Assembly (NCBI RefSeq): GCF_003850565.1
Contig: NZ_CP027706.1
Coordinates: forward strand, 5,642,001 to 5,706,000
Reading direction: 5' to 3'
Origin: Pseudomonas sessilinigenes
Lineage (GTDB): Bacteria > Pseudomonadota > Gammaproteobacteria > Pseudomonadales > Pseudomonadaceae
Length of the DNA stretch: 64,000 bases
Shown piece after piece: positions 1 to 64,000 of the stretch. The notes under the pieces are model-generated. The model worked only from the letters and a program-made list of their open reading frames with translations, ran no database searches and had not been told where the DNA came from. The first letter of the stretch is position 1; each line of letters begins with the position of its first letter. The translations under genes and the position numbers were made by a program.

Positions 1-442
1 GCAACTCGGCCGCACTGGGGTAGTCCGCCGGTACCTGGCTGACCGACTGCAAATAGTCGCGAAAGACGATCTGCTCGGTGGCTGCGCGCGTCTGCTGCTC
101 CACGTCCGGACGTTGGCGCCAGCCTTGGGCATCGGCCTGCTCGAGTACCGCCTTCTCCGCCAGGCGCGAGCGAATCCAGGCCTCCAGGGCCGGGCGATTG
201 GCTCGCAGTTGCTGGCCGGACGCCTCGGGCAGGCTGGCGAACAGGGCCTTGAGCTCCGTTGCCGCGACCTGCTGGGAGCCCAGGCGCGCCACCGCCGGGC
301 CACTGGCCTGGGACTGTTGCAGCAGCGCCGATGCCGGCTGCTGTGCCGCCACCGGGTCGCTGCCCGGCCGCAAGGCCAGCCCCAGCGCCAGGCCGAGCAA
401 GGTCAGTGCCCCGGCACCGACCACCAGGGTCGGCTTCTTCAC
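1..442 (-). CDS. Peptidyl-prolyl cis-trans isomerase (SurA/PpiC-like), C-terminus beyond window
   Basis: Partial gene with 147 codons visible, continuing past base 1. It opens with GTG at 442-440, overlapping the TGA of the YbjN-like gene (GTGA), so the two are translationally coupled. The N-terminus is a single hydrophobic anchor or signal (VKKPTLVVGAGALTLLGLAL), followed by a SurA_N-like helical segment with ARLGSQQVAATELKALF and LEAWIRSRLAEKAVLEQA. The parvulin catalytic domain would lie outside the window and is not seen. Position matches PA0699 of the P. aeruginosa pdt cluster. Inferred role: periplasmic folding helper for the secreted or outer-membrane proteins of this operon. Confidence 0.75.
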   Translation of the reverse strand, partial: MKKPTLVVGAGALTLLGLALGLALRPGSDPVAAQQPASALLQQSQASGPAVARLGSQQVAATELKALFASLPEASGQQLRANRPALEAWIRSRLAEKAVLEQADAQGWRQRPDVEQQTRAATEQIVFRDYLQSVSQVPADYPSAAEL

Positions 443-933
443 AGGGCCGCTACCTCTTCAGCACTGGCAGGTTGCGGCGCATCGCCCTGTTCGGCCTGGG
501 CCTGCAGGCGAGCGGCCTGCTGGCTGTACTCGCGCAGGTAGACGATGAACTCCTGGAGCAGGCGATCCCACAGCTCCAGCTGGCTGCGCAGGTGAGTGTC
601 ACTGACCCCGGCCACCACCACATCCATCTCCATCACCAGGAATTCACCCTGCAGCGACAACCGGGCGAAGCGCCGCGAAGCATTCCACAACTCGGCCAGC
701 CCGGCCGGCAGCTCGCCCTGGACCCGCAGGGCGCAGCTGTAGGTGAAGTCCACATAGTGTCCCGACTCCCCCGCCGGATTGCCGAAACGCACGGCATAGC
801 CGATGCCCTGGCTGGCACTGAGCAACTGCACGATGCCGTTCTGCTCGGTCTGGTTGACCCTGTAGCCGGCGCCTTGCAAAAGCTCGGTCAGGCTGTCGGT
901 GGTTACGCTGGTAATCAAGGTTGCTTGAGTCAT
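439..933 (-). CDS. YbjN domain-containing protein
   Basis: A 164-residue protein of the YbjN fold (related to type III secretion chaperones), with no signal peptide or membrane segment. The segment ESGHYVDFTYSCALRV and the helical tail after FLVMEMDVV are typical of the family. The frame is open up to a TTG at 957, but an AAGGAAG Shine-Dalgarno at 942-948 lies 8 nt before ATG 933, so that start is preferred; ATG 939 is possible. It is cytoplasmic by sequence, although its neighbours are envelope proteins, so it may act as a chaperone or regulator. Function is unproven. Corresponds by position to PA0698. Confidence 0.8.
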   Translation of the reverse strand: MTQATLITSVTTDSLTELLQGAGYRVNQTEQNGIVQLLSASQGIGYAVRFGNPAGESGHYVDFTYSCALRVQGELPAGLAELWNASRRFARLSLQGEFLVMEMDVVVAGVSDTHLRSQLELWDRLLQEFIVYLREYSQQAARLQAQAEQGDAPQPASAEEVAAL

Positions 934-953
934 GTTCATATCTTCCTTGGTAA

Positions 954-1601
954 TCAATGAGCGCTCGCCGCCCGGGGAGCGTCGAACTGAGTCTGGTACA
1001 GGTCATCACCGAAGCCCTGGGCCAATTCCTCGAACTTGACCCTAGCACTGCCAGCGAAAGGCTGACGGATCTTCACCACCTCGGCCACGTCGATCTTCTC
1101 GTAGGCGGTGAGGATTTCCTTGGCGATGCCATACATTTGCTGATTCTTGACCGCACATTGCTGCACTTGTGTGTCACGTTCGTTCAATTGCGCCTGGAGC
1201 TTGGCGCGCTCCGCTTCCTTGCCGCGGGCCAGCACCAGCAGTTCGTCGTAGGCTTTCTTGAATTTTCCCAGCTGCTCGCTGTTGGCCACAGCCTGGGCCT
1301 GGGCCTGGCTCTGCAGGTTCTGCTGCTGGCCCGCCAGTTGCTCGGCCACGCCGCGGACCTTGGCCAGTTCGGCGCTCAGTTGCTTGACCTGGGCCTGGGC
1401 CTCCTTGGCCGCATTCTCGGCGGCCAGCCGCGCGGCGGCCGCCTGCGCCTGCTCGCTCTGCAAGGCCTGCAGTTGCTGGGTGGTGCTGCGCAACTGGGTA
1501 CGCAAGCGCTCCTCCATGCCCTCGGCCGTGGCGCTCGCGCTGGCCAACACGCCACAGGCCAGCAACAGGCCCAGGGCCCCTGCCCTTGTCCGGCTGTTCA
1601 T
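954..1601 (-). CDS. Periplasmic coiled-coil protein of the pdt cluster
   Basis: A 215-residue protein with a signal peptide (hydrophobic LGLLLACGVLASASATAEG) followed by about 110 residues of Gln/Ala/Glu-rich heptad sequence, almost certainly a long coiled coil (roughly residues 28-135). A C-terminal globular part carries one Cys (QVQQCAVKNQ) and the segment IRQPFAGSARVKFEELAQ. The Cys in the signal is LLLACGV, which does not fit a clean lipobox. GGGAGG abuts ATG 1607 and sits 6 nt before ATG 1601, so 1601 is chosen. It lies between the porin and YbjN genes with 17-20 nt gaps. No enzyme motif is visible. Perhaps a periplasmic spacer or scaffold, like PA0697. Confidence 0.75.
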   Translation of the reverse strand: MNSRTRAGALGLLLACGVLASASATAEGMEERLRTQLRSTTQQLQALQSEQAQAAAARLAAENAAKEAQAQVKQLSAELAKVRGVAEQLAGQQQNLQSQAQAQAVANSEQLGKFKKAYDELLVLARGKEAERAKLQAQLNERDTQVQQCAVKNQQMYGIAKEILTAYEKIDVAEVVKIRQPFAGSARVKFEELAQGFGDDLYQTQFDAPRAASAH

Positions 1602-1618
1602 AACCATCCTCCCTGCGC

Positions 1619-3325
1619 TTAGAAGCGCGTGTTGAGTTCTAGCTGCATGACGTCGACTTCATAACGCGGCCCATAGACTTGCGATGCGCTCATGTAGCGG
1701 GCCGTGGCGTAGATGTTCTTGTCGATGCCGTAGTTGCCGCCCAGGAAGTAGCCCTTGGCGTTGGTGCCCCCCAGGTGGAACGAAGAGTCGTTGAAACCGT
1801 CGGGCAAGGCATCGGGCTGGATGTACTTGTAGCCAGCCAGCAGGTTCCAGTCGCCGGCCTTCTTCATTTCCAGGGCGTTGCCCAGGGTGAACTGCAGCAT
1901 CAGCGCATTGGCGCCGCTCTCGAACTCGCCATTGCGATTGATGTTGTTGACGATCTGGCCTTCGCTGCGCTTGAGCATTTCGGCCTTGTCGTAGGCCAGG
2001 TTGTGGATGTAGTTGCCCTGGGTGCGCAGGTGCAGGTCATCCGGCAGCTCGGTGTCCCAGGCCAGGTTCAGGTCCAGCACGTCGAACTTCGAGGCCAGGC
2101 CCACGTATTGCGGCTGCGGGGTCAGGCCAGGAGTGGCCGGGTTGGGCGCGATATTGCGCAACAGGAATACGCTGTTGCCCTTCTGCATGAAGGCCACGCG
2201 CGAGCCGTCGGTATCGCAGCCCGGGGCGCCGGCCCATGGTTTGCAGGGGCTGGAGCGCTGGCCTTCGATATCGTCGAAGCGGTAGTAGGCCAGTGCGCCC
2301 TTGAGGCTGTTGTTGCGGTTGATCTTCCAGTTGGCGCCGATCTGCCCGCCGAACAGCCACTTGGTGTCGCTTTCGTTCTTGTCGAAACCGTTGCTGGTGG
2401 CGGTGTCGTTGGTGTATTCCACCGGGAAGGCACCGACCGTGCCGAACAGCCCCCAGTCGCTGTTGAGCTTGTGGTTGAAGATCGCCGCCACACCGTCGAA
2501 GTTCAGGTCGTTGGAATACAGCATGTCGGTGGAATAGAACGGATTGGCGATCCGCCCGCCGGTCAGGGTCAGGTCCTGGGTGGCCTTCCAGGTCAGGTAG
2601 CCCTGGTCGAGCCAAATGTCCTTCTTGCCAAAGCCGCCGCCCAGGGTCTGGGTGGTGGACACCGGATTGTTGTCCGACCCCGTGCCAATACGGATGCCGG
2701 CGGTCCATTCCGGCGAGATCACCGCCTTCATCCCCAGGCGGGCCCGCAGGCGGAACAGGTTGTCACGATCTTCACGGGTGTTGAGCAGCGGCGGCAGCTT
2801 GCTGTTGGTGTCCTTGTTGACGTCGTAGGGGCCGCTGTCGTTGAGCTTGGCGTAGTCGACGATCTCGTTGCTGTTGTTGTCGGCGAAGAACCGCGACTCA
2901 CTGCGCAGGCGAATGTCGCCATCGAAGGTGATGCGCGAGACCCAATCCGGGAACGTATTGGGCTGGGCCCAGTTCTCCTGCTTGGCGGTGGCCATGACCT
3001 CGGCCTTGACCTGGTCGCGGATCTGGTCGCGGACAATCGCCGGTACGTACTGCACCCGCACGTCTCCCGGTGCTGCCGCAGGTCCGCTGGCGGCCACCGC
3101 AGCCACTGTAGCGTTGGCCTGGCGGGCTTGCTGGGCCTCCTTTTCGGCCTGGGCAATCAGCCCGTCGGCCTGCTCCTGCTTCAGCACTCCCTGCTGCACC
3201 AACAGACGGATCAGGTTGATCGTGGCGTTCTCCGAGGGCGCGGTCGCGGCGGCCGTGGCCTGTCCGGCCAGGGTCAGGGCAACCATGCCGAGCGCCAGGG
3301 TCAATCGATTCATGGTGGAAATCAT
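1619..3325 (-). CDS. Putative outer-membrane porin (Porin_5 type)
   Basis: A 568-residue outer-membrane beta-barrel. It has a signal peptide (TLALGMVALTLAGQATAAA) and a short helical or coiled segment (LIRLLVQQGVLKQEQADGLI) typical of putative porins, followed from about residue 130 by alternating barrel strands. It ends in the assembly signature MQLELNTRF with terminal Phe. Two Cys (SSPCKPWAGAPGCDTDG) suggest a disulfide-bonded loop. The start is ATG 3325, with AGGAG 10 nt upstream; GTG 3331 is an alternative. The substrate is unknown. Its place beside tonB/exbBD in a low-phosphate cluster makes phosphate-ester or polyphosphate uptake a guess only. Confidence 0.85.
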   Translation of the reverse strand: MISTMNRLTLALGMVALTLAGQATAAATAPSENATINLIRLLVQQGVLKQEQADGLIAQAEKEAQQARQANATVAAVAASGPAAAPGDVRVQYVPAIVRDQIRDQVKAEVMATAKQENWAQPNTFPDWVSRITFDGDIRLRSESRFFADNNSNEIVDYAKLNDSGPYDVNKDTNSKLPPLLNTREDRDNLFRLRARLGMKAVISPEWTAGIRIGTGSDNNPVSTTQTLGGGFGKKDIWLDQGYLTWKATQDLTLTGGRIANPFYSTDMLYSNDLNFDGVAAIFNHKLNSDWGLFGTVGAFPVEYTNDTATSNGFDKNESDTKWLFGGQIGANWKINRNNSLKGALAYYRFDDIEGQRSSPCKPWAGAPGCDTDGSRVAFMQKGNSVFLLRNIAPNPATPGLTPQPQYVGLASKFDVLDLNLAWDTELPDDLHLRTQGNYIHNLAYDKAEMLKRSEGQIVNNINRNGEFESGANALMLQFTLGNALEMKKAGDWNLLAGYKYIQPDALPDGFNDSSFHLGGTNAKGYFLGGNYGIDKNIYATARYMSASQVYGPRYEVDVMQLELNTRF

Positions 3326-3364
3326 CTGCACACAACTCCTGTAGAAACTGCAAAAGAGGTTCGA

Positions 3365-4081
3365 TCAATCCGGGCGCCGGCCCTTGAGGGACAGGCGCAC
3401 AGGCAAGGTCAGGGAAGCCGGCATGCGTTCCTTCAAGCGCGGCGTGGCTCGCAGTGCCGCCAGTACCTGTTCGTCGGTCTGGGCATCGCCACTGGAATGG
3501 GCCAGCACGACCCGGGTGACCTGGCCGTCAGCGCCCAGCCACAGGTCCACCTGCAGCGCATAGGCCTTCTTGCGCAGCTCAGGGTCCTCGCGCAGCACTC
3601 GCTGGAAAGTCGCCGCCAGGTATTGCTTGTAGGTTCCGGTGCCCAGGCCGCCGCCACCGGAGCCGGCCATGCCGCCACCCTTGCCGGCGCCGATGTTGAA
3701 CGCATCGTTGCCAGCCTGGGCATCACCGTCGATCTGCATCGGGTTGGCCAGGTCGTCCGCCGGCGATGGCGGCGCCTCTTCCTCCGGCTTGACCTCCTCG
3801 GGGGTCGGCGTGGGTTCGGGCTCCGGCACCTTTTCTTCCACCGGGTCTGGCTCCTTGGGCTTTTCCGGCGGCGGTGGAGGTGGCGGCGGTGGTGGCGGCA
3901 ACGGGATGATGGTCGGCACCTTCGGCGCTTCCCGGCGCACCCCGGCCATGTCGTTGGCCCACTGCCACAGCAGCCAGGCGGCAGCGCCAGCCAGCAGCAG
4001 CCCGACACCCCACTTGAGCACGCGCACGACTCTCGGCTTGCGCTGAACGGGCGGTAGCTGGATCGGTTGTTGTGCGGTCAT
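3365..4081 (-). CDS. TonB family energy transducer
   Basis: A 238-residue TonB-type protein. The N-terminal anchor (VLKWGVGLLLAGAAAWLLWQ, residues 22-41) precedes a periplasmic Pro-rich spacer with eleven consecutive prolines and Glu/Pro/Lys repeats (about 58-105). A Gly-rich hinge and a C-terminal TonB_C/TolA-like domain follow (about 150-238, with LQVDLWLGADGQVTRVVL and SSGDAQTDEQVLAAL). The GSGGGGLGTGTYKQYL hinge resembles AgmX/GltJ-type TonB homologues more than the classical iron TonB. Only 3 nt separate it from exbD. It should couple ExbB/ExbD proton-motive energy to an outer-membrane partner. The adjacent porin and PdtB are candidates, since this operon has no TonB-dependent receptor. 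Confidence 0.9.
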   Translation of the reverse strand: MTAQQPIQLPPVQRKPRVVRVLKWGVGLLLAGAAAWLLWQWANDMAGVRREAPKVPTIIPLPPPPPPPPPPPEKPKEPDPVEEKVPEPEPTPTPEEVKPEEEAPPSPADDLANPMQIDGDAQAGNDAFNIGAGKGGGMAGSGGGGLGTGTYKQYLAATFQRVLREDPELRKKAYALQVDLWLGADGQVTRVVLAHSSGDAQTDEQVLAALRATPRLKERMPASLTLPVRLSLKGRRPD

Positions 4082-4084
4082 GAC

Positions 4085-4507
4085 TCAGCCCTGGGGTTTG
4101 CCGGTGACCAGGCCGACCTGGGACAACTCCAGGCGGCGCAGCAGGTCGAGGACTTCGATGACCTTCTGGTACTGCACCGTGGCGTCGCCGCGGACGATGA
4201 TCGGAAAGTCGGGGTTCTGCGCCTTCTCGATGCGCAGGCGCTCTTCCAGCTCACCCAGGGTCACCGGGTAGGCGTCGAGGAACACCTGGCCGCCATCGTT
4301 CACCGAAATGGCCTTGGTCTTGGCCTCCGACAGGGACACCGAGGCGCTGGCCTTGGGCAGATGGATCTGGATGCCCGAGACCTGGGCGGTGGCGGTGAGG
4401 ATGAACATCACCAGCACCACCATCAGCACGTCCACCAGGGGCGTGATATTGATGCTGTCGACGGCGGCATCGTCTTCGTCGTCATGGGAGGCGTTCACGG
4501 AAGCCAT
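4085..4507 (-). CDS. exbD: ExbD/TolR biopolymer transport protein
   Basis: A 140-residue ExbD of typical length. After an acidic N-terminus (DDEDDAAVDS) comes the single transmembrane segment, with the proton-carrying Asp26 in ITPLVDVLMVVLVMFIL. The periplasmic domain ends with FPIIVRGDATVQYQKVIEVL, typical of the family. Together with the upstream ExbB-like and downstream TonB-like proteins it forms a complete inner-membrane energising complex within one operon (gaps of 11 and 3 nt). Position matches exbD2 (PA0694) of P. aeruginosa. Confidence 0.95.
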   Translation of the reverse strand: MASVNASHDDEDDAAVDSINITPLVDVLMVVLVMFILTATAQVSGIQIHLPKASASVSLSEAKTKAISVNDGGQVFLDAYPVTLGELEERLRIEKAQNPDFPIIVRGDATVQYQKVIEVLDLLRRLELSQVGLVTGKPQG

Positions 4508-4518
4508 GGCAGTTCTCC

Positions 4519-6336
4519 TCAGGCCGGGACCGATGCGTTGCTGTGGCTGACGCGCCAGTGGGCGTTCTCGTGCTGCTGGCTCTCGCCATGCAGTTCCGCC
4601 AGGCGAGTGATGAACTCATCGACGAACACCCGCATGTCGGCCCCCACTTCCTTGTTGCGGGTGATCAGGCGGTTGTAGCCGAACAACGCCGGGATCGCGA
4701 CGAACAGGCCCATGGCGGTGGCCAGCAAGGCCGCAGCCATGCCCGGGGCGATGGCATTGATGTTGACGTCGCCGGCCATGGCGGTACCGAGGAACACCAC
4801 CATGATCCCCAGCACCGTGCCCAACAGGCCGATGTAGGGGCCGCCGGCGATGGCGTTGGAGAGGGTCGAGAGCTTGGCGCTCAGTTGCTGGTTCTCGCGG
4901 GTGCGCACCCCGTCCATGGAGCAGCGGATGGCCTCGATAGTGGCCGCCGACACCGACGAGGTATCGGCGCCCTGCTCGCGGCGGGTACGGATCTCCTTGA
5001 CCGCCACCAGGTACAAGCGCCACAGCGAGGATTGCTCCAGGCGCTCGGCCAGGGCCTGGTCATCGGCGAACATTTCCAGGCGCGTGCCGACCCTGGCGAA
5101 CTGCTCGCGAAACAAGGCATTAGCGGCACTGACACGGCTGACCATGCGGTTCTTGCGCAGCATGATGACCCAGGACTGGATCATCATCGCCACCAGCACC
5201 AGGATGATCACCCAGGCATCCATCGGTACCGCCTTGAGCAGGAAGCCCAGGCTGCCGAAACCGAAACCGGACTGTTCTTCATCGACGCCGTAGGCCACCA
5301 GCTTCGACTCGGCCCCCTGGGAACTTGCATCCGCAAGAATCAGCGCTGCAGGTCGTACCACCTTGGACAGCCGCAACTCGTCCAGCGCCCCGGTGAATGG
5401 CAGGAAATGACTGGCCTCGGCGCCAGGGGCCGGCGGCAGGTCGGCACCGATGGCCAATACCGAGTTGAAGCTGGCGATGGCCTGGGCCAGGCTCGCGGTC
5501 TCGCGGCCATTGACGTACAGGGCGAGCTTGCTGCCCTCCCCGCTCAAGGCCAGGTGTTGCCATTGCCCCGGATTCAACGGTTGGGTGGACACCGCGCGCT
5601 GGCCATCCACTTCCACGAACGGCACGCCCTGGTTGACCCCGATCAGCAGGCTGGCGGCACCTTCGCGACGGGCCAGCAACAGCTGCTCGCCACTGGCCTG
5701 GTCCAGGCGTACCCAGGCGCTGAAGGTGAACGCCCCACCGGCGTTGTGCTGCAGCGACGGGCTGGCCGGCAACAGCAGCGGCTGGCCGCTGAACTGCAAG
5801 GCACGGCCGATGACGCCCTCGATGGCCGCGCCAGTGGCGTTCTGCGCGGTGTTGCCGTAGGCGGTGGTGTCCTTGGCGGGCGTGCCATTGCTGCCATCGA
5901 AATGGTAGATGGCGGTGTAGCTGGGATCGAAAGTCAGCTGGCCGTTGGCAGTACCCGGGGCCTTCTGGTTGCCGTAGTACATCCAGATATCCTGGCGCTG
6001 GCCACCTTCGACCCGGGGCACATCGACCCAGATCAGCGCCATGCCCATCAATGGGTCGAAGCTCTCGATCTGATGGTTGAACACGGTCTTGTCATCGGCG
6101 GCGACAAACCGCAGGTCGGACCCGTCTTCCTTGACCCCGTCGAACGTGAAGTTGCCGGTGTGCAAGCGCACCAGCAAGGCGGTGCGGCCCAAGGCCTCGT
6201 TGATGCCGGCGCCCTGGGGCGTGGTGTCCACGGTGATCTGCTTGCGGTAGTGCCAGTCGTCCTGCCACCAGGCATGGGCCGTGGCCGGGAGCACGAAGCC
6301 CAGGCAGATCAACAGGCTCAGGAATAAGCGTTGCAT
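4519..6336 (-). CDS. exbB: DUF2341 / LamG-like / MotA-TolQ-ExbB fusion protein
   Basis: A 605-residue chimera. A signal peptide (LFLSLLICLGFVLPATAHAW) is followed by a DUF2341 domain with the WYYxNQ-like motif IWMYYGNQKAPG (about residues 25-130). A concanavalin/LamG-like jelly-roll follows (about 160-325: YHFDGSNGTPAKDTT, FTFSAWVRLDQASGEQLLLARR, HLALSGEGSKLALYVNGRE). A first membrane span lies at about 365-385, then the MotA/TolQ/ExbB core with GPYIGLLGTVLGIMVVFLG and a last span. The start is ATG 6336 with GGAG 10 nt upstream. Ordinary ExbB is about 240 residues, so over half of this protein is an added periplasmic, glycan-binding-like module. It may sense or bind a polysaccharide or the passenger protein. 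Position matches exbB2 (PA0693). Confidence 0.9.
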   Translation of the reverse strand: MQRLFLSLLICLGFVLPATAHAWWQDDWHYRKQITVDTTPQGAGINEALGRTALLVRLHTGNFTFDGVKEDGSDLRFVAADDKTVFNHQIESFDPLMGMALIWVDVPRVEGGQRQDIWMYYGNQKAPGTANGQLTFDPSYTAIYHFDGSNGTPAKDTTAYGNTAQNATGAAIEGVIGRALQFSGQPLLLPASPSLQHNAGGAFTFSAWVRLDQASGEQLLLARREGAASLLIGVNQGVPFVEVDGQRAVSTQPLNPGQWQHLALSGEGSKLALYVNGRETASLAQAIASFNSVLAIGADLPPAPGAEASHFLPFTGALDELRLSKVVRPAALILADASSQGAESKLVAYGVDEEQSGFGFGSLGFLLKAVPMDAWVIILVLVAMMIQSWVIMLRKNRMVSRVSAANALFREQFARVGTRLEMFADDQALAERLEQSSLWRLYLVAVKEIRTRREQGADTSSVSAATIEAIRCSMDGVRTRENQQLSAKLSTLSNAIAGGPYIGLLGTVLGIMVVFLGTAMAGDVNINAIAPGMAAALLATAMGLFVAIPALFGYNRLITRNKEVGADMRVFVDEFITRLAELHGESQQHENAHWRVSHSNASVPA

Positions 6337-6358
6337 GGAAGGGGTTCTCCGTAAAAAG

Positions 6359-8071
6359 TCAGAACGTCGCCTGCACACTGAAGTGCACGCGCGGGTCGTG
6401 TTTCTGGGTGTTGGGCCCGTCTTTGAGCGGGTAGCCCCAGTCCAGGCTGCCGGACAGCCACTTGCTCAGGCTGGCGCGAGTGCCCAGGCCGACGCTGGCC
6501 AGGCTGTATTCGTCGTCCTGTTCCGGCAGGGGCTCATGCAGGCTCAGGCGGGCACCTTCGGCGAAGGCGTAGAAGCGCCATTCCTGCACGTAGCTGCCGA
6601 GGAACTTGGCCAGGGACGGCGTGCGCAGCTCCTGGGAAAACAGATAGCCCTCGTCTCCTGTGCGTTCAGCGGCCAGGTAACCGCGTACCGACGTGGCACC
6701 GCCGGCGGAATACTGCTCGTTGGACACCAGCGGCCCCGAGGCCAGCTGGAAGGCGCTCTTGGATGCCGACTGCCAATCGTTGTCGAAGGTGTAGGTAAAG
6801 TTCAGGTCGCCCTTGAGCACCGAGAAACTGGCACTGGCTTCATCGCGTTTGAACTGGAATTCGTGGGCCTCGCTGCCATAGCCGAAAGAGCGCCGGGTAC
6901 CGATCACCAGGTTCAACCCCAGGCCCAGCTGGGACTTTTCGCTGTAGCGGTAACCGTTGTAGCCGAAGGTCAGCGGAGCGTACTTGAGCGGGATCTCATC
7001 GCGGCTGTTGCCCAGGCGCACTTCTTCCTTGAAGTCCTTGAAGTCCACCCCCAGCGAAAACGAGTTGGCCCAGTTGCCCGAGGCCGGCAGGGTGTAGATC
7101 GCCGACAATCCATAGGAGTGGCCCTTGCCCAGCACATTGCTGCCGCCGATGGTGGCGATGTTGCTGTCGGACTGGTAGCCGGAGAACTGCAGGCTCCAGC
7201 GATCCGTCAACGGCGCGGTGTAGGAACCGGACCAGACCTTGGCGTTCTCGGTGTCCTGGGGGGCGGTGAAAAAGGTCAGGGACACGCTGTGGCCCAGTTG
7301 CCACAGGTTGTCGTAGCCGACGCTGGCCACCGAGCGCAGCTTTTCGGTGTCGGCGCTGTAGTCGTTGTTCAGGCCGAGGCTGGCGCGCCAGGGATTCTGG
7401 TCCTCCACTTGCAGGTCCACATCCATGGTTCCCGGGCGCTGGCCCTCGCGCACCAACGGCATGACCTGGCGCCCCGTTCCCCGATTGAGGCCGGCCAGCT
7501 GGCTCTGCACCGTGGCGAAGTCCGGGACCTGGCCTTCCTTGAGCGCCGGCACCTGGTCGCGGATCTCCACCGGTGAATAGTGCTTGGCGCCCACGACCCG
7601 CACACGACCGACCTTGGTCTCGCTGACCTGCAGGTAGACGATGCCGTCCTCGACCTTCTGCTCCGGTAGTTCGACGTATACCGACTGGTAGCCCCGGGCC
7701 TGATAGACCTTCTGCAAGGCATCGCGAGCGCCTTCGATATCGCTCAAGGCCTTTTGCGGGCCCAGGTACGGGTACACCGCCTCCTCGATCGCCCGGGCAT
7801 CGAGCACCGTATTGCCGCGTACGAAGTACTCGTTGACGTCCACCAGCTTGGCTGGTGCCGTCTCGGCCACGGCGGCCTGCCCGGCCTCCTCGGCCTGCAC
7901 CACCGGCGCCAGCGCCAATAGCGTCAACCAACCGCACAACGGCCACCAGCGCCCGCCACTGCCCGGTCGTCCTGATTTGCCCAGATGCTCCACACCGCCC
8001 CCTAGAAGTCTGAAAATTGGCGCGCGCACGCGCATTGCCGTCGCCGTTTGCACAGCGTTTGGCCGATTCAA
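6359..8071 (-). CDS. pdtB: Two-partner secretion outer-membrane transporter (ShlB/FhaC family)
   Basis: A 570-residue TpsB. After an Arg-rich N-extension and a hydrophobic export signal (about residues 42-60, CGWLTLLALAPVVQA) come two POTRA domains. POTRA 1 is about 78-152 (VNEYFVRGNTVLDARAIEEA), POTRA 2 about 155-225 (VGRVRVVGAKHYSPVEIRDQ). A 16-strand barrel follows, with the family loop motif SVRGYLAAE, ending in HFSVQATF. It should export a filamentous-haemagglutinin-like TpsA across the outer membrane. The matching TpsA (PdtA) is 33 kb away in this window. TTG 8071 overlaps the phdA stop (TTGA); ATG 8035 (MRVRAPIFR) is the alternative start and leaves the signal intact. Confidence 0.93.
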   Translation of the reverse strand: MNRPNAVQTATAMRVRAPIFRLLGGGVEHLGKSGRPGSGGRWWPLCGWLTLLALAPVVQAEEAGQAAVAETAPAKLVDVNEYFVRGNTVLDARAIEEAVYPYLGPQKALSDIEGARDALQKVYQARGYQSVYVELPEQKVEDGIVYLQVSETKVGRVRVVGAKHYSPVEIRDQVPALKEGQVPDFATVQSQLAGLNRGTGRQVMPLVREGQRPGTMDVDLQVEDQNPWRASLGLNNDYSADTEKLRSVASVGYDNLWQLGHSVSLTFFTAPQDTENAKVWSGSYTAPLTDRWSLQFSGYQSDSNIATIGGSNVLGKGHSYGLSAIYTLPASGNWANSFSLGVDFKDFKEEVRLGNSRDEIPLKYAPLTFGYNGYRYSEKSQLGLGLNLVIGTRRSFGYGSEAHEFQFKRDEASASFSVLKGDLNFTYTFDNDWQSASKSAFQLASGPLVSNEQYSAGGATSVRGYLAAERTGDEGYLFSQELRTPSLAKFLGSYVQEWRFYAFAEGARLSLHEPLPEQDDEYSLASVGLGTRASLSKWLSGSLDWGYPLKDGPNTQKHDPRVHFSVQATF

Positions 8072-8679
8072 TTGCTGGTGATCGTGGTGTTGTCGTGGCG
8101 TGCCAGCCAGGTATGCAGCAGCGCGAAGTTCAGCGAAAACTCCGGCATCTGCAGCAGGGCGCCGCAGAACACTTCACCGATGATCTTGTGGATCAGTTGC
8201 ACGGCCTGCGGGTTGTTCAGCAGCGTGGCGATGTCGCGGCTCAAGACACTGAAGCTCCAGACCTTCTGGTTCAGGCCCAGGCCGACGAACCAGCGGAACA
8301 GCAGGTTGTAGTTGAGCTGTTCGTAAAGCTGCTGTTCGCTTTGGACCGAGTACAAAAGCTGCAACAACAGGATGTGCATCACCGTACGCGGCGCGATGAA
8401 CATACCGGCCTCGGCATGGAGGCTCAGGAACAGGTCGCCCTGCTGATCAAGCAACTCCTCGATCTGCGGGCGCAGCAACACCAGCGAATGCCCCGGCGGG
8501 ATGTAGCTGGACACCTCCTTCAAGGCCCCCTGCCAATCATCCTGGGACACGATCCAGACCCACGGAGCGCCATAGCGATAGACCGAGACCGGCTTCTTGC
8601 GAGCCGCTTCGACAATCTTCGACAGCCGTTGGTCCAGCTCCTGCATGCCCACTTTCGAGTAGCGTTCCATAGTCCCCAT
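8068..8679 (-). CDS. phdA: PhdA-like protein: Phd antitoxin-like N-terminus plus IS5-transposase-like (DUF772) domain
   Basis: A 203-residue protein and first gene of the pdtB operon. Residues 1-55 (MERYSKVGMQELDQRLSKIV, then RYGAPWVWIVSQDDW) resemble a Phd/YefM antitoxin N-terminus. The rest resembles the N-terminal DUF772 (InsH-type) domain of IS5-family transposases: LLLQLLYSVQSEQQLYEQLN, then NYNLLFRWFVGLGLNQKVW, then SFSVLSRD. No DDE catalytic domain follows and no toxin gene adjoins. ATG 8679 has GGGAG 7 nt upstream; ATG 8670 is possible. In P. aeruginosa, PA0691 (PhdA) lies between pdtA and pdtB and has been linked to BfmR and phage-mediated lysis in biofilms. Whether this protein binds DNA or a toxin is not shown. 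Confidence 0.8.
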   Translation of the reverse strand: MGTMERYSKVGMQELDQRLSKIVEAARKKPVSVYRYGAPWVWIVSQDDWQGALKEVSSYIPPGHSLVLLRPQIEELLDQQGDLFLSLHAEAGMFIAPRTVMHILLLQLLYSVQSEQQLYEQLNYNLLFRWFVGLGLNQKVWSFSVLSRDIATLLNNPQAVQLIHKIIGEVFCGALLQMPEFSLNFALLHTWLARHDNTTITSN

Positions 8680-8782
8680 AGCCTCACTCCCGGCATCCCG
8701 CCTCGGCTTAAAAAAGTGGCCTTGCGGCCCCCTCAAGCGCGTTACATACCCAAGACCCAAGTGGCTATGCGCTACCGAACTT

Positions 8783-8800
8783 TTGTCATAAAAGCTTCAT
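8783..8800. promoter_or_regulatory. Pho-box-like 18-mer upstream of phdA-pdtB
   Basis: TTGTCATAAAAGCTTCAT on the plus strand matches the PhoB layout CTGTCAT-N4-CTGTCAT at 10 of 14 half-site positions, with an AT-rich 4-nt spacer. It ends about 104 nt before the phdA start, in reversed orientation relative to the gene. The same arrangement occurs before pdtA. Regulatory function is inferred. Confidence 0.4.
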
Positions 8801-8838
8801 TCACAACCTGAAAATCAAACTGCCATCACAGCAATTCA

Positions 8839-9033
8839 ACCGCTGCCGCAGGCTGCGTTGGGTCGGATATATGGAGGGGCTACAACCACCGCACAGGCTC
8901 GTGTAGCCGCTGCCGCAGGCTGTGCAGGGGTGCGCAGCGCCCACCAGGCCGGGCGCCGCGTTGGGCCAGATACATAGGGAGCCATGGCCGCTGGGCGGCC
9001 GATCGCAGCCTCACAGGCTCGGCAGCGGCTACA
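8839..9033. repeat. Cluster of REP-like repeats (CCGCTGCCGCAGGCTG type)
   Basis: Three copies of a Pseudomonas REP-like unit occur here. Direct copies are near 8839-8858 (CCGCTGCCGCAGGCTGCG) and 8903-8922 (GTAGCCGCTGCCGCAGGCTG). An inverted copy at about 9003-9033 (CGCAGCC...GGCAGCGGCTACA) forms a large inverted pair with them. This fills most of the 349-nt interval between phdA and the methyltransferase gene. The inverted copy supplies the methyltransferase stop codon. Confidence 0.75.
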
Positions 9034-9643
9034 GGGGATGTTGGGCGATCACGTCAATCCGGTGCCAATGCTTGGTCCCCCGCAGGCTGGGGCCGTCGTA
9101 CTCGTGGACCTGGACGTGGATCAAGTCGAAATCGAGAAACAAGGCACGAACTTCTGGCTCGGAGTGAAACGTTCTCGACGGATCGCCCGCCCAGCCATCC
9201 CTGTCGCCAAAGAACTGGCCCACGAAGATCCCTCCGGGAAGCAGGGCAGCCCTGACCGTGGCCCAGAATTTTTCAAAGCTTTGCGGATGACAAAATGGCA
9301 TCGACATGCCGGCATGGATCAATGAGGCCGCCGGCAATGCCACAAGGTCCTCGAACCTTTGCACGACAGCGACGCATTCGCGGCATGGGAAGCCTGCGCC
9401 GATGGCCCTGGCCCTTTCGATTGCACCAAGTTCCTGGTCTATCGCCAGAACATCCCACCCTGCCGCCATCAGGGCACGGGTTTCGTTACCAGCGCCGCAC
9501 CCCAGGTCAATGGCTCTTGCCGAACCTGTCGAAAGGCTTGCAAGCGCCATCGCAGCCTGAAGCAGCGATGAGGCCGGACGCTCCTTGTGATGCTCGTAGT
9601 AGGTGCTCCACGGTGCTGGACCGCCTGGATTTCGCGACTGCAT
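9029..9643 (-). CDS. Class I SAM-dependent methyltransferase
   Basis: A 204-residue Rossmann-fold methyltransferase with motif I AIDLGCGAGNETRALMAAGW (about residues 44-63). The acidic residue of motif II is in VLAIDQELGAIERA, and later strands are at LIHAGMSMPFCHP and LLPGGIFVGQFFGDRDGW. The C-terminal YDGPSLRGTKHWHRIDVIAQ is typical of small Tam/UbiE-like methyltransferases related to tellurite-resistance TehB. The substrate cannot be read from sequence. The TAG stop at 9031-9029 lies inside a REP element, so the last residues (AQHPL) may have been altered by repeat insertion. It is a single gene, not obviously in an operon. Confidence 0.85.
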   Translation of the reverse strand: MQSRNPGGPAPWSTYYEHHKERPASSLLQAAMALASLSTGSARAIDLGCGAGNETRALMAAGWDVLAIDQELGAIERARAIGAGFPCRECVAVVQRFEDLVALPAASLIHAGMSMPFCHPQSFEKFWATVRAALLPGGIFVGQFFGDRDGWAGDPSRTFHSEPEVRALFLDFDLIHVQVHEYDGPSLRGTKHWHRIDVIAQHPL

Positions 9644-9849
9644 TCCTTGAACCGTTGCGGATGGTCATGGGTGGTGTAAGGCTTGGCGATACTGCCAGAG
9701 AGTGGATGACAGAATGTGAACAGTGGCATGGGCATAGGTAGCAATGTGAGAATGCGCACGCTTCGATACCCTGCGGCCGCCAGGTTCGGGGAGCTCCACA
9801 AGGATCAGGTCGACAAACGCTCACCCCATTGGAAAACCGGAATCACCCC

Positions 9850-10275
9850 ATGAAATTCACCTTGGCCGGTCAAGTCATCGACCCGAAGAGCGTCGGTTAT
9901 CGCAGCCTGGGCTTCGGCGAAGCGCTGGCCATCGCAGCAACCCCTTATGAGCTGCGCATCAGCCACAGTGAACTCCCACCGGATTTCCTGGACCACGCCG
10001 ACAGCTTTACCGCCCAATGCCAGAGCGATGACCTGGCCCAGGGCTTTATCGACATCCCGGAGCTGGAAGCGATCGACTACCCAGGTTTCAGGACACTTTT
10101 GACAAGCCATCCCGACCTGGCCGCGCGTTTGATCCGGGACTATCTGTACTTTGATTTGTTCTATTCGCTGTTTCCGAACTCAGTCGGCCTCGACGTCGTG
10201 ATCAACGACATCACCGACCTTTACCTGCAAGAGGACTCGATCATCGTCACGGGTAAAACATTCGCCGCTCGGTGA
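9850..10275 (+). CDS. Hypothetical protein next to the orphan VgrG
   Basis: A 141-residue acidic protein of unknown family, without signal peptide or membrane segment. Features include MKFTLAGQVIDPKSVGYRSL, IDIPELEAIDYPGF, and an aromatic stretch RDYLYFDLFYSLFPNSVGL that may form a hydrophobic core. It converges on the shortened vgrG, with 36 nt between the stops. ATG 9850 is chosen because TTG 9829 only adds an unlikely leader; the Shine-Dalgarno is weak. A T6SS-associated accessory or immunity role is only a location-based guess. Confidence 0.6.
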   Translation: MKFTLAGQVIDPKSVGYRSLGFGEALAIAATPYELRISHSELPPDFLDHADSFTAQCQSDDLAQGFIDIPELEAIDYPGFRTLLTSHPDLAARLIRDYLYFDLFYSLFPNSVGLDVVINDITDLYLQEDSIIVTGKTFAAR

Positions 10276-10311
10276 ATACCAGGTCGCGCACAAGGCAATG
10301 TGCTGGTCCTT

Positions 10312-11475
10312 TCAGCGACAGCACTGGCAGCCGCCGATCCGCGGTTGATCGGGGTCACCGTCAACAAAGGTGACCGTGACCTCCTCCCCGACCTGCAAGG
10401 GTTTCACCTGGCCGCATTCGCTGGCGGCGCCAACGAGCCAACAGCTGCTCTTGTCATCAAAGCGACCTTCACGGTCCCAGGGAAACCGCACCTTGACCCG
10501 TCCAGGGCGCGGCTCACCGGGTGTCTCTTCATCTTCCAGGGCGATGACCACCGCGACCTGGCTGCTTGGTACCTGGGGTTTGTGATGAACCACGGGGGGA
10601 CGATGGAACACCTCCCACGCCAGCGCTGTAAAACGGTTGCGATAGCCCTGGAGCGCGTCGTCGCCGGGCTCGACACCATCGTCCCAGGCCTCGGGTTGCC
10701 GGCCTTCATGGAAGACCTGGGTGAGCAGCCATAGATCGTTGCCCTGGCCTGGGCAATCCGAGCATTCCACCACATGGCCACTGTGCAAGTAGACCTGTTT
10801 GCTCTGCCCCTCGACTTGGCGATGAACCATGTAGCGGCGCTCCAGGGTGCGCGCACCCGGAACCTGGATGTGTTCGCCAGCCACCCAGCCGTTCTCTTGT
10901 GCTAGAGCCGTGGCCTGCCCGATCCTGGGAAAAGCCGTCCGGTCGTCGGCAAATACCAGCACATGACCTTGAGCGCTGTGCTGGAAGTGAAAGTGAATCC
11001 CCTCCTCTTCGCACAAACGCTGGATAAAGTGCAGATCGGTTTCATCGTATTGGGTGCGGTAGTCACGCTGGGGATAGGTCGCCTTCAGCTCCAACCGATA
11101 GGCATCGCCCAGGATGCCGTGCTCCTCCAGTATCAGGGCGACGATTTTCGGCACCGAGAATCCTTGATAGACCCTGCGATTGATGCGGTGGCGCAAATAG
11201 GACAGGTGCGGAACAAGGACCGCTCGGTAGCGATCGCCACTGCGCTCGATGTGGTAGATCCGCCCATGAATTCCCCTACCCTGCGGGTCGAAACCCAGAA
11301 ACGCCTCGGCGTCGACCAGGCTTTCCAGGTCCAGGCCAGGGTTTGCAAGCCACTCCATATTGAAGAAGTAAGGCTTGCTGATTGCCTCCTCACCACTAAA
11401 TTCGAGCACTTGAACGTCGCGCTCGAGACCGTCGATTGTCAAACTGAAACATGTCTGATGGGCTGGTCTGGGCAT
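10312..11475 (-). CDS. vgrG: Shortened VgrG-like type VI secretion spike protein
   Basis: A 387-residue VgrG-related protein; full VgrG is usually 600-750 residues. The gp27-like part is well kept (FSLTIDGLERDVQVLEFSGE, GFSVPKIVALILEEHGILGD, YDETDLHFIQRLCEEEGIHF). It then jumps from RYMVHRQVEGQSKQVYLHSG to NDLWLLTQVFHEG, skipping about 70 residues of the usual middle region. It reaches the gp5 OB-fold (GRVKVRFPWDREGRFDDKSS) and stops soon after VTFVDGDPDQPRIGG, so the beta-helical needle is missing. The reading frame is intact. There are no tss genes, effector or PAAR gene nearby. It is either a decayed orphan or a mini-spike. Confidence 0.8.
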   Translation of the reverse strand: MPRPAHQTCFSLTIDGLERDVQVLEFSGEEAISKPYFFNMEWLANPGLDLESLVDAEAFLGFDPQGRGIHGRIYHIERSGDRYRAVLVPHLSYLRHRINRRVYQGFSVPKIVALILEEHGILGDAYRLELKATYPQRDYRTQYDETDLHFIQRLCEEEGIHFHFQHSAQGHVLVFADDRTAFPRIGQATALAQENGWVAGEHIQVPGARTLERRYMVHRQVEGQSKQVYLHSGHVVECSDCPGQGNDLWLLTQVFHEGRQPEAWDDGVEPGDDALQGYRNRFTALAWEVFHRPPVVHHKPQVPSSQVAVVIALEDEETPGEPRPGRVKVRFPWDREGRFDDKSSCWLVGAASECGQVKPLQVGEEVTVTFVDGDPDQPRIGGCQCCR

Positions 11476-11789
11476 CCACTGTTCTCGTATTGGATGAAGT
11501 GTTGAGTTGATGCTGTCGCGGACAGCAATGCAGGCATGGCTCTACTTGAAGAACCACGTCCAGGGCGAATCAATCTGATACTGCCTCGCCACCATTGCGA
11601 CCAACAGGGCTTGAACAACAGTAAACAATTACAAGTAATTGACTGTTCAACGACATGCAGACACTTGCGAGGAGCGCCTTGCATTTCCCAGTAACTTCTT
11701 ATCGAAACGACTTGCTGCTTTAACTCTTTGCAAGCTTTCGTAGAGGGTGAAAGCCTGCAAAGAACAATCATTGAGATGATCGGTCCGGA
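11476..11789. other. Gene-free, relatively AT-rich interval
   Basis: A 314-nt stretch between vgrG and the polyamine-type binding protein gene. The minus-strand open frame across it (11439-11771) does not read like a protein. Nothing recognisable (repeat, tRNA or terminator) is seen. The base composition is visibly poorer in GC than the rest of the window, like the two genes that follow. Confidence 0.5.
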
Positions 11790-12893
11790 TCAGATACTAC
11801 TCTTCACCTTGGTCCAGACCCGCGTGCGAATTCGCTCCAGTTTCAAGGGTAATGGCTCAAGCGGAACCAATTCAGCAACGACTTTCCGGTCTGGATAAAT
11901 CCATGGGTTGTCCCGCAACTTTTGTTCGACAAACTCCGTGGCATCCTTATTCGCATTAGGATAGAGCGTATGGTTTGAAGTCTTGGCAATAACTTCCGGG
12001 CGCAGCATGTAGTTGATGAACGCCAGCCCTTCCTTTGGATGGGGAGCGTCTTTTAGCAGCACCAGGTTTTCCGACCAGACCAGTGCCCCCTCGCGAGGAA
12101 GGCTGTAGGTAATCTTGCGGCCGGTGTTGGCCTTTTCATTAACGGCCTGTGCAGCAAGGGCACCGTTGGCCCATCCCACGACAACACAGATATTGCCATC
12201 AGCCAGGTCGGTGTCGATCTTGGACGAGTCGAAATAGAGGATGTAGGGACGGATCTTCAACAGCAGGGCTTGAGCCTTCTGGTAATCGTCCGGGTTTCTG
12301 CTGTTGCTGGGAAGTCCCAGGTAATGCAAGGCAATCGAGATGATCTCGCTTGGCGAGTCGAGCATCGCCACGCCACAGGATTGGAGCTTGCTGATGTTTT
12401 CTTCTTTAAATATCAGGTCCCAGCTATTCACCGGTGCATCATCGCCCAGCGCCGCCTTGACCTTATCGACGTCATAGCCAATGCCCGTGGTTCCCCACAA
12501 GTAAGGCACGGCATAACGGTTGCCTGGGTCGTTGACCGCGACCTGGGCCAGCAGATCTGGGTCGATATGCGCCAAGTTGCTCAGTTGACTGCGATCCAAC
12601 GGCTGCAGGACGCCGGCCTGGATCAGGCTGGGCAACACGTTGGAGGTTGCCACGACCACGTCATATCCGGTACGCCCGGCCATGACCTTGCTCTGCATGA
12701 TTTCAGCGCTGTCGAACGCATCCATGTGAATCCTGATGCCAGCGTCCCGCTCGAACTCCTTGGGAGTCTGTGGGGCGAGGAGCCCGAACCAGTTGTACAG
12801 GTACATCCCGGGTTCTGCAGCGGCCGCCGATGTGCTTATCCCCGCACACAGCAACGCAGCCGAAAAAATGGTTCGCAAACGAAGCTTTCTCAT
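11790..12893 (-). CDS. Polyamine-type ABC transporter periplasmic binding protein (PotF/SpuD-like)
   Basis: A 367-residue extracellular solute-binding protein with signal peptide RTIFSAALLCAGISTSAAAA. The PotD/PotF hallmark YLYNWFGLLAPQTPKEFERD is near the mature start, followed by YDVVVATSNVLPSLIQAGVL, VPYLWGTTGIGYDVDKV and ICVVVGWANGALAAQ. ATG 12893 has AAGGA 6 nt upstream. No permease or ATPase gene is adjacent, so it may serve a transporter elsewhere or act in sensing. It is divergent from the LuxR gene over a 140-nt interval. Both genes are lower in GC than the surroundings, which suggests transfer as a unit. Confidence 0.88.
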   Translation of the reverse strand: MRKLRLRTIFSAALLCAGISTSAAAAEPGMYLYNWFGLLAPQTPKEFERDAGIRIHMDAFDSAEIMQSKVMAGRTGYDVVVATSNVLPSLIQAGVLQPLDRSQLSNLAHIDPDLLAQVAVNDPGNRYAVPYLWGTTGIGYDVDKVKAALGDDAPVNSWDLIFKEENISKLQSCGVAMLDSPSEIISIALHYLGLPSNSRNPDDYQKAQALLLKIRPYILYFDSSKIDTDLADGNICVVVGWANGALAAQAVNEKANTGRKITYSLPREGALVWSENLVLLKDAPHPKEGLAFINYMLRPEVIAKTSNHTLYPNANKDATEFVEQKLRDNPWIYPDRKVVAELVPLEPLPLKLERIRTRVWTKVKSSI

Positions 12894-13012
12894 GCAACAT
12901 CCTTGTTCAAGCCGATGTGCCCTCATGGCCATCGTTAACACCCGAACGTGAATATACCGGGGGTTAACGAATAGTAAATACCTACGAATACTTACCTCTA
13001 GCCCACGACTCC

Positions 13013-13030
13013 CTAACCCTAAAGGGGTAG
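13013..13030. promoter_or_regulatory. Imperfect palindrome overlapping the luxR-type ribosome-binding region
   Basis: CTAACCCTAAAGGGGTAG is a 7-bp inverted repeat (one mismatch) around TAAA. It contains the AAGGGG that would serve as Shine-Dalgarno for ATG 13034. It could be an operator or an RNA hairpin masking the start; neither is demonstrated. Confidence 0.35.
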
Positions 13031-13033
13031 AAA

Positions 13034-13825
13034 ATGCCGCTCGACCTTCATAGCCTGGCCTGGCATCGATCGATTGGAAAACTGATCATGCAGTTGAATC
13101 GTCCAGAGTTCTGGAGCTCGCTTATTCGGACATTGAATGAATATGTACAAGTCGATAACTGGGTCGTATTGATTTTCAGCAGCAAACAAGTTCAGGTTGT
13201 CAGTCTCCCCGAAGTAGCAGATACCGAAGAGGTGGACGCATTTACCCAGCGTTACGTCAAGGGGCTTTATCTGCTGGACCCTTTCTACATAGCCAATCGA
13301 GAGAACCCACAAAGTGGTTTCTTTCACTTGTTGGATATCGTTCCTGAGTATTTCCTCGAAACCGAGTACTACCACAAGTACTTTGCACAATACATTTCTG
13401 TAGATGAAGTGCAGTACAACGCGCAACTCGACGGGGACAGGACCTTATGCATCTCCATTGGTAGCAGCACTCACTTTTGCCAGGACCAGATCACCATGCT
13501 CGATATCATCAAGCCATGGGTGATCGCCTTGATGCATCAGCGCATGAGTTTCGAGATCGAGGAAGAGAAGCACCTCACCAGCGCGCCTTTATGGTCGCAA
13601 ACCATTACCCAGCTCGGCACGCAGATAACCACGCGGGAAAGCGACGTGCTCAGGCTATTGCTCAGTGGCTTCTCCAACAAGGAGATCGCCGGAAAACTCT
13701 GCCTGTCGGCCGAAACGATCAAGGTTCACCGCCGCAACATCTACGCAAAGTTGAACATCAAGTCCCAATCCGAACTGTTCGCTCGCTTCTTCATGCCCAA
13801 GAAAGATGCCTTTTCTTCAGTTTGA
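13034..13825 (+). CDS. LuxR-family transcriptional regulator
   Basis: A 263-residue regulator. The N-terminal about 190 residues are a sensor-like region without a receiver Asp or the canonical autoinducer-binding Trp/Tyr pattern (VDNWVVLIFSSKQVQVVSLP, then KGLYLLDPFYIANRENPQSG). The C-terminal LuxR HTH is clear (TTRESDVLRLLLSGFSNKEI, AGKLCLSAETIKVHRRNIYA, KLNIKSQSELFARF). AGGGG precedes ATG 13034 by about 7 nt. The divergent polyamine-type binding protein is the natural regulatory target. Low GC content matches that neighbour. Confidence 0.88.
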   Translation: MPLDLHSLAWHRSIGKLIMQLNRPEFWSSLIRTLNEYVQVDNWVVLIFSSKQVQVVSLPEVADTEEVDAFTQRYVKGLYLLDPFYIANRENPQSGFFHLLDIVPEYFLETEYYHKYFAQYISVDEVQYNAQLDGDRTLCISIGSSTHFCQDQITMLDIIKPWVIALMHQRMSFEIEEEKHLTSAPLWSQTITQLGTQITTRESDVLRLLLSGFSNKEIAGKLCLSAETIKVHRRNIYAKLNIKSQSELFARFFMPKKDAFSSV

Positions 13826-13933
13826 AACAAGACGTCCCGATCCCGCCCTACTGATTCGAAGCTGGCCTGCTTGATCATCGCGAGCTGATTCCGGGAGGTG
13901 CGCGTAAGCGGCGCATCTTTTGGCCCCCACGGC

Positions 13934-13953
13934 ATTTCGTATAAGATATTCGC
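13934..13953. promoter_or_regulatory. Putative GntR operator 1 (autoregulation)
   Basis: ATTTCGTATAAGATATTCGC lies about 25 nt before the GTG start of the GntR gene. It shares CGTATA(A/C)GATATTCG with operator 3 and the CGTATA core with operator 2. An FCD-type GntR dimer could bind here. Inferred from recurrence of the motif. Confidence 0.55.
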
Positions 13954-13977
13954 ATTCATCCTCACTCGGTAACCCTC

Positions 13978-14643
13978 GTGCCCCTGCCCTTTCACAAAGC
14001 CCCCAACCTTGGCGTCGTGCCCTCGACCTCGGAAATCATTGCCAAGCACCTGCGTGAAGCCATCATCTCCGGCCACCTGGCTGAAGGCGAACCGGTGCGC
14101 CAGGACGACATCGCCCAGGTGTTCAATGTCAGCAAGATTCCGGTGCGCGAGGCGCTCAAGCGCCTGGAGGCCGAGGGGCTGGTGGACTTTCATCGCAATC
14201 GCGGCGCCCTGGTGACCAAGATCTCCGAGCCAGAGCTGGCCCAGATGTTCGAAGTGAGGGTGCTACTGGAGGTCCAGGCGATCCGCCTGGCCGTTCCCAA
14301 CATGACCGAAGAAACCTTTGCCCGGGCCGAAGCGATCTGCGCCGAGTTCGTCGGGGAGAACGACATCGGCCGTTGGGCCGAACTCAATTGGGAATTGCAT
14401 GCCTGCCTGTACGAGCCGGCCCAGCGCCCTTTCCTGGTCAACCTGATCCGCTCGATCCACGACAAGATCGAACGCTACCTGCGCATGCAGATGAGCCTTT
14501 CAGCCGGGAAGGATCGCGCCGACCACGAGCACAAGGACATCGTCGCCGCCTGCCGCAGCGGGAATGTCGAACTCGCGGCCAAGCTGATCGAAGAGCACAT
14601 CAACGGCGTCTGCCAGAGCCTGTACGAACACCTGCCCCACTGA
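13978..14643 (+). CDS. GntR-family (FadR/FCD) transcriptional regulator
   Basis: A 221-residue FCD-type GntR. The winged HTH spans about residues 15-75 ([54 protein letters not shown]). The all-helical FCD effector domain has the metal/ligand-type residues in [28 protein letters not shown] and [15 protein letters not shown]. It starts with GTG 13978. Three copies of a CGTATA-centred motif lie before it, before the transporter and before the DapA-family gene, so it likely represses this catabolic cluster and itself, released by a hydroxyproline-type or keto-acid effector. Confidence 0.9.
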
Positions 14644-14812
14644 CCGCTACTGGTTGCTCCGTTAGGTGGCATCCCCCATGGCGGGTGCCACCTGTCGTAA
14701 CACCCTCGCGCCCATGGCCTGCATCGAGGCCAACATCTGACACACACAGAATCAAGGCTTGCAGCTCGATGGCGAGCGGCTGGCTATTCTGGCGTCAATC
14801 TTGCTTTGAAAT

Positions 14813-14828
14813 ATATCGTATACGAAAT
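14813..14828. promoter_or_regulatory. Putative GntR operator 2 (transporter promoter)
   Basis: ATATCGTATACGAAAT contains the perfect palindrome TCGTATACGA. It sits about 88 nt before ATG 14916 of the MHS transporter gene. Confidence 0.6.
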
Positions 14829-14915
14829 ACAGTATATGCCGACTGTTTCAACAGTCAGGCCTGGCGCAGTGCCCAGGCAACCCCCTCTAACAAGATCTAT
14901 CGGAGTGCGACATTG

Positions 14916-16289
14916 ATGACCTCGACGACTTCTGCAACAGCCAGCGAACTGGAACGAACGGCGGGCAAGGCCCCCGCCGGGATCAAGCGAGTGGTGGCCG
15001 CAGCGATGGCCGGTGCCGTGGCCGAGTGGTACGAGTTCTTTCTATACGGCACCGCCTCGGCCCTGGTGTTCGGCCAATTGTTCTTCCGCCAGACCGGTAG
15101 CGCGGTGGATGGCATCATCGCGGCCTTCGCCCTGTATGCCGTAGGCTTCCTGGCCAGGCCGATCGGCGGGCTGGTCTTCGGTCATTACGGCGACAAGATC
15201 GGACGCAAGCATCTGCTACAGATCAGCCTGGTGGTGGTCGGTATCACCACGTTCCTGATGGGGTGCCTGCCCACCTTCGAACGCATCGGTTACGCCGCCC
15301 CCATCCTGCTGGTGCTGCTGCGGTTGATCCAGGGATTCGCCTTCGGGGGTGAATGGGGAGGCGCGGTACTGCTGGTGTCCGAGCACAGCCCGGACAACCG
15401 CCGCGGATTCTGGGCCAGTTGGCCGCAAGCCGGGGTCCCGGCCGGTAACCTGATTGCAACGGTGATCCTGCTGCTTCTGTCATCCAATCTCAGCGAGGCG
15501 CAGTTCCTTGACTGGGGCTGGCGCGTAGCGTTCTGGTTCTCCGCCGTCGTGGTCCTGGTCGGCTACTGGATCCGCACCCGGGTCGATGACGCCCCCATCT
15601 TCAAGGAAGCCCAGGCCCGCCAGCACAAGATCGAGAAAGAGCAGCTGGGCGTGGTCGAGGTCGTCACAAAATACTGGCGTGAAGTGCTGATCGGCATCGG
15701 CGCCCGGTTTGCCGAGAACATCCTCTATTACATCGTCGTCACGTTCTCGATCACCTACCTCAAGCTGGTCGTGCACAAAGACACTTCGCAAATCCTGCTA
15801 TTGATGTTCGGCGCCCACCTGTTGCACTTCTTCATGATTCCCTTCATGGGCTACCTGTCCGACATCATCGGGCGCAAACCGGTGTACCTGATCGGTGCGA
15901 TACTTACCGGCTTCTGGGGCTTCGTCGGGTTCCCCATGATGGATACCGGGAACGACTGGCTGATCATGGCCGCCATCACCCTGGGCCTGGCTATCGAATC
16001 CATGACCTATGCGCCCTACTCCGCCTTGATGTCGGAACTGTTCCCGACCCATGTGCGCTATACGGCCCTGTCCCTCTGCTACCAGGTGGCGCCCATTCTC
16101 GCCGGCTCCCTGGCACCGCTGATCGCCATTACCCTGCTCAAGGAATACAACAGCTCGACGCCGATCGCCTGGTACCTGGTGGCATCGGCCGTGATCTCGA
16201 TCATTGCCGTGGCGGCCGCCAGGGAGACCCGTGGCATGTCGCTGCGCGAGGTGGACAAGGCGTCGGCGGCGCGGGTCTCCAGTCGCTGA
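14916..16289 (+). CDS. MFS transporter, metabolite:H+ symporter (MHS) family
   Basis: A 457-residue, 12-span symporter of the ProP/ShiA/KgtP type. Signatures are [20 protein letters not shown] in span 1, the A-motif [38 protein letters not shown], and the second-half A-motif [17 protein letters not shown]. The true start is ATG 14916 with CGGAG 10 nt upstream; an open frame runs further 5' but reads as non-coding. It lies between the GntR gene and the DapA-family gene and carries a GntR-type operator in its leader. It is therefore probably the uptake system for the hydroxyproline-type substrate of this cluster. Confidence 0.9.
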
Positions 16290-16429
16290 TACTCCCCTCG
16301 CCCTGACCCGGCTCACGGAAGAGCCCCTTGGCCTGCAAGCTTTGATGAGCCCTGCAATCCAGGCCGTTTACCCAGAACGCCGCCATTTGAAATGACAACC
16401 GAGGCTTTACTTCCCAAGGCATCGATTAT

Positions 16430-16449
16430 ATAACGTATACGATATTCGA
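16430..16449. promoter_or_regulatory. Putative GntR operator 3 (DapA-family gene promoter)
   Basis: ATAACGTATACGATATTCGA shares 15 of 16 bases (CGTATACGATATTCG core) with operator 1. It is about 87 nt before ATG 16536. Confidence 0.6.
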
Positions 16450-16535
16450 TTATGACCACTGGAACAGGTCCCCAGCCATTCCTGGCCAGTGCCATAGATG
16501 TAGCTACAACCACCTAAAAACTATGAGGTAGCGTC

Positions 16536-17480
16536 ATGAGCAACATTTTCACCGGCACCATTCCCGCACTGATGACCCCCTGCACCCCGGATCGCAAGCC
16601 CGACTTCGACGCCCTGGTCCGCAAGGGTCGCGAGCTGATCGAAGCGGGGATGAGCGCCGTGGTGTATTGCGGCTCGATGGGTGACTGGCCCCTGCTCACC
16701 GAAGCCGAGCGCCAGGAAGGCGTTGCCCGCCTGGTAGCGGCCGGTATCCCAACCATCGTCGGCACGGGCGCGGTCAACTCCCGGGAAGCGGTATCCCACG
16801 CCGCTCATGCGGCCAAGGTCGGCGCCCAGGGCCTGATGGTGATTCCGCGAGTCCTGTCCCGCGGTGCCTCGCTGGTCGCACAGAAGGCGCATTTCAAGGC
16901 CATCCTCGCAGCAGCCCCGAACCTGCCGTCGGTGATCTACAACAGCCCCTACTATGGCTTTGCCACTCGCGCGGACCTGTTCTTCGAACTGCGCGGCGAG
17001 CACCCGAACCTGATCGGCTTCAAGGAGTTCGGCGGCGCCCAAGCCAGCCGTTATGCCGCTGAGTTCATTACCTCCAAGGATGACGCGGTCACCTTGATGG
17101 TCGGTGTCGATACCGATGTGGTGAACGGTTTCGTCAACTGCAACGCCACCGGTTCCATCACCGGTATCGGCAACGCGCTGCCTCGCGAAGTGCTGCACCT
17201 GGTGGCCCTGAGCAAGCAGGCTGCCAAGGGCGACGCCAAGGCCCGACGCCTGGCCGAAGAACTGGAGTCGGCCCTGCACGTACTGTCCTCGTTCGATGAG
17301 GGCTGCGACCTGGTGCTGTACTACAAGCACCTGATGGTGCTCAACGGCGACCTGGAATACACCCTGCACTTCAACGAAACCGATGCCCTGAGCGACTCCC
17401 AGCGCAACTATGCCGAGGCCCAGTACACGCTGTTCCGTACCTGGTACGCCAACTGGAGCAAAGAACACAACCTGGCCTGA
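16536..17480 (+). CDS. DapA-family lyase, probable pyrroline-4-hydroxy-2-carboxylate deaminase
   Basis: A 314-residue class I aldolase-fold enzyme of the dihydrodipicolinate synthase family. Visible are the substrate loop YCGSMGDWPLLTEAERQEG, the catalytic Tyr in PSVIYNSPYYGF, and the Schiff-base Lys in NLIGFKEFGG. YCGSMGDWPLLTEA and the C-terminal LVLYYKHLMVLNGDLEYTLH are, as I recall them, features of HypD/LhpC enzymes, which turn cis-4-hydroxyproline-derived pyrroline-4-hydroxy-2-carboxylate into 2-oxoglutarate semialdehyde. The downstream semialdehyde dehydrogenase supports this. A 2-keto-3-deoxy-sugar-acid dehydratase is the main alternative. Confidence 0.85.
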   Translation: MSNIFTGTIPALMTPCTPDRKPDFDALVRKGRELIEAGMSAVVYCGSMGDWPLLTEAERQEGVARLVAAGIPTIVGTGAVNSREAVSHAAHAAKVGAQGLMVIPRVLSRGASLVAQKAHFKAILAAAPNLPSVIYNSPYYGFATRADLFFELRGEHPNLIGFKEFGGAQASRYAAEFITSKDDAVTLMVGVDTDVVNGFVNCNATGSITGIGNALPREVLHLVALSKQAAKGDAKARRLAEELESALHVLSSFDEGCDLVLYYKHLMVLNGDLEYTLHFNETDALSDSQRNYAEAQYTLFRTWYANWSKEHNLA

Positions 17481-17502
17481 CACCCGGCAGATGTTCCCCT
17501 GA

Positions 17503-17526
17503 AGCGGTGCGCCCAGGCGCACCGCT
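17503..17526 (+). terminator. Hairpin after the DapA-family gene
   Basis: AGCGGTGCGCCCAGGCGCACCGCT is a strong stem-loop starting 23 nt after the stop, followed by TTCATTT. It may attenuate transcription between the lyase and dehydrogenase genes. Confidence 0.6.
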
Positions 17527-17599
17527 TTCATTTCCCCCTCCTCTGCCACTGCATTCTTTAAAACCGGCAGGTGGACGTTCATTACCTCAGGAGGCCGAT

Positions 17600-19177
17600 A
17601 TGGGTCTGACAGGAAATATGCTGATTGGCGGCCAAGCCGTGCCAGGTACTCGTGATGCGATCAAGGCCATCAACCCAGCCACCGACCAGGTACTGGAGCC
17701 GGGTTATCCCGGTGGCTCGCGCGAGCATGTCGAGCAGGCTTGTGCGCTGGCCTGGTCGGCCTTCGATAGCTACCGCGAAACCTCGCTGCAGGAGCGCGCG
17801 GCGTTCCTGGAAAGCATCGCCGAACAGATCGAGGCGCTGGGCGACACCCTGGTGGATCGCGCGGTGGCGGAATCGGGCTTGCCTCGCCTACGCATCCAGG
17901 GCGAGGTGGGCCGTACCTGCTTCCAACTGCGCACCTTCGCTCGCACAGTACGCACCGGCGAGTGGCTCGACGTGCGGGTCGATGAAGCGCTTCCCGAGCG
18001 CCAGCCACTGCCCCGCCCGGACCTGCGCCAGCGGCATATCGCCCTGGGCCCGGTCGCCGTGTTCGGCGCCAGCAACTTTCCCCTGGCCTTCTCCGTGGCC
18101 GGCGGCGACACCGCTTCGGCGCTGGCTGCCGGCTGCCCGGTGATCGTCAAGGCGCACAGTGCCCACCCCGGCACCAGCGAATTGGTGGGCCAGGCGATCC
18201 AGCAAGCCGTGGCCAAGCACGGCCTGGCACCGGGAGTGTTTGCGCTGCTGTTCGGCTCCGGCGTGGAAATCGGCACGGGCCTGGTCAGCGATCCCAGGAT
18301 CAAGGCCGTGGGTTTCACCGGTTCGCGCAGCGGCGGCATAGCCTTGACCCAAGTGGCCCAGGCACGTCGCGAGCCGATCCCGGTGTATGCCGAGATGAGT
18401 TCGATCAACCCGGTCTTCCTGTTCGAGCATGCCCTGCTCAACCGTGGCGCGGCGTTGGCCGAGGGCTTTATCGCCTCCCTCAACCAGGGTGCCGGTCAGT
18501 TCTGCACCAACCCGGGACTGGTCATCGCCATCAAGGGCCCAGCCCTGGACGCCTTCCTCGCAACCGCCCGGCAGGCTGTCGAACGCAGTCCCGCCCAGAC
18601 CATGCTGACGCCCGGAATCTTCAAGGCCTACCGCCATGGCCTGCAAGAGCTGGCCAGCAACGCCGACGCGCGCTTGGTGGGCGCAGGCCTTGAGGGCACG
18701 GGGCCAAACCAGTGCCAGACGCACTTGTTCGTCACTTGCGCCAGGGATTTTCTTGAGCAACCGGCCCTGCAGGCAGAGATCTTCGGCTCGGCCTCGCTGC
18801 TGGTCGAGTGCGATGACATCGCCCAGGCCAGGCAAGTGGCCGAACACCTGGAGGGCCAGTTGACCGCGACCCTGCATCTGGACGAGGCCGATACCGAGAC
18901 CGCCCGGACCCTGCTGGCGACCCTGGAGCGCAAGGCCGGGCGCATCCTGGTCAATGGCTGGCCGACAGGCGTCGAAGTCTGTGACGCCATGGTCCACGGC
19001 GGGCCGTTTCCAGCCACCTCCGACGCCCGTTCCACGTCGGTCGGTACCGCCGCCATTGCCCGCTTCCTGCGACCGGTCTGCTATCAGAACTTCCCGGACA
19101 CCTTGCTGCAACCGGCCATCCAGCAGGCCAATCCCCTGGGCCTTTGCCGCCTGGTCAACGGCCAGCGCGAAACCTGA
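17600..19177 (+). CDS. Aldehyde dehydrogenase (NADP+), probable 2-oxoglutarate semialdehyde dehydrogenase
   Basis: A 525-residue aldehyde dehydrogenase of the longer KGSADH class, which oxidises 2-oxoglutarate semialdehyde to 2-oxoglutarate. Motifs are GPVAVFGASNFPLAFSVAGG, VIVKAHSAHPGTSELV, the GFTGSRSGG nucleotide-binding turn, the general base Glu in PVYAEMSSINP, and the catalytic Cys in NQGAGQFCTNPGL. The C-terminal HGGPFPATSDARSTSVGTAA is typical of this subclass. ATG 17600 follows CAGGAGG with a 6-nt gap. It provides the final step after the upstream deaminase. Confidence 0.9.
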   Translation: MGLTGNMLIGGQAVPGTRDAIKAINPATDQVLEPGYPGGSREHVEQACALAWSAFDSYRETSLQERAAFLESIAEQIEALGDTLVDRAVAESGLPRLRIQGEVGRTCFQLRTFARTVRTGEWLDVRVDEALPERQPLPRPDLRQRHIALGPVAVFGASNFPLAFSVAGGDTASALAAGCPVIVKAHSAHPGTSELVGQAIQQAVAKHGLAPGVFALLFGSGVEIGTGLVSDPRIKAVGFTGSRSGGIALTQVAQARREPIPVYAEMSSINPVFLFEHALLNRGAALAEGFIASLNQGAGQFCTNPGLVIAIKGPALDAFLATARQAVERSPAQTMLTPGIFKAYRHGLQELASNADARLVGAGLEGTGPNQCQTHLFVTCARDFLEQPALQAEIFGSASLLVECDDIAQARQVAEHLEGQLTATLHLDEADTETARTLLATLERKAGRILVNGWPTGVEVCDAMVHGGPFPATSDARSTSVGTAAIARFLRPVCYQNFPDTLLQPAIQQANPLGLCRLVNGQRET

Positions 19178-19275
19178 CGGCTCACTGCCAGAGGTGACGA
19201 CAGAGGCCTGCGCTGCACCCACTCGGCGCAGTCCTCGTCTATCCAGCGTTCACCCATGATCCAAGGATACGTTTC

Positions 19276-20292
19276 ATGTCTGACTTGATTAATCTGTCGC
19301 TCGACCAAGCCTTCCGACTGTCCAACGATGTACTGGCGAACAACGGCTTCTGCGCTGCCCACGCCCAGGCCATTGCCCGCACCATCACCCGCGGGCAGGC
19401 CGACGAATGCCACTCCCATGGGCTGTACCGGTTGTTGGTCTGCGTGAAGTCCATGCGCGAGGGCCAGGTCGACCCTCAGGCACTGCCGACTGTCACCGAG
19501 CGTTCCGCGGCCATCGTGGCCGCGGATGCGCACCGGGCCTACTCGCTGCTGGCATTTCAAACTGCGCTGCCGCTGTTGGTGCAAAAAGCCCGGCAGGTGG
19601 GTGTGGCGGCCATGGTCATCAACAACTGTTTCCACTTCTCGGCCCTATGGCCGGAAATCGAGGCCGTGACCGAACACGGGCTGGCAGCCCTGGCCCTCAC
19701 GCCCAGCCATAGCTGGGTCGCCCCCGCCGGGGGCAGCAAGCCGGTCTTCGGCACCAACCCCATTGCCTTCGGCTGGCCGCGCGTGGGCCACAATCCCTTT
19801 GTCTTCGACTTCGCCACCAGCGCCATTGCCCGCGGCGACATCGAGCTGCATCGCCGGGCCAACCGCCCACTGCCCGAACATTGCGCCGTCGACGACCAGG
19901 GCCAGCCGACCACCGATGCGCTGGCCGCCATGTCTGGCGCCATGCTGACCTTCGGCGGCCACAAGGGTTCGGCCCTGGCGGCCATGGTGGAATTGCTGGC
20001 AGGTGCCCTGATCAATGACATGACCAGCATGGAGTCGATGGCCTTCGACAACGGCGTCGGCGCTACTCCCCTTCATGGGGAACTGATCCTGGCCTTCGAC
20101 CCGCAGCTGTTCGCCAATGGCAACGCCGAGGAAGGCGCCAGGCGCGCCGAGGAGATGTTCGCCGCGATTGTCGACCAAGGCGCCCGCCTACCATCGCAAC
20201 GTCGCTACGACGCCCGGCGGCGCAGTGAGGAACAAGGCGTGTTCATACCCAGGGCCCTGTACGAGGACATCCTCAAGCTGCTGGATAAATAA
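19276..20292 (+). CDS. Ldh-family (malate/ureidoglycolate-type) oxidoreductase, probable pyrroline-2-carboxylate reductase
   Basis: A 338-residue NAD(P)H-dependent enzyme of the Ldh_2 fold, with ADECHSHGLYRLLVCVKSMR (family His near the active site), GGSKPVFGTNPIAFGWPR, VFDFATSAIARGDIEL and FGGHKGSALAAMVELLAGAL. The DpkA/LhpD branch reduces pyrroline-2-carboxylate or piperideine-2-carboxylate to proline or pipecolate. Beside the hydroxyproline-type genes that branch is the best fit. AAGGA precedes ATG 19276 by 8 nt. No hydroxyproline epimerase or D-hydroxyproline dehydrogenase lies in the window. Confidence 0.87.
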   Translation: MSDLINLSLDQAFRLSNDVLANNGFCAAHAQAIARTITRGQADECHSHGLYRLLVCVKSMREGQVDPQALPTVTERSAAIVAADAHRAYSLLAFQTALPLLVQKARQVGVAAMVINNCFHFSALWPEIEAVTEHGLAALALTPSHSWVAPAGGSKPVFGTNPIAFGWPRVGHNPFVFDFATSAIARGDIELHRRANRPLPEHCAVDDQGQPTTDALAAMSGAMLTFGGHKGSALAAMVELLAGALINDMTSMESMAFDNGVGATPLHGELILAFDPQLFANGNAEEGARRAEEMFAAIVDQGARLPSQRRYDARRRSEEQGVFIPRALYEDILKLLDK

Positions 20293-20419
20293 ACCGCTGC
20301 ACCTGATCCAGGGGCTGCGGCGATCCCCCCGTCGCGGCCCCGGTCACCGGCCTTCGATCCCGTTATCACCGAGGCGATGGCCGGCAAGCGCCCTCACACC
20401 GGGCCAGGGCTCGTTCGAT

Positions 20420-20851
20420 TCAGTGCCCCAGTAGCTGGGCAATGCGCCGACGCAACTGGCCATGGTCCTCTTCGGAGTAGGCAACGGCCGTTTTCCAATC
20501 GTAGAACCAGACTGGCATCCGGCGAAGGTGTTCCGGCTCCGAGGCGTAACGCGGGAAAACATGACAGTGCAACTCAGGTTCTGAGTTGCCGAGGATTTCA
20601 TAATTCATGCGCAGGGCCCCAGTGGCCTGCAAGGCGGCATCGCCAAGGCGAGCCATGTCCAGAAGGTAGGTGGTCCTGGCGGCTTCATCCAGATCGTTGA
20701 GACTCGGCACCACAGGGTCGGGCAACAACAGGCAATAACCCGGCAGAAACTGCACATCCCCCATGACAGCCCAACCGGAGGCCATGCGGCAGATCACCTT
20801 GTCGTTGGCGCCATTGCGAGCCAACTCAACACGTTGCGAAATCAACGGCAT
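20420..20851 (-). CDS. HIT-family hydrolase/transferase
   Basis: A 143-residue histidine-triad protein. The motif is ELHCHVFPRY, a shortened H-x-H-V form of the usual HVHxHxxPR, with the partner segment VQFLPGYCLLLPDPVVPSLN. Such proteins cleave nucleoside phosphoramidates or dinucleoside polyphosphates. ATG 20851 has AAGGA 6 nt upstream; the open frame extends to 21049 but the extra residues are Cys/Arg-rich and non-coding in character. It stands alone, divergent from the next gene. Confidence 0.85.
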   Translation of the reverse strand: MPLISQRVELARNGANDKVICRMASGWAVMGDVQFLPGYCLLLPDPVVPSLNDLDEAARTTYLLDMARLGDAALQATGALRMNYEILGNSEPELHCHVFPRYASEPEHLRRMPVWFYDWKTAVAYSEEDHGQLRRRIAQLLGH

Positions 20852-21069
20852 ACAAAATCCTTGGGAATGCTTTGCAAGATTGCGCATGCAACGGTCATCG
20901 GCCTGCACCCATGCCATGCATTGCATGCACCGGCGAATGTATCGATCCGACGTCTGGATTGCCAAGCAGTAACGGCACAAGGCACATTGCCATCTCAAAC
21001 GGCTATCCAGGGCTGTGTCGAGTCGGCACAATGCGCGCCCAGACAACACTCTTGAGCAAGGATCGCCCG

Positions 21070-21909
21070 TTGAATTTCCTGCAAAAACTGCTTTCCATCT
21101 TCAATAAGCCCGCTCCTGCCAAATCCGTACCGCCCCTGGCCACGCCAGAGCCTGGCCCCGTCGACACCCCTGCCCACGACCAGCCAAGCAGTGCCGAGCA
21201 GGAGCTGATCGCATTGATGGACGCTGGCGCCGCCTGCCTCGAACGTCATTGGCAGACCATCGGTACCTGTGAGCAGGACGTGCTGGGCTTTGCCATCAGC
21301 CCAAGCTTCATGGGCGGCCCCCACTGGCCCTCCACCCGCCAGGCCTACCGCATCGTGCGTCGCCCCAACAGCATCATCCTGGCCACCGAGGGCCTGTCCG
21401 ATCCATTCGACGACGGTGAAGGCCAGGGCAACGGCTTCGAAATGGAGCTGTTTATCGAGACACCGGATATTCCGGCCCATGCCCAGGGCCCGCAGGGGGA
21501 TGTCTATCCCTTCGCCGACAGCTGGGCTTTCGAGTTGCTGCGTTGCGTGGCCAATACCGTGGCCGATGCCGGCGGCTATGTCTCGCGCCTGGAGCGTTAT
21601 GGCGTGCTGTCCCTGGAGCTGCCCGGCGTCAGCCAGTCTCGTGCCATGTGCGAGCAGTTGCCCGAGCATTTCGTCAGCAACGACGACTGCGTCGGCGTAT
21701 TGATTGGCGGTCCAACGGCCAGCTTCCCTACTTATCTGCCGGACATGCCGCTATCACCGGTGACCCTGGTGCCGGTGGTAGTGATCACCGCTTCGGAGCT
21801 GGAGTACCTGCGCAACGGCGGCGGCCCGGCCCGCGAAGACCTGGTCGCGCGCTTGAACGCGTCCGGCCTGGGCCACGTCAGCCACCTGCAACGCGCCAGC
21901 GTGATCTGA
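21070..21909 (+). CDS. SUFU-like domain protein
   Basis: A 279-residue protein with a Pro/Ala-rich N-terminal tether (about residues 10-45). The remainder resembles bacterial suppressor-of-fused (SUFU) domains: IILATEGLSDPFDDGEGQGN, then GFEMELFIETPDIPA, DCVGVLIGGPTASFPTYLPD, VTLVPVVVITASELEYLRN. Such proteins often sit in polymorphic-toxin/immunity neighbourhoods. TTG 21070 has AAGGA 7 nt upstream and is preferred; ATG 21031 would add 13 residues. It is first in a run with two small genes (gaps 20 nt and an ATGA overlap). Function unknown. Confidence 0.65.
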   Translation: MNFLQKLLSIFNKPAPAKSVPPLATPEPGPVDTPAHDQPSSAEQELIALMDAGAACLERHWQTIGTCEQDVLGFAISPSFMGGPHWPSTRQAYRIVRRPNSIILATEGLSDPFDDGEGQGNGFEMELFIETPDIPAHAQGPQGDVYPFADSWAFELLRCVANTVADAGGYVSRLERYGVLSLELPGVSQSRAMCEQLPEHFVSNDDCVGVLIGGPTASFPTYLPDMPLSPVTLVPVVVITASELEYLRNGGGPAREDLVARLNASGLGHVSHLQRASVI

Positions 21910-21929
21910 AGCTGCCAGGAGCCATGTCC

Positions 21930-22349
21930 ATGTCGGAATGCGACGACTACTTCGCTTTTCACCTGTTTGCCGCACGCTTTGCAAATGACACCGAAGCTGC
22001 GTTGTTCGCCTTCGAACAGTGGGAAGCCGAACCCGGCCCCGACGCCACGGATGCCCAGTACCATGCCTGGGAGGCACGCAATCCAAGCTGGCGCCTGCGC
22101 CAGGAACTGGGGTGGTCTATCGACTCCGACTTTGTCGAGCTGATCCCCCAGCAAGGCCATCTAGAGTACCTGGAGTCCATGATCCGCAGCGCCGCCCAGA
22201 GGCAACGGCTGCACTGGCCCGTTCTCTTGCAGTACAGCCACTTCATCCTCGTTGCCCACGCTGGCATTGCACACTTCGGGCAATCGCTTGCGCTTCCATC
22301 CACCTTGTCCCTGGACTACCTGGGCGAATTCAACGGTCCCCATCCATGA
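21930..22349 (+). CDS. Hypothetical small acidic protein
   Basis: A 139-residue cytosolic protein, rich in aromatic and acidic residues (CDDYFAFHLFAARFANDTEA, ALFAFEQWEAEPGPDA, ARNPSWRLRQELGWSIDSDF). No family is recognised. AGGA is 9 nt before ATG 21930 and only 3 nt before ATG 21924. It is co-transcribed with the SUFU-like gene, and its stop overlaps the start of the Sel1 lipoprotein gene (ATGA). Small size, acidity and company fit an immunity-type protein, which is inference only. Confidence 0.65.
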   Translation: MSECDDYFAFHLFAARFANDTEAALFAFEQWEAEPGPDATDAQYHAWEARNPSWRLRQELGWSIDSDFVELIPQQGHLEYLESMIRSAAQRQRLHWPVLLQYSHFILVAHAGIAHFGQSLALPSTLSLDYLGEFNGPHP

Positions 22350-23203
22350 ACAGGATTGTCGTCCTGGCACTGCTCGGCGGACTGCTCAGCGGCTGCCAGA
22401 GCGCTACCAGCGTGCAGAACGACTCCATGGTCGGCCTGCGCTGCTGGCACTACCGCGACCAGGAGACCATCTCCCGGGAAATGCTCGACTATATCCGCCG
22501 CCAGGGCGAAGCCGGCAACTCGATGTGCCAGACCCTGCTGGCCACCCTGTACGAACGCGGTCATGGAGTCGCGCAGGATACCGCCCGGGCCAAAGCCCTG
22601 TATCTCTCGCAGGCCCAGACAAACCCAAGGGCCTACCACCATCTCGGGCGCCTGGACGAACAAGAGGCCGACTACGTCCTGGCCAGGGATCACTACCAGC
22701 GTGCTGCGGCGGTGGGGAGCAAGGAAAGTATCCTGGCCCTGGCCAGGTTGATGGAAGAAGGCAAAGGCGGCCCGCAGGATCTTCCAGGCGCGCAGCAGAT
22801 GTACTTCAGCGTTCTCAAGCAGAGCGGCGACGCTGCCTGGAAAGGCATCGACCGGCTGCGTGACCAGGGCCTGGAGCTCAATGCCGAGCAACAAGCGCGG
22901 TACAGCCAGGTCTGGACCGCCTCAGCCAGGAGCCGGCTCAGCCTCAAGCTGCGACTGCTCCAGCACCGAACGCTCGGCAAACTCAAGCTCGGACCTGATG
23001 TAAAGCCCGTGGTGGTCGAGGTGCAGTTCGTGCCCGGCTCCGCTGAGCCGCGGCTCAAGCTGCTGGAAAGCTCCGGCGACACGTCCCTGGACCAAACCAT
23101 CCTCCAGAACCTGGGCAGCTATCGTTTTGTCGGCCAGCCGATCCCCCAGGCCGGCCAGGAGGCCTGGCGGGTAAAGGCCCATATCGACCCACATGCCAGA
23201 TGA
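22346..23203 (+). CDS. Sel1-repeat lipoprotein with TonB_C-like tail
   Basis: A 285-residue lipoprotein. The signal ends in a lipobox (LLGGLLSGCQS, Cys at residue 17). Sel1-like helical repeats follow (about 55-170: LLATLYERGHGVAQDTARAK, YHHLGRLDEQEADYVLARDH, ALARLMEEGKGGPQDLPGAQ). The last about 70 residues (PVVVEVQFVPGSAEPRLKLL, SSGDTSLDQTILQNLGSYRF) look like a TonB/TolA C-terminal fold. It would be anchored in the envelope as a protein-interaction scaffold. It is translationally coupled to the upstream small gene. Confidence 0.75.
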   Translation: MNRIVVLALLGGLLSGCQSATSVQNDSMVGLRCWHYRDQETISREMLDYIRRQGEAGNSMCQTLLATLYERGHGVAQDTARAKALYLSQAQTNPRAYHHLGRLDEQEADYVLARDHYQRAAAVGSKESILALARLMEEGKGGPQDLPGAQQMYFSVLKQSGDAAWKGIDRLRDQGLELNAEQQARYSQVWTASARSRLSLKLRLLQHRTLGKLKLGPDVKPVVVEVQFVPGSAEPRLKLLESSGDTSLDQTILQNLGSYRFVGQPIPQAGQEAWRVKAHIDPHAR

Positions 23204-23311
23204 CCCGGCCTTTTGGCCCAAAGTGCGCACCTGCGATCGAGCGGAGATTCCGCTGACGGGCACTTGATGCTAAAAAGGCCCCCAAGCCCCAATGCCGATC
23301 AGTCAAGGCAA

Positions 23312-23414
23312 GGTAGGAGCGAGGCTTGCCCGCGATGGACTTCAGAGCGCTGGGTTTACCCAGTCAACAGGCGCTACCGTTCACGACCCTCGCGAGCAAG
23401 CTGCGCTCCTACAA
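23312..23414. repeat. REPIN-type REP doublet, copy A
   Basis: An about 102-bp unit with GGAGCGAGGCTTGCCCGCGA at its left and the inverted form CGCGAGCAAGCTGCGCTCCT at its right, able to fold into a long hairpin. The spacer is closely related to that of the copy at 38884-38985, so the unit appears to have spread as a whole. It lies between the Sel1 gene and the amidase gene. Confidence 0.85.
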
Positions 23415-23497
23415 AAGGTCACCTCGCTTGACTGACAGGCATCAACCCAAGCCCCGACTCAACCCTTGCCGTGCCAAGCCGTACCACGAGAACCCGC

Positions 23498-25207
23498 ATG
23501 ATCGAAGTCACCGAAGTCTCCATTGCCCAACTGCGCGCCGCCCTCGAGTCCGGCCAGACCACTGCCGTGGAACTGGTCCAGGCCTACCTGGCGCGGATCG
23601 ATGCCTACGACGGCCCCGCCACTGCCACCGCCCTCAACGCCGTGGTGGTGCGCAACCCCGAGGCTCTGGAGGAAGCGCAAGCCTCTGATGCCCGCCGCGC
23701 CAAGGGCCAGCTCCTCGGGCCACTGGACGGCATCCCCTACACCGCCAAGGACAGCTATCTGGTCAAGGGCCTGACCGCCGCATCCGGCAGCCCGGCCTTC
23801 AAGGACCTGGTGGCCCAGCGCGACGCCTTCACCATCGAGCGCCTGCGCGCCGGCGGCGCCATCTGCCTGGGCAAGACCAACATGCCGCCGATGGCCAACG
23901 GCGGTATGCAGCGTGGGGTCTATGGCCGCGCCGAAAGCCCCTACAACGCCCAGTACCTGACCGCACCCTTCGCCTCCGGCTCGTCCAACGGCGCCGGCAC
24001 CGCCACCGCCGCCAGCTTCAGCGCCTTCGGCCTGGCCGAGGAAACCTGGTCCAGCGGTCGTGGCCCGGCCTCCAACAACGGCCTCTGCGCCTACACCCCC
24101 TCGCGCGGCGTGATCTCGGTGCGCGGCAACTGGCCGCTGACCCCGACCATGGACGTGGTAGTGCCTTACGCCCGGACCATGGCCGACCTGCTGGAAGTGC
24201 TGGACGTGGTAGTCGCCGAAGACCCGGATAAACGCGGTGACCTGTGGCGCCTGCAGCCCTGGGTGCCGATCCCGGCCGTGGCCGGCGTGCGCCCCGCTTC
24301 CTACCCGCAACTGGCGGCCGACGCCGGCGCCCTCAAGGGCAAGCGCTTCGGCGTGCCGCGCATGTACATCAATGCCGACGCCGAGGCCGGTACCAGTGCC
24401 AAGCCGGGGATCGGCGGCCCCACCGGCCAGCGCATCGCCACCCGCGAGTCGGTGATCGAGCTCTGGCGCCAGGCGCGCCAGGCCCTGGAAGCCGCTGGCG
24501 CCGAGGTGCTGGAAGTGGACTTCCCACTGGTGTCCAACTGCGAAGGCGATCGCCCCGGCGCGCCCACCGTGTTCAATCGCGGCATCGTCAGCCAGGAATT
24601 CCTCCATGACGAGCTGTGGGAGCTCTCGGGCTGGGCCTTCGACGACTTCCTGCGGGCCAACGACGATCCCAAGCTCAACCGCCTGGCCGATGTCGACGGG
24701 CCACAGATCTTCCCCCATGACCCGGGCACCCTGCCCAACCGCGAGGATGACCTGGCGGCAGGCATGGACGAGTACGTCAACATGGCCAAGCGCGGCCTCA
24801 AGACCTGGGACCAGATCGCCACCCTGGCCGATGGCCTGCGCGGCCTGGAGCAGACCCGCAAGCTCGACCTGGAAGACTGGATGGACGCCCAAGGGCTGGA
24901 CGCGGTGCTGTTCCCCACCGTCGCCGACGTCGGCCCGGCGGATGCCGACATCAACCCCGAGTCGGCGGACATCGCCTGGAGCAACGGCATCTGGGTGGCC
25001 AACGGCAACCTCGCCATCCGCCACCTGGGCGTGCCCACCGTCACCGTGCCCATGGGCGTGATGGCGGACATCGGCATGCCAGTGGGCCTGACCTTCGCCG
25101 GCCGGGCCTATGACGATGCGAACCTGCTGCGCCTGGCCTCGGCCTACGAGTCCACCGGCAGCAAGCGCCTGGTACCGCCGCGCACGCCCAAGCTGGCCGC
25201 GCAGTAA
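23498..25207 (+). CDS. Amidase-signature family hydrolase
   Basis: A 569-residue amidase-signature enzyme hydrolysing an unknown amide. The Ser-cisSer-Lys triad can be traced: Lys in DGIPYTAKDSYLVKG, cis-Ser in FASGSSNGAGTATAASF, and nucleophile Ser in EETWSSGRGPASNNGLCAYT. In most family members the last motif is GSDTGGSIRxPA-like; here it reads TWSSGRGPA, an unusual flank. GPLDGIPYT and the C-terminal PTVTVPMGVMADIGMPVGLT are standard. ATG 23498 is chosen from family length. It stands alone, followed by a hairpin at 25221-25243. Confidence 0.92.
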   Translation: MIEVTEVSIAQLRAALESGQTTAVELVQAYLARIDAYDGPATATALNAVVVRNPEALEEAQASDARRAKGQLLGPLDGIPYTAKDSYLVKGLTAASGSPAFKDLVAQRDAFTIERLRAGGAICLGKTNMPPMANGGMQRGVYGRAESPYNAQYLTAPFASGSSNGAGTATAASFSAFGLAEETWSSGRGPASNNGLCAYTPSRGVISVRGNWPLTPTMDVVVPYARTMADLLEVLDVVVAEDPDKRGDLWRLQPWVPIPAVAGVRPASYPQLAADAGALKGKRFGVPRMYINADAEAGTSAKPGIGGPTGQRIATRESVIELWRQARQALEAAGAEVLEVDFPLVSNCEGDRPGAPTVFNRGIVSQEFLHDELWELSGWAFDDFLRANDDPKLNRLADVDGPQIFPHDPGTLPNREDDLAAGMDEYVNMAKRGLKTWDQIATLADGLRGLEQTRKLDLEDWMDAQGLDAVLFPTVADVGPADADINPESADIAWSNGIWVANGNLAIRHLGVPTVTVPMGVMADIGMPVGLTFAGRAYDDANLLRLASAYESTGSKRLVPPRTPKLAAQ

Positions 25208-25220
25208 CGCAAAAAACGCA

Positions 25221-25243
25221 ATCGGGGCCGCCATGGCCCCGAT
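25221..25243 (+). terminator. Hairpin downstream of the amidase gene
   Basis: ATCGGGGCCGCCATGGCCCCGAT is a 9-bp stem followed by CCTCATT. There is no clean U tract, but its place 13 nt after the stop fits a terminator. Confidence 0.6.
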
Positions 25244-25267
25244 CCTCATTCCTGCCCGCTCAAGGCC

Positions 25268-25816
25268 TCACTGCTCATCCACAGGCTGCAGCGGCGAATG
25301 TTGCCAGTCGAACCGCGCGATCAACTGCCTGCACAGCTCATCCAGTTGCGGATGGTAGTAATGCATATGGGGCACCGGAATCTGCGCTTTGCCATGGCCG
25401 AACCCCAGGCCGTACAGAGCGCTGGCATAACTTTCCAGCGGGCCGTAGGCGTAGATCAGGTTGTGCCGGTCCCAGACCACCGTGGCCTGGTCTTCGGGCG
25501 AGTGCACCCAGAAATCGAAGCGGCTGTCGCCACATAGAAATGGCTTGAACTCATCGATGAAATCCTCGACCTCGGCCAGGGACAGCATCGGGCTCATGTA
25601 ACGGCCTACCGGCACGTCTTCGCGGCTGGTGTGCAACACGAACAGCAACAGCAGCGGCTGGGTGAGGCAACGGGCCAGGCTGAGCAACACCTGCGGATCG
25701 GACCCCGGCACGCCGGCCACCACCCGCTCGCCACCGTTGAAGGGCGCAATCTCGAAGACCGGCGGGTAACTGTGCTCGACCCACTGGTCATCGATCATGT
25801 GTGCAAATCTGTGCAT
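25268..25816 (-). CDS. Hypothetical protein
   Basis: A 182-residue soluble protein of unknown family. The centre is hydrophobic (VLLSLARCLTQPLLLLFVLH), and later segments are EDFIDEFKPFLCGDSRFDFW, TVVWDRHNLIYAYGPLESYA and His-rich VPHMHYYHPQLDELC. ATG 25816 has GGGAGGA 10 nt upstream; ATG 25798 (MIDDQ) is also possible. It belongs to a group of three unknown small genes (25.3-26.9 kb), but strands differ and no operon is formed with the amidase gene. Confidence 0.75.
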   Translation of the reverse strand: MHRFAHMIDDQWVEHSYPPVFEIAPFNGGERVVAGVPGSDPQVLLSLARCLTQPLLLLFVLHTSREDVPVGRYMSPMLSLAEVEDFIDEFKPFLCGDSRFDFWVHSPEDQATVVWDRHNLIYAYGPLESYASALYGLGFGHGKAQIPVPHMHYYHPQLDELCRQLIARFDWQHSPLQPVDEQ

Positions 25817-25939
25817 AACGGCCTGATCCTCCCGATCAACTCTCACACCTGGCCTGACGTCCATTCGTCAGGGCGGCGAATGTAAAGCACTCGGGGCAAG
25901 CTAGATAGCCTTATCGAACACCGCGTTGACCTGCAGCGG

Positions 25940-26311
25940 CTACTGCACCTCCAGCAGCCTGAACTGCAGCGGCGAAGCAGCCTGGCCTGGGCAATAGTCG
26001 GCCGTCAGGCTCAGTTCACTGGGCCGGCCTGCGGACCACAACCGGCACGTCACCCGCAGCGTGCCCGGCTGCTGGGTCGGGTAGCAGTCAAAATCCACTC
26101 GCCCGCTCCTGTCGGGCGCCAGCGCCATCTCCCAGGCGGGCAGCGCGAGACTGGCCAGGCAAGCCGCGCCAGCCTCCAGTTCCTCGAGCACTTCCTCATA
26201 AATCGCGGTGCTGATGCCGTACTGCGCCAAAGTACTGGGTTCGCCACCCTGGATCGCTCGCAGCAATCCGGCCAGCAAGTCGTAGATCCGTTGCAGGTCC
26301 CCTGCGTGCAT
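25940..26311 (-). CDS. Hypothetical protein
   Basis: A 123-residue protein beginning at ATG 26311 with AGGAG 7 nt upstream. An amphipathic helix HAGDLQRIYDLLAGLLRAIQ leads to a helical EEVLEELEAGAACLASL and a C-terminal beta-rich half (VDFDCYPTQQPGTLRVTCRL). No known family or catalytic motif is recognised. It is divergent from the next small gene. Confidence 0.75.
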   Translation of the reverse strand: MHAGDLQRIYDLLAGLLRAIQGGEPSTLAQYGISTAIYEEVLEELEAGAACLASLALPAWEMALAPDRSGRVDFDCYPTQQPGTLRVTCRLWSAGRPSELSLTADYCPGQAASPLQFRLLEVQ

Positions 26312-26439
26312 GGTGGTTCTCCTGAAATTGCGCGGCGGCCATGCTAATGGATGCGCGCCCCGGCACCAACAGTCCGGCCTCGTCAAACCTCGCTGGCGCC
26401 CTGTACCCTACTGCCGACCCTTTTTCCCCTAGGACACCG

Positions 26440-26937
26440 ATGAACAACCACCATGTTCCCCTGGCCAACGGTTGGACTGCCCGGTTCACCTACCGTGGCG
26501 AATTTCGCATGGGCGCCGAAGGCTGGAGCCTGCTCTTGGAAGGCCCCGGGCAACAGCGCATCGGCTACTTCGACAGCCAGATCGTGCTGGTCAATGACGA
26601 GGATGGCACCCAGGCCCGCTCCTGCATCAGCCTCTCCGAAGACGGCACCCAGGGTTACCTGGCCATGGGGCCGGACCACGGCTGGGTGCTGGACTTCGCC
26701 CGCTCCATGCTTGCCCCGCACCGGGTGAACATCTACCACCACCATCCTGGCTACGATGAAAGCGTCTCGGTCTGCGAACAACCGACCTTCAAGCGTGAGC
26801 GCCAGTACATCCGGGTGATCGGCAAGTTCATCTACCTGACCTTCCCCCTGACCCGGGACGAGGATTTCCCCAAGGTCTGGGAGGAGTACCTGGCGATACG
26901 CCGGCGGCAACTGGACGAGCTGTACTTTCGCAACTGA
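26440..26937 (+). CDS. Hypothetical protein
   Basis: A 165-residue beta-rich cytosolic protein of unknown family (WTARFTYRGEFRMGAEGWSL, RIGYFDSQIVLVNDEDG, INIYHHHPGYDESVSV-like region, FPKVWEEYLAIRRRQLDELY). ATG 26440 follows AGGACACCG. Its 3' end converges on the TonB-dependent receptor gene, with 36 nt between stops. Confidence 0.75.
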   Translation: MNNHHVPLANGWTARFTYRGEFRMGAEGWSLLLEGPGQQRIGYFDSQIVLVNDEDGTQARSCISLSEDGTQGYLAMGPDHGWVLDFARSMLAPHRVNIYHHHPGYDESVSVCEQPTFKRERQYIRVIGKFIYLTFPLTRDEDFPKVWEEYLAIRRRQLDELYFRN

Positions 26938-26973
26938 CACCGCGCGCCGTCACGACCGGCACAACCATCGGCC

Positions 26974-29100
26974 TTAACGCAGGCTCCAGGACATCCCGAC
27001 ATACACCCCCATGCCCTCGCCCGGGGTCGAACGGGCGGTATCCTGGCCCTTGTCGTCGTAGCCCGGGGTGACGGTGGCCGCATAGCGCTGGCCGGTCAGG
27101 TTGCGCAGGTCGACCCAGGCCTGCCAGTCGTTCTTCGGCGCGTTGTAGCCCAGGGTCGCGCCGAACAGCGCATAGGGGTCGGCGTAGTAGCTGTTGGCGT
27201 AGTCCACCGCCACCTTGGACACCAGCTGGGTGTTGACGGCGGCAAAGAAGCCCTGCGGCCAGTCGTAGCGCAACTCGCCCTGGTAGTAGTGCATCGGCAG
27301 GCCCGGCAGGCGGTTGGCGCCGAAACGTGGATCGTCGCGGTAGTGGAAGTCGCTGAAGGTATAGGCCTGGCGCAGGCCCAGGCGCCCCACTCCGGGCCGC
27401 GACCACAGCTCGCTCTCCAGGCTGGCCTCCACCCCCTGGTGCACCGTGGGGCTGGCGTTGAGTTCATAAGGCATGGTGGCGTTGGCATCCGGCCATACCG
27501 ACAACAGCTCATGGCGAACCTGGGCGTAGTACCAGGCCAGGCTCCACTGGCCCAGGATGCTGTCGCCACGGCCACCCAGCTCCAGGGTGGTGGCGGTCTG
27601 GTTCTGCAGCTTGATCGGGTCGCGCTGGGTTCCCGTGGCGGCACCGCTGTCTTTCGGGAAGCGAATGTTGGAGCTATAGATCAGCGACCAGGGATGCGGC
27701 GCCTCCACCGAACGGCTGAGGTTGCCGAACAGCTGCACATCGCGGTTCAACTGGTAGCGCAGGCCCAGGCGCGGGGCATAGTCCCAGTCGCCGAGGCTGG
27801 TCTTGCCGCCGCCCTCGGGGTAAGTCACCGCGCTCTCGCGGCGGGTGTAGATGGCCGCCAGGCCGGTGGTCAGCCACAGGTCGTCGGCGATCTCCAGGTC
27901 ATTGCTGACATGCAGGACGCTGTCCGAGCCCTGGTAGGTGAAATTGCGCATCCGCGTGCCCGGTGCGTAATCACTGGTATTGCCGGTGGGGATACGCACG
28001 AACTCGCTGGCACCGTCGTTGGGCAGGTGCTTGGTCACCCGCAGGCCCAGGGTGCTGCGGCTCTCCAGGCCCCAGAGAGTGTCGCGGCGCTTGTAGTCGA
28101 GGGTGCCGCTGACATCGCTATACGCCACCTTCAGGCGGTTGGGGCCTTCGCGCAGGTCCATGGGGTAGTCGTGGTAGACCAGGCCAGCCTGCAGGCTCGA
28201 ATCGTCATCGATGTACCAGGTGGTCTTGTTGCCGACGAAGGTACTGCCCGGCTGCTTGCGCCGGTCGTCCCGGGACACATAGGCCGGGTTGGCCGCCCTG
28301 GGGGAATGCTCGATGGAATGCTTGGTCACCCGCCCGGCCAGGTCGTTGTCGGTCTGCCGGTAGCGCAGGTAGAAACGGGTTTCCAGGTTCGGGTTCAAGC
28401 GATAGCCGAAGTTGGCCACGACTCCCCGGCTGTCGCTGGCGGTATGGCGCTGGTAGCCGTCGGCATTGGAATCGGTCAGCGAGACGTAGTAGTCGAAGTC
28501 CCCCAGCACTTGCCCGGAACTGACCTGGCGCTGCTGGTAGCCGTGGCTGCCGGTGACGTAGCGCACCTGCAACAGCGGCGCGTCGTAGCCGGTATGGCTG
28601 ATGTAGTCGATGGCGCCGCCCAGGGCCAGGGCGCCGCGGTCGAAACCGTTGGCCCCACGCAGCACCTCCACGCGGTCGACCCACAGTGGCTCCAGCAACT
28701 CGTAGGGGGTACCGCCGGGGCCGGTCAGGGGCAGGCCGTCGAGCATGGTGTAGAGCCCCGAGGCGTGGGCCCCGGGGGCACGGTTGATGCCCGAGCCACG
28801 GATCGAGATCTTCACCCCTTCGTTGCCCGCCGATTGGGCATAGACCCCTGGCTGGTAGGCCAGCACGTCCTGGTTGCTGGCCACCCGGCCCTGCAATGGC
28901 CGGCTCATCTGTACCAGGTTGCTCCCGCCGGGAACCTGGGCCAGCCGCGCTCGGGCTTCTTCAGCCCCCTGCCCGGCGTCCTCCTGGCCTTGTCCCAGGA
29001 CCTGCGCCGGAGCCAGTTCCAGGCCCCCGGGCTCGGCCATGGCCGGACAGGCAAGGGCCAGGCCCAACAAAGTGGTGGGCAGGGTTCTGGGCGAAAGCAT
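26974..29100 (-). CDS. TonB-dependent outer-membrane receptor
   Basis: A 708-residue receptor. It has a signal peptide (TLPTTLLGLALACPAMAEPG), a plug domain (about 55-165: QDVLAYQPGVYAQSAGNEGV, SIRGSGINRAPGAHASGLYT, VDRVEVLRGANGFDRGALAL) and a 22-strand barrel ending GVYVGMSWSLR. There is no N-terminal signalling (STN) domain and no sigma/anti-sigma pair nearby, so it is a plain transporter. The ligand is not evident. It is upstream on the same strand as the VOC-protein region and kinase operon, but separated by 167 nt. ATG 29100 has CGGAG 8 nt upstream. Confidence 0.92.
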   Translation of the reverse strand: MLSPRTLPTTLLGLALACPAMAEPGGLELAPAQVLGQGQEDAGQGAEEARARLAQVPGGSNLVQMSRPLQGRVASNQDVLAYQPGVYAQSAGNEGVKISIRGSGINRAPGAHASGLYTMLDGLPLTGPGGTPYELLEPLWVDRVEVLRGANGFDRGALALGGAIDYISHTGYDAPLLQVRYVTGSHGYQQRQVSSGQVLGDFDYYVSLTDSNADGYQRHTASDSRGVVANFGYRLNPNLETRFYLRYRQTDNDLAGRVTKHSIEHSPRAANPAYVSRDDRRKQPGSTFVGNKTTWYIDDDSSLQAGLVYHDYPMDLREGPNRLKVAYSDVSGTLDYKRRDTLWGLESRSTLGLRVTKHLPNDGASEFVRIPTGNTSDYAPGTRMRNFTYQGSDSVLHVSNDLEIADDLWLTTGLAAIYTRRESAVTYPEGGGKTSLGDWDYAPRLGLRYQLNRDVQLFGNLSRSVEAPHPWSLIYSSNIRFPKDSGAATGTQRDPIKLQNQTATTLELGGRGDSILGQWSLAWYYAQVRHELLSVWPDANATMPYELNASPTVHQGVEASLESELWSRPGVGRLGLRQAYTFSDFHYRDDPRFGANRLPGLPMHYYQGELRYDWPQGFFAAVNTQLVSKVAVDYANSYYADPYALFGATLGYNAPKNDWQAWVDLRNLTGQRYAATVTPGYDDKGQDTARSTPGEGMGVYVGMSWSLR

Positions 29101-29267
29101 CGGTACGACTCCGGCGTGGGCAATAGACAATGAAGGTTGCGACGCAGGAAGGAACGAAGAGAACACAGGCCGATTTGGCTTTTTTTGCCAGGACGCGGGC
29201 GCGACCTGGCGCGAGGGAGCATGGAGCGATGGCAGGCGAGCCTCGACGCCCGCCTACCCGGACCGGA

Positions 29268-29618
29268 TCAGTCCGGAACCGGCTGGCCCTGCATGAACGC
29301 CAGGTAGTAGCCGTTGCAGTCGCGGATGCCGAACTCGCGAGTGCCGTAGGGCATGTCCTGCAGGGGCCAGGCAATATCGGCCCGATCCTTGATCGAATCG
29401 AAATAGGCCTGCACATCCTCCAGGGCGAAATACAGGGTCCCGGTACAGCCCGGGGCGCTGCCCCACAGGTCCTGCTCGGTGAACGTCAGGCGACAGTCCT
29501 GCAACTGCACCAACAGCGTCGACTCCGCGCCATCACTGACGGCGAAGCCGAGTATCCGCTGGTAATGCTCACGGGTGCGGGACAGGTCATTGCAGCGCAG
29601 CAGGCAGGTCAGCGGCAT
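29268..29618 (-). CDS. VOC-family (glyoxalase/bleomycin-resistance) protein
   Basis: A 116-residue VOC protein of one-unit-pair length. Visible are the opening beta strand LTCLLRCNDLSRTREHYQRI, the hallmark LGFAVSDGAESTLLVQLQDC, and the closing MPYGTREFGIRDCNGYYLAF, where the metal-binding Glu (REFGIRD) is conserved. It could bind a metal and a small substrate or an antibiotic-like molecule. ATG 29618 has TGGAG 6 nt upstream. It lies between the kinase and receptor genes. Confidence 0.88.
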   Translation of the reverse strand: MPLTCLLRCNDLSRTREHYQRILGFAVSDGAESTLLVQLQDCRLTFTEQDLWGSAPGCTGTLYFALEDVQAYFDSIKDRADIAWPLQDMPYGTREFGIRDCNGYYLAFMQGQPVPD

Positions 29619-29755
29619 CTCGGACTCCAGGGGGCGACCGGCACGGCGATGGCTTCGCCATGCATCAGGGATCATGCAGCAGGGGAAAGACGCCACCTTA
29701 GCAGCAAACGCCCTCCCCCTGGAGCCAGCCCCGCTTGCCGCTGCCCGGGCCGATC

Positions 29756-31327
29756 TCAGGCCGGATAACCGGTGATCTCGCGAATGCTCTGGTACAGCGG
29801 CTTGAGCTGGCGATACATGCGCAAGTACACCTGGCTGTACAGCCGCTGGTACATCTGCCGGGCCTGGGGCTGGGGCTCGAACACCGCGCCGACCCGGGTC
29901 ATGGCGCTGATGGCCGTGGAAAAATCCGGGTACAGCCCCAACCCCACCGCGCAGGCGATCACCGCGCCCAGCCCCGACGCCTCGTAGACATGCGGGCGCT
30001 CCACCGGCAGGCCGAAGATATCGGCGGTCAGTTGCATCGCCGCATCGCTCTGGGAACCGCCTCCGGCCACCCGCAGGCGGGTGATCTTGAGCTTCGAGCG
30101 TTTCTCCATGCGCTCCATGCCCTGGCGCAAGGCGTAGGCCAGGCCCTCGAGGATCGCCCGGTAGATATGCGCCCGGGTGTGCACGTCACCGAAACCGATC
30201 ATCGCGCCCTTGGCCTCCATCCCCGGCTCACGGATACCCGGCGACCAGTAGGGTTGCAGGGTCAGGCCCATGGACCCCGGGGGCACTGCCTGGACCAGGG
30301 CGTCGAACAACTGCTCGGGCTCCAACCCCTGCTGCGCCGCCTGCTGCACCTCGCGCAGGCCGAACTGCTGCTTGAACCAGCTGACCATCCAATAGCCACG
30401 GAAGATCATCACCTCGCAGTTGTAGTGGTCCGGCACCGCTGCCGGATACGGCGGAATCAGTGGCACCACCTCCAGGTAACGCGAGCGGGTGGTGGTGATG
30501 GTGGCCGTGGTGCCGTAGGAGACGCAGGCCGTGGTGGAATCCTGGACCCCGGAGCCCAGCACCTCGCAGGCCTTGTCGGCACCCGCGGCGATCAACGGCA
30601 GGCCCTCGGGAATACCGGTGTGGCGACTGGCCTCGGCAGTGATCCGACCCAGGGTTTCGCCGGGCTTGTGCAGGGTCGGCAGTTGCTCGCGGCGTACCGC
30701 CAGGGCCTGCCATTTCCAATCGCTGGGGGCGGCCCAGCGCAGGCGCTTGTAGTCGAACGGCAGGTAGGCCACGCAGCACCCCACCGAATCGACGAAATGG
30801 CCGGTCAGGCGATGGGTGAGAAACCCCGACAACAGCAGGAACTTGTCGGTGGCGGCCCAGATCTCCGGCTGCTTCTGCGCCACCCAGTTGGCTTCGGCCT
30901 GGGCGCGGAAGTAATCCACCGTGGCCTCGGCGCCAATCAACTTGAACAACCAGCTCCAGGGGCCCTTGAGCTTGCCCTCGATCTCGGCCTGGCGCTGGTC
31001 CAGCCAGAGGATCGCCGGGCGCAGCGCCCGCCCCTGGGCATCGACGTTGATCAGGGTGCCGCGCTGGGTGGTCAGGGACACCCCGCGGATCTGCGAACGG
31101 TCGATGCCGGTCTGCTGCCAGAGGATCTGGCAGGCTTCGCCGAGCTTGGCCCAGTAGTAGTCCGGGTCCTGTTCGGCCCAGCCGGGCTGGGTCGAGTAGT
31201 AGGCCTCCAGTTCCACCTTGCCCTTGCCGATCAGGTTGCCCTGAAGGTCGAACAGCAGCGCGCGTACGCTCTGGGTTCCGTTATCGATAGCCAGCAGGTA
31301 GTCCCGCTTGTTGTTGTGATTATCCAT
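29756..31327 (-). CDS. FGGY-family carbohydrate kinase
   Basis: A 523-residue sugar/polyol kinase. Hallmarks are [20 protein letters not shown] (phosphate-1 loop), [20 protein letters not shown], catalytic-base region [12 protein letters not shown], and adenosine loop [20 protein letters not shown]. Substrate is unknown; partners suggest glycerol, dihydroxyacetone or a related polyol. The true start is ATG 31327, 13 nt after the GlpD-like stop; the frame is open further upstream inside that gene but is a shadow there. It is the third gene of an operon with GlpD-like and AGPS-like flavoproteins. Confidence 0.92.
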
Positions 31328-31340
31328 GGGGCTCTCTTGG

Positions 31341-32936
31341 TTAGGCATCAGTGCTGGGCAAGCTGTGGTGGCGTTGCCACAAGGTCCGGTAGCGCTGTTC
31401 TTCGGCTTGCCAATGGGCGTCGCTCCAGCCCAGGCGCCCCTGGCACAGGTTGCGGATGGCTGGCAGGTAGCTGGCGCCGCCCTCGGCCAGCAGCAGGCCC
31501 AGGCGCGTGCGGCGCAGCAGCAGGTCGTCCAGGTGCAGGACCATTTCCGTCTCGGCGGCAAAGGCCAGCTCGGCCCACAGGGTGTCGCTGGCGCCGACGC
31601 ACTCGTGACCCAACTGCTCCACCAGTTGGGCCAGCCGCGGCAGGTCGCGACCATGGCGCCCGGCCAGGCGCCGCTGCTGGGCGCCGCTGAGGCCGGGAAT
31701 CTCCACGGTCGGGACCGGAGCGAACACCGGCGCGCCGTCGTCGCTGACACTGCGTCCGATCATCGCCCCGCAGGCAGCCAAGACCTCGATGGCCTGGGGC
31801 CGGAAGGTGGTGAGCTTGCCGCCGGCCAGGGTCACGCATCCCGGCTCCTGCCACAGCACATGCTCGCGGGTTTCGTTGGAGGGCTTGTCCTCGGAGTCCG
31901 CACCGCCAGCGGCCACCACCGGGCGCACCCCGGCCCAGGTCGAAAGCACGTCGCTGGCAACGATCCGCGCCTCGGGAAACTGCTGGGCGCAGGCCGCCAG
32001 CAAGTAATGCAGCTCCTGCTGGCTGATGCTGGCGCTCAGGTCCAGATCTTCGCGATGGTCCAGGTCGGTGGTACCGACCACGGTAGCGCCTTCCCAGGGG
32101 AAGACGAACACTGGCCGGCGATCCTCGGCATGCATGAAACTGAAGGCATGGGCCACTGGCAGCCGCCAACCCGGCAGCAACAAGTGGCTGCCACGCAACG
32201 GTCGCAGTTGACGCCCCGCATCCGCCGGACGCAAACGCTCGGCCCAGGCCCCGGTGGCCACCGCCAGACTCTCGCTGCGCAGCTGGCAGGGCGCGCCGCC
32301 TTCGCTGTCATCCACCTCGACCCCACACACCCGCCCGTTATCACGCAACAAGCGGGTCACGCGCAGGCCGTTGAACGCCTGGGCTCCATCGGCCCGGGCC
32401 TCGGCCAATACCCGCATCACCAGCCGCGCATCATCGGTCAAGGCGTCGAGAAAACAGGTGCCGCCCAAGAGGCCCGGCTCCTTGACCCCAGGCGCCAGGA
32501 ACTGCAACTGCCCGGCATCGTGGAACCTGTGGTTGCGCCGTCCGGCCAGGGCGTCATACAGGCTCAGCAGGCTGCCGAACACCCGCGGCCCGGGAAACTG
32601 GCCCCGGTAATGGGGCATCAGGAAGCTCATGGGGTCCACTAGCCCGGGAGCCTCCTGCAACAAGCGCTGGCGCTCGCGCACCGAGTCCCGGGTCAGGCGC
32701 CACTGGCCCTTGGCGATGTAGCGCAAGCCGCCATGGACCATCTTCGAAGACCGGCTGGAGGTTCCCCAGGCGAAATCCCGCTGTTCCAGCAACAGGCAGC
32801 GCCAACCACGCCGGGCCGCCTCACGCAGGATCCCGGCGCCGCTGATACCGCCGCCGATCACGATCAAATCCCAGCTCTGCGCCGCCAGGCTCGGCAGCGC
32901 CTGTTGCCGCCATTGGCCGTTCCAGTCCTGGCTCAT
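31341..32936 (-). CDS. FAD-dependent glycerol-3-phosphate dehydrogenase-like oxidase (GlpD family)
   Basis: A 531-residue GlpD/GlpA-type flavoprotein. Motifs are the dinucleotide fold [20 protein letters not shown], the family segment [20 protein letters not shown], the ATGAWAERL strand, [20 protein letters not shown], and [14 protein letters not shown] plus [19 protein letters not shown]. The C-terminal helical DAO_C domain is present. It would oxidise glycerol-3-phosphate or an analogue to a DHAP-type ketone, feeding electrons to quinone. It overlaps in organisation with both neighbours (4-13 nt gaps), so it is a second GlpD distinct from the usual glp locus. Confidence 0.9.
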
Positions 32937-32940
32937 AGCC

Positions 32941-34536
32941 TTACTGCTCCAGCAGGGTGCCGGGGTTCAAGCGTCCGGCCGGGTCGAAATGGCGGCTCAG
33001 GGCCTGCAGGGTCTCAATGGCCAGCGCGCCCTTTTCCCGTGGCAGGTAGGGTGCATGATCCTTGCCCACCCCATGCTGGTGGCTGATGGTGCCCTGGTGC
33101 TCGACGATGGTCCGGCTGGCGGCATGCTTGAGCGCCTGCCAACGGGCCAGGGTTGCCGGATACTGGCGGTCAGGACGGAACACGTAGGTGGTGTAGATGC
33201 TCGAGCCTTCGCCATAGACATGGGACAGGTGGGTGAACACATGCACTTGCTCGCCTTCGGCGGCCAGGCCATCGCGCAGGCTGTTTTCGATGCGCTGCAA
33301 AAGCGCATCGACATTGCTCCAGTCCGTGGCTGTTTCCAGGGTGTCCACCAGATAGCCGGCATTCCACAGGCTTTCGCGCAGGTAGGGAAAACGAAAGCGG
33401 TTCTGCGCCCACTTCTTGCCCAGCATGGTGCCGGTGAACACTCCGCCGAAGGCCTTCAAGTGCTGGCGCGCCTGGCGCAGGGACAAGGCGTTCTGCCGGC
33501 GGTTGCCGGTCACGCCGAAGGTCAACAGGCACTTGCCCTGGCCCGCACCACGCAGCGCCAGGTACTTTTCCAGCCAGGCGATCTGCGTCGGGTGGCCGGC
33601 CAGGGCCAGTTGGGTCTCGGTCTCCACCGCGTTGGACAGGCGCAGCATCGACAACGGCACCCGGGCCTGGGCCAAGGCCCGCACAGCCTGCAAGGCCTGG
33701 GGCCAGTCCGGCAGGAATACCCCATAGAAGCGCTCATGCTGCGGCAAGCGGCTGACCCGCACCCGAACCTCGGAAATGATCCCGAAGCGCCCTTCGCTGC
33801 CCAGTACCACTTCACGCAGGTCAGGCCCCGCGGCGGAGGCCGGGAACGTGGCGATGGGCATTGGCCCGGCGAAGGTCTCCAGGGTCCCGCCGGCGAACAA
33901 TTGCTCGATGCGCCCGTAGCGCAACGATTGCTGGCCGCTGGAACGGCTGGCCACCCAGCCGCCGAGGGTCGATAGCTCCCAGGACTGCGGGAAATGTCCC
34001 AGGGTGTAGCCCCGGGCGCGCAGCTGGCTTTCCACCTGGGGGCCACTGGCGCCGGGGCCGAAGGTGGCCAGCAGGCTGTCTTCGTCCAGGTCCAGCAGAC
34101 GGCTCATGCGTGCCAGGGACACCGTCAGTGTCGGGCGCTCGGACCAAACAGGGTTGATATGACCGGCTACCGAGGTGCCGCCCCCATAAGGAATCAGGCA
34201 CCAGTCATGTTCTTCGGCCAATGCCAGCAACTGGCGGATCTGGGCGGCGGTTTCAGGAAACGCCACCGCATCCGGGTAAGCCCCCAGCTCACCCTCGCGC
34301 AGCGCCAGCCAGTCCGGCAGGCTTTGTCCACGGGCGTGCAACAGGCGCTCCTGGGGATCGATGCTGTACAGCGGATGAGCCGCCAGCCGCGACACGGGCA
34401 CCCGGGCCAACGCCTGCTCCAGGGAGGCCTCCGGCAACCTGTAGCCCGGTCCCAGTCGCTCGGCGAGAAAGCCCGCGCCCTCGGCCGGCAATTCGACCAC
34501 CGTGGATGCATCTCCCCAGCCATTCCAGCGTCGCAT
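32941..34536 (-). CDS. FAD-binding oxidase resembling alkyldihydroxyacetonephosphate synthase (AGPS-like)
   Basis: A 531-residue VAO-type flavoprotein. The FAD_binding_4 region carries LIPYGGGTSVAGHINP, STLGGWVASRSSGQQSLRYG and GSEGRFGIISEVRVRVSRLP. The C-terminal domain carries THLSHVYGEGSSIYTTYVF and GTISHQHGVGKDHAPYL, which matches the HHxHGVGK signature of eukaryotic AGPS, the enzyme that makes the ether bond of ether lipids. A D-lactate or other hydroxy-acid oxidase is the alternative. It heads the operon with the GlpD-like and FGGY kinase genes (4-nt gap), hinting at a DHAP-linked pathway. Confidence 0.87.
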   Translation of the reverse strand: MRRWNGWGDASTVVELPAEGAGFLAERLGPGYRLPEASLEQALARVPVSRLAAHPLYSIDPQERLLHARGQSLPDWLALREGELGAYPDAVAFPETAAQIRQLLALAEEHDWCLIPYGGGTSVAGHINPVWSERPTLTVSLARMSRLLDLDEDSLLATFGPGASGPQVESQLRARGYTLGHFPQSWELSTLGGWVASRSSGQQSLRYGRIEQLFAGGTLETFAGPMPIATFPASAAGPDLREVVLGSEGRFGIISEVRVRVSRLPQHERFYGVFLPDWPQALQAVRALAQARVPLSMLRLSNAVETETQLALAGHPTQIAWLEKYLALRGAGQGKCLLTFGVTGNRRQNALSLRQARQHLKAFGGVFTGTMLGKKWAQNRFRFPYLRESLWNAGYLVDTLETATDWSNVDALLQRIENSLRDGLAAEGEQVHVFTHLSHVYGEGSSIYTTYVFRPDRQYPATLARWQALKHAASRTIVEHQGTISHQHGVGKDHAPYLPREKGALAIETLQALSRHFDPAGRLNPGTLLEQ

Positions 34537-34693
34537 GCGTGTGTTCCTCTGCTGTTCTTATAGGTCTTGCGTAAGGTTCCCTATACTAGTGCGCCGCCGG
34601 ACACTGTCACGGTCGCATTGAGCCAGTTGGTGTAGCCGATTGAGTCACCCGCGCTGCCAAACCATTCCCTACCTGCCCAGGATCGAGTCGTCC

Positions 34694-35398
34694 ATGCCCG
34701 CCCCGCTGAAAACCTGCTCCCCGTTGTTCTGGTCCCCGGACCTGGGCATCGACTATGGCGCTGCGACGCTGAGCCTGCGCGACCTGCTGCCGCAAGTAGG
34801 CCAGGGCATCTCGGCGTTCTTCGAGCCGCAGGATCGGCTGCTGGTCGGTGAGACCCTGCAGTTGATCTGGCACCCACCCGTGAGCGACATCAACGGCTGG
34901 AGCGAACAACCTTCGGAACTCGTCCACAGCCACTTGCTGCAGGTCAGGGTCAGCGGGCCGCAGCAGCCACCCGCCCAGCCAATGCATGACCTGCATCGGG
35001 GCAGGCAGCGCTTTGCCTTGCAGGTCCTGGCCTGCACCCCACTGCTGGCGGCCCTCAAGGCCCAGCCGCTGGACCAGCAGGCCTGGAGCCTGCCCGGCAT
35101 CGGCAGGCCGCAGGACGCTTGCCTGAGTTGGGATGAAGCCCTCTGGTGCGGGCGCGCCGACGTCGGCGGATTGACTTGCCTGAGCGCCGCCAACGGCAGC
35201 GAAGGCATGATGGAAATGATCCTGGAGATCATCGGTGACCAGGTCAGCGGGTTGTTATCGGTGCATCTGGGCCCTGGCGGGAATACTTACGAATGGGGTC
35301 GGCGAGTGCTCGCGGGTGCGGAGCTCATTGCCATTCGCCGGGCCCTGGAGCACGCCCGGCCGCTGCAGGACACCCAGGACGCCTACCTCGTCGGTTGA
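34694..35398 (+). CDS. Hypothetical protein
   Basis: A 234-residue soluble protein of unknown family, without signal peptide. Segments include CSPLFWSPDLGIDYGAATLS, LIWHPPVSDINGWSEQPSEL, CLSWDEALWCGRADVGGLTC and the C-terminal GNTYEWGRRVLAGAELIAIR. Several Cys and Trp are present. ATG 34694 is used; TTG 34640 would add 18 residues. It is divergent from the AGPS-like gene and followed by a tRNA-Gln gene. Confidence 0.7.
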   Translation: MPAPLKTCSPLFWSPDLGIDYGAATLSLRDLLPQVGQGISAFFEPQDRLLVGETLQLIWHPPVSDINGWSEQPSELVHSHLLQVRVSGPQQPPAQPMHDLHRGRQRFALQVLACTPLLAALKAQPLDQQAWSLPGIGRPQDACLSWDEALWCGRADVGGLTCLSAANGSEGMMEMILEIIGDQVSGLLSVHLGPGGNTYEWGRRVLAGAELIAIRRALEHARPLQDTQDAYLVG

Positions 35399-35567
35399 GT
35401 GTCAATCGAGGAAAAAACTCCCGGGCAAGACTAAGCAGCTGTTTTCAAACCGATTTTTTTTGCGCTGGGGGCTTCCCAAACCGCCGGCGAGTTGTTAAAT
35501 TTGCGCCCGTTCTTGCAGCGGTCCTCCCCGGACCGGCACTTCAAGCAAGTAACGTCGCAACAGCTAC

Positions 35568-35642
35568 AGGGGCGTCGCCAAGCGGTAAGGCAGCAGGTTT
35601 TGATCCTGCCATGCGTTGGTTCGAATCCAGCCGCCCCTGCCA
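35568..35642 (+). tRNA. tRNA-Gln (anticodon TTG)
   Basis: A 75-nt cloverleaf. The acceptor stem AGGGGCG pairs with CGCCCCT (35632-35638), then G discriminator and encoded CCA (35640-35642). The anticodon arm is GCAGG-TTTTGAT-CCTGC with TTG at positions 34-36, and the T-loop is GGTTCGAATCC. It reads CAA and CAG Gln codons. No integrase gene or duplicated 3' end is seen beside it. Confidence 0.95.
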
Positions 35643-35647
35643 TTTTT

Positions 35648-35689
35648 CTTCCTCGTTGTTCCTTCCTCGTTGTTCCTTCATCATTGTTC
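35648..35689. repeat. Three-copy 14-bp tandem repeat
   Basis: CTTCCTCGTTGTTC occurs twice exactly, followed by CTTCATCATTGTTC. It starts six bases after the tRNA-Gln end and runs into the 3' end of the LysR gene, whose last codons read from this repeat. Copy number may vary between strains. Confidence 0.85.
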
Positions 35690-36596
35690 ATTCCTCCAGG
35701 CTTCGCGCCAGGAACTCCAGCATCGCGTTGACCTTGGGCAATCCCTGCCGGCTCTTCATCCATAGCAGGTTGATCGTCTGCCCCCGGGTCGCCAAATGCG
35801 GCAAGACTTCCACCAGGCTGCCATCCTGCAGTTGGCGCTTGACCAGCCACGACGGCAGGTGGGCGATGCCATAGCCGCCCAGCACCGCCATCAGCAAGCC
35901 CTCCCCCGCACCCACCACGCAACTGGCCGTAACCGACCGGCGCTCGATCTGCCCCGGCTCGTCGGTGGCGAAGCTCCAGGGGTGCACGCGCCCGTCCGCC
36001 CAGCCATAGGCGATGCACTGGTGCCGCTCCAGATCGGCGATGACCTGCGGCTCGCCGCGCTGCGCCAGGTAGCCCGGGGTGGCACAGAACAGGTACTGCT
36101 CGGTTCCCAGGTGCCGATGCCCCAGTTCCGCCGGCCACAGGTCGGGGCCACCCAAGCGCACGGCGATATCGACCCCGGCCTCGATGGGATTGGCCAGATG
36201 CTCGGAGAAGGTCACATGGGGCTGCAACTGCGGGTGCTCCCGGGCAAATTCGAGGATCGGCCCCAGGACCCGGGCCCGGCCGAATGCCCCCGGCAGGTCG
36301 ATGCGCAGCTTGCCGCGCAGCTCATGCCGTTGCGCTTGCAACTCGAGCTCGGCCTCTTCCAGGTCGGCCAGCACGCCACTGCAAGTTCGGTAGAACGCCA
36401 GGCCGGCATCGGTCAGGGCCAGGCTGCGGGTGGTACGGCGGAACAATCGCGCCTGCAGCCGCGCCTCCAAACGGGCGATGGCCTTGCTGATGGCCGACGC
36501 CGTGAGGTTCAGGCGCTCGCCGGCCGCCTTGAAGCTGCCACAGTCGGCCACGCAGACAAACACGTCGATACCCTTCAAGCGTTCGGAGGAAAACAT
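35688..36596 (-). CDS. LysR-family transcriptional regulator
   Basis: A 302-residue LysR protein. The N-terminal HTH is FVCVADCGSFKAAGERLNLT, ASAISKAIARLEARLQARLF, RRTTRSLALTDAG. The effector-binding domain starts around residue 90 (LRIDLPGAFGRARVLGPILE). The sequence is of the CrgA/AaeR-like group that usually controls a divergent transporter. The divergent MFS gene, 120 nt away, is the likely target. A tandem repeat overlaps the stop codon. Confidence 0.93.
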   Translation of the reverse strand: MFSSERLKGIDVFVCVADCGSFKAAGERLNLTASAISKAIARLEARLQARLFRRTTRSLALTDAGLAFYRTCSGVLADLEEAELELQAQRHELRGKLRIDLPGAFGRARVLGPILEFAREHPQLQPHVTFSEHLANPIEAGVDIAVRLGGPDLWPAELGHRHLGTEQYLFCATPGYLAQRGEPQVIADLERHQCIAYGWADGRVHPWSFATDEPGQIERRSVTASCVVGAGEGLLMAVLGGYGIAHLPSWLVKRQLQDGSLVEVLPHLATRGQTINLLWMKSRQGLPKVNAMLEFLARSLEE

Positions 36597-36716
36597 GCGG
36601 CACCCTGTCTATTAATGAATCTAGTTCACATCAGTTGGTAAAAAGCATCATAAAACAGAACCAGATTCCCTAGTAAGCTGATCGCCATCCCATCGGTATC
36701 ACTGCAAGAGGCACAG

Positions 36717-37922
36717 ATGCTGCGCACCCTGAAACACTATCCGGCGGCCCTCAACCTGTTGTTGGCCGGCACCCTGGTGCTGACCCTGGCCCGGGCGGTG
36801 ACCCTGCCCTACCTGGTGATCTACCTGGCAGGCAGCTTCCAACTGGATGTCGCCGAAATCGGCCTGGTACTGGGCAGCAGCCTGATCATCGGATCGGTGT
36901 TGAGCCTCTACGGCGGTTTCCTGGTGGACCGGATGGCCAACCATCGGTTGGTCCTGTGCTGCTGCGCGGTGTTCACCCTGGGCTTCGTCGGTAGCTTCGC
37001 CGCCCGCAGCCTCTGGTCGTTCTACCTGTGCCTGCTGGCGATCAACCTGGCCTACGCGGTGTTCGATATCGCCATCAAGGCCGGCCTGGCCCGCCTGCTC
37101 CCGGAAAACCAGCGCAGCACGGGGTTTTCCATCAAGTACACCCTGACCAACATCGGTTACGCGATCGGCCCGTTCCTTGGCGCCGGGCTGGCCAAGCTGG
37201 ATATCAGCCTGCCCTTCGTGCTGTCCGCCGCCTTGGGTGGGGGGTTCTTCTGCCTGTACCTCGCCCGGGGCGAGCGAACGCCAGTCATCACCGAACCCGC
37301 CCAGCCCCCGCTGTCCTTCCTGGCCCTGGGCAAGCAATTGCTGGCGGACTACCGCCTGGTCTGCTTCACCCTGGGCGGCCTGCTCAGCGCCGTGGTCTTC
37401 GGCCAGTTCTCGGCCTATCTGTCGCAATACCTGGTGGTCACCACATCGGCCGAGGTTGCCTACACCACCATCAGCACCCTGGTGGCGACCAATGCGCTGC
37501 TGGTGATCAGCCTGCAGTACGCCATTGGCCGGCGCATCCTGCGCCAACACCTGAACCTGTGGCTGGCCACGGGCCTGGGCCTGTTCCTGCTGGGCATCGC
37601 CGGCTTCGCCCTGGCCAGCAACCTGGCGCTGTGGGTGCTGGCCATGGCCGTGTTCACCCTGGGCGAGATCATCGTCTTCCCTGCCGAGTACATGTTCATC
37701 GACTGCATCGCCCCCGAGCACCTGCGCGGGCTGTACTACGGCGCACAGAACCTGTCCAACCTCGGTGGTGCCCTGGGGCCGATGCTCTGCGGCCTGGTCC
37801 TGGCCAGCCAAGCGCCCCAGGCAATTTTCTGGATGCTGGGCCTGTTCGTCGTCAGCGGCGGGCTGTTCTACTGCCTGGGCGCCGCCAACCTCGGCCAGGT
37901 GCATGCCCGGCCGGCGGACTGA
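36717..37922 (+). CDS. MFS efflux transporter
   Basis: A 401-residue, 12-span major facilitator of the drug-efflux type. Features are LTLARAVTLPYLVIYLAGSF in span 1, the A-motif-like YGGFLVDRMANHRLVLCC, and span 5 GFSIKYTLTNIGYAIGPFLG (motif C-like, typical of antiporters). ATG 36717 has AAGAGG 5 nt upstream. It is divergently transcribed from the LysR gene, its probable regulator. The substrate is not evident. Confidence 0.92.
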   Translation: MLRTLKHYPAALNLLLAGTLVLTLARAVTLPYLVIYLAGSFQLDVAEIGLVLGSSLIIGSVLSLYGGFLVDRMANHRLVLCCCAVFTLGFVGSFAARSLWSFYLCLLAINLAYAVFDIAIKAGLARLLPENQRSTGFSIKYTLTNIGYAIGPFLGAGLAKLDISLPFVLSAALGGGFFCLYLARGERTPVITEPAQPPLSFLALGKQLLADYRLVCFTLGGLLSAVVFGQFSAYLSQYLVVTTSAEVAYTTISTLVATNALLVISLQYAIGRRILRQHLNLWLATGLGLFLLGIAGFALASNLALWVLAMAVFTLGEIIVFPAEYMFIDCIAPEHLRGLYYGAQNLSNLGGALGPMLCGLVLASQAPQAIFWMLGLFVVSGGLFYCLGAANLGQVHARPAD

Positions 37923-37932
37923 AGGGTGGCGC

Positions 37933-38238
37933 TCAGGCAGGTGCCTGCCCCAGGTACCGGGCAATGCGCAACAACGCGCACTGGGCCGACTCGGACAAGA
38001 CCAGGGGCGGCTCCTCGATCATGTACCGCAGATGCTCGAAAGCCAGGCCGGCCTCGTTATGTTCCAGGTAGTCAAGGACGATCTCCCGTCCGTGCTCCAG
38101 CCCCGCCTGGGCCAGCGCATGCTCCGGCGGCACCCGGTCGCCCAGCCGCTGGTAAGCCTGGGCCATGAGCAACGACGCCTCATCCAGCACCTGGATCAAG
38201 TCGGTTCGCCAGGGGTCTATCGGTACAAGCATGCTCAT
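37933..38238 (-). CDS. MafI-like small immunity-type protein
   Basis: A 101-residue acidic helical protein. The pattern ALAQAGLEHGREIVLDYLEH then NEAGLAFEHLRYMIEEPPLV resembles MafI-family immunity proteins, in which a GLAxEHLxYMIEE motif recurs. GAGGAG lies 3 nt before ATG 38238 and 9 nt before ATG 38232. No Maf toxin gene is adjacent. The divergent neighbour (38379-38876) has a nuclease-like motif, so the two could be a toxin/immunity pair; this is inference. Confidence 0.65.
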   Translation of the reverse strand: MSMLVPIDPWRTDLIQVLDEASLLMAQAYQRLGDRVPPEHALAQAGLEHGREIVLDYLEHNEAGLAFEHLRYMIEEPPLVLSESAQCALLRIARYLGQAPA

Positions 38239-38378
38239 GCACTCCTCGTTTGCTGGAAATCGCTTGTCGGGTACCGTCCGCGGAATTTGCCAACCGGCCC
38301 CTGTCACGCCGCCAGGCCTTCACAACTCCTGCTGCACCCCGTTCCTCTGTGCATCTACCCAGCAAAGAGTGACGCCCC

Positions 38379-38876
38379 ATGAAAAGTAGCCAATTGAGCC
38401 AGTTGATCCTCAACGACCACGCCCGCATCGAGTCGGCCATTGCCACCGGAGCCGCCTGGGAAATATGGTTCCAGGTGGAGTTCCTGATCCTGCTGTTGCG
38501 CCAGCCCCATATGAGTGCCGCCCGGGAAGTGCCCTACCCGCCACCGAACGAGAAACTGCGCCTGGATGTACTGGCGCGCCAGGGCGTCGATGAATACGCC
38601 ATCGAGTTGAAGGTCGAGAGCGCCACCAACGCTGGCAAGAAACTGCTCGAAGAAATTGAGAAGGACATCCTGAAGCTGAAAAAGTACACCAAGCAAACCG
38701 TGGAGGCCCGTTGGGTGGTAGGCCTGGGCTACAGCGACGAGGGCAAGCGCGCGCTGGTTGAATATGCCAGGACCCATGACACCACCACGATCTACCAACA
38801 TGCCGGAGCCATCGGCTGCATGATCGTCACGGTTCCCGAGGAAAGCCTGGGCAGTAGCCCAATGTTGATCGATTAA
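38379..38876 (+). CDS. Hypothetical protein with PD-(D/E)XK nuclease-like motif
   Basis: A 165-residue soluble protein. The core LRLDVLARQGVDEYAIELKV fits the PD-(D/E)XK phosphodiesterase pattern: an Asp on a strand, then E-x-K 12-14 residues later. An upstream helix carries a Glu (WEIWFQVEFLILLL), and a following long helix is KKLLEEIEKDILKLKKYTK. It could be a restriction-like nuclease or a non-catalytic relative. It is divergent from the MafI-like gene across 140 nt and followed by a REPIN. Family assignment is from motif spacing only. Confidence 0.65.
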   Translation: MKSSQLSQLILNDHARIESAIATGAAWEIWFQVEFLILLLRQPHMSAAREVPYPPPNEKLRLDVLARQGVDEYAIELKVESATNAGKKLLEEIEKDILKLKKYTKQTVEARWVVGLGYSDEGKRALVEYARTHDTTTIYQHAGAIGCMIVTVPEESLGSSPMLID

Positions 38877-38883
38877 GGCATTT

Positions 38884-38985
38884 GCAGGAGCGAGGCTTGC
38901 CCGCGATGGACTTCAGGGCGCTGCGTTTATCCAGTCGATACGCACTACCGTTAACCTCCATCGCGAGCATGCTTCGCGCCTACAG
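38884..38985. repeat. REPIN-type REP doublet, copy B
   Basis: An about 102-bp unit with GGAGCGAGGCTTGCCCGCGA on the left and an inverted arm (CGCGAGCATGCTTCGCGCCT) on the right. Its spacer is clearly related to copy A at 23312-23414. Its right arm supplies the TAG stop of the TetR gene. Confidence 0.85.
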
Positions 38986-39546
38986 GCCCTCGTCGAGGCT
39001 CGCCAGGGCCCGCCGGGTCACCTGCTCGATATAGGCCGGTTCGCCATAGATGCGCGCCAGCAGGATCGCCCCCTCGTAGTCCGCCACCAACTGCCTTCCC
39101 ATGGCCAGCGCCTGCTCCGGCTCGTACCGGGTAGCGAACAGCTGGGCCAGGGCCTTGGCCCAGTCATCGAGAAAGGCCCGGATCGGCTGCATCAGCTCGC
39201 TCTTGCCGTAGGTCGCATCCACCGCGATCACCCCCATCAGGCAACCGATGGCCCCATCCTGGAACAGCTTCATGGACTTGCGTCCGATCTTTTCCAGGCG
39301 CTGGCCCGGGGTGAGCTGCTCGTCGCAAGCCACGGCGAACAAGCTCCCGGCGATGACCTGGTGGGTCTGCTCCAGCACGTCGCGCAGCAGCGATTCCTTG
39401 TTCGGGTAATGGTGATAGAACGAGGCCTTGGTCAGGCCACAGGCGGCGGCCAGGGTGTCCATGGTGGTGCCGTGATACCCCAGGCGCTTGAAGGTGCTGG
39501 CGCAGCGCTGGAGCAGTTCGTCACGGGAAATCTTCGGGGGGCGCAT
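38980..39546 (-). CDS. TetR-family transcriptional regulator
   Basis: A 188-residue TetR/AcrR protein. The HTH is FKRLGYHGTTMDTLAAACGL, TKASFYHHYPNKESLLRDVL. The ligand domain carries GCLMGVIAVDATYGKSE and a C-terminal helix GAILLARIYGEPAYIEQVTR, like the YcdC/RutR-related group that senses CoA esters or drugs. The divergent crotonase gene is the probable target; two 14-bp near-palindromes lie between them. The stop TAG at 38982-38980 comes from the REPIN arm. Confidence 0.93.
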   Translation of the reverse strand: MRPPKISRDELLQRCASTFKRLGYHGTTMDTLAAACGLTKASFYHHYPNKESLLRDVLEQTHQVIAGSLFAVACDEQLTPGQRLEKIGRKSMKLFQDGAIGCLMGVIAVDATYGKSELMQPIRAFLDDWAKALAQLFATRYEPEQALAMGRQLVADYEGAILLARIYGEPAYIEQVTRRALASLDEGL

Positions 39547-39616
39547 GGCTCATTCCTGGGCGGGATCACGGCCAGTGATTCTAGGGTATAAGCGGGCCCG
39601 CCTCAATTTGACGATT

Positions 39617-39655
39617 ACCGAATGTTTGTTTAGTTTCAGTAACCGAACGCTTGGT
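39617..39655. promoter_or_regulatory. Paired TetR operator candidates
   Basis: ACCGAATGTTTGTT (39617-39630) and ACCGAACGCTTGGT (39642-39655) are related, near-palindromic sites spaced 25 bp apart between the divergent TetR and crotonase genes. They are the best candidates for TetR binding. Confidence 0.6.
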
Positions 39656-39714
39656 CAATAACTCGCCAGGCGCTCGCTCACTCAACCAACAACGTACTTC
39701 AGGAGAACGCCAAG

Positions 39715-40512
39715 ATGAACCAAGCCACTGGTACAACGGGCCGGGTCACCCGGGAGCAACGGGGCCAGGTGTTGTTGATCGGCCTGGACCGGGCCGCCAA
39801 GCGCAACGCCTTCGACAGCGCCATGCTCGAGGACCTGTCCCGGGCCCTGGGCGAATACGAGCGCGACGAACAACTGCGCTGCGCGGTGCTGTTCGCCCAC
39901 GGCGAGCACTTCACCGCCGGGCTGGACTTGATGGAGCTGACGCCGAAGCTGGCCAACGGCGGCATCGCCTACCCCGAAGACGGCATCGACCCCTGGGGCG
40001 TGGTCGGGCCCCGGCGCAACAAACCGGTGGTGACTGCGGTACAGGGCGCCTGCTGGACCGCCGGCATCGAGCTGCTGCTCAACGCCGATATCGCCATCGC
40101 CGCCAGCAATGCACGCTTCGCCCAGCTGGAAGTGCTGCGCGGCATCTCCCCGGCCGGCGGCGCCACACTGCGCTTTCCCCGGGTGGCCGGCTGGACCCGG
40201 GCCATGCGCTACATGCTCACCGGCGAGGAATTCGATGCGGCCACGGCCCTGGACATGGGCCTGCTGGTGGAAGTGGTGGCCCCCGAACAACTGCTGGCCC
40301 GGGCCATCGACTATGCCGAGCGCATCGCCAGGGCTGCGCCGCTGGCGGTCAGGGCGACCTTGCAGTCGGCCTTCCTCGCCCTGGAGCAGGGAGATGAAGC
40401 GGCCCTGGCCCAGCTCAATCCGCAGCTCATGCAGCAGGTTCGCAGCGAAGACGCTCGCGAGGGAGTGATGGCCATGCTACAAAAACGCCAGCCGGTATTC
40501 CTGGGTCGTTGA
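39715..40512 (+). CDS. Enoyl-CoA hydratase/isomerase (crotonase) family protein
   Basis: A 265-residue crotonase. Signatures are the oxyanion-hole segment LFAHGEHFTAGLDLMEL, VTAVQGACWTAGIELLLNAD with the first catalytic-type Glu, and FAQLEVLRGISPAGGATLRF with the second. Both acids are present, so hydratase or isomerase chemistry is plausible; the AGG turn (SPAGG for PGAGG) is normal. AGGAGA precedes ATG 39715. It is followed after 43 nt by an alpha/beta hydrolase gene, and together with TetR suggests regulated degradation of an acyl-CoA. Confidence 0.9.
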   Translation: MNQATGTTGRVTREQRGQVLLIGLDRAAKRNAFDSAMLEDLSRALGEYERDEQLRCAVLFAHGEHFTAGLDLMELTPKLANGGIAYPEDGIDPWGVVGPRRNKPVVTAVQGACWTAGIELLLNADIAIAASNARFAQLEVLRGISPAGGATLRFPRVAGWTRAMRYMLTGEEFDAATALDMGLLVEVVAPEQLLARAIDYAERIARAAPLAVRATLQSAFLALEQGDEAALAQLNPQLMQQVRSEDAREGVMAMLQKRQPVFLGR

Positions 40513-40555
40513 ACCGCCCTGCCCGTCCCGAACCTCTGCCTCAAGGAGGCTTGTA

Positions 40556-41452
40556 TTGAACATTGCAGTCCGTGCCGATCAGCCGTCCGTCAACAGCGAG
40601 CCGTTGACCCTGGTGGCCGCCGATGGCTATCGCCTGAGTGCCCTGCGCTACCCGGCCATCGGCACTGCCAGGGGCAATCTGCTCCTGGCCAGCGCCGCCG
40701 GCGTCCAGCAACGCTTCTACCGGCGCTTCGCCGAACATGCCGCGCGTCGCGGTTTCAACGTGCTGACCCTGGACTACCGGGGTATCGGCCAATCCCGCGC
40801 CGGGAGCCTGAAGGGGTTTGCCATGTCCTTCCTGGACTGGGCCTACCAGGACCTGGCCGCGGCGGTGGAACTGCTGCGCCACGAAACGCTGCCGCTGTAC
40901 TGGGTCGGGCACTCCTTCGGCGGCCACGCCTTCGGCCTGCTACCCAACCACCAGGCCGTCAGCGCTTGCTACAGCCTGGGTAGCGGCGCCGGCTGGAGCG
41001 GCTGGATGCACTGGCGCGAGGCACTGAAAATGCGCCTGCTCTGGAAGCTCATCCTGCCACCGCTGGTGGCGTACAAGGGCTATATGGCCTGGAGCCTCCT
41101 GGGCATGGGCGAGGACCTGCCGCTGGGGGTCTACCGCGACCTCAAGCGCTGGTGCGAATACCCGCACTACTACTTCGACGACCCGCAGATGGCCCACCTG
41201 GCCGAGCGCTACGCCAGCGTACGCACGCCCTGTCTGTTCGCCACCTCGGTGGACGATCCCTGGGCCCCGCCGCGCTCGCTGGATGCCTTCGCCAAGGGCT
41301 ACTGCAACGCCCCCATGACCCGGCTCGACCTCAAGCCGCCAGCCGGCGCCCGCCCCTATGGCCACATGGGCTACTTCCGCGACGATGCCCAGCCCCTGTG
41401 GGACGACATTCTCGACTGGCTGCTGGACCATCCCGGCCAGCCCCCAGCCTGA
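40556..41452 (+). CDS. Alpha/beta-hydrolase
   Basis: A 298-residue alpha/beta-hydrolase with nucleophile elbow YWVGHSFGGHAFGLL (G-H-S-F-G-G). The acid is likely Asp in ATSVDDPWAPPRSLDAF, and the base His in RPYGHMGYFR. The TTG start at 40556 is well supported by AAGGAGG 6 nt upstream, and no ATG fits better. A lid region (WMHWREALKMRLLWKLILPP) suggests a lipophilic ester substrate. It forms an operon with the crotonase gene. Confidence 0.88.
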   Translation: MNIAVRADQPSVNSEPLTLVAADGYRLSALRYPAIGTARGNLLLASAAGVQQRFYRRFAEHAARRGFNVLTLDYRGIGQSRAGSLKGFAMSFLDWAYQDLAAAVELLRHETLPLYWVGHSFGGHAFGLLPNHQAVSACYSLGSGAGWSGWMHWREALKMRLLWKLILPPLVAYKGYMAWSLLGMGEDLPLGVYRDLKRWCEYPHYYFDDPQMAHLAERYASVRTPCLFATSVDDPWAPPRSLDAFAKGYCNAPMTRLDLKPPAGARPYGHMGYFRDDAQPLWDDILDWLLDHPGQPPA

Positions 41453-41459
41453 TCCGGAC

Positions 41460-41487
41460 AAAAAAAGGGGCGATCGACGATCGCCCC
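41460..41487 (-). terminator. Rho-independent terminator of pdtA
   Basis: On the minus strand, GGGGCGATCGTCGATCGCCCC is a 9-bp stem followed by seven T. It ends the pdtA transcript and marks the boundary between the accessory stretch and the pdtA-hxc block. Confidence 0.85.
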
Positions 41488-41510
41488 AAGCGTGACTACC
41501 ACAAGAAAAC

Positions 41511-44500
41511 CTATAGCGTCAGTTGCTTGCGCTCCTCTTCGGTCAGGCGGGCTCGCGCCTGGTCGTTGAGCGGCCCGGCGCCCAGCACCTGCACCGGGCT
41601 GTCCGGGTTGTAGGCCGGGGCATGGCTGGCTTCCTCCCGCGCACGCTCCACCTGCTCGGAGCCAAAACCCAGCACCTCCACGGTCACGATGGACGCCCGG
41701 CCCTGCCTCGCGGCTGTCTGCTGGTTGCGCACCGCATCTTGCGCAGCCTGGGAAGCCGCCGAGCCTGCTGCACTGGCCGAGGTCATGGCACTGGTGTTGA
41801 CCGTCGCGGTCACCGGGATCCCCGAGGATTTGCCCTGGGTCTGGATATTCGCGGCGTTGACCACTTGCAAGGCTGCGACGTTGACGCTACCCGAAACCCG
41901 GATCCCCGCTTCGCCGGCATCGACCGTACCCAAAGGAGCGATCAGGTCGATATCCCCCGACGGCACTTCGGGAATCGGTGCCAGGGTCGCGATCCCCGCG
42001 CCCGTACTGGGCACCGATGGCGCCAGGCTGACGTTGCCCCAGTTGTCGTAGACCCGCTTGGGCGGGGTGTAGACCACGGTGGTCTTGGAACCCCGGCCGG
42101 CGTTGATGTCGCCCTCGGCCGACCAGCCCATGATGGCCCCGCCGAAGGTGGTCATGATCCGGCTCTGCCCCAGCAGGATGCTGCCCAGGGAGTACAGCTG
42201 GATGTCCCCGGCGCCTTGGGTGATGATCCCCGCCGAAGCCGGTGGCGCGTCGCCTTCGATACCAAAGGTCTGGCTGCCGCCCGGCGTCAGCATCTGGATC
42301 TTGCCACCAAAGTTGGTATGTACCCCGGAACCACCGAACAGGGTGATATCGCCCTTGTAGGTGATCGGGTTGCCGGCCACGTCGGTCTGCGGGAACAACG
42401 CGGCAATGGCCGCCCGGCCCCGGGCGTAGCTGCCCTGGCGTACCCCACCCTCTTGGTTGTACTCGCGGCCAGCGGCCTTGAGCTCGGCAAAATACACATC
42501 CCGGGCGAACACCCGCTGCTGTTCCGCCGGCAAGGCCGCGTAGTAGGCCCGGGCCTCGGCAGCACTGCCAACGAAACCGAAGCGTTCGGCCAGCCAGGCC
42601 AGCAACTCGCTCTCGTAGGTCTTGGCCACTCGTTTGCCAACCAGGGATTCGCCGCTACCGGCCAGGTTGGCCGGGTCGAGGTAGGCCTCGACGAAGCGTC
42701 GATAATCCGGCCCGCTGGTCCCAACCCCGGCCTGCATCACGATGCTCGCCCCCGGGCGGCTGTCACCCGGCGCCACGGCGCCGAGGCTGGTGACGCTGAC
42801 CTTGTCCTCCATCAGGATGTTGCGCCCCGCCGTCAGCTCCAGGGTACCGGGGCCGGCGACGTTGAAGTTGCTGTAGAGGACGTCGCGCCCGGCACTGACG
42901 ATGGAGATATCGTTGGGGTTGTCGTGGATGAACAGGTTGCCAGTGAAGGTGTAATAGCCAAGCTCATTACCTCCTACTCGAGCACCGTCCAGGGAGGTTC
43001 CACTGCTGACGATATCGCGCCCGGCCATCATCCATACCGGACCGCCACCCTCATAACGAGTCTGGCCAAAACGCCGATCGCTATCGGTGAACACCAGGCT
43101 ACGACCACTGCCGACCGCCAGCAGGTCGCCCTTGAGCGCATAAAAACGCGCCGGGCCGCTATTGCGTTGCCAGCCCCCCGTGGCCGAAGGAGAACCGAAA
43201 GTGAACAGTGGATAGCTGTCGCCGGCAAGGTTCGCATCCGCGGACAGGTTGCCCATCCCGGGGATCAGCACTCCGTTCCCATTCCTCGCCTCATAGGCCG
43301 GGTTGAAAGGTGTCGCCAGGGTGGTGGGCGCGGCGAAAGACTGGTTGATGGACAGGTTCCCGCCATAGATCGAATCTCCAGCCAACAACTGCAGCTGGCT
43401 GTTGTTCGAAGGCGCTAGCACCAGGGTCGAGCGGTTGTTGTTCACCGTACCGACCCCTTTCGCGCTGCCGTAGTACAGGCTGCCGCTGGCGGCCGTTACC
43501 CGCAGGATCGACGGATAAACGACGGCGAGGTCGGATTCCACCGCCGTCATCATCGGCGTGGCATTGCCGCCTGCGGAATACAGGTCGATGGCGGTGCGGT
43601 CGGTCCATAGGGAGAACCAGGTTTTCCCGGAACCCTGGATACCCTCCAGGGCATAACCGTTCATCAACGAGGTGCGTCCCGGATCGATCACGCTTTGCAG
43701 TACCAGGTCACCGCGGGTCGACAGATTGAAAGTGGCATCGCCCGGCACCAGGGTGATCCCCCCTGCCGCCAGGGCCGTAGTGGCCCGTACAGGATCGAAG
43801 GCCCGGGTTTCTCCCGCGCTGCGGTCTTCCGGACGGCTGCCATAGTGCAGGTCCAGGCTGCCCACCGAAGCCCCGAGCACCTGGGCATTGCCGCGCAGAT
43901 TCAGCAGTACGCCGTCAGTCTGGCTTTGCTTGGTGAGGCTGCTGCCTGGGTTCAGGCCGCCACCCACCTCAAAGCGCAGGTCTCCGCCACCGGTCAATTG
44001 CAGTCCGCCATCGGCGGTGACCCTGCCGGTGCTGCCGACCGCCAGCACCAGCCCCTGGGTACGTGGGTTGGCCGATCGTTCCAGCACGCTGCCGGCCAGC
44101 GGTTTCAGCACGCCGGCATCGCCGGCCACCCGCACATCGAGGTTGCCGCCGCCCAGGGTGCCGAAACCGGTAAAGCCCACCAACTGGTCGGCGGTGGCGG
44201 TGGCGGTGTAGCTGCCGAAGTTGATCCACCAGGCCGTCGGCAAGGACTGCCCTCCCCCCTGGCGCCACAACCAGTTGCCGACCTGGGTCGAGTCATGGCC
44301 GCTGTCCTGGGGATTGGGCCGGGCCTGGGACTCCGCGGCGGTATCCACGATATTGCCGGTCAGGTTGCCGCCGACCCGCAGGCTCAGGTTGCCACCCCCA
44401 TCGGGATACCAGGCGCGGTACAGGCTTTCGCTACCGCCATCGACGAACTTCTCGAAGTAGCTGTTCACGTCGTTGAGCACCGTGGTGCCCCGCCCTGGAG

Positions 44501-47500
44501 CCTTGGCCTGGTTGTAAGGAGAACCTGGCGCAGTGGCCAGTGACGAAGTACCCGCGGTGTAAACCCCATACAGCGAGTCCATGCTCAGGTTGCCGGCACT
44601 GAGCAGTTCCAGATCGCCAGTCCCGGTGCGGATCACGCTGAAGCGGGTACTGCCCGGCATCGGGGCATACTCCTTGTTGCTCAAGGAGATGCAATAGGCC
44701 GGGGACGCAGCACAAAAGTCACTGATGCTGCCCAGGCCCAGGTCGTCGAGGACCTTCTGGTCGATCGGGTCGCCCTCCTTGACCACGACGCCCAGGTCCG
44801 CCAGGTCGTGTACGACCAGGGCGCTCCAGCCGTAGTTGACCCTGATTGCGCAGTAGACAGGGCTGGCACCGCAGAAGTCGTCGATCGAACCCATGCCCAG
44901 ATCGTCGAGGAGCTTCTGGTCCACTGGATCGCCAAGCTTGACATCGATCCCCATGGCCGCGAGGTCGTTGACCGCGTCCTGGGTCCAGGTCTGTACGCCC
45001 TTGGCCGGTACCTCCTTGGCGAACATGCCGTAGTGACTGTCGGCCAGATGCAGGTCGCCCTGGCTCGGATTGGCTTGCAGGATGCGGCTGTCGGCCGCCT
45101 CGGTATCCCCCCCGGCCACCAGGCGCAGGGACCAGGACTGCGAGCCCTCGGCGAGCATCGGCGCAATGGCCCAGAGCTTGCCCTGGCGCCCCACCTCCTC
45201 CGTACGCAAGGCGATGGAGCTGACGCCGTCCGGCAGCTTGACGTTGGTGCCGGAAGGAATCAGCGCGCCTTTGGCCAACGGCTGGCTGCCATCGAGCAAC
45301 ACCTGGCCGCCAACGGCCGTTGGCAGGCCCACGCCCTTGGGCCAGGTCATGGCCTTGACCCGGGTGTTCTGGGCCAGCAGGCTGCCGGCCTCGAGCTGGG
45401 TCCCGGCGTCCAGGGTCTGGGCTTCGCCGAGCAGGGTCCCGGCGGCGAACAGCAAGTTGCCGGCGGCATCACGGATGGCCGCTGCCAGCACGGTGCCGGC
45501 CGGCAGGACCAGGCTCTGGTCGAGGATCGCGGTCACCGGCAAGCGGGTACCTGCCGCCAGGGTCAGGCCCTTGATCGGCAGGTCATAGTTGAGGGTCGCG
45601 CCGGTGGGGAAGCTGGTGCCATCGGCCAGGGTCACCCCGGTGCCCGGCACGATGATGTTGCCACCGGTGAAGTCCACGCCTGGCAACAGCACCCAGCCCT
45701 TGTCGTCCACGGTCTGCGGTGGCGGGGCGAAGCCGTCGTTGATGCTGCCGTAGATACTCAGCTCGCCACCGGCGCGCAACACCAGGGCTCCGACCTCGCC
45801 TGAGCCATACACCGAAGTCTTCTGGCTGTGGGGGTTGACGCTGGCATAGCGGTAGCCGGACAGGTCCAGGTCGCCCTGCACCACCAGGTCGCCGTCAGGG
45901 GTCTTGCTGACGATCTGGACCCCGGGGCGCAGGTGGAAGGCGTCGGCATAACCTGCGTTGTTCAGCCCGGCCAGCTTGTTCTGCATCAGGTCGCTGTTCT
46001 GCAGGGCCGCGTTGATAAAGGCGCTGCTCAGCTGGTGCTTCTGGTCCAGGTAATCCTGGGTGATTTCCTGATAGGGACGGCCGCTGGCGGCATCGTTCTT
46101 CTGCGGCGCATCGTCATAGCTGACCATGCCGTTGACCGCGATCGAGCGCGCACCCTGGATATCCAGGCGGCCTCGGGCATCGATGGCAATATCGTCGCTG
46201 CTGCCGTCGGGCTTGAATATCCGTGGGGCATTGAGCTCCAGGGTGCCACGGCTGCGGCCGTCGTTTTGTCCCGCAGCGCCACCGACCGCCACCTCCGTGC
46301 CATGGCGCAGGTCGATGCGCGCGCCCTCGGCCAGGGTCAACTGGCCCTTGCCAGACCCCAGCACCACCGTGGCGCGGTTGGGCGCATCGATGATCTTGCC
46401 GTAGCTGTCCACCCGCAGCTTGCTGCCATGGGCGTCGAGCACCGCGCCGGAGTCCAGGGCCAGGCCCTTGCCGGCCGCCAGGTTGATGCTGCCGACCCGC
46501 TCGCCACTGGCGTCCACCAGGCCATTGACCCGCAGGCTGCCGTTATCCAGGGAGACGTTGATGCTGTTGGCCTTCAGGCCATTGCCGATGGTCAGGTCGC
46601 CCTGCTTGAGCTGGAAGCTGCGCGCGCCATACACCTGGCCCTGGTTCAGGCGCTGGTTGAGGGCAGCGAACTGCTCGTCCAGGGTACCGCTGCCACCCAG
46701 GCGCTGGGCCTGGATTTCCACCGCGCCGCCCAGGTACGGCACCCGGGTACCGCCGGCATCGTAAGAGCCGCTGCTGGCGCCAAGGATCTTGCCCGCCAGG
46801 TCCACCAGGCCGGCACCATTGTCCAGGGCCACTGCGCGCAATTTGCCGGCCTGGTTGTTCTGCGCCGACAGGTCGATGCTCGAGCCCGCCGCCTGCAATA
46901 CATTGCCAGTACGGCTCTGCAGCAGCACCTCACCGCCGGCTCCGTACTTGGTCAGATCGTTGAAGGCGATGGCACGCCCGGCCACATCGATCAGCCCAGT
47001 GTCGGTGAGCTGCACATCGCCACGGGCATCCAGGGTCACCTTGCCGCTGGGCAGGACCACGGCGCTGGCCAGGCGGATGCTGTCACCGCTCAAGGACAAC
47101 TCGGCGCCCTGGCCATTGGCCTGGCCACGAGGGCCGGCCGTGGCCCCGATATCGATGGCGCCACCGGCCGTGATGCGATTCACCGAACCGGCTTCGCCGG
47201 TCATCAACGGCGTGCGGATAGTCAGGTTGCCACCGCTGTAGGTAAAACCCTTGAGCGGATCGTAGGCACCCTGGCTCTGGTACACCGCGAGGCTGCCCTT
47301 GTGGTTGGCAGTGATGCGCTGGCTGGCGTTGAGGTTGACGTTGGCGAACCCCAGGGCCAGGCGATCGAAAGTCTTGGTGGTGCTCGGCTGGGCGAAGGCA
47401 CCGTAGCCGAACTCGATGCGCTCGGCGTTGATATCCAGGAGCCCACTGCCCGTCCCGGCGCCGCCGGCCACCACCGCCCCGGCCGGATTCACAGCCCCCT

Positions 47501-50500
47501 GCCAGATCAGGTTGGCGGTGTGGATAGTGGCCACGTCATTGGCACCACCGGCGCCGTAGATGGCCGGAGTCGAGAGCATGAGGTTGCTCAGCAACGATTT
47601 GCCGGTCACCGGATCGTAGGTATCCAGGCCCGCACTGCCGTAGAAGTTGAAGCTGTCCCGGGCCGAGAGTTGCAGGGTCTCCAGGGCCGGGGCGCCGAAC
47701 TGGGTATCGCCGCGCAACAGGCGATCCAGCACTTGCTGGGTCAGGGTCATGCCGGCCGGCAGGCGATTACCCGCGGCTGCCGCAGCCAGGGCTTCGGGGC
47801 TGCCCACATTGATGCTGCTCAAGCCCAGATTCAGGTGCCGGGTGCCATAGCGTACCTGGTCGCCCAGCTCGAAGGTCTTGTCGGTCAGGGCAACGATGCT
47901 GCCCTCGGAGTACAGCGCGGTTTGTCCGGCGCAAAGGCTGGTGTTGCAGCTACCCACCCGGATACCGCCACTGGACTGCTGGGTCGCAGGCGCACTCACC
48001 ACATTGAGCAAGCCATTGGACACCGCCAGCATGTTGCCCACCTGGTAAACGAAGCCATCCCGCGCGTCATAGCTGGCCTTGCCACGGCCGATGGTGTTGA
48101 TCGAGGCGCCCTGCTCCACCAGGATCTTGCCGGTGTTGGCCACCAGGAACACCTCCGGCGCCGCCAGGGCCGCGCCCTGGCGCAGGATGATCGAGCCATT
48201 GCTGGTGCTGGTGCCCTCGGCCAGGGTGATGAGGTTACCGCTCTGGCCGTACTTGACCAGGGTCAGGCCGCCGAGCATCAGGCGGGCAGCACCCAGGGCA
48301 TTGAGGCTGTCGGCATCCAGGGTGATCCCGGTAAACCCGTCAGTGGCCGACTGCCCGGCCTTCACCACTTCGATGCCGTCACCATCGCTCCTGCTCAATA
48401 CCGAAACAGTACCGCCAAAGCCTCCCGCTGCGGCCTCGAAACGGCCAGTACCCTGGAAGGAAAACGCCTCGGTTCCGGCACCGGTTTCCAGCGCCAGCTT
48501 CAGGGTCTTGGCATCTACCGGCAATAGCGGCCGTGGCACGCCGAGCCTGGCCGCGTCGGCCATGGCGAACTGCGCGTAGCTGGTCTCGTTGTACTGCGAA
48601 TAACGACGCAAGGTATCGGCCGAGGTCAGGATCAACTGGCTGGCGATACTGTTGCCGATCCCGGTGTTGGCGATGGACAAGCGCCCGGCGGTGGCCCAGG
48701 AACCATTGCGCATCTGCTGGGCCGAGCCCTCGCTGCCAAGTCCCGCCAGGCCGTTAATCTCCACACGGAAGGCCCCCGGCATCAGGGCGTAGGTGGACGG
48801 CATCAGGGTATAGGTACCCGCCGCCAGCCCCGGAACCCCGGCACCAATGGTCACCTGCTGGCCGATCATCGGGTCCACCGCGCCGCCTTCCGGTGCCACC
48901 GGCGCGTAGCCGGGTTGGGTGCCGGGGACAATGGCGTAGATCGGGTTGCTGGCCAGGCCCGGCAGGACCAGGCCGCCGTTGGTGCCGATCTGCACCAGCG
49001 GGTTGTAGCGAGCATCGGTGGAGCCGCCACGGCCGGAGATGAAGCCAGCGCCCAGCAACTCGCCACCGCCGGACAGGTCCAGGGTCGCCCCTTGCTGCAC
49101 CTTCACCGACTTGCCGCCCAGGATCACGCCGACACTCAGCTCGCTGTTTTCATTGACCATCCCGCCCTGGCCCACGAAGTTCACGGTCTTGCCGTTGTAC
49201 TTGTAGAGCTGGCCATCGACGGTACCGCCATAAGGCAGCACCAGGCCCTTGCCGCTGACCGAGGTCAGGCTGCCCGGTAGCAATTGGACTTTGCTGCTGC
49301 CCAGGTTGCCGATCTCGATCAGGCCCAGGGGCGCGCGCAGCACGCCGCCCTGCTTGATGGTCGCGGCGCCCAGTTGCAGGCGGCCGAAGGCCGAGTACGG
49401 CACGGCCAGGTCAGCGTTGCCATTACGCGCAATGGTCAAGGTCCGTACCGGGTCGAAATCGATACTGGCACCCGAAGGCTCGCCTCGATAACCGGCGATC
49501 ACCCGAGCCCCGACCTCGGTGCCCGGGTACAACTGCGCGGCGCGCAGGGTCATATCGCCCTGGGTCAACAGCTGGGTGCTGATGCCCTTGGCGATCACAT
49601 CGGCGCCGACACCGGCGAGGAAGCGCAGATCGCCCTGGCTGTCGAGCTGGACGTGATCGAAGCCACGGCGCTCGATGTTCACCAGGCTGCTGTCGGCTAG
49701 GCGCAAGTCGCCCTTGCTGCCAAACATCACGTTGCCACGCACATCGATCTGGTTGCCGCTGGCGTTAAACAGTGCCTGGCTAGAGCGTTGCGATGGTTTG
49801 CCGACGGCCACCACCGGGCGGACATACAGGTCCTTGGCCTCCAGGGGCGCGAGAATGCCCGCCAGCAACAGGTAAGGCGCCGACAGCTTGACCCGAGTCT
49901 TGGCCGCGGCATCTTCCGCCAAGCTCAGGGCGCCGCTGTACAGGCGCAGGCTCTGGGCCAGGTTCAGCGACACATCGCCATCGAAGCTCAACAGGCCGTT
50001 GCTCAGCAAGGCCAGGTTGTCGAAGCCGCCGGCCGCCACCTGATCCGCACCGAGGCGGCCATGGCCATACTCCAGAGCGCTGGCCGCAGACTCTGGCGAT
50101 CCGGGCAGGACGTTGGCCTGGTGAGTCTGGCTGAGTACCAATTCGCGGGCCTTGAGCACCCGGTCGGTCACCGCGTTCTTGGTGTAGTAAGGACTCTCCA
50201 GGGCCACGGACAAACTACCGCCTGCTGCGCCAGTACCACCCGCTCGGGCGACGAAGCTGCCGTCCAGGTAAAGGCCATTGTTGGAAGCAAAACTGATGCT
50301 GCCGCCCTGGCTGGCCACCTGCACCCGGCCTTGACCGGGAATGTCCAGGGCCGCCTGGGTACCCGATGCATCCAGCCGTGCGCCATCGCGCACCACCACG
50401 AACAGGTCACTGGCCTTGGCGATGCCCGTGGCCAGGTTGATCTCGCCGCCGATGGAAATCTTGCCGCCATTGCGCACCTGGCCGTAACTGCGCCCCTGGC

Positions 50501-53500
50501 TGTCCACCGCGCTTACCGCCCGGGCCGCGACATCGATGAGCGCCTGCTCGGCGACCCAGATCGAGCGCCCATGGCCTGCGGCATTGGCCGCCTCGGAACT
50601 GGCCACCGTGAGGCCACCCAGGCTAACGCTACCGCCCCAGGCATTGAGGGTACCGCTCAGGGTCAACTGACCGACGCTGCGCAGGTTGATGGCCTGGCCG
50701 GGATCGACGCTGATCACCGCGCCCTTGCCGACCTCAAGCGCGGTGCTCGCCAGTTGCGCCCCGGTGGAATACTGGTTGCCGGCGGTCAGGGTCAATCCGG
50801 CGCCACGGCGCTGGGTCAGCACGCTCTTGGCCGGATCTTCCTGGTACAGGTCCGGCAGCCAACGCTCCAGCACACTGCCCGGGTCGCTCCCGGTGACGGC
50901 ATTGGTGGCCTGGGAGCCAAAGCGATAGATCGGGACATTGACCTCGACCTTGGCGCCGTCGGCCACCTTCAGCCCTTCGTTACCCGTGATGTCATAGGCC
51001 GAGAAGCCTTTGTTGAAGAAGTCTTGCGCCAGTTGCACGGTGCCCGCCTCGGGCACGGTGCTGCCGGCACCGATCAGTACCTTGTGTGCCTGCAGCGCCA
51101 GGGTGCCGCCGCCGTTGACACCATAGCCGCGCAGCTCCCCGGACAAGTCCAGCTTGCCGTCCGCCGCCAGGGTCACGTCGCCGCCCTTGCCACCTGTGGT
51201 CTTGCCATCGAAGCCGATGGTCGCGCCGGAGCCGGCATCCACCAGGGAGGTGCTGGCCAGGTTGAGGTCGCCGCTGCTGCGCAGCGACACCTTGCCGCCG
51301 TTGATAAAGGGCACGCCAAGGTTGTTCGAGGGGTCCAGGACCAGGTTGTTCCAGCGCCCGGAGGCATCCAGCTTGATCCCGCTGGCCACATCGACCCGAG
51401 CCTGGGCATTGCCGGTAGGCGCCAAGATCACGTCACCGACCACGAAGTTGCGGTTGACATCCACCTGGTTCAGCACGTTACCAGCGTTGATGCTGCCGCC
51501 ATGGGCCGTGAGGTTGGCGTTGATCTTGACCTGGGGACCGAACAGGGTGATGTCGCCGCCGTCGGCCACGGTCAACGCGCCGTTGACCTGGATCTGTTGC
51601 CGGGCGCCGACCTTGATCGCCCCCAGCTGCTGGGCATTGAGCTGGTCGCTGTCGAGCACCAAGCGCCCCTGGCGATCGGCGGGCAAGGCGCTGCCCAGGT
51701 CCAGGCCGTCGGCGATCTTCTGCTGGTTAGCCGCGATCAGCACCTGGTCCACGGTGGGGGTCAGGGCATAGCGCAGGGTGCCATTGGCCTTGTTGTAGAT
51801 CGGCGTGTAGTTGCCGATGATCAGTTGCGCCCGCTGGGCCGCGGCCTTGTGGGACTGTTGGTAGCCATCGAGATTGACGTTGGGCACCTGGGTCTGGCGG
51901 TCGCCCTTGTACACATCGCTGAGCAGTTGCCCCTCGAGCACCGCGCTGCCGGTGCCGATCACCAGCTTGCCGGCATCACGGCCCACCGTGTAGCCCGCCT
52001 CGTAGCGCTGCTGCTGGGCGATCAGCGGGTTGTAGTAATAGTCGGTGCGGCCCCAGCGCGGGCTGCTGTCCACATAGCCCTTGTAGATCCCGGTGTAGAG
52101 CAGGTCTCCCGGGGCCCGGGACAATTCATACAGGCGCCCGTCCACGCCCTTGAGCCAGGTCTGCTGGATGTAGCCGTCCTGCACGTCCACCGTGCCACCG
52201 GACAGGTTCAGCTGAGCACCGGACTGAGTCACCACCTCCTTGCCGGTGAACGTCAGGGTGCCGCCCTGGGCCATCCACTCACCGACGTTATGCCGCTGGG
52301 TGCCCAGGTAGCCGCCCACTTCCAGCAGGCCACCGGCGGTGTACCAGCGATCGGTGGCGTAGCCATTGGTGCCGGCCGGCACGAACACCAGCTCTCGCAG
52401 GTCGACCCAGACATCGCTGTTGATCAGCTTGCCGCTATCACGGTTGCCCGCCGAATCACGCTGCTCATTGCCCTGGACGTTGATTTTGACGTTGTTGGAC
52501 TCCATCGCCACCTTGACCCCGAGGGCGCCGGCGACATCGATCACCGCACCGTCGCGCACCAGGCTGCGCTGGCCGGCGCTGACCGCTACCTGGCCGCCGG
52601 TGGCCAGGGTGATGGAGCCCTTCTGGAAATCCACGGTGCCGCCGCTGACGATCTCCACCCGGGACTGGTCGGTACGGTCGGCAACGCTGCTGAGGTTATT
52701 GAACTGGCCGGTGATCAGGTTGGTCGGGCTGCCGTCGAGGTTGCCCAGGCCACTGTTGCGCTGGCTGTCCAGGGCGGTATTGCCGCTGCTGTCCAGGAGA
52801 ATCGCCGTGGTGCTGCCCTGCCCCAGGGTCACGCTACCCGTGCTGTCGCTGGCGGCATTGAGCAAGTGGATGGTGCCCCGGGTATCTACCGAGGTGCTGG
52901 CCAGGGCCACGCCGTTCTGCTGCACCTGGTGCCCGGTCAGGGTGATGTCGCCGGTGGAGGCCATGATCAACCCACTGTTGCTGACCTTGCCTGCGCTACT
53001 GCCGGGCTTGAGCGAGGTAGCCACTTCATTGCCACGGGTGGTGGAGCGCTGGTTGCCCTCGGTCCCCACCCCGCGGCGGATGTAGAAACTATCGCCCGCA
53101 GCCAGGGCGGTCTGGCCCTTGGCGGTGACGATGGTCCCGGCGTTCTCCACCTCCGAGCCCAGCATCAGGACATAGCCACCGGCATCGGTGGAGGTCGCCG
53201 GGGCGTGGGTCTGGATCAGCGCCCCACCCTGGACCTGGACCTTGCCTGCCGCATCGCTGAAGGTCGGCTGGGTACCGCTGGCATCCACATAGAGCCCACG
53301 CTTGCTGAACTGCTCGTCGCTGATGGTCGCCGCGGCCGCCACCAGGTTACGCACGTTGACCTGGCTGGTACCGCTGAAGATCACCCCGTTGCGGTTCATG
53401 ATCATCACCGTGCCGGCACCCTTGATCTGCCCCTGGATCTCGCTGGGCCGACCATTGGGGTCATTGATCTTGTTCAGCAGCGCCCAATTGGACTGCTGCT

Positions 53501-54044
53501 GGAAGTCCACCGTGGTATTGCGCCCGACGTTGAAGGTCTCCCAGTTGAGGATGGCCTTGTCGGCGGTTTGTTCGATGGTGACCGTGGTCTTGCCGCCGGA
53601 CTGGCTCTGCACCGGGCCCTTGGCGTTGATCCAGCCCTGGGTCAGGCTGTTGTCGACCTTGAGCCCGCCCTGGCCAAGGCCGTCGGGAATGCGGCTGACC
53701 GTGCCGAGCGCGGCCTGGCGAGCGGCGGCCTGGGCCGCTTGTTGGGCGGCGATGGCCGCCACCGTGGAGTTGAGGTTGCCCAGGGAACGCTGCAACTGCT
53801 GGTTGACCTGGGCCTGCTGGGACAACGGTGGCGGCATGCCCGGCACCTGGGCACCGGGCCGCGCGGCAGTGGCCGCCTGGGAGGCGCCCTTGTCGGCGAA
53901 CCAGCCGGAACTGAACGCCGGGGCTGCGTGGGCACTGCCGGCCATGAGCAACAGGGCGATGGCCTGGGCCAGGGGCTTGAGCCGCAGGATCGGCGCCTGG
54001 GAGTCCAGGCCAGGGGTATTAACCGGTGGTTTGCAGCGAACCAT
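41511..54044 (-). CDS. pdtA: Giant filamentous-haemagglutinin-like TPS exoprotein
   Basis: A 4177-residue TpsA protein, exported by Sec then by PdtB. It has an extended signal peptide (PLAQAIALLLMAGSAHA, to about residue 41). A TPS/haemagglutination-activity domain (about 125-290) carries NWETFNVGRNTTVDFQQQ and MNRNGVIFSGTSQVNVRNL. A very long right-handed beta-helix follows. A GT-rich hexad region lies at about 2795-2940 and a Cys-paired double repeat at about 3022-3129. A C-terminal DUF3739-like part has a helical insert (LAWLAERFGFVGSAAEARAY). No VENN motif or toxin tip is seen, so it is a surface adhesin rather than a contact-dependent-inhibition toxin. Its pdtB partner is 33 kb away. Confidence 0.93.
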   Translation of the reverse strand: MVRCKPPVNTPGLDSQAPILRLKPLAQAIALLLMAGSAHAAPAFSSGWFADKGASQAATAARPGAQVPGMPPPLSQQAQVNQQLQRSLGNLNSTVAAIAAQQAAQAAARQAALGTVSRIPDGLGQGGLKVDNSLTQGWINAKGPVQSQSGGKTTVTIEQTADKAILNWETFNVGRNTTVDFQQQSNWALLNKINDPNGRPSEIQGQIKGAGTVMIMNRNGVIFSGTSQVNVRNLVAAAATISDEQFSKRGLYVDASGTQPTFSDAAGKVQVQGGALIQTHAPATSTDAGGYVLMLGSEVENAGTIVTAKGQTALAAGDSFYIRRGVGTEGNQRSTTRGNEVATSLKPGSSAGKVSNSGLIMASTGDITLTGHQVQQNGVALASTSVDTRGTIHLLNAASDSTGSVTLGQGSTTAILLDSSGNTALDSQRNSGLGNLDGSPTNLITGQFNNLSSVADRTDQSRVEIVSGGTVDFQKGSITLATGGQVAVSAGQRSLVRDGAVIDVAGALGVKVAMESNNVKINVQGNEQRDSAGNRDSGKLINSDVWVDLRELVFVPAGTNGYATDRWYTAGGLLEVGGYLGTQRHNVGEWMAQGGTLTFTGKEVVTQSGAQLNLSGGTVDVQDGYIQQTWLKGVDGRLYELSRAPGDLLYTGIYKGYVDSSPRWGRTDYYYNPLIAQQQRYEAGYTVGRDAGKLVIGTGSAVLEGQLLSDVYKGDRQTQVPNVNLDGYQQSHKAAAQRAQLIIGNYTPIYNKANGTLRYALTPTVDQVLIAANQQKIADGLDLGSALPADRQGRLVLDSDQLNAQQLGAIKVGARQQIQVNGALTVADGGDITLFGPQVKINANLTAHGGSINAGNVLNQVDVNRNFVVGDVILAPTGNAQARVDVASGIKLDASGRWNNLVLDPSNNLGVPFINGGKVSLRSSGDLNLASTSLVDAGSGATIGFDGKTTGGKGGDVTLAADGKLDLSGELRGYGVNGGGTLALQAHKVLIGAGSTVPEAGTVQLAQDFFNKGFSAYDITGNEGLKVADGAKVEVNVPIYRFGSQATNAVTGSDPGSVLERWLPDLYQEDPAKSVLTQRRGAGLTLTAGNQYSTGAQLASTALEVGKGAVISVDPGQAINLRSVGQLTLSGTLNAWGGSVSLGGLTVASSEAANAAGHGRSIWVAEQALIDVAARAVSAVDSQGRSYGQVRNGGKISIGGEINLATGIAKASDLFVVVRDGARLDASGTQAALDIPGQGRVQVASQGGSISFASNNGLYLDGSFVARAGGTGAAGGSLSVALESPYYTKNAVTDRVLKARELVLSQTHQANVLPGSPESAASALEYGHGRLGADQVAAGGFDNLALLSNGLLSFDGDVSLNLAQSLRLYSGALSLAEDAAAKTRVKLSAPYLLLAGILAPLEAKDLYVRPVVAVGKPSQRSSQALFNASGNQIDVRGNVMFGSKGDLRLADSSLVNIERRGFDHVQLDSQGDLRFLAGVGADVIAKGISTQLLTQGDMTLRAAQLYPGTEVGARVIAGYRGEPSGASIDFDPVRTLTIARNGNADLAVPYSAFGRLQLGAATIKQGGVLRAPLGLIEIGNLGSSKVQLLPGSLTSVSGKGLVLPYGGTVDGQLYKYNGKTVNFVGQGGMVNENSELSVGVILGGKSVKVQQGATLDLSGGGELLGAGFISGRGGSTDARYNPLVQIGTNGGLVLPGLASNPIYAIVPGTQPGYAPVAPEGGAVDPMIGQQVTIGAGVPGLAAGTYTLMPSTYALMPGAFRVEINGLAGLGSEGSAQQMRNGSWATAGRLSIANTGIGNSIASQLILTSADTLRRYSQYNETSYAQFAMADAARLGVPRPLLPVDAKTLKLALETGAGTEAFSFQGTGRFEAAAGGFGGTVSVLSRSDGDGIEVVKAGQSATDGFTGITLDADSLNALGAARLMLGGLTLVKYGQSGNLITLAEGTSTSNGSIILRQGAALAAPEVFLVANTGKILVEQGASINTIGRGKASYDARDGFVYQVGNMLAVSNGLLNVVSAPATQQSSGGIRVGSCNTSLCAGQTALYSEGSIVALTDKTFELGDQVRYGTRHLNLGLSSINVGSPEALAAAAAGNRLPAGMTLTQQVLDRLLRGDTQFGAPALETLQLSARDSFNFYGSAGLDTYDPVTGKSLLSNLMLSTPAIYGAGGANDVATIHTANLIWQGAVNPAGAVVAGGAGTGSGLLDINAERIEFGYGAFAQPSTTKTFDRLALGFANVNLNASQRITANHKGSLAVYQSQGAYDPLKGFTYSGGNLTIRTPLMTGEAGSVNRITAGGAIDIGATAGPRGQANGQGAELSLSGDSIRLASAVVLPSGKVTLDARGDVQLTDTGLIDVAGRAIAFNDLTKYGAGGEVLLQSRTGNVLQAAGSSIDLSAQNNQAGKLRAVALDNGAGLVDLAGKILGASSGSYDAGGTRVPYLGGAVEIQAQRLGGSGTLDEQFAALNQRLNQGQVYGARSFQLKQGDLTIGNGLKANSINVSLDNGSLRVNGLVDASGERVGSINLAAGKGLALDSGAVLDAHGSKLRVDSYGKIIDAPNRATVVLGSGKGQLTLAEGARIDLRHGTEVAVGGAAGQNDGRSRGTLELNAPRIFKPDGSSDDIAIDARGRLDIQGARSIAVNGMVSYDDAPQKNDAASGRPYQEITQDYLDQKHQLSSAFINAALQNSDLMQNKLAGLNNAGYADAFHLRPGVQIVSKTPDGDLVVQGDLDLSGYRYASVNPHSQKTSVYGSGEVGALVLRAGGELSIYGSINDGFAPPPQTVDDKGWVLLPGVDFTGGNIIVPGTGVTLADGTSFPTGATLNYDLPIKGLTLAAGTRLPVTAILDQSLVLPAGTVLAAAIRDAAGNLLFAAGTLLGEAQTLDAGTQLEAGSLLAQNTRVKAMTWPKGVGLPTAVGGQVLLDGSQPLAKGALIPSGTNVKLPDGVSSIALRTEEVGRQGKLWAIAPMLAEGSQSWSLRLVAGGDTEAADSRILQANPSQGDLHLADSHYGMFAKEVPAKGVQTWTQDAVNDLAAMGIDVKLGDPVDQKLLDDLGMGSIDDFCGASPVYCAIRVNYGWSALVVHDLADLGVVVKEGDPIDQKVLDDLGLGSISDFCAASPAYCISLSNKEYAPMPGSTRFSVIRTGTGDLELLSAGNLSMDSLYGVYTAGTSSLATAPGSPYNQAKAPGRGTTVLNDVNSYFEKFVDGGSESLYRAWYPDGGGNLSLRVGGNLTGNIVDTAAESQARPNPQDSGHDSTQVGNWLWRQGGGQSLPTAWWINFGSYTATATADQLVGFTGFGTLGGGNLDVRVAGDAGVLKPLAGSVLERSANPRTQGLVLAVGSTGRVTADGGLQLTGGGDLRFEVGGGLNPGSSLTKQSQTDGVLLNLRGNAQVLGASVGSLDLHYGSRPEDRSAGETRAFDPVRATTALAAGGITLVPGDATFNLSTRGDLVLQSVIDPGRTSLMNGYALEGIQGSGKTWFSLWTDRTAIDLYSAGGNATPMMTAVESDLAVVYPSILRVTAASGSLYYGSAKGVGTVNNNRSTLVLAPSNNSQLQLLAGDSIYGGNLSINQSFAAPTTLATPFNPAYEARNGNGVLIPGMGNLSADANLAGDSYPLFTFGSPSATGGWQRNSGPARFYALKGDLLAVGSGRSLVFTDSDRRFGQTRYEGGGPVWMMAGRDIVSSGTSLDGARVGGNELGYYTFTGNLFIHDNPNDISIVSAGRDVLYSNFNVAGPGTLELTAGRNILMEDKVSVTSLGAVAPGDSRPGASIVMQAGVGTSGPDYRRFVEAYLDPANLAGSGESLVGKRVAKTYESELLAWLAERFGFVGSAAEARAYYAALPAEQQRVFARDVYFAELKAAGREYNQEGGVRQGSYARGRAAIAALFPQTDVAGNPITYKGDITLFGGSGVHTNFGGKIQMLTPGGSQTFGIEGDAPPASAGIITQGAGDIQLYSLGSILLGQSRIMTTFGGAIMGWSAEGDINAGRGSKTTVVYTPPKRVYDNWGNVSLAPSVPSTGAGIATLAPIPEVPSGDIDLIAPLGTVDAGEAGIRVSGSVNVAALQVVNAANIQTQGKSSGIPVTATVNTSAMTSASAAGSAASQAAQDAVRNQQTAARQGRASIVTVEVLGFGSEQVERAREEASHAPAYNPDSPVQVLGAGPLNDQARARLTEEERKQLTL

Positions 54045-54153
54045 TACTACTCATCCTTTGTTATGACGCCCAGGGGTGCGCGACGCTGTACGGCCCAGGG
54101 CGCGCGTCACTGCTCTAGGGGATAGGCCGTTGTCGGGGGATGCGACCGAACTG

Positions 54154-54171
54154 ATGTCATGGAAAATTCAT
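54154..54171. promoter_or_regulatory. Pho-box-like 18-mer upstream of pdtA
   Basis: ATGTCATGGAAAATTCAT on the plus strand, ending about 110 nt before the pdtA start. Its reverse complement and that of the phdA box share ATGAA-N6-ATGACA. It keeps the PhoB half-site spacing, though reversed relative to the gene. Function is inferred. Confidence 0.4.
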
Positions 54172-54245
54172 CTGTGCGGTGTAGGACTCGATGGCCAGCG
54201 ACGAAAACGCCCGTCGCCGATCATCCAGATGCTCTGTGGCAGCCC

Positions 54246-55421
54246 CTAGAGTGGGCGACCGATGCCATTGCAGACGTTGGCGTTGCCGATGCTCAAAGGG
54301 CTGGTAGGCGTGAGGAAGGCGTCACGCACTGCGGTTTTCCAGGCGGCGGGTAGACGCGCCAATCGGTTATCACGAATAGCTGCATCGTTGCTTACCAAGG
54401 CGCCGTAATGACGATAAAAGAAACTGCGTATCTGTGAGGTCTGGGTGGCGTCGGCATAGCACTGGCTGAAGAGCATGTTAGTGAAGCCCAGGATCGGGTA
54501 GCCGCTGGCTGGGTACGGGCGCAGGCTCTTGTCGCCAGGGTTGGCGTCGATATTGGCCTGGGAAGTGAAGACCGGAACCCACAGGTTCTGATCTCTGCGC
54601 TCAGCCACCGCAGGTACCGGAACAGTAGCAATGGCATCGGAAATATTGGCCGGAGTTGGCGACACACCATTGACACGGGCGACCTTGGTCGCGTCGCTCA
54701 AGCCTTCCAGTGTCGCGGCGGCGTAGGTTGGCCCGATAAAGGTGATTCTGCCGTCTAATACATACAGTTCCTCCATTATCGCTTCGCTGCTATTGGCTGA
54801 GCGGGCTCCTGCCGGCAGGCCACCCGAATAACTGGACGCGAAATCCGTGGTCACGGCGAAGGTGCCGGTTTCAACGCACTTGGCATTCAGGAAACGGGTG
54901 AACAATTCGGTGCTACCGCTTGCGATATTGGGATAAATCACAGTGATCGGACCTGTGCGCCCCGACTCCTTGATTTGTCTCCAATCATTCACCCGACCTG
55001 AAAATATCCCGCATAGATCATTGGTGCTCAGATCCACCTCGGCACTGCCGGCCTTGTTGAATCGAATGGCAATCGTAGTGGCCGCCGACGGCACCTGGAT
55101 AAGAGGCCCCCAGTCAGCATGGTGAGCCGAGAAATAGTCGCCTACCTCGGAATACTTGAGCTTGGACTCACTCGCTGCCCAATGCACATTCCGATCACTG
55201 GGCAGAGAGCTGAGCAGGCTGTAATCGTTACGCAGGAAAGCCGCTTTGTCCCGCCCGCGGTCCATGCCCAGATAAGGCGCAAAACCTGCCGTCAGGACAC
55301 CCGGCGTCTGGTACAGCTTCGCAGGCAATGTCGAACCACCCCCATTGATATCCGCCTGTGCCTGCTGCATGCACAAGGCTGCGAACAACATCGATGCTAT
55401 CCACCCTTGATGTTTTGGCAT
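54246..55421 (-). CDS. DING-family phosphate-binding/phosphatase-type protein, copy 1
   Basis: A 391-residue protein of the PstS/DING superfamily. The signal peptide ends at QQAQA and the mature chain would begin DINGGGSTLPAKLYQ, the DING signature. Phosphate-binding loops are seen at NKAGSAEVDLSTNDLCGIFS and PNIASGSTELFTRFLNAKC; four or more Cys suggest extracytoplasmic disulfides. In P. aeruginosa a DING protein is secreted by the Hxc type II system in low phosphate, so this may be an Hxc substrate. It lies between copy 2 and pdtA. AAGAGGG precedes ATG 55421 by 6 nt. Confidence 0.9.
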   Translation of the reverse strand: MPKHQGWIASMLFAALCMQQAQADINGGGSTLPAKLYQTPGVLTAGFAPYLGMDRGRDKAAFLRNDYSLLSSLPSDRNVHWAASESKLKYSEVGDYFSAHHADWGPLIQVPSAATTIAIRFNKAGSAEVDLSTNDLCGIFSGRVNDWRQIKESGRTGPITVIYPNIASGSTELFTRFLNAKCVETGTFAVTTDFASSYSGGLPAGARSANSSEAIMEELYVLDGRITFIGPTYAAATLEGLSDATKVARVNGVSPTPANISDAIATVPVPAVAERRDQNLWVPVFTSQANIDANPGDKSLRPYPASGYPILGFTNMLFSQCYADATQTSQIRSFFYRHYGALVSNDAAIRDNRLARLPAAWKTAVRDAFLTPTSPLSIGNANVCNGIGRPL

Positions 55422-55507
55422 GACAAACCCTCTTGTATGACGAGCGTGAAGCAGGCCGGCCAGCGCGCACGCTGTCTGTCCGTGCGCCAGTTCGTCGGGG
55501 CCTGAAT

Positions 55508-55541
55508 GAAAAAATCAGCAACGGTCGAAACCGTTGCTGAT
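55508..55541 (-). terminator. Rho-independent terminator between the two DING genes
   Basis: On the minus strand, ATCAGCAACGG-TTTCG-ACCGTTGCTGAT is an 11-12-bp stem followed by six T. It directly follows DING copy 2, so copy 1 probably has its own promoter or depends on read-through. Confidence 0.9.
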
Positions 55542-55571
55542 CCGGGTGTTGCAGTCAGCTGGGAACCAGCC

Positions 55572-56756
55572 TTACAGCGGACGACCGATGGCGTTGCAAA
55601 CACTGGCCTGGCCAATGTTCAGGTCGCTGGTGGTGGTGAGGAAAGCCTCACGTACAGCGGTTTTCCAGGCATCTGGCAGCGGCACGAAGCGGTTGTTCTT
55701 GATCGCGGTGTCGTTGTTGGACAGAGCGCCGGCACCGTAGTGGCGAGCGAAGAAAGTCCGGACCTGGGAGGTCTGGGTAGCGTCGGCATAGCACTGGCTG
55801 AAGATCAGGTTAGTGAAGCCCAGGATCGGGTAGCCGCTGGTTGGGTACAGGCGCAGGCTCTTGTCGCCAGGGTTGGCGTCGATGTTGGCCTGGGAAGTGA
55901 AGACCGGAACCCACAGGTTCTGGTCGCCACGGCTGGCCACGGCAGGTACTGGAACAGCGCCGATAGCGGACGAAACGTTGGCAGGAGCTGGCGAAACGCC
56001 GGCAACCTTGGCCACCTTGGTCGCATCGTCCAGGCCAGCCAGGCTTGGCGCGGCGTAGTCAGGGCTCATGTAGGTGATGCGACCATCACCAGCGTTCAGC
56101 GCGTCCATCACGCCCTGGCTGGTCACAGCGGCCACGGCACCGGCTGGCAAGCCACCCGAGTAGCTGGAAGCGAAGTTGGTGGTCACGGTGAAGGTGCCGG
56201 TTTCAGCGCACTTGGCGTTCAGGAAGCGGGTGAACAGCTCGGTGGTGCCGCTGCTTTCGTTGCGGTAGACCACGGTGATCGGACCAGTACGGCCGGCACC
56301 AGCGATCTGGCTCCAGTTGTTGACACGGCCCGAGAACACGCCGCACAGGTCGTTGACGCTCAGGTCAACGGCAGCAGTGCCGGCCTTGTTGAATGGAACG
56401 GCAACCGAAGTGGCCACCGAAGGCACTTGGATCAGCTTGCCCCAGGCAGCCTGGTGGGCAGTGACGTAGTTGCCCAGCTCAGTGGTGCTGAGTTTGGAAT
56501 CGCTACCGGCCCAGTGCACGTTCTTGCCGGTGGTGCCGGCCACGAACTTGGTGTAGTCGTTGTTCAGGAAGGCAGCCTTGCCGTTGCCGCTGCCTACGCC
56601 GATGTAGGGAGCGAAACCGGCGGTCAGAACGCCAGCGGTCTGGTACAGCGGTTGTGGCAGGGTAGCGCCACCGCCGTTGATGTCAGCCAGTGCAGCCTGT
56701 GCCGAGCACAGGGCGGCCAGGGTCAGGGATGCCGCGAGAACATTGCGCTTAAACAT
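55572..56756 (-). CDS. DING-family phosphate-binding/phosphatase-type protein, copy 2
   Basis: A 394-residue DING protein. The signal peptide LAASLTLAALCSAQAALA is followed by mature DINGGGATLPQPLYQTAGVL. Ligand loops are SVATSVAVPFNKAGTAAVDL and NESSGTTELFTRFLNAKCAE. Clear similarity to copy 1 over the full length shows tandem duplication. ATG 56756 has AAGGAGA 6 nt upstream; the frame is open further upstream, but that part does not read as protein. A Pho-type half-site CTGTCAC lies about 133 nt upstream. Likely secreted by Hxc and acting in phosphate scavenging. Confidence 0.93.
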   Translation of the reverse strand: MFKRNVLAASLTLAALCSAQAALADINGGGATLPQPLYQTAGVLTAGFAPYIGVGSGNGKAAFLNNDYTKFVAGTTGKNVHWAGSDSKLSTTELGNYVTAHQAAWGKLIQVPSVATSVAVPFNKAGTAAVDLSVNDLCGVFSGRVNNWSQIAGAGRTGPITVVYRNESSGTTELFTRFLNAKCAETGTFTVTTNFASSYSGGLPAGAVAAVTSQGVMDALNAGDGRITYMSPDYAAPSLAGLDDATKVAKVAGVSPAPANVSSAIGAVPVPAVASRGDQNLWVPVFTSQANIDANPGDKSLRLYPTSGYPILGFTNLIFSQCYADATQTSQVRTFFARHYGAGALSNNDTAIKNNRFVPLPDAWKTAVREAFLTTTSDLNIGQASVCNAIGRPL

Positions 56757-56888
56757 GAAGAATCTCCTTTCGTCGTGTTCGTACGTTGGGTGAATAGCTC
56801 TTGCATGACGCCATGGCACTCGGGCCAGAAGCCTTGATCCAGAGGGCTTGATGGGTGAGGCCATGGGGAGAGAAGTTCGCAGCTTCCG

Positions 56889-56906
56889 GTGACAGTTAAA
56901 GGAAAA
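56889..56906 (-). promoter_or_regulatory. Pho-box-like site upstream of DING copy 2
   Basis: On the minus strand, TTTTCCTTTAACTGTCAC has one near-perfect PhoB half-site (CTGTCAC) and a weak one (TTTTCCT), separated by TTAA. It is correctly oriented, about 133-150 nt before the DING copy 2 start. Further CTGTCAC/T half-sites lie at 56984-56990 and 57059-57065 in the same 380-nt interval. Confidence 0.4.
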
Positions 56907-56954
56907 ATGCTCGGGAGAAGCCGGCTGTTTTTGCAAAAGATTCTCGGGTGTTCA

Positions 56955-56976
56955 GGGCCTTTTTTAAGGCCCTTTT
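56955..56976 (+). terminator. Plus-strand hairpin with T run in the hxcS-DING interval
   Basis: GGGCCTT-TTTT-AAGGCCC followed by TTTT reads as a terminator only on the plus strand, where no gene precedes it. On the minus strand it has no U tract. It could end an unseen small RNA or act as a structure in the DING leader. Confidence 0.4.
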
Positions 56977-57120
56977 ACCCAAGGTGACAGCCAGGTTGCA
57001 GACGGTTTCTCCGGCACCAGCGCCAAGCCGTTGCCGGCCGGGCAGGCAAGCCTGGAACATGACAGAACGAGGAACCCGAGGATCCTTATCCTGGGAGTCG
57101 GGAGCGTTAGCACCCGGCTG

Positions 57121-57141
57121 AAAAAAGCTGGCGCCGTCAGC
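57121..57141 (-). terminator. Possible terminator at the end of hxcS
   Basis: On the minus strand AGCTGACGGCGCCAGCTTTTTT contains a short AGCTG/CAGCT stem with T run, overlapping the hxcS stop codon. It would end the hxc operon before the DING genes. Confidence 0.5.
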
Positions 57142-58348
57142 TCACCAGCTGGTTGATCTCGATGATCGGCAGCAGCACCGCCATGACGATCACCAGCACC
57201 ACGCCGCCCATGACCACGATCATCAGCGGCTCCAGCAGCGCGGTCATGCCCATGGCCCGGCGCTCCAGATCGCTGGACAGGGACTGCGCCGCCCGCTCGA
57301 GCATCGGTGGCAAGGCGCCGGTCTTCTCACCGCTGGCGATCAGGTGGATCAACAGCGGCGGAAAGACTTTCTCCACCCGCAGCGCGGCCGCCAGGTTGGC
57401 GCCTTCGCGGACCTTGGCCGTGGCCTCGTTGACGCTGTGGCTCAGGCGGTCGTTGGACAGGGTCTGGCGCGCGGCCTCCAGGGCCCGCAACAATGGCACC
57501 CCGGCCCCGCCGAGGATGGCCAGGGTCGAGGCGAAGCGCGCGGTGTTCAGGCCCAGGACAAAGCGCCCGACCAGTGGCAGGCGCAGGATCCGGCTATGCC
57601 AGTTCAAGCGTGCCTGGGGGTTGCGCAGGTAGATCCGCCAGCCCCAGAACCCGGCCACCAGGGCCGCGAAACACAAGCCGCCCCAGGCGCGGATGAAGTC
57701 ACTGGCGTTGAGCATCGCCAGGGTCAGCCCTGGCAGGTCCTGGCGCGCCTGGGAAAAGGCGCTGACCACCTGGGGCACGACATAGCTCAGGAGGAAGATC
57801 ACGATGCCGATGGACACCAGGCCCACCACCCCGGGATAGATGAAGGCCGTGAGGATCTTGCCCCGCAGGCCGTTACGCTCCTCGATGTAGTCCGCCAGCC
57901 GCTCCATGACCTGGGCCAGGTCGCCGGATTCCTCGCCAGCGGCGATCAGCGCTCGGTAGATCTCCGGAAAATCCCGCGGCCTGGCCGCCAGCGCCTCGGC
58001 CAGGCGCATGCCGCTGCGCACATCGGCGCGCACCGCGCTCAGGGTCTGGGCGATATGCTTGCGCTCGGCCTGCTCCACCGTGGCGCTGAGCGCCGCCTCC
58101 AGCGGCAGGCTGGCGCCCAGCAGGCTGGCCAATTGGCGGGTCGCCCAGGCCAGGTCGTTGTCCGAGAGCCTGGGGCTGAACAGCCCCCCTGCCCCGCCTG
58201 CGCCCTGGTTGCCATCCAGCCGTACGTCCAGGGCCGTCAGGCCCCGGCTGCGCAACGTGGCGAAGGCCGCACCCTGGCTATCGGCCTCCAGGTGCCCGGA
58301 TTCGATCTTGCCGTGGCTGTCGGCGGCTTCGTAGCGATAACGATTCAT
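57137..58348 (-). CDS. hxcS: Type II secretion inner-membrane platform protein GspF (HxcS)
   Basis: A 403-residue GspF of normal length. It has the two repeated T2SF cytoplasmic domains (LASLLGASLPLEAALSATVE; LAILGGAGVPLLRALEAARQ) and three membrane spans, among them GVVGLVSIGIVIFLLSYVVP and the last LMIVVMGGVVLVIVMAVLLP. Its ATG overlaps the hxcR stop (TGATG), showing coupling. It is the last gene of the hxc operon before the DING genes, as in P. aeruginosa. It anchors the pseudopilus assembly platform. Confidence 0.95.
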   Translation of the reverse strand: MNRYRYEAADSHGKIESGHLEADSQGAAFATLRSRGLTALDVRLDGNQGAGGAGGLFSPRLSDNDLAWATRQLASLLGASLPLEAALSATVEQAERKHIAQTLSAVRADVRSGMRLAEALAARPRDFPEIYRALIAAGEESGDLAQVMERLADYIEERNGLRGKILTAFIYPGVVGLVSIGIVIFLLSYVVPQVVSAFSQARQDLPGLTLAMLNASDFIRAWGGLCFAALVAGFWGWRIYLRNPQARLNWHSRILRLPLVGRFVLGLNTARFASTLAILGGAGVPLLRALEAARQTLSNDRLSHSVNEATAKVREGANLAAALRVEKVFPPLLIHLIASGEKTGALPPMLERAAQSLSSDLERRAMGMTALLEPLMIVVMGGVVLVIVMAVLLPIIEINQLVS

Positions 58349-59769
58349 CAGGCGTCCCGTGTCACACGAAGGATTTCTTCCGGCGCGGTGGTGCCGCTGC
58401 GTACCCAGCGCTCACCGTCCTCGCGCATGCTGAACATCCCCGCCCGCCGCGCCGAGGCCCTCAGGGCCTGCTCATCCGCGCCCTGGTGGATCAGGCTGCG
58501 GATGTCATCGTCGATGCAGAACAGTTCGTGGATGCCGGTACGCCCGCTGTAGCCGATATGGTTGCAGGCCGGGCAACCCACCGGGTGCCAGGTACCAGGA
58601 TTGGCGGGATCGGGCGCCTTGCATTGGTTGCACAGCCGGCGCACCAGGCGCTGGGCCAATACCCCGAGCATCGACGACGCCAGGAGGAAGGGTTCGACCC
58701 CCATGTCGATCAGGCGGTTGACCGCCGACACCGCGTCGTTGGTGTGCAGGGTGGCCAGCACCAGGTGCCCGGTGAGGGACGCCTGGACCGCGATCTGTGC
58801 GGTTTCCAGGTCACGGATCTCGCCGATCATGATGATGTCCGGGTCCTGGCGCAGGATGGCGCGCAGAGCCAGGGCGAAGGTCATGTCGATCTTGGCGTTG
58901 ACCTGGATCTGGCTGATACCCGGCAGGTCGTACTCCACCGGGTCCTCCACGGTGAGGATGTTGCTGGTGCTGGCGTCCAGCCGGGCCAGGGCCGCATAGA
59001 GGCTGGTGGTCTTGCCGCTGCCGGTGGGCCCGGTGACCAGGACGATGCCGTGGGGCTGGCGGATCAGGCCGTCGAGCCGGGCCAGCAGTGCCGGGTCCAT
59101 GCCCAGGGTCTCCAGTTGCAGGCGCCCGGCCTGCTTGTCCAGTAAGCGCATCACCACCCGCTCGCCATGGCCGGTGGGCACCGTGGACACGCGGATATCG
59201 ATGGGCCGCCCGGCGACCCGCAAGGCGATCCGGCCGTCCTGGGGCAAGCGTTTCTCGGCGATGTCCAGCTGGGCCATGATCTTGATCCGCGACACCAGGG
59301 CCCCGTGCAGCGCCTTGCGTGGCGAGACCACGTCGCGCAGGGTGCCGTCGACCCGGTAGCGCACCACCGAATGGGTCTCGTAGGGCTCGATATGAATATC
59401 GCTGGCCTCGTCCCGCGCCGCCTGGGTGAGCAAGGCGTTGATCATGCGGATCACCGGCGCGCCATCCTGGGTGTCCAGCAGGTCGGTCACCTCCGGCATA
59501 TCCTGCATCAGCCGGTCCAGGTCGACCTCGTTCTCCGCCGCGCCGACCACTGCCGCGGCGCTGCCGGTGTCGGCATAGGCCGTGGCCAGCAAGCCGTCGA
59601 GCTCGTCGTCGCGGACCCGCTCCAGGCGCGCCGGACCGAATTGGCGCCGGGCCTCGCTGATGGACCAGCCAGGGGTCGAGGCGCACACCAGCAGCACCGC
59701 GCCCTCCTCGTCGTGGCGCAGCAGGATGCGATGGGATTTGGCCCAGGCATAGGGGAGCTGGGAAGTCAT
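58348..59769 (-). CDS. hxcR: Type II secretion ATPase GspE (HxcR)
   Basis: A 473-residue secretion ATPase. The N1E part has [20 protein letters not shown] (Asp/Glu boxes). Walker A is [16 protein letters not shown], Walker B is [14 protein letters not shown], and the His box is [17 protein letters not shown] tetracysteine zinc motif CNQC...CPAC is kept. The true start is ATG 59769; the frame upstream is non-coding in character. It powers Hxc pseudopilus assembly together with HxcS and HxcY. Confidence 0.96.
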
Positions 59770-59836
59770 CGCCAAACCTCCATCCGTCCAGGAATCCCCG
59801 CACGAAGCAGGCCATGACTCGGATCTGGCGCCCGGC

Positions 59837-62227
59837 TCATTGCACTGGCACCGCGTGGATGGTCGCCCGGATGCCCTGGGGCGCGTCCTGCAACGACACC
59901 GGTTGCGCGCCGGGAATGGCCTTGGCCGCCGGAGGTAATTGTGGCATCTGCATGTCCGGCATGGCCCAGCTGTGCTCGGGCTGCAACTGGCCCTGGGCCC
60001 GGCGCATGAAGTCGTAGCGATTGAGGGTGATGCTGCGCCCCGCCCCACTGTCGCGAATGATGTAGGGTCGCAGGAACACCATCAGGTTGGTCTTGTTGAT
60101 GCTGCGCTTCTCGTTGCGAAACAGCGCTCCCAACCCCGGGATGCTCGACAGCCACGGCACGGCATCGTTGCTCTGGCTATAGCCATCCTGCAGCAGTCCG
60201 CCGAGCACCATGATCTGCCCGTCGTCGAGCAGGATGCTGGTGTCGATCGCGCGCTTCTGGGTGACCGTGCCGGCCGCCACCGAAGCCCGGGCATCGATGC
60301 TGCTGACCTCCTGGTAGATGTCCAGCTTGACCGTGCCGCCCTCGGAAATCTGCGGCCGCACATTGAGCTTGAGCCCCACCTCCTCGCGCTGCACCGTCTG
60401 GAACGGATTGTTGCTGTTGCCACCGCCGCCGGTGACATAGCTGCCGGTGACGAAGGGGATGGTCTGGCCGACAAAAATGCTCGCGGCCTCGTTGTCCAGG
60501 GTCAGAAGGTTCGGCGTCGACAGCACGTTGGAGCCGCCCTTGCTCTTGAGCGCCCGGGCCAGGACCTTGAGGTCCAGGACCTTGCCGATCCCCGGGATGT
60601 CCACGGTGCCATTGACCACGCCGATGTTCAGGCCCTTGGGCAACACGTCGATGCTGGTCTTGCTGCCCGGGTTGCCCACCACGCCGCTGCCGCCGAGGTT
60701 GACCCCGCCAAAACCACCCTTGCCCCCCAGGTTGCCGGCCTGCCACTGCACGCCGAATTCGTTGGCATCGTCTTCATTGACCTCGACGATCAGGCTCTCG
60801 ATCACCACCTGGGCCCGGCGCTGGTCCAGTTGGTCGATCACTTCCCGCAGGTTGCGATACAGCGGGTCCGGCGCGGAAATCAACAGGGTGTTGGTGGTGG
60901 CGTCGGCCTGGATGGTCACGCCACCGGCGCTGAAGGCGGTGTTCTGGTCGTTCTGCTGGCCATTGCTACCCAGGCCGCTGCTAGTGCTGCCGCCCTGGCC
61001 ATAACCCTTGCTACTGCTACTGCTGTTACCCAGGCTGGAGCTGGTGCTGGCGCCGCTGGTGCTGCCCGCCTGGCTACTGCCTTGGCTGGCGCCGGTGCCG
61101 CCGCCCATGCCGCTGAGCATGGCCCGGGCGCCATCGTTGCTGGAGCTGTCGCTTTCCCCGGTGAGCAGGCCGCGCAGGGCCTGGGCCAGCTTGCCGGCCT
61201 GGGCATTGCGCAGGTACACCACGTGCAGATTGCTGGGGTTGCTCTGGGCGTTGTCCAGCTTGTAGATCAGGTTGCGCGCAAGCTCGGTGCGCTCGGGGCT
61301 GCCGGCGCGGATGATGATGGAGTTGGAACGCGGATCGCCGATCACGCTGATCTTCTGGGTCTGGTCGCTGCCCTGGGTCTCCAGCAACTCGGAGACCATG
61401 GTGGCGATGTCCACGGCGATTCCGTTCTGCACCGCCACCACATCGGTGTCGATGGCGCTCGGGGTGTCGATGCCACTGATGATCTGCGCCACCCGCTGCA
61501 GGTTCTCGGCGTAATCGGTGACCACGATGGTGTTGTTGCCCGGATAGGCATTGATCGGGTTGTTGGGCGAAACGATCGGCCGCAGCACCGGGATCAGGTT
61601 CACCGCGTTTTCGTACTGCAGGCGGAAGGTGCGGGTCAGCATGCCGTTGCCCGCCGGCTTGTCGGCGCTGTAGATCGGTCCGCCCAGCAGCTTGGCATCG
61701 GCCTCGGGCACCACCTGGGCCACGCCGCCGACATCGACCACGCTGAAGCCTTGCATGCGCAGGGCCGCCAGCAACATGTCATAGGCCTGGTGCGCGGGCA
61801 CCTGGCCTTCGCTGACCAGGGTCAGGTTGCCCTTGACCCTGGGGTCCACCAGGAACTGTTGGCCGGTGGAACGGGACAAGGCCCGCACCACGGCCTGGAT
61901 ATCGGCCTCGACGAAGTTCAACTGCACCGGCTGGTCGCCCAGGGGATTGCGCGGCACGCTGGTGCTACGCGAAGCCCCCGAGGCCCGGTTGCTGGTGACC
62001 GGATGCACGACCTTGGGACGCTGGGCCTGTTGCGCTTGCAAGCGCTGGCGGTCAGCCAGGACATCGCCACCACGCCGGGTATCGGCCAGGGGTTGGCCCA
62101 GTTCACTGTCCACCAGCAAGGGCGGTGGCGTGGTGGATTGGGTATTGCTGCAAGCCCCCAGCGCCAGCAGCAGGAAAGGTGCAGCCTTGCGACACTGGCG
62201 CACGTAGATGGAACCTGACCACTTCAT
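59837..62227 (-). CDS. hxcQ: Type II secretion liposecretin GspD (HxcQ)
   Basis: A 796-residue secretin. The signal is a lipoprotein one: [16 protein letters not shown], with Cys as the lipid-attachment residue. This fits the self-piloting HxcQ liposecretin described in P. aeruginosa. N domains ([20 protein letters not shown]) are followed by a long Gly/Ser linker in N3 ([20 protein letters not shown] and more). The secretin core has [35 protein letters not shown] and [15 protein letters not shown]. Its ATG overlaps the hxcZ stop (ATGA). Confidence 0.96.
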
Positions 62228-62793
62228 GAAGCTTCCTTAGCGCCCTGCGCCTGATCCATGCGAACGGTCCCGGACAGTGTGCCTGCCGAGTCATCGGCGG
62301 CGGCCTCGGCTGCGCGTTGCAGACGAGCCTCCACCACCTGCAGTGAAAGCTGCCGGGGAGCCCCTAGCAGCCAGCCGACCACAGCATCTGCCGGGGCCTG
62401 CTCAAAGGTCAGCCGCCAGCTCTCGGGGCCGGCTTCATCAGGTTGTTGCAACTGGTAGCGATCCTTCAGGCCGGCCTGGTCCAGGGTCTGGCGCAAGGAC
62501 TGCTCAAGGCTCCCCCCGGCGCTATCGCCAGCGCCTGGCGCGACTTCATGCAGCAGTACCTCCAGGGCCTCGGCCTGGGAGCGCAGCTTGGGCGTCTCGG
62601 CCTGCCAGTATTCGATCTTGCGCAGCGGCGGCTGGATCAACAGCAACCACAACAACAAGGCCAGCAGCCCCGCGGCAGTGCCGGCCAGCAAGCGTTTCTC
62701 CCGCAGGGCCAGGCCATTCCAATGGCCCAGGGCCTGGGCCTGCAGGCGCGACCAGCGCGCCCGGTACGGTGCCAGCATGGCCTTACTCATCAT
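62224..62793 (-). CDS. hxcZ: Type II secretion protein GspM (HxcZ)
   Basis: A 189-residue bitopic inner-membrane protein. A cytoplasmic N-terminus (ARWSRLQAQALGHWNGLALR), one span (LLAGTAAGLLALLLWLLLIQ) and a periplasmic ferredoxin-like domain with TFEQAPADAVVGWLLGAPRQ match GspM. The start is ATG 62793 or 62790, inside the end of hxcY (11-nt overlap); the longer open frame upstream belongs to a shadow of hxcY. It pairs with HxcY in the platform. Confidence 0.88.
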   Translation of the reverse strand: MMSKAMLAPYRARWSRLQAQALGHWNGLALREKRLLAGTAAGLLALLLWLLLIQPPLRKIEYWQAETPKLRSQAEALEVLLHEVAPGAGDSAGGSLEQSLRQTLDQAGLKDRYQLQQPDEAGPESWRLTFEQAPADAVVGWLLGAPRQLSLQVVEARLQRAAEAAADDSAGTLSGTVRMDQAQGAKEAS

Positions 62794-64000
62794 CGTCTCT
62801 CCCGGCGCTCTCCTGCTCCCCGGTCGGCTGCCCGCCTGGGACCAGGCTCCAACCGTTGGCCTCACGCTGCACGCTATAGCCCGCCTGGGCCAAGGCGCCT
62901 TGCCAGGTGTCATCGGCGGTCATGGGGGTATCGGGCAGCAGTTCAAGTTGCAGGCGCTCCTGGGCGAACGTCAGGCGCTGCACACTGCCGACCATGAATG
63001 GCATGGCGCTTGCGGCCTGTAGCAGCAGGTTGGCAAACCCCTGGTTCGGCTCGGCCGAGTTGCCGCTCTGGCGTGCAGCCAGCTGCTGGCGCGCCTGCTG
63101 CAGGGGATTGAGGACCACCGGCAATTCGGGGAACACCTGCCGTACTCGCAGGTTCATCTGGGTCTTGAGCCGCTGCCCCTGCTCGGCTTCACGGGCGGCA
63201 TACAGGTTGAGCCCCGCCACCCAGACCACCACCGCCAGGGCGCAGCAACCCAGGGCCCGCCCCCAGCCCTTGGCGGCGACCCGGCCAGTGGCCGCTCCTG
63301 CGTGCAGGCTCCAGGCCGGGGCCGGGCCGCTCCAGCGTTGTTCGCTCGCCAGATGCTGGACGATACCCGGTGGGGCTTCATGGCCGATCCAGCAAAGTTC
63401 GCCGGCCGTACTGCGCAACTGCTCCAGGGCTTCCTGCCACTGCGGCTGCGCTGGCGGCTCCTGGCCACCCTCCGGCCGGGACTGCGGCAGCAAGGGCTGC
63501 ACACTGCCCTGCCCGGCGCTGTGCCGCAGGACCAACTGGCCATCCACCAGGCACAGGTTCACCTGCGCCGGAGCCGGTACGGCCAAGGCATAAGGGGCCG
63601 GATACAGCCCCTGGAGCTTGAGCCCGGCCCGCTCCAGCTCACTGCCCAAGGCCTGCAGGCGCTCCCGTGGCAGCCAGCCCAGCACCACTTGCCCGGCCGA
63701 GTCCCGCGGGCCGTGGGCCACATGCATCTGTTCGAGGGGCCCCAGGATCAATGCCTGGGCGGCACAGGTCACCGCGGCCTTGATCCTGGCCGCCGGCAGT
63801 TGCGGCAGTTCGATGCTGGTCAGCAGGCTGTCTTGCGGATGCAGGAAGCACTCCACTGGCAGCGGCCTGGCGCCCTTGCCCAAGGCCCCCAGTTGCCCGA
63901 GCGGGCAGCGACCGGTTTCCACCACCCGCGATGCACGATCCAGGCGGGCGAAGTCCACCTGGGGTTGCCAGGGCTGTTCGCTCGGGCCCAGTTCCGCCAG
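62783..64000 (-). CDS. hxcY: Type II secretion protein GspL (HxcY), N-terminus beyond window
   Basis: 405 codons are visible. The frame stays open to base 64000 (LAELGPSEQPWQPQVDFARL upstream of GTG 63958), so the gene starts outside the window. The N-terminal actin-like cytoplasmic domain (LTSIELPQLPAARIKAAVTC, PLEQMHVAHGPRDSAGQVVL) binds the ATPase. The span is ALGCCALAVVVWVAGLNLYA, and the periplasmic ferredoxin-like domain follows. It overlaps hxcZ. Confidence 0.9.
   Translation of the reverse strand: MAELGPSEQPWQPQVDFARLDRASRVVETGRCPLGQLGALGKGARPLPVECFLHPQDSLLTSIELPQLPAARIKAAVTCAAQALILGPLEQMHVAHGPRDSAGQVVLGWLPRERLQALGSELERAGLKLQGLYPAPYALAVPAPAQVNLCLVDGQLVLRHSAGQGSVQPLLPQSRPEGGQEPPAQPQWQEALEQLRSTAGELCWIGHEAPPGIVQHLASEQRWSGPAPAWSLHAGAATGRVAAKGWGRALGCCALAVVVWVAGLNLYAAREAEQGQRLKTQMNLRVRQVFPELPVVLNPLQQARQQLAARQSGNSAEPNQGFANLLLQAASAMPFMVGSVQRLTFAQERLQLELLPDTPMTADDTWQGALAQAGYSVQREANGWSLVPGGQPTGEQESAGRDDDE

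Follow-up and report, generated by a model that had tools for sequence, protein, structure and literature searches.

PhdA of Pseudomonas, a Phd/YefM-like domain joined to a transposase N-domain at the head of a secretion operon

The P. aeruginosa gene PA0691, or phdA, has been called a putative transposase (PMC2729926) as well as a Phd homologue (PMC7035377, PMC7047154), and its counterpart in Pseudomonas sessilinigenes heads a secretion operon, raising the question of what kind of protein PhdA is and what it does at this position. Here, we analysed a 64,000-nucleotide stretch of the P. sessilinigenes genome (the window, Table 1) together with related loci in other genomes. We take the window gene to be the orthologue of PA0691 from gene order and promoter pattern, as both the order of the VreI/Hxc/PdtAB cluster and the promoter geometry resemble those of P. 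aeruginosa. The order reported there is hxc–lapA–pdtA–phdA–pdtB–exbB2–exbD2–tonB4–porin (PMC2729926, PMC7035377), whereas pdtA and phdA lie about 33 kb apart in the window genome. In the accessible text of the open-access literature searched, the labels given are 'transposase' or 'prevent-host-death', and a fusion of the two is not described.

Table 1 Features of the window, with the evidence for each where given.
Feature	Position	Strand	Evidence
YbjN-domain protein, end of the gene block followed	439..957	-	
Conserved operon gene without Pfam match	954..1607	-	
Putative porin (Porin_5)	1619..3331	-	domain scan
TonB-like	3365..4081	-	name from sequence and gene order
ExbD-like	4085..4507	-	name from sequence and gene order
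DUF2341-LamG-ExbB fusion, exbB2-like	4519..6378	-	domain scan
tpsB/pdtB-like outer-membrane transporter (ShlB, POTRA_2)	6359..8071	-	domain scan; longest frame overlaps phdA stop
phdA, 203-aa Phd/transposase-N-domain chimera	8068..8679	-	ORF, Pfam, NCBIfam, BLASTP, profile-profile comparison
IS5/IS1182-type transposase N-domain homology, residues 55-193, DUF772 core included	8101..8517	-	BLASTP, hhalign
DUF772 core, residues 95-154	8218..8397	-	PF05598 E 2e-14
Phd/YefM-like N-terminal part, residues 1-54, near-frozen	8518..8679	-	PF02604 sub-threshold, hhalign, dN/dS
GTC of -10-like element, 44 bases from block start	8754..8756	-	
Conserved promoter block with a pair of half-sites 11 bp apart (resembling a pho box on the opposite strand) and GTTCGGT, -35-like	8770..8800	-	
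4177-aa TpsA exoprotein (TPS, DUF3739), pdtA-like	41511..54044	-	
Matching promoter block before TpsA gene, 23/31 positions identical to phdA block	54141..54171	-	
PBP_like_2 protein (DING/LapA-type; name by gene order)	54246..55421	-	
PBP_like_2 protein (DING/LapA-type; name by gene order)	55572..56936	-	
Type II secretion genes F, E, D, M, L (hxc-like)	57137..63958	-	

By sequence comparison, PhdA consists of a Phd/YefM-like N-terminal domain followed by the N-domain of an IS5/IS1182-type transposase, without the catalytic domain. The coordinates given in the initial annotation are correct, the minus-strand gene running from an ATG at 8679 to a stop codon at 8068–8070. Its assignment of the remainder of the protein to DUF772 is borne out by Pfam, where PF05598 matches residues 95–154 well above the cut-off (53.7 bits against 23.1), and the motifs quoted for it, LLYSVQSEQQLYEQLN and NYNLLFRWFVGLGL, are present. 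The claim that the first 55 or so residues resemble a Phd antitoxin needed closer comparison, as PF02604 matches residues 10–52 at E 9.5e-4 with 19.3 bits, below the cut-off of 29.8, so that of the two families named only the Phd match is sub-threshold. The outcome that the annotation named as refuting, a lack of PF05598 or Phd/YefM matches, thus did not arise. Beyond these no Pfam family appears up to E 10, in agreement with the reported absence of a DDE domain. The NCBIfam IS5 and IS1182 models align at residues 95–156 and 53–154, both scoring far under their full-length cut-offs, and phd_fam reaches 12.3 bits, also under its cut-off of 20.8.

Separate profile-profile comparison of the two halves (hhalign) strengthens both assignments. 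The N-terminal part matches a set of 28 Phd/YefM antitoxins with a probability of 93 (E 2.3e-7), against 0.3 for the same antitoxins reversed, while a profile built from Pseudomonas sequences alone reaches only 43; PF02604 is itself matched at E 0.01 by 32 of 74 relatives. The C-terminal part matches 13 transposase N-domains with a probability of 99 (E 2.8e-20), and residues 55–193 align collinearly to one IS5-like transposase (in L091) with 35% identity and a single gap (BLASTP, E 2e-26). The transposase-derived part therefore exceeds DUF772 alone and begins directly after the Phd part, at about residue 55, the Phd part taking the place of some 15 residues at the transposase N terminus. In the four relatives scanned the DDE domain sits behind the N-domain; PhdA lacks it, and unlike IS5/IS1182 elements is a single-copy gene in a fixed chromosomal operon. 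Likewise, Phd/YefM antitoxins, which the first ~50 residues of PhdA resemble, are short proteins with a C-terminal toxin-binding tail, whereas in the 203-residue PhdA some 140 residues of transposase N-domain stand where that tail would be, and no toxin gene follows. A predicted model of PhdA, poor in its Phd part (pLDDT <50 at residues 1–12 and 25–38), gave no significant fold match, its residues 50–180 having been set against the MarR/winged-helix fold. The chimera explains the conflicting 'antitoxin' and 'transposase' labels, and represents a well-preserved case of a bacterial transposase N-domain retained within a host protein.

We find phdA once in the genome, downstream of a methyltransferase gene in the window. 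The initial annotation described it as heading a secretion operon with no toxin partner, and both descriptions stand: tpsB is the next gene in 91 of 101 phdA loci, the other ten stretches (≤3.6 kb) having no room for a complete tpsB frame. Past the window end follow type II secretion genes K, G and C and then a FecR/ECF sigma/STN trio. The dN/dS of the Phd part is 0.006 against near relatives and 0.062 against a distant clade, the other parts giving 0.10–0.35 within the near clade and 0.35–0.54 against the distant one. All parts are thus under purifying selection in both comparisons, most strongly residues 1–55, contrary to the earlier wording, which suggested that the transposase-derived half is the constrained one. 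Among eight operon genes, phdA holds the second most conserved 55-residue stretch after the ExbB core. Single copy, fixed position, purifying selection and a distribution tied to the vreR/exbB cluster all favour the domestication proposed at the outset; the gene is fixed at the head of the tpsB–exbB–exbD–tonB operon.

The conserved sequence upstream of phdA has the features of a promoter. The block listed in Table 1 is found in 92 of 93 distinct phdA upstream sequences with scores of 22–25 out of 25, mononucleotide shuffles reaching at most 17, the pattern having been drawn from the same sequences on which it was scored; all 92 carry GTC at offset 44. It also precedes the TpsA gene in each of the eight other Pseudomonas clusters inspected there, and a search of the 16 kb past the window end, where the sigma/FecR genes lie, did not turn it up. 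As a sequence pattern, it fits the PhoB/sigma-VreI type of geometry of the mapped P. aeruginosa pdtA promoter (PMC4971064), and as the orthologue of phdA the window gene is assigned to the VreI (PUMA3) regulon. No operator for PhdA was found in the conserved phdA upstream sequence: the block that might have been a Phd operator is accounted for by the promoter, and its CTTTT-ATGAC-AAAAG inverted repeat is largely kept in genomes without phdA too. A SELEX atlas (PMC8041468) mentions PhdA only in the reference list.

Within Pseudomonas, phdA occurs in 60 of 199 genomes, all of them among the 62 with vreR-type and exbB genes; the relatives covered include Pseudomonas sequences at 66–71% identity. 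Type II secretion genes lie beside vreR, or between vreR and pdtA–phdA, in 57 of the 60; none was found in the stretches inspected of the other three (G095, G048 and G112), that of G048 ending with its contig. The two remaining genomes (G107 and G172) have vreR/exbB-type clusters without phdA and, in the stretch between vreR and pdtA, without type II secretion genes. Their similar sequences make it likely that this joint absence reflects one event, which taken alone carries little weight. Since the tps operon retains its promoter in both, it can persist without PhdA, and the lineage lacking phdA constitutes a natural experiment.

A scan of 398 Pseudomonadota genomes gave full-length matches to the family profile in Pseudomonas (2 genomes) and one further genus (3 genomes) only, the remaining matches being confined to the transposase half or to a short piece of the Phd part. 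No more than the best eight candidates were scored per genome (elsewhere the best 21, 6 and 11), so distant fusions may be missed. The second genus, represented by G472, we take to be Stenotrophomonas from the 96% identity of a named protein. Here, two diverged tandem PhdA-like fusions (a and b) lie with a FecR-like gene on one side and GspG on the other, in a similar cluster that holds an ECF sigma factor, FecR, type II secretion genes, a PBP-like protein and a PdtA-like gene. Both halves are homologous to the Pseudomonas halves by profile comparison and the two-part architecture is the same, but the Stenotrophomonas proteins are tandem paralogues at another place in the cluster, their DUF772 matches are under the cut-off (19.5 and 14 bits), and these stretches yielded no Pseudomonas promoter block, the best scores of 15–16 out of 25 being at chance level. 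They are labelled mostly 'hypothetical' and occasionally 'transposase' or 'prevent-host-death'. Because the first stretch showed no TpsA, we considered that PhdA might track the type II rather than the two-partner system, an idea abandoned when the PdtA-like gene was found on a wider stretch.

We consider it somewhat more probable than its negation (roughly 0.55) that PhdA is neither antitoxin nor transposase but a local feedback regulator of phosphate-starvation secretion genes, with DNA binding and targets as predictions; of the roles proposed in the initial annotation, recruitment as a regulator remains the best reading. At low phosphate, PhoB and a VreI-like sigma factor would switch on the phdA operon; PhdA would then dimerise via its Phd half and bind predicted operator DNA within the vre–hxc–lap–pdt cluster, the transposase-derived helical half serving as an oligomerisation or second contact domain. 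A wider proposal, for which we would offer slightly less than even odds, is that PhdA is the founding member of a class of transcription regulators without toxins, built as 'Phd plus transposase N-domain' and present in two gammaproteobacterial genera, in which one ancestral fusion made a jumping-gene domain the effector or oligomerisation half of a protein tuning the phosphate-starvation secretion regulon, kept in its cluster despite a changed place. New here are the near-frozen Phd part, the distribution with vreR/exbB, the Stenotrophomonas fusions, the phdA-less clusters and the promoter fit.

The near-frozen surface of the Phd part would fit a fixed protein partner equally with fixed DNA, and PhdA could instead be a protein-protein adaptor of the cluster, acting for example on VreR/VreI or the secretion side, that has lost DNA binding. 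The adjoining FecR-like (vreR-type) gene in Stenotrophomonas and the missing type II genes of the two phdA-less clusters point the same way. The usual role of the Phd family, however, is DNA binding and dimerisation, and R35, invariant in 74 aligned relatives, sits where the YefM 'TRQNG' turn has its arginine, which contacts DNA in YefM. We regard the adaptor as unlikely, if the strongest of the alternatives.

The idea that PhdA interferes with phage or toxin-antitoxin systems, which the initial annotation offered beside regulation, rests on work in P. aeruginosa, with Petrova 2011 as the primary functional study. There, BfmR is reported to limit Pf4 lysis through the Phd homologue PhdA (PMC7047154). 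The Phd half would then act as a true antitoxin in trans, neutralising a distant toxin such as ParE of the Pf prophage and so limiting phage lysis in P. aeruginosa; a PhdA-ParE interaction has been suggested, with 'experimental evidence ... lacking' (PMC7047154, PMC7549136). Such toxins do occur in the window genome, which holds a separate YefM-type antitoxin/ParE pair, but none of the 101 phdA loci contains a match to this ParE (one toxin family, with upstream neighbours partly annotated), and TpsB, not a toxin, follows in 91 of the 91 loci long enough to tell. Moreover, the transposase domain stands in place of the toxin-binding tail, the identity of PhdA to the Pf antitoxin is reported as 13.3% (PMC7549136), and a distribution following the VreR/ExbB cluster is not predicted for a trans-acting antitoxin. 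Toxin neutralisation is thereby made doubtful, and we rate it as distinctly improbable; PhdA appears to be neither an antitoxin nor a transposase in the ordinary sense.

Still further down in likelihood comes dominant-negative inhibition of IS5/IS1182 transposition by PhdA, whose N-domain would bind element ends or poison multimers. The identity of residues 55–193 to a transposase agrees with such a role, as does the occurrence of the closest transposase relatives (E <1e-14) in four genomes (G012, G064, G060 and G093) all among the 139 without phdA; 4 of 139 against 0 of 60 is, however, too few to mean anything, more distant IS1182-like copies are present in several phdA genomes (e.g. G139 and G160), and both the promoter and the tie to the VreR cluster are left unexplained. 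That phdA is what remains of a decayed transposase, wrongly annotated as a gene, as the 'transposase' label on many orthologues among the best 120 of 530 matches might suggest, is contradicted by purifying selection in every part (dN/dS 0.006–0.54), the conserved operon position and promoter, the single copy and the 530 homologues at E ≤1e-5, and we dismiss it.

Two minor observations concern the surroundings of phdA and its transposase relatives. As candidate terminal inverted repeats, imperfect repeats flank the gene (e.g. 7894–7914 and 8908–8928, 21 nt, 81%), but one arm lies inside the tpsB frame. The closest transposase relative in G093 has an internal stop.

The initial annotation of phdA as a fusion of an antitoxin-like and a transposase domain holds in most respects, beginning with the 203-residue ORF itself. 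Pfam places DUF772 at residues 95–154 of PhdA (E 2e-14, well above the family cut-off), and the NCBIfam IS1182 model aligns from its position 9 with residues 53–154, indicating that the transposase part starts immediately after the Phd part. Residues 55–193 align with the IS5-like transposase of locus L091 (359 aa) at 35% identity with one gap, and the DDE matches in the L091 protein start at its residue 201. The C-terminal part therefore comprises ∼140 residues of a transposase N-domain and lacks the catalytic part, as had been proposed. Profile comparison (hhalign) of this part with 13 transposase N-domains, from 15 loci tried, gave a probability of 99 (E 2.8e-20). The sole other DUF772 match in the genome (L111) resembles a broken IS5-type transposase remnant.

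Coordinates of phdA and associated features (window positions unless prefixed)
Feature	Position	Strand	Remarks
phdA	8068-8679	-	ATG at 8679, stop at 8068
DUF2341-LamG-ExbB fusion	4519-6378		
phdA leader element	8710-8729	-	GGCC-GCAA-GGCC, then T run
pdtA-phdA interval	8761-41510		
VgrG-like protein	10312-11475		
TpsA	41511-54044		4177 aa
DUF772 remnant (L111)	C1:5360991-5361161		own genome
YefM-type antitoxin and ParE toxin	L112:1474-1996		83 aa and 93 aa
Partial second PhdA start	L063:9063-9356		one Pseudomonas fluorescens genome

The proposed Phd/YefM resemblance of the N-terminal half was less secure, the Pfam PhdYefM match (residues 10–52, E 9.5e-4) falling under the cut-off, and we therefore ran a profile comparison. 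Residues 1–58 of 74 relatives matched 28 Phd/YefM antitoxins (27 from 30 loci chosen for their resemblance to three seed antitoxins, and one from this genome) with a probability of 93 (E 2.3e-7), against 0.3 for reversed antitoxins, while crossed controls gave 1.0 (N part with transposases) and 0.1 (C part with antitoxins). The Stenotrophomonas sequences alone gave 93, and the Pseudomonas sequences alone, which are nearly identical among themselves, 43. In single-sequence scans (E 0.01), 32 of the 74 relatives matched PhdYefM and 43 matched DUF772. Residues L15, L19, S20, P30, V33, R35, Y36, G37, W40, W49, H64 and L69 are invariant across all 74, R35 occupying the position of a YefM arginine that we take to be a DNA contact. 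A structural model of PhdA from the 74 sequences (mean pLDDT 73) is helical at residues ∼70–170, with pLDDT near 90; a fold search with this model, in which pLDDT is below 50 at residues 1–12 and 25–38, returned no significant match. The partial second PhdA start in L063, ∼0.6 kb upstream of a full phdA, encodes about 25 Phd-like residues followed by an unrelated frame.

The constrained half of PhdA is the Phd half. Against 90 orthologues more than 75% identical, with similar synonymous divergence across parts, dN/dS was 0.006, 0.348, 0.102 and 0.164 for residues 1–55, 56–94, 95–156 and 157–203, respectively; against 10 sequences from a more distant Pseudomonas clade the values were 0.062, 0.461, 0.345 and 0.536. 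Forty-five of the first 55 residues are identical in at least 99% of 101 PhdA sequences, all related and some representing one genome present in two collections. When the most conserved 55-residue stretch of each of the eight operon genes was scored in up to 80 loci against the protein of this window, differing cells amounted to 0.05% for the ExbB core, 0.55% for the PhdA N-terminus, 1.7% for ExbD and at least 6% for the others. This ExbB carries fused DUF2341 and LamG domains, and no other stretch of the operon is as conserved as its C-terminal core.

As the initial annotation stated, phdA heads a secretion operon, followed on the same strand by tpsB (the pdtB counterpart), the DUF2341-LamG-ExbB fusion, ExbD, TonB, a porin and two small genes. 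Among 101 loci encoding a PhdA at least 50% identical, tpsB is found in 91; the remaining 10 (L001, L082–L090) are 3.2–3.6 kb, too short for a complete tpsB ORF. Two PBP-like proteins are encoded beside TpsA (the pdtA counterpart), as are T2SS components F, E, D, M and L; past the window, T2SS K, G and C are followed by genes for a FecR-like protein, an ECF sigma factor and an STN protein. This matches the P. aeruginosa order vreAIR-hxc-lapA-pdtA-phdA-pdtB, as given in PMC2729926 and PMC7035377, except that ∼33 kb of other genes separate pdtA from phdA in this strain. The interval encodes a methyltransferase, the VgrG-like protein and others; in L074, L081, L115 and L272 pdtA ends only about 0.2–7 kb upstream of phdA.

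Across 199 evenly drawn Pseudomonas genomes (phdA and VreR-type FecR called at E <1e-80), phdA occurs in 60, all of them within the same 62 that carry both the DUF2341-ExbB and VreR-type FecR genes. In the two lacking phdA (G107 and G172; L209, L210, L211), a full-scoring promoter block directly precedes tpsB, and vreIR directly adjoin pdtA/TpsA, the usual intervening T2SS genes being absent. Of the 60 phdA genomes, 55 have T2SS genes next to VreR; in G017 and G067 such genes were located farther on, either between VreR and phdA or next to pdtA-phdA, and none were found in the stretches read for the other three.

Beyond Pseudomonas, the matches listed from a search across the class (369 genomes) included a two-domain relative only in G472, and those listed from a search of the family of G472 (149 genomes) included such relatives in 4 genomes, all of one genus; named protein matches are from Stenotrophomonas. 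There (cluster content read in three genomes besides G472), two paralogues stand in tandem, flanked on one side by a FecR-like gene 36% identical to VreR and on the other by GspG; the surrounding cluster includes an ECF sigma gene, T2SS genes (GspE 72–73%) and genes for a PBP-like and a PdtA-like protein (the latter 54–55% over its N part). phdA has moved within the cluster yet remained in it. Both halves are homologous between the two groups (profile probabilities 99 for N parts, 98 for C parts), so that a single ancestral fusion is the simplest account of the Pseudomonas and Stenotrophomonas proteins.

A 30-base block occurs in 92 of 93 distinct phdA upstream regions, scoring 22–25 of 25 informative positions, with GTC exactly 44 bases from its start in all 92. 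The best score in 1860 mononucleotide shuffles was 17, a control generous to the block because the pattern was derived from the same upstream sequences. The window TpsA gene is also preceded by the block (23 of 31 positions identical), as is the gene in 8 other Pseudomonas clusters with that stretch read (19–22 of 25); it was not found in four Stenotrophomonas stretches or in the 16 kb past the window (best score 15–16). The P. aeruginosa pdtA promoter depends, according to PMC4971064, on a pho box whose repeats span −56 to −50 and −45 to −40, together with a −35 region (about −34 to −29) and a −10 (−11 to −5). If the block start is set at −56, the two half-sites, GTTCGGT and GTC would coincide with or adjoin these elements; the pho box on the opposite strand and the assignment of block elements are our own reading of the sequence. 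Other studies report phdA to be PhoB-dependent (PMC12186492) and AlgR to bind its promoter (PMC6610081). The terminator-like leader element, which lies between this promoter and phdA, did not appear in those more distant Pseudomonas sequences that were compared.

PhdA is linked to the phosphate-starvation secretion regulon by its distribution across genomes, by its promoter pattern and by its place in the operon. That the Phd half has hardly changed suggests a partner that is itself fixed, for which an operator is the simplest candidate. Beyond the observed architecture, selection, linkage and promoter pattern, PhdA may dimerise and bind DNA, and would act on a putative set of target genes, with a possible role for the transposase-derived half. 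That PhdA is instead an antitoxin is weakened by the replaced C-terminal tail and the missing toxin neighbour, the ParE toxin of this genome having no match in the 101 phdA loci, in line with the earlier claim that no toxin partner is present; PMC7047154 raises a PhdA–ParE link as possible, but without experimental evidence. No statement of a Phd–transposase fusion in PhdA was encountered in the passages of the literature searched. Elsewhere in the genome, a conventional YefM-type antitoxin is paired with a ParE toxin (L112).
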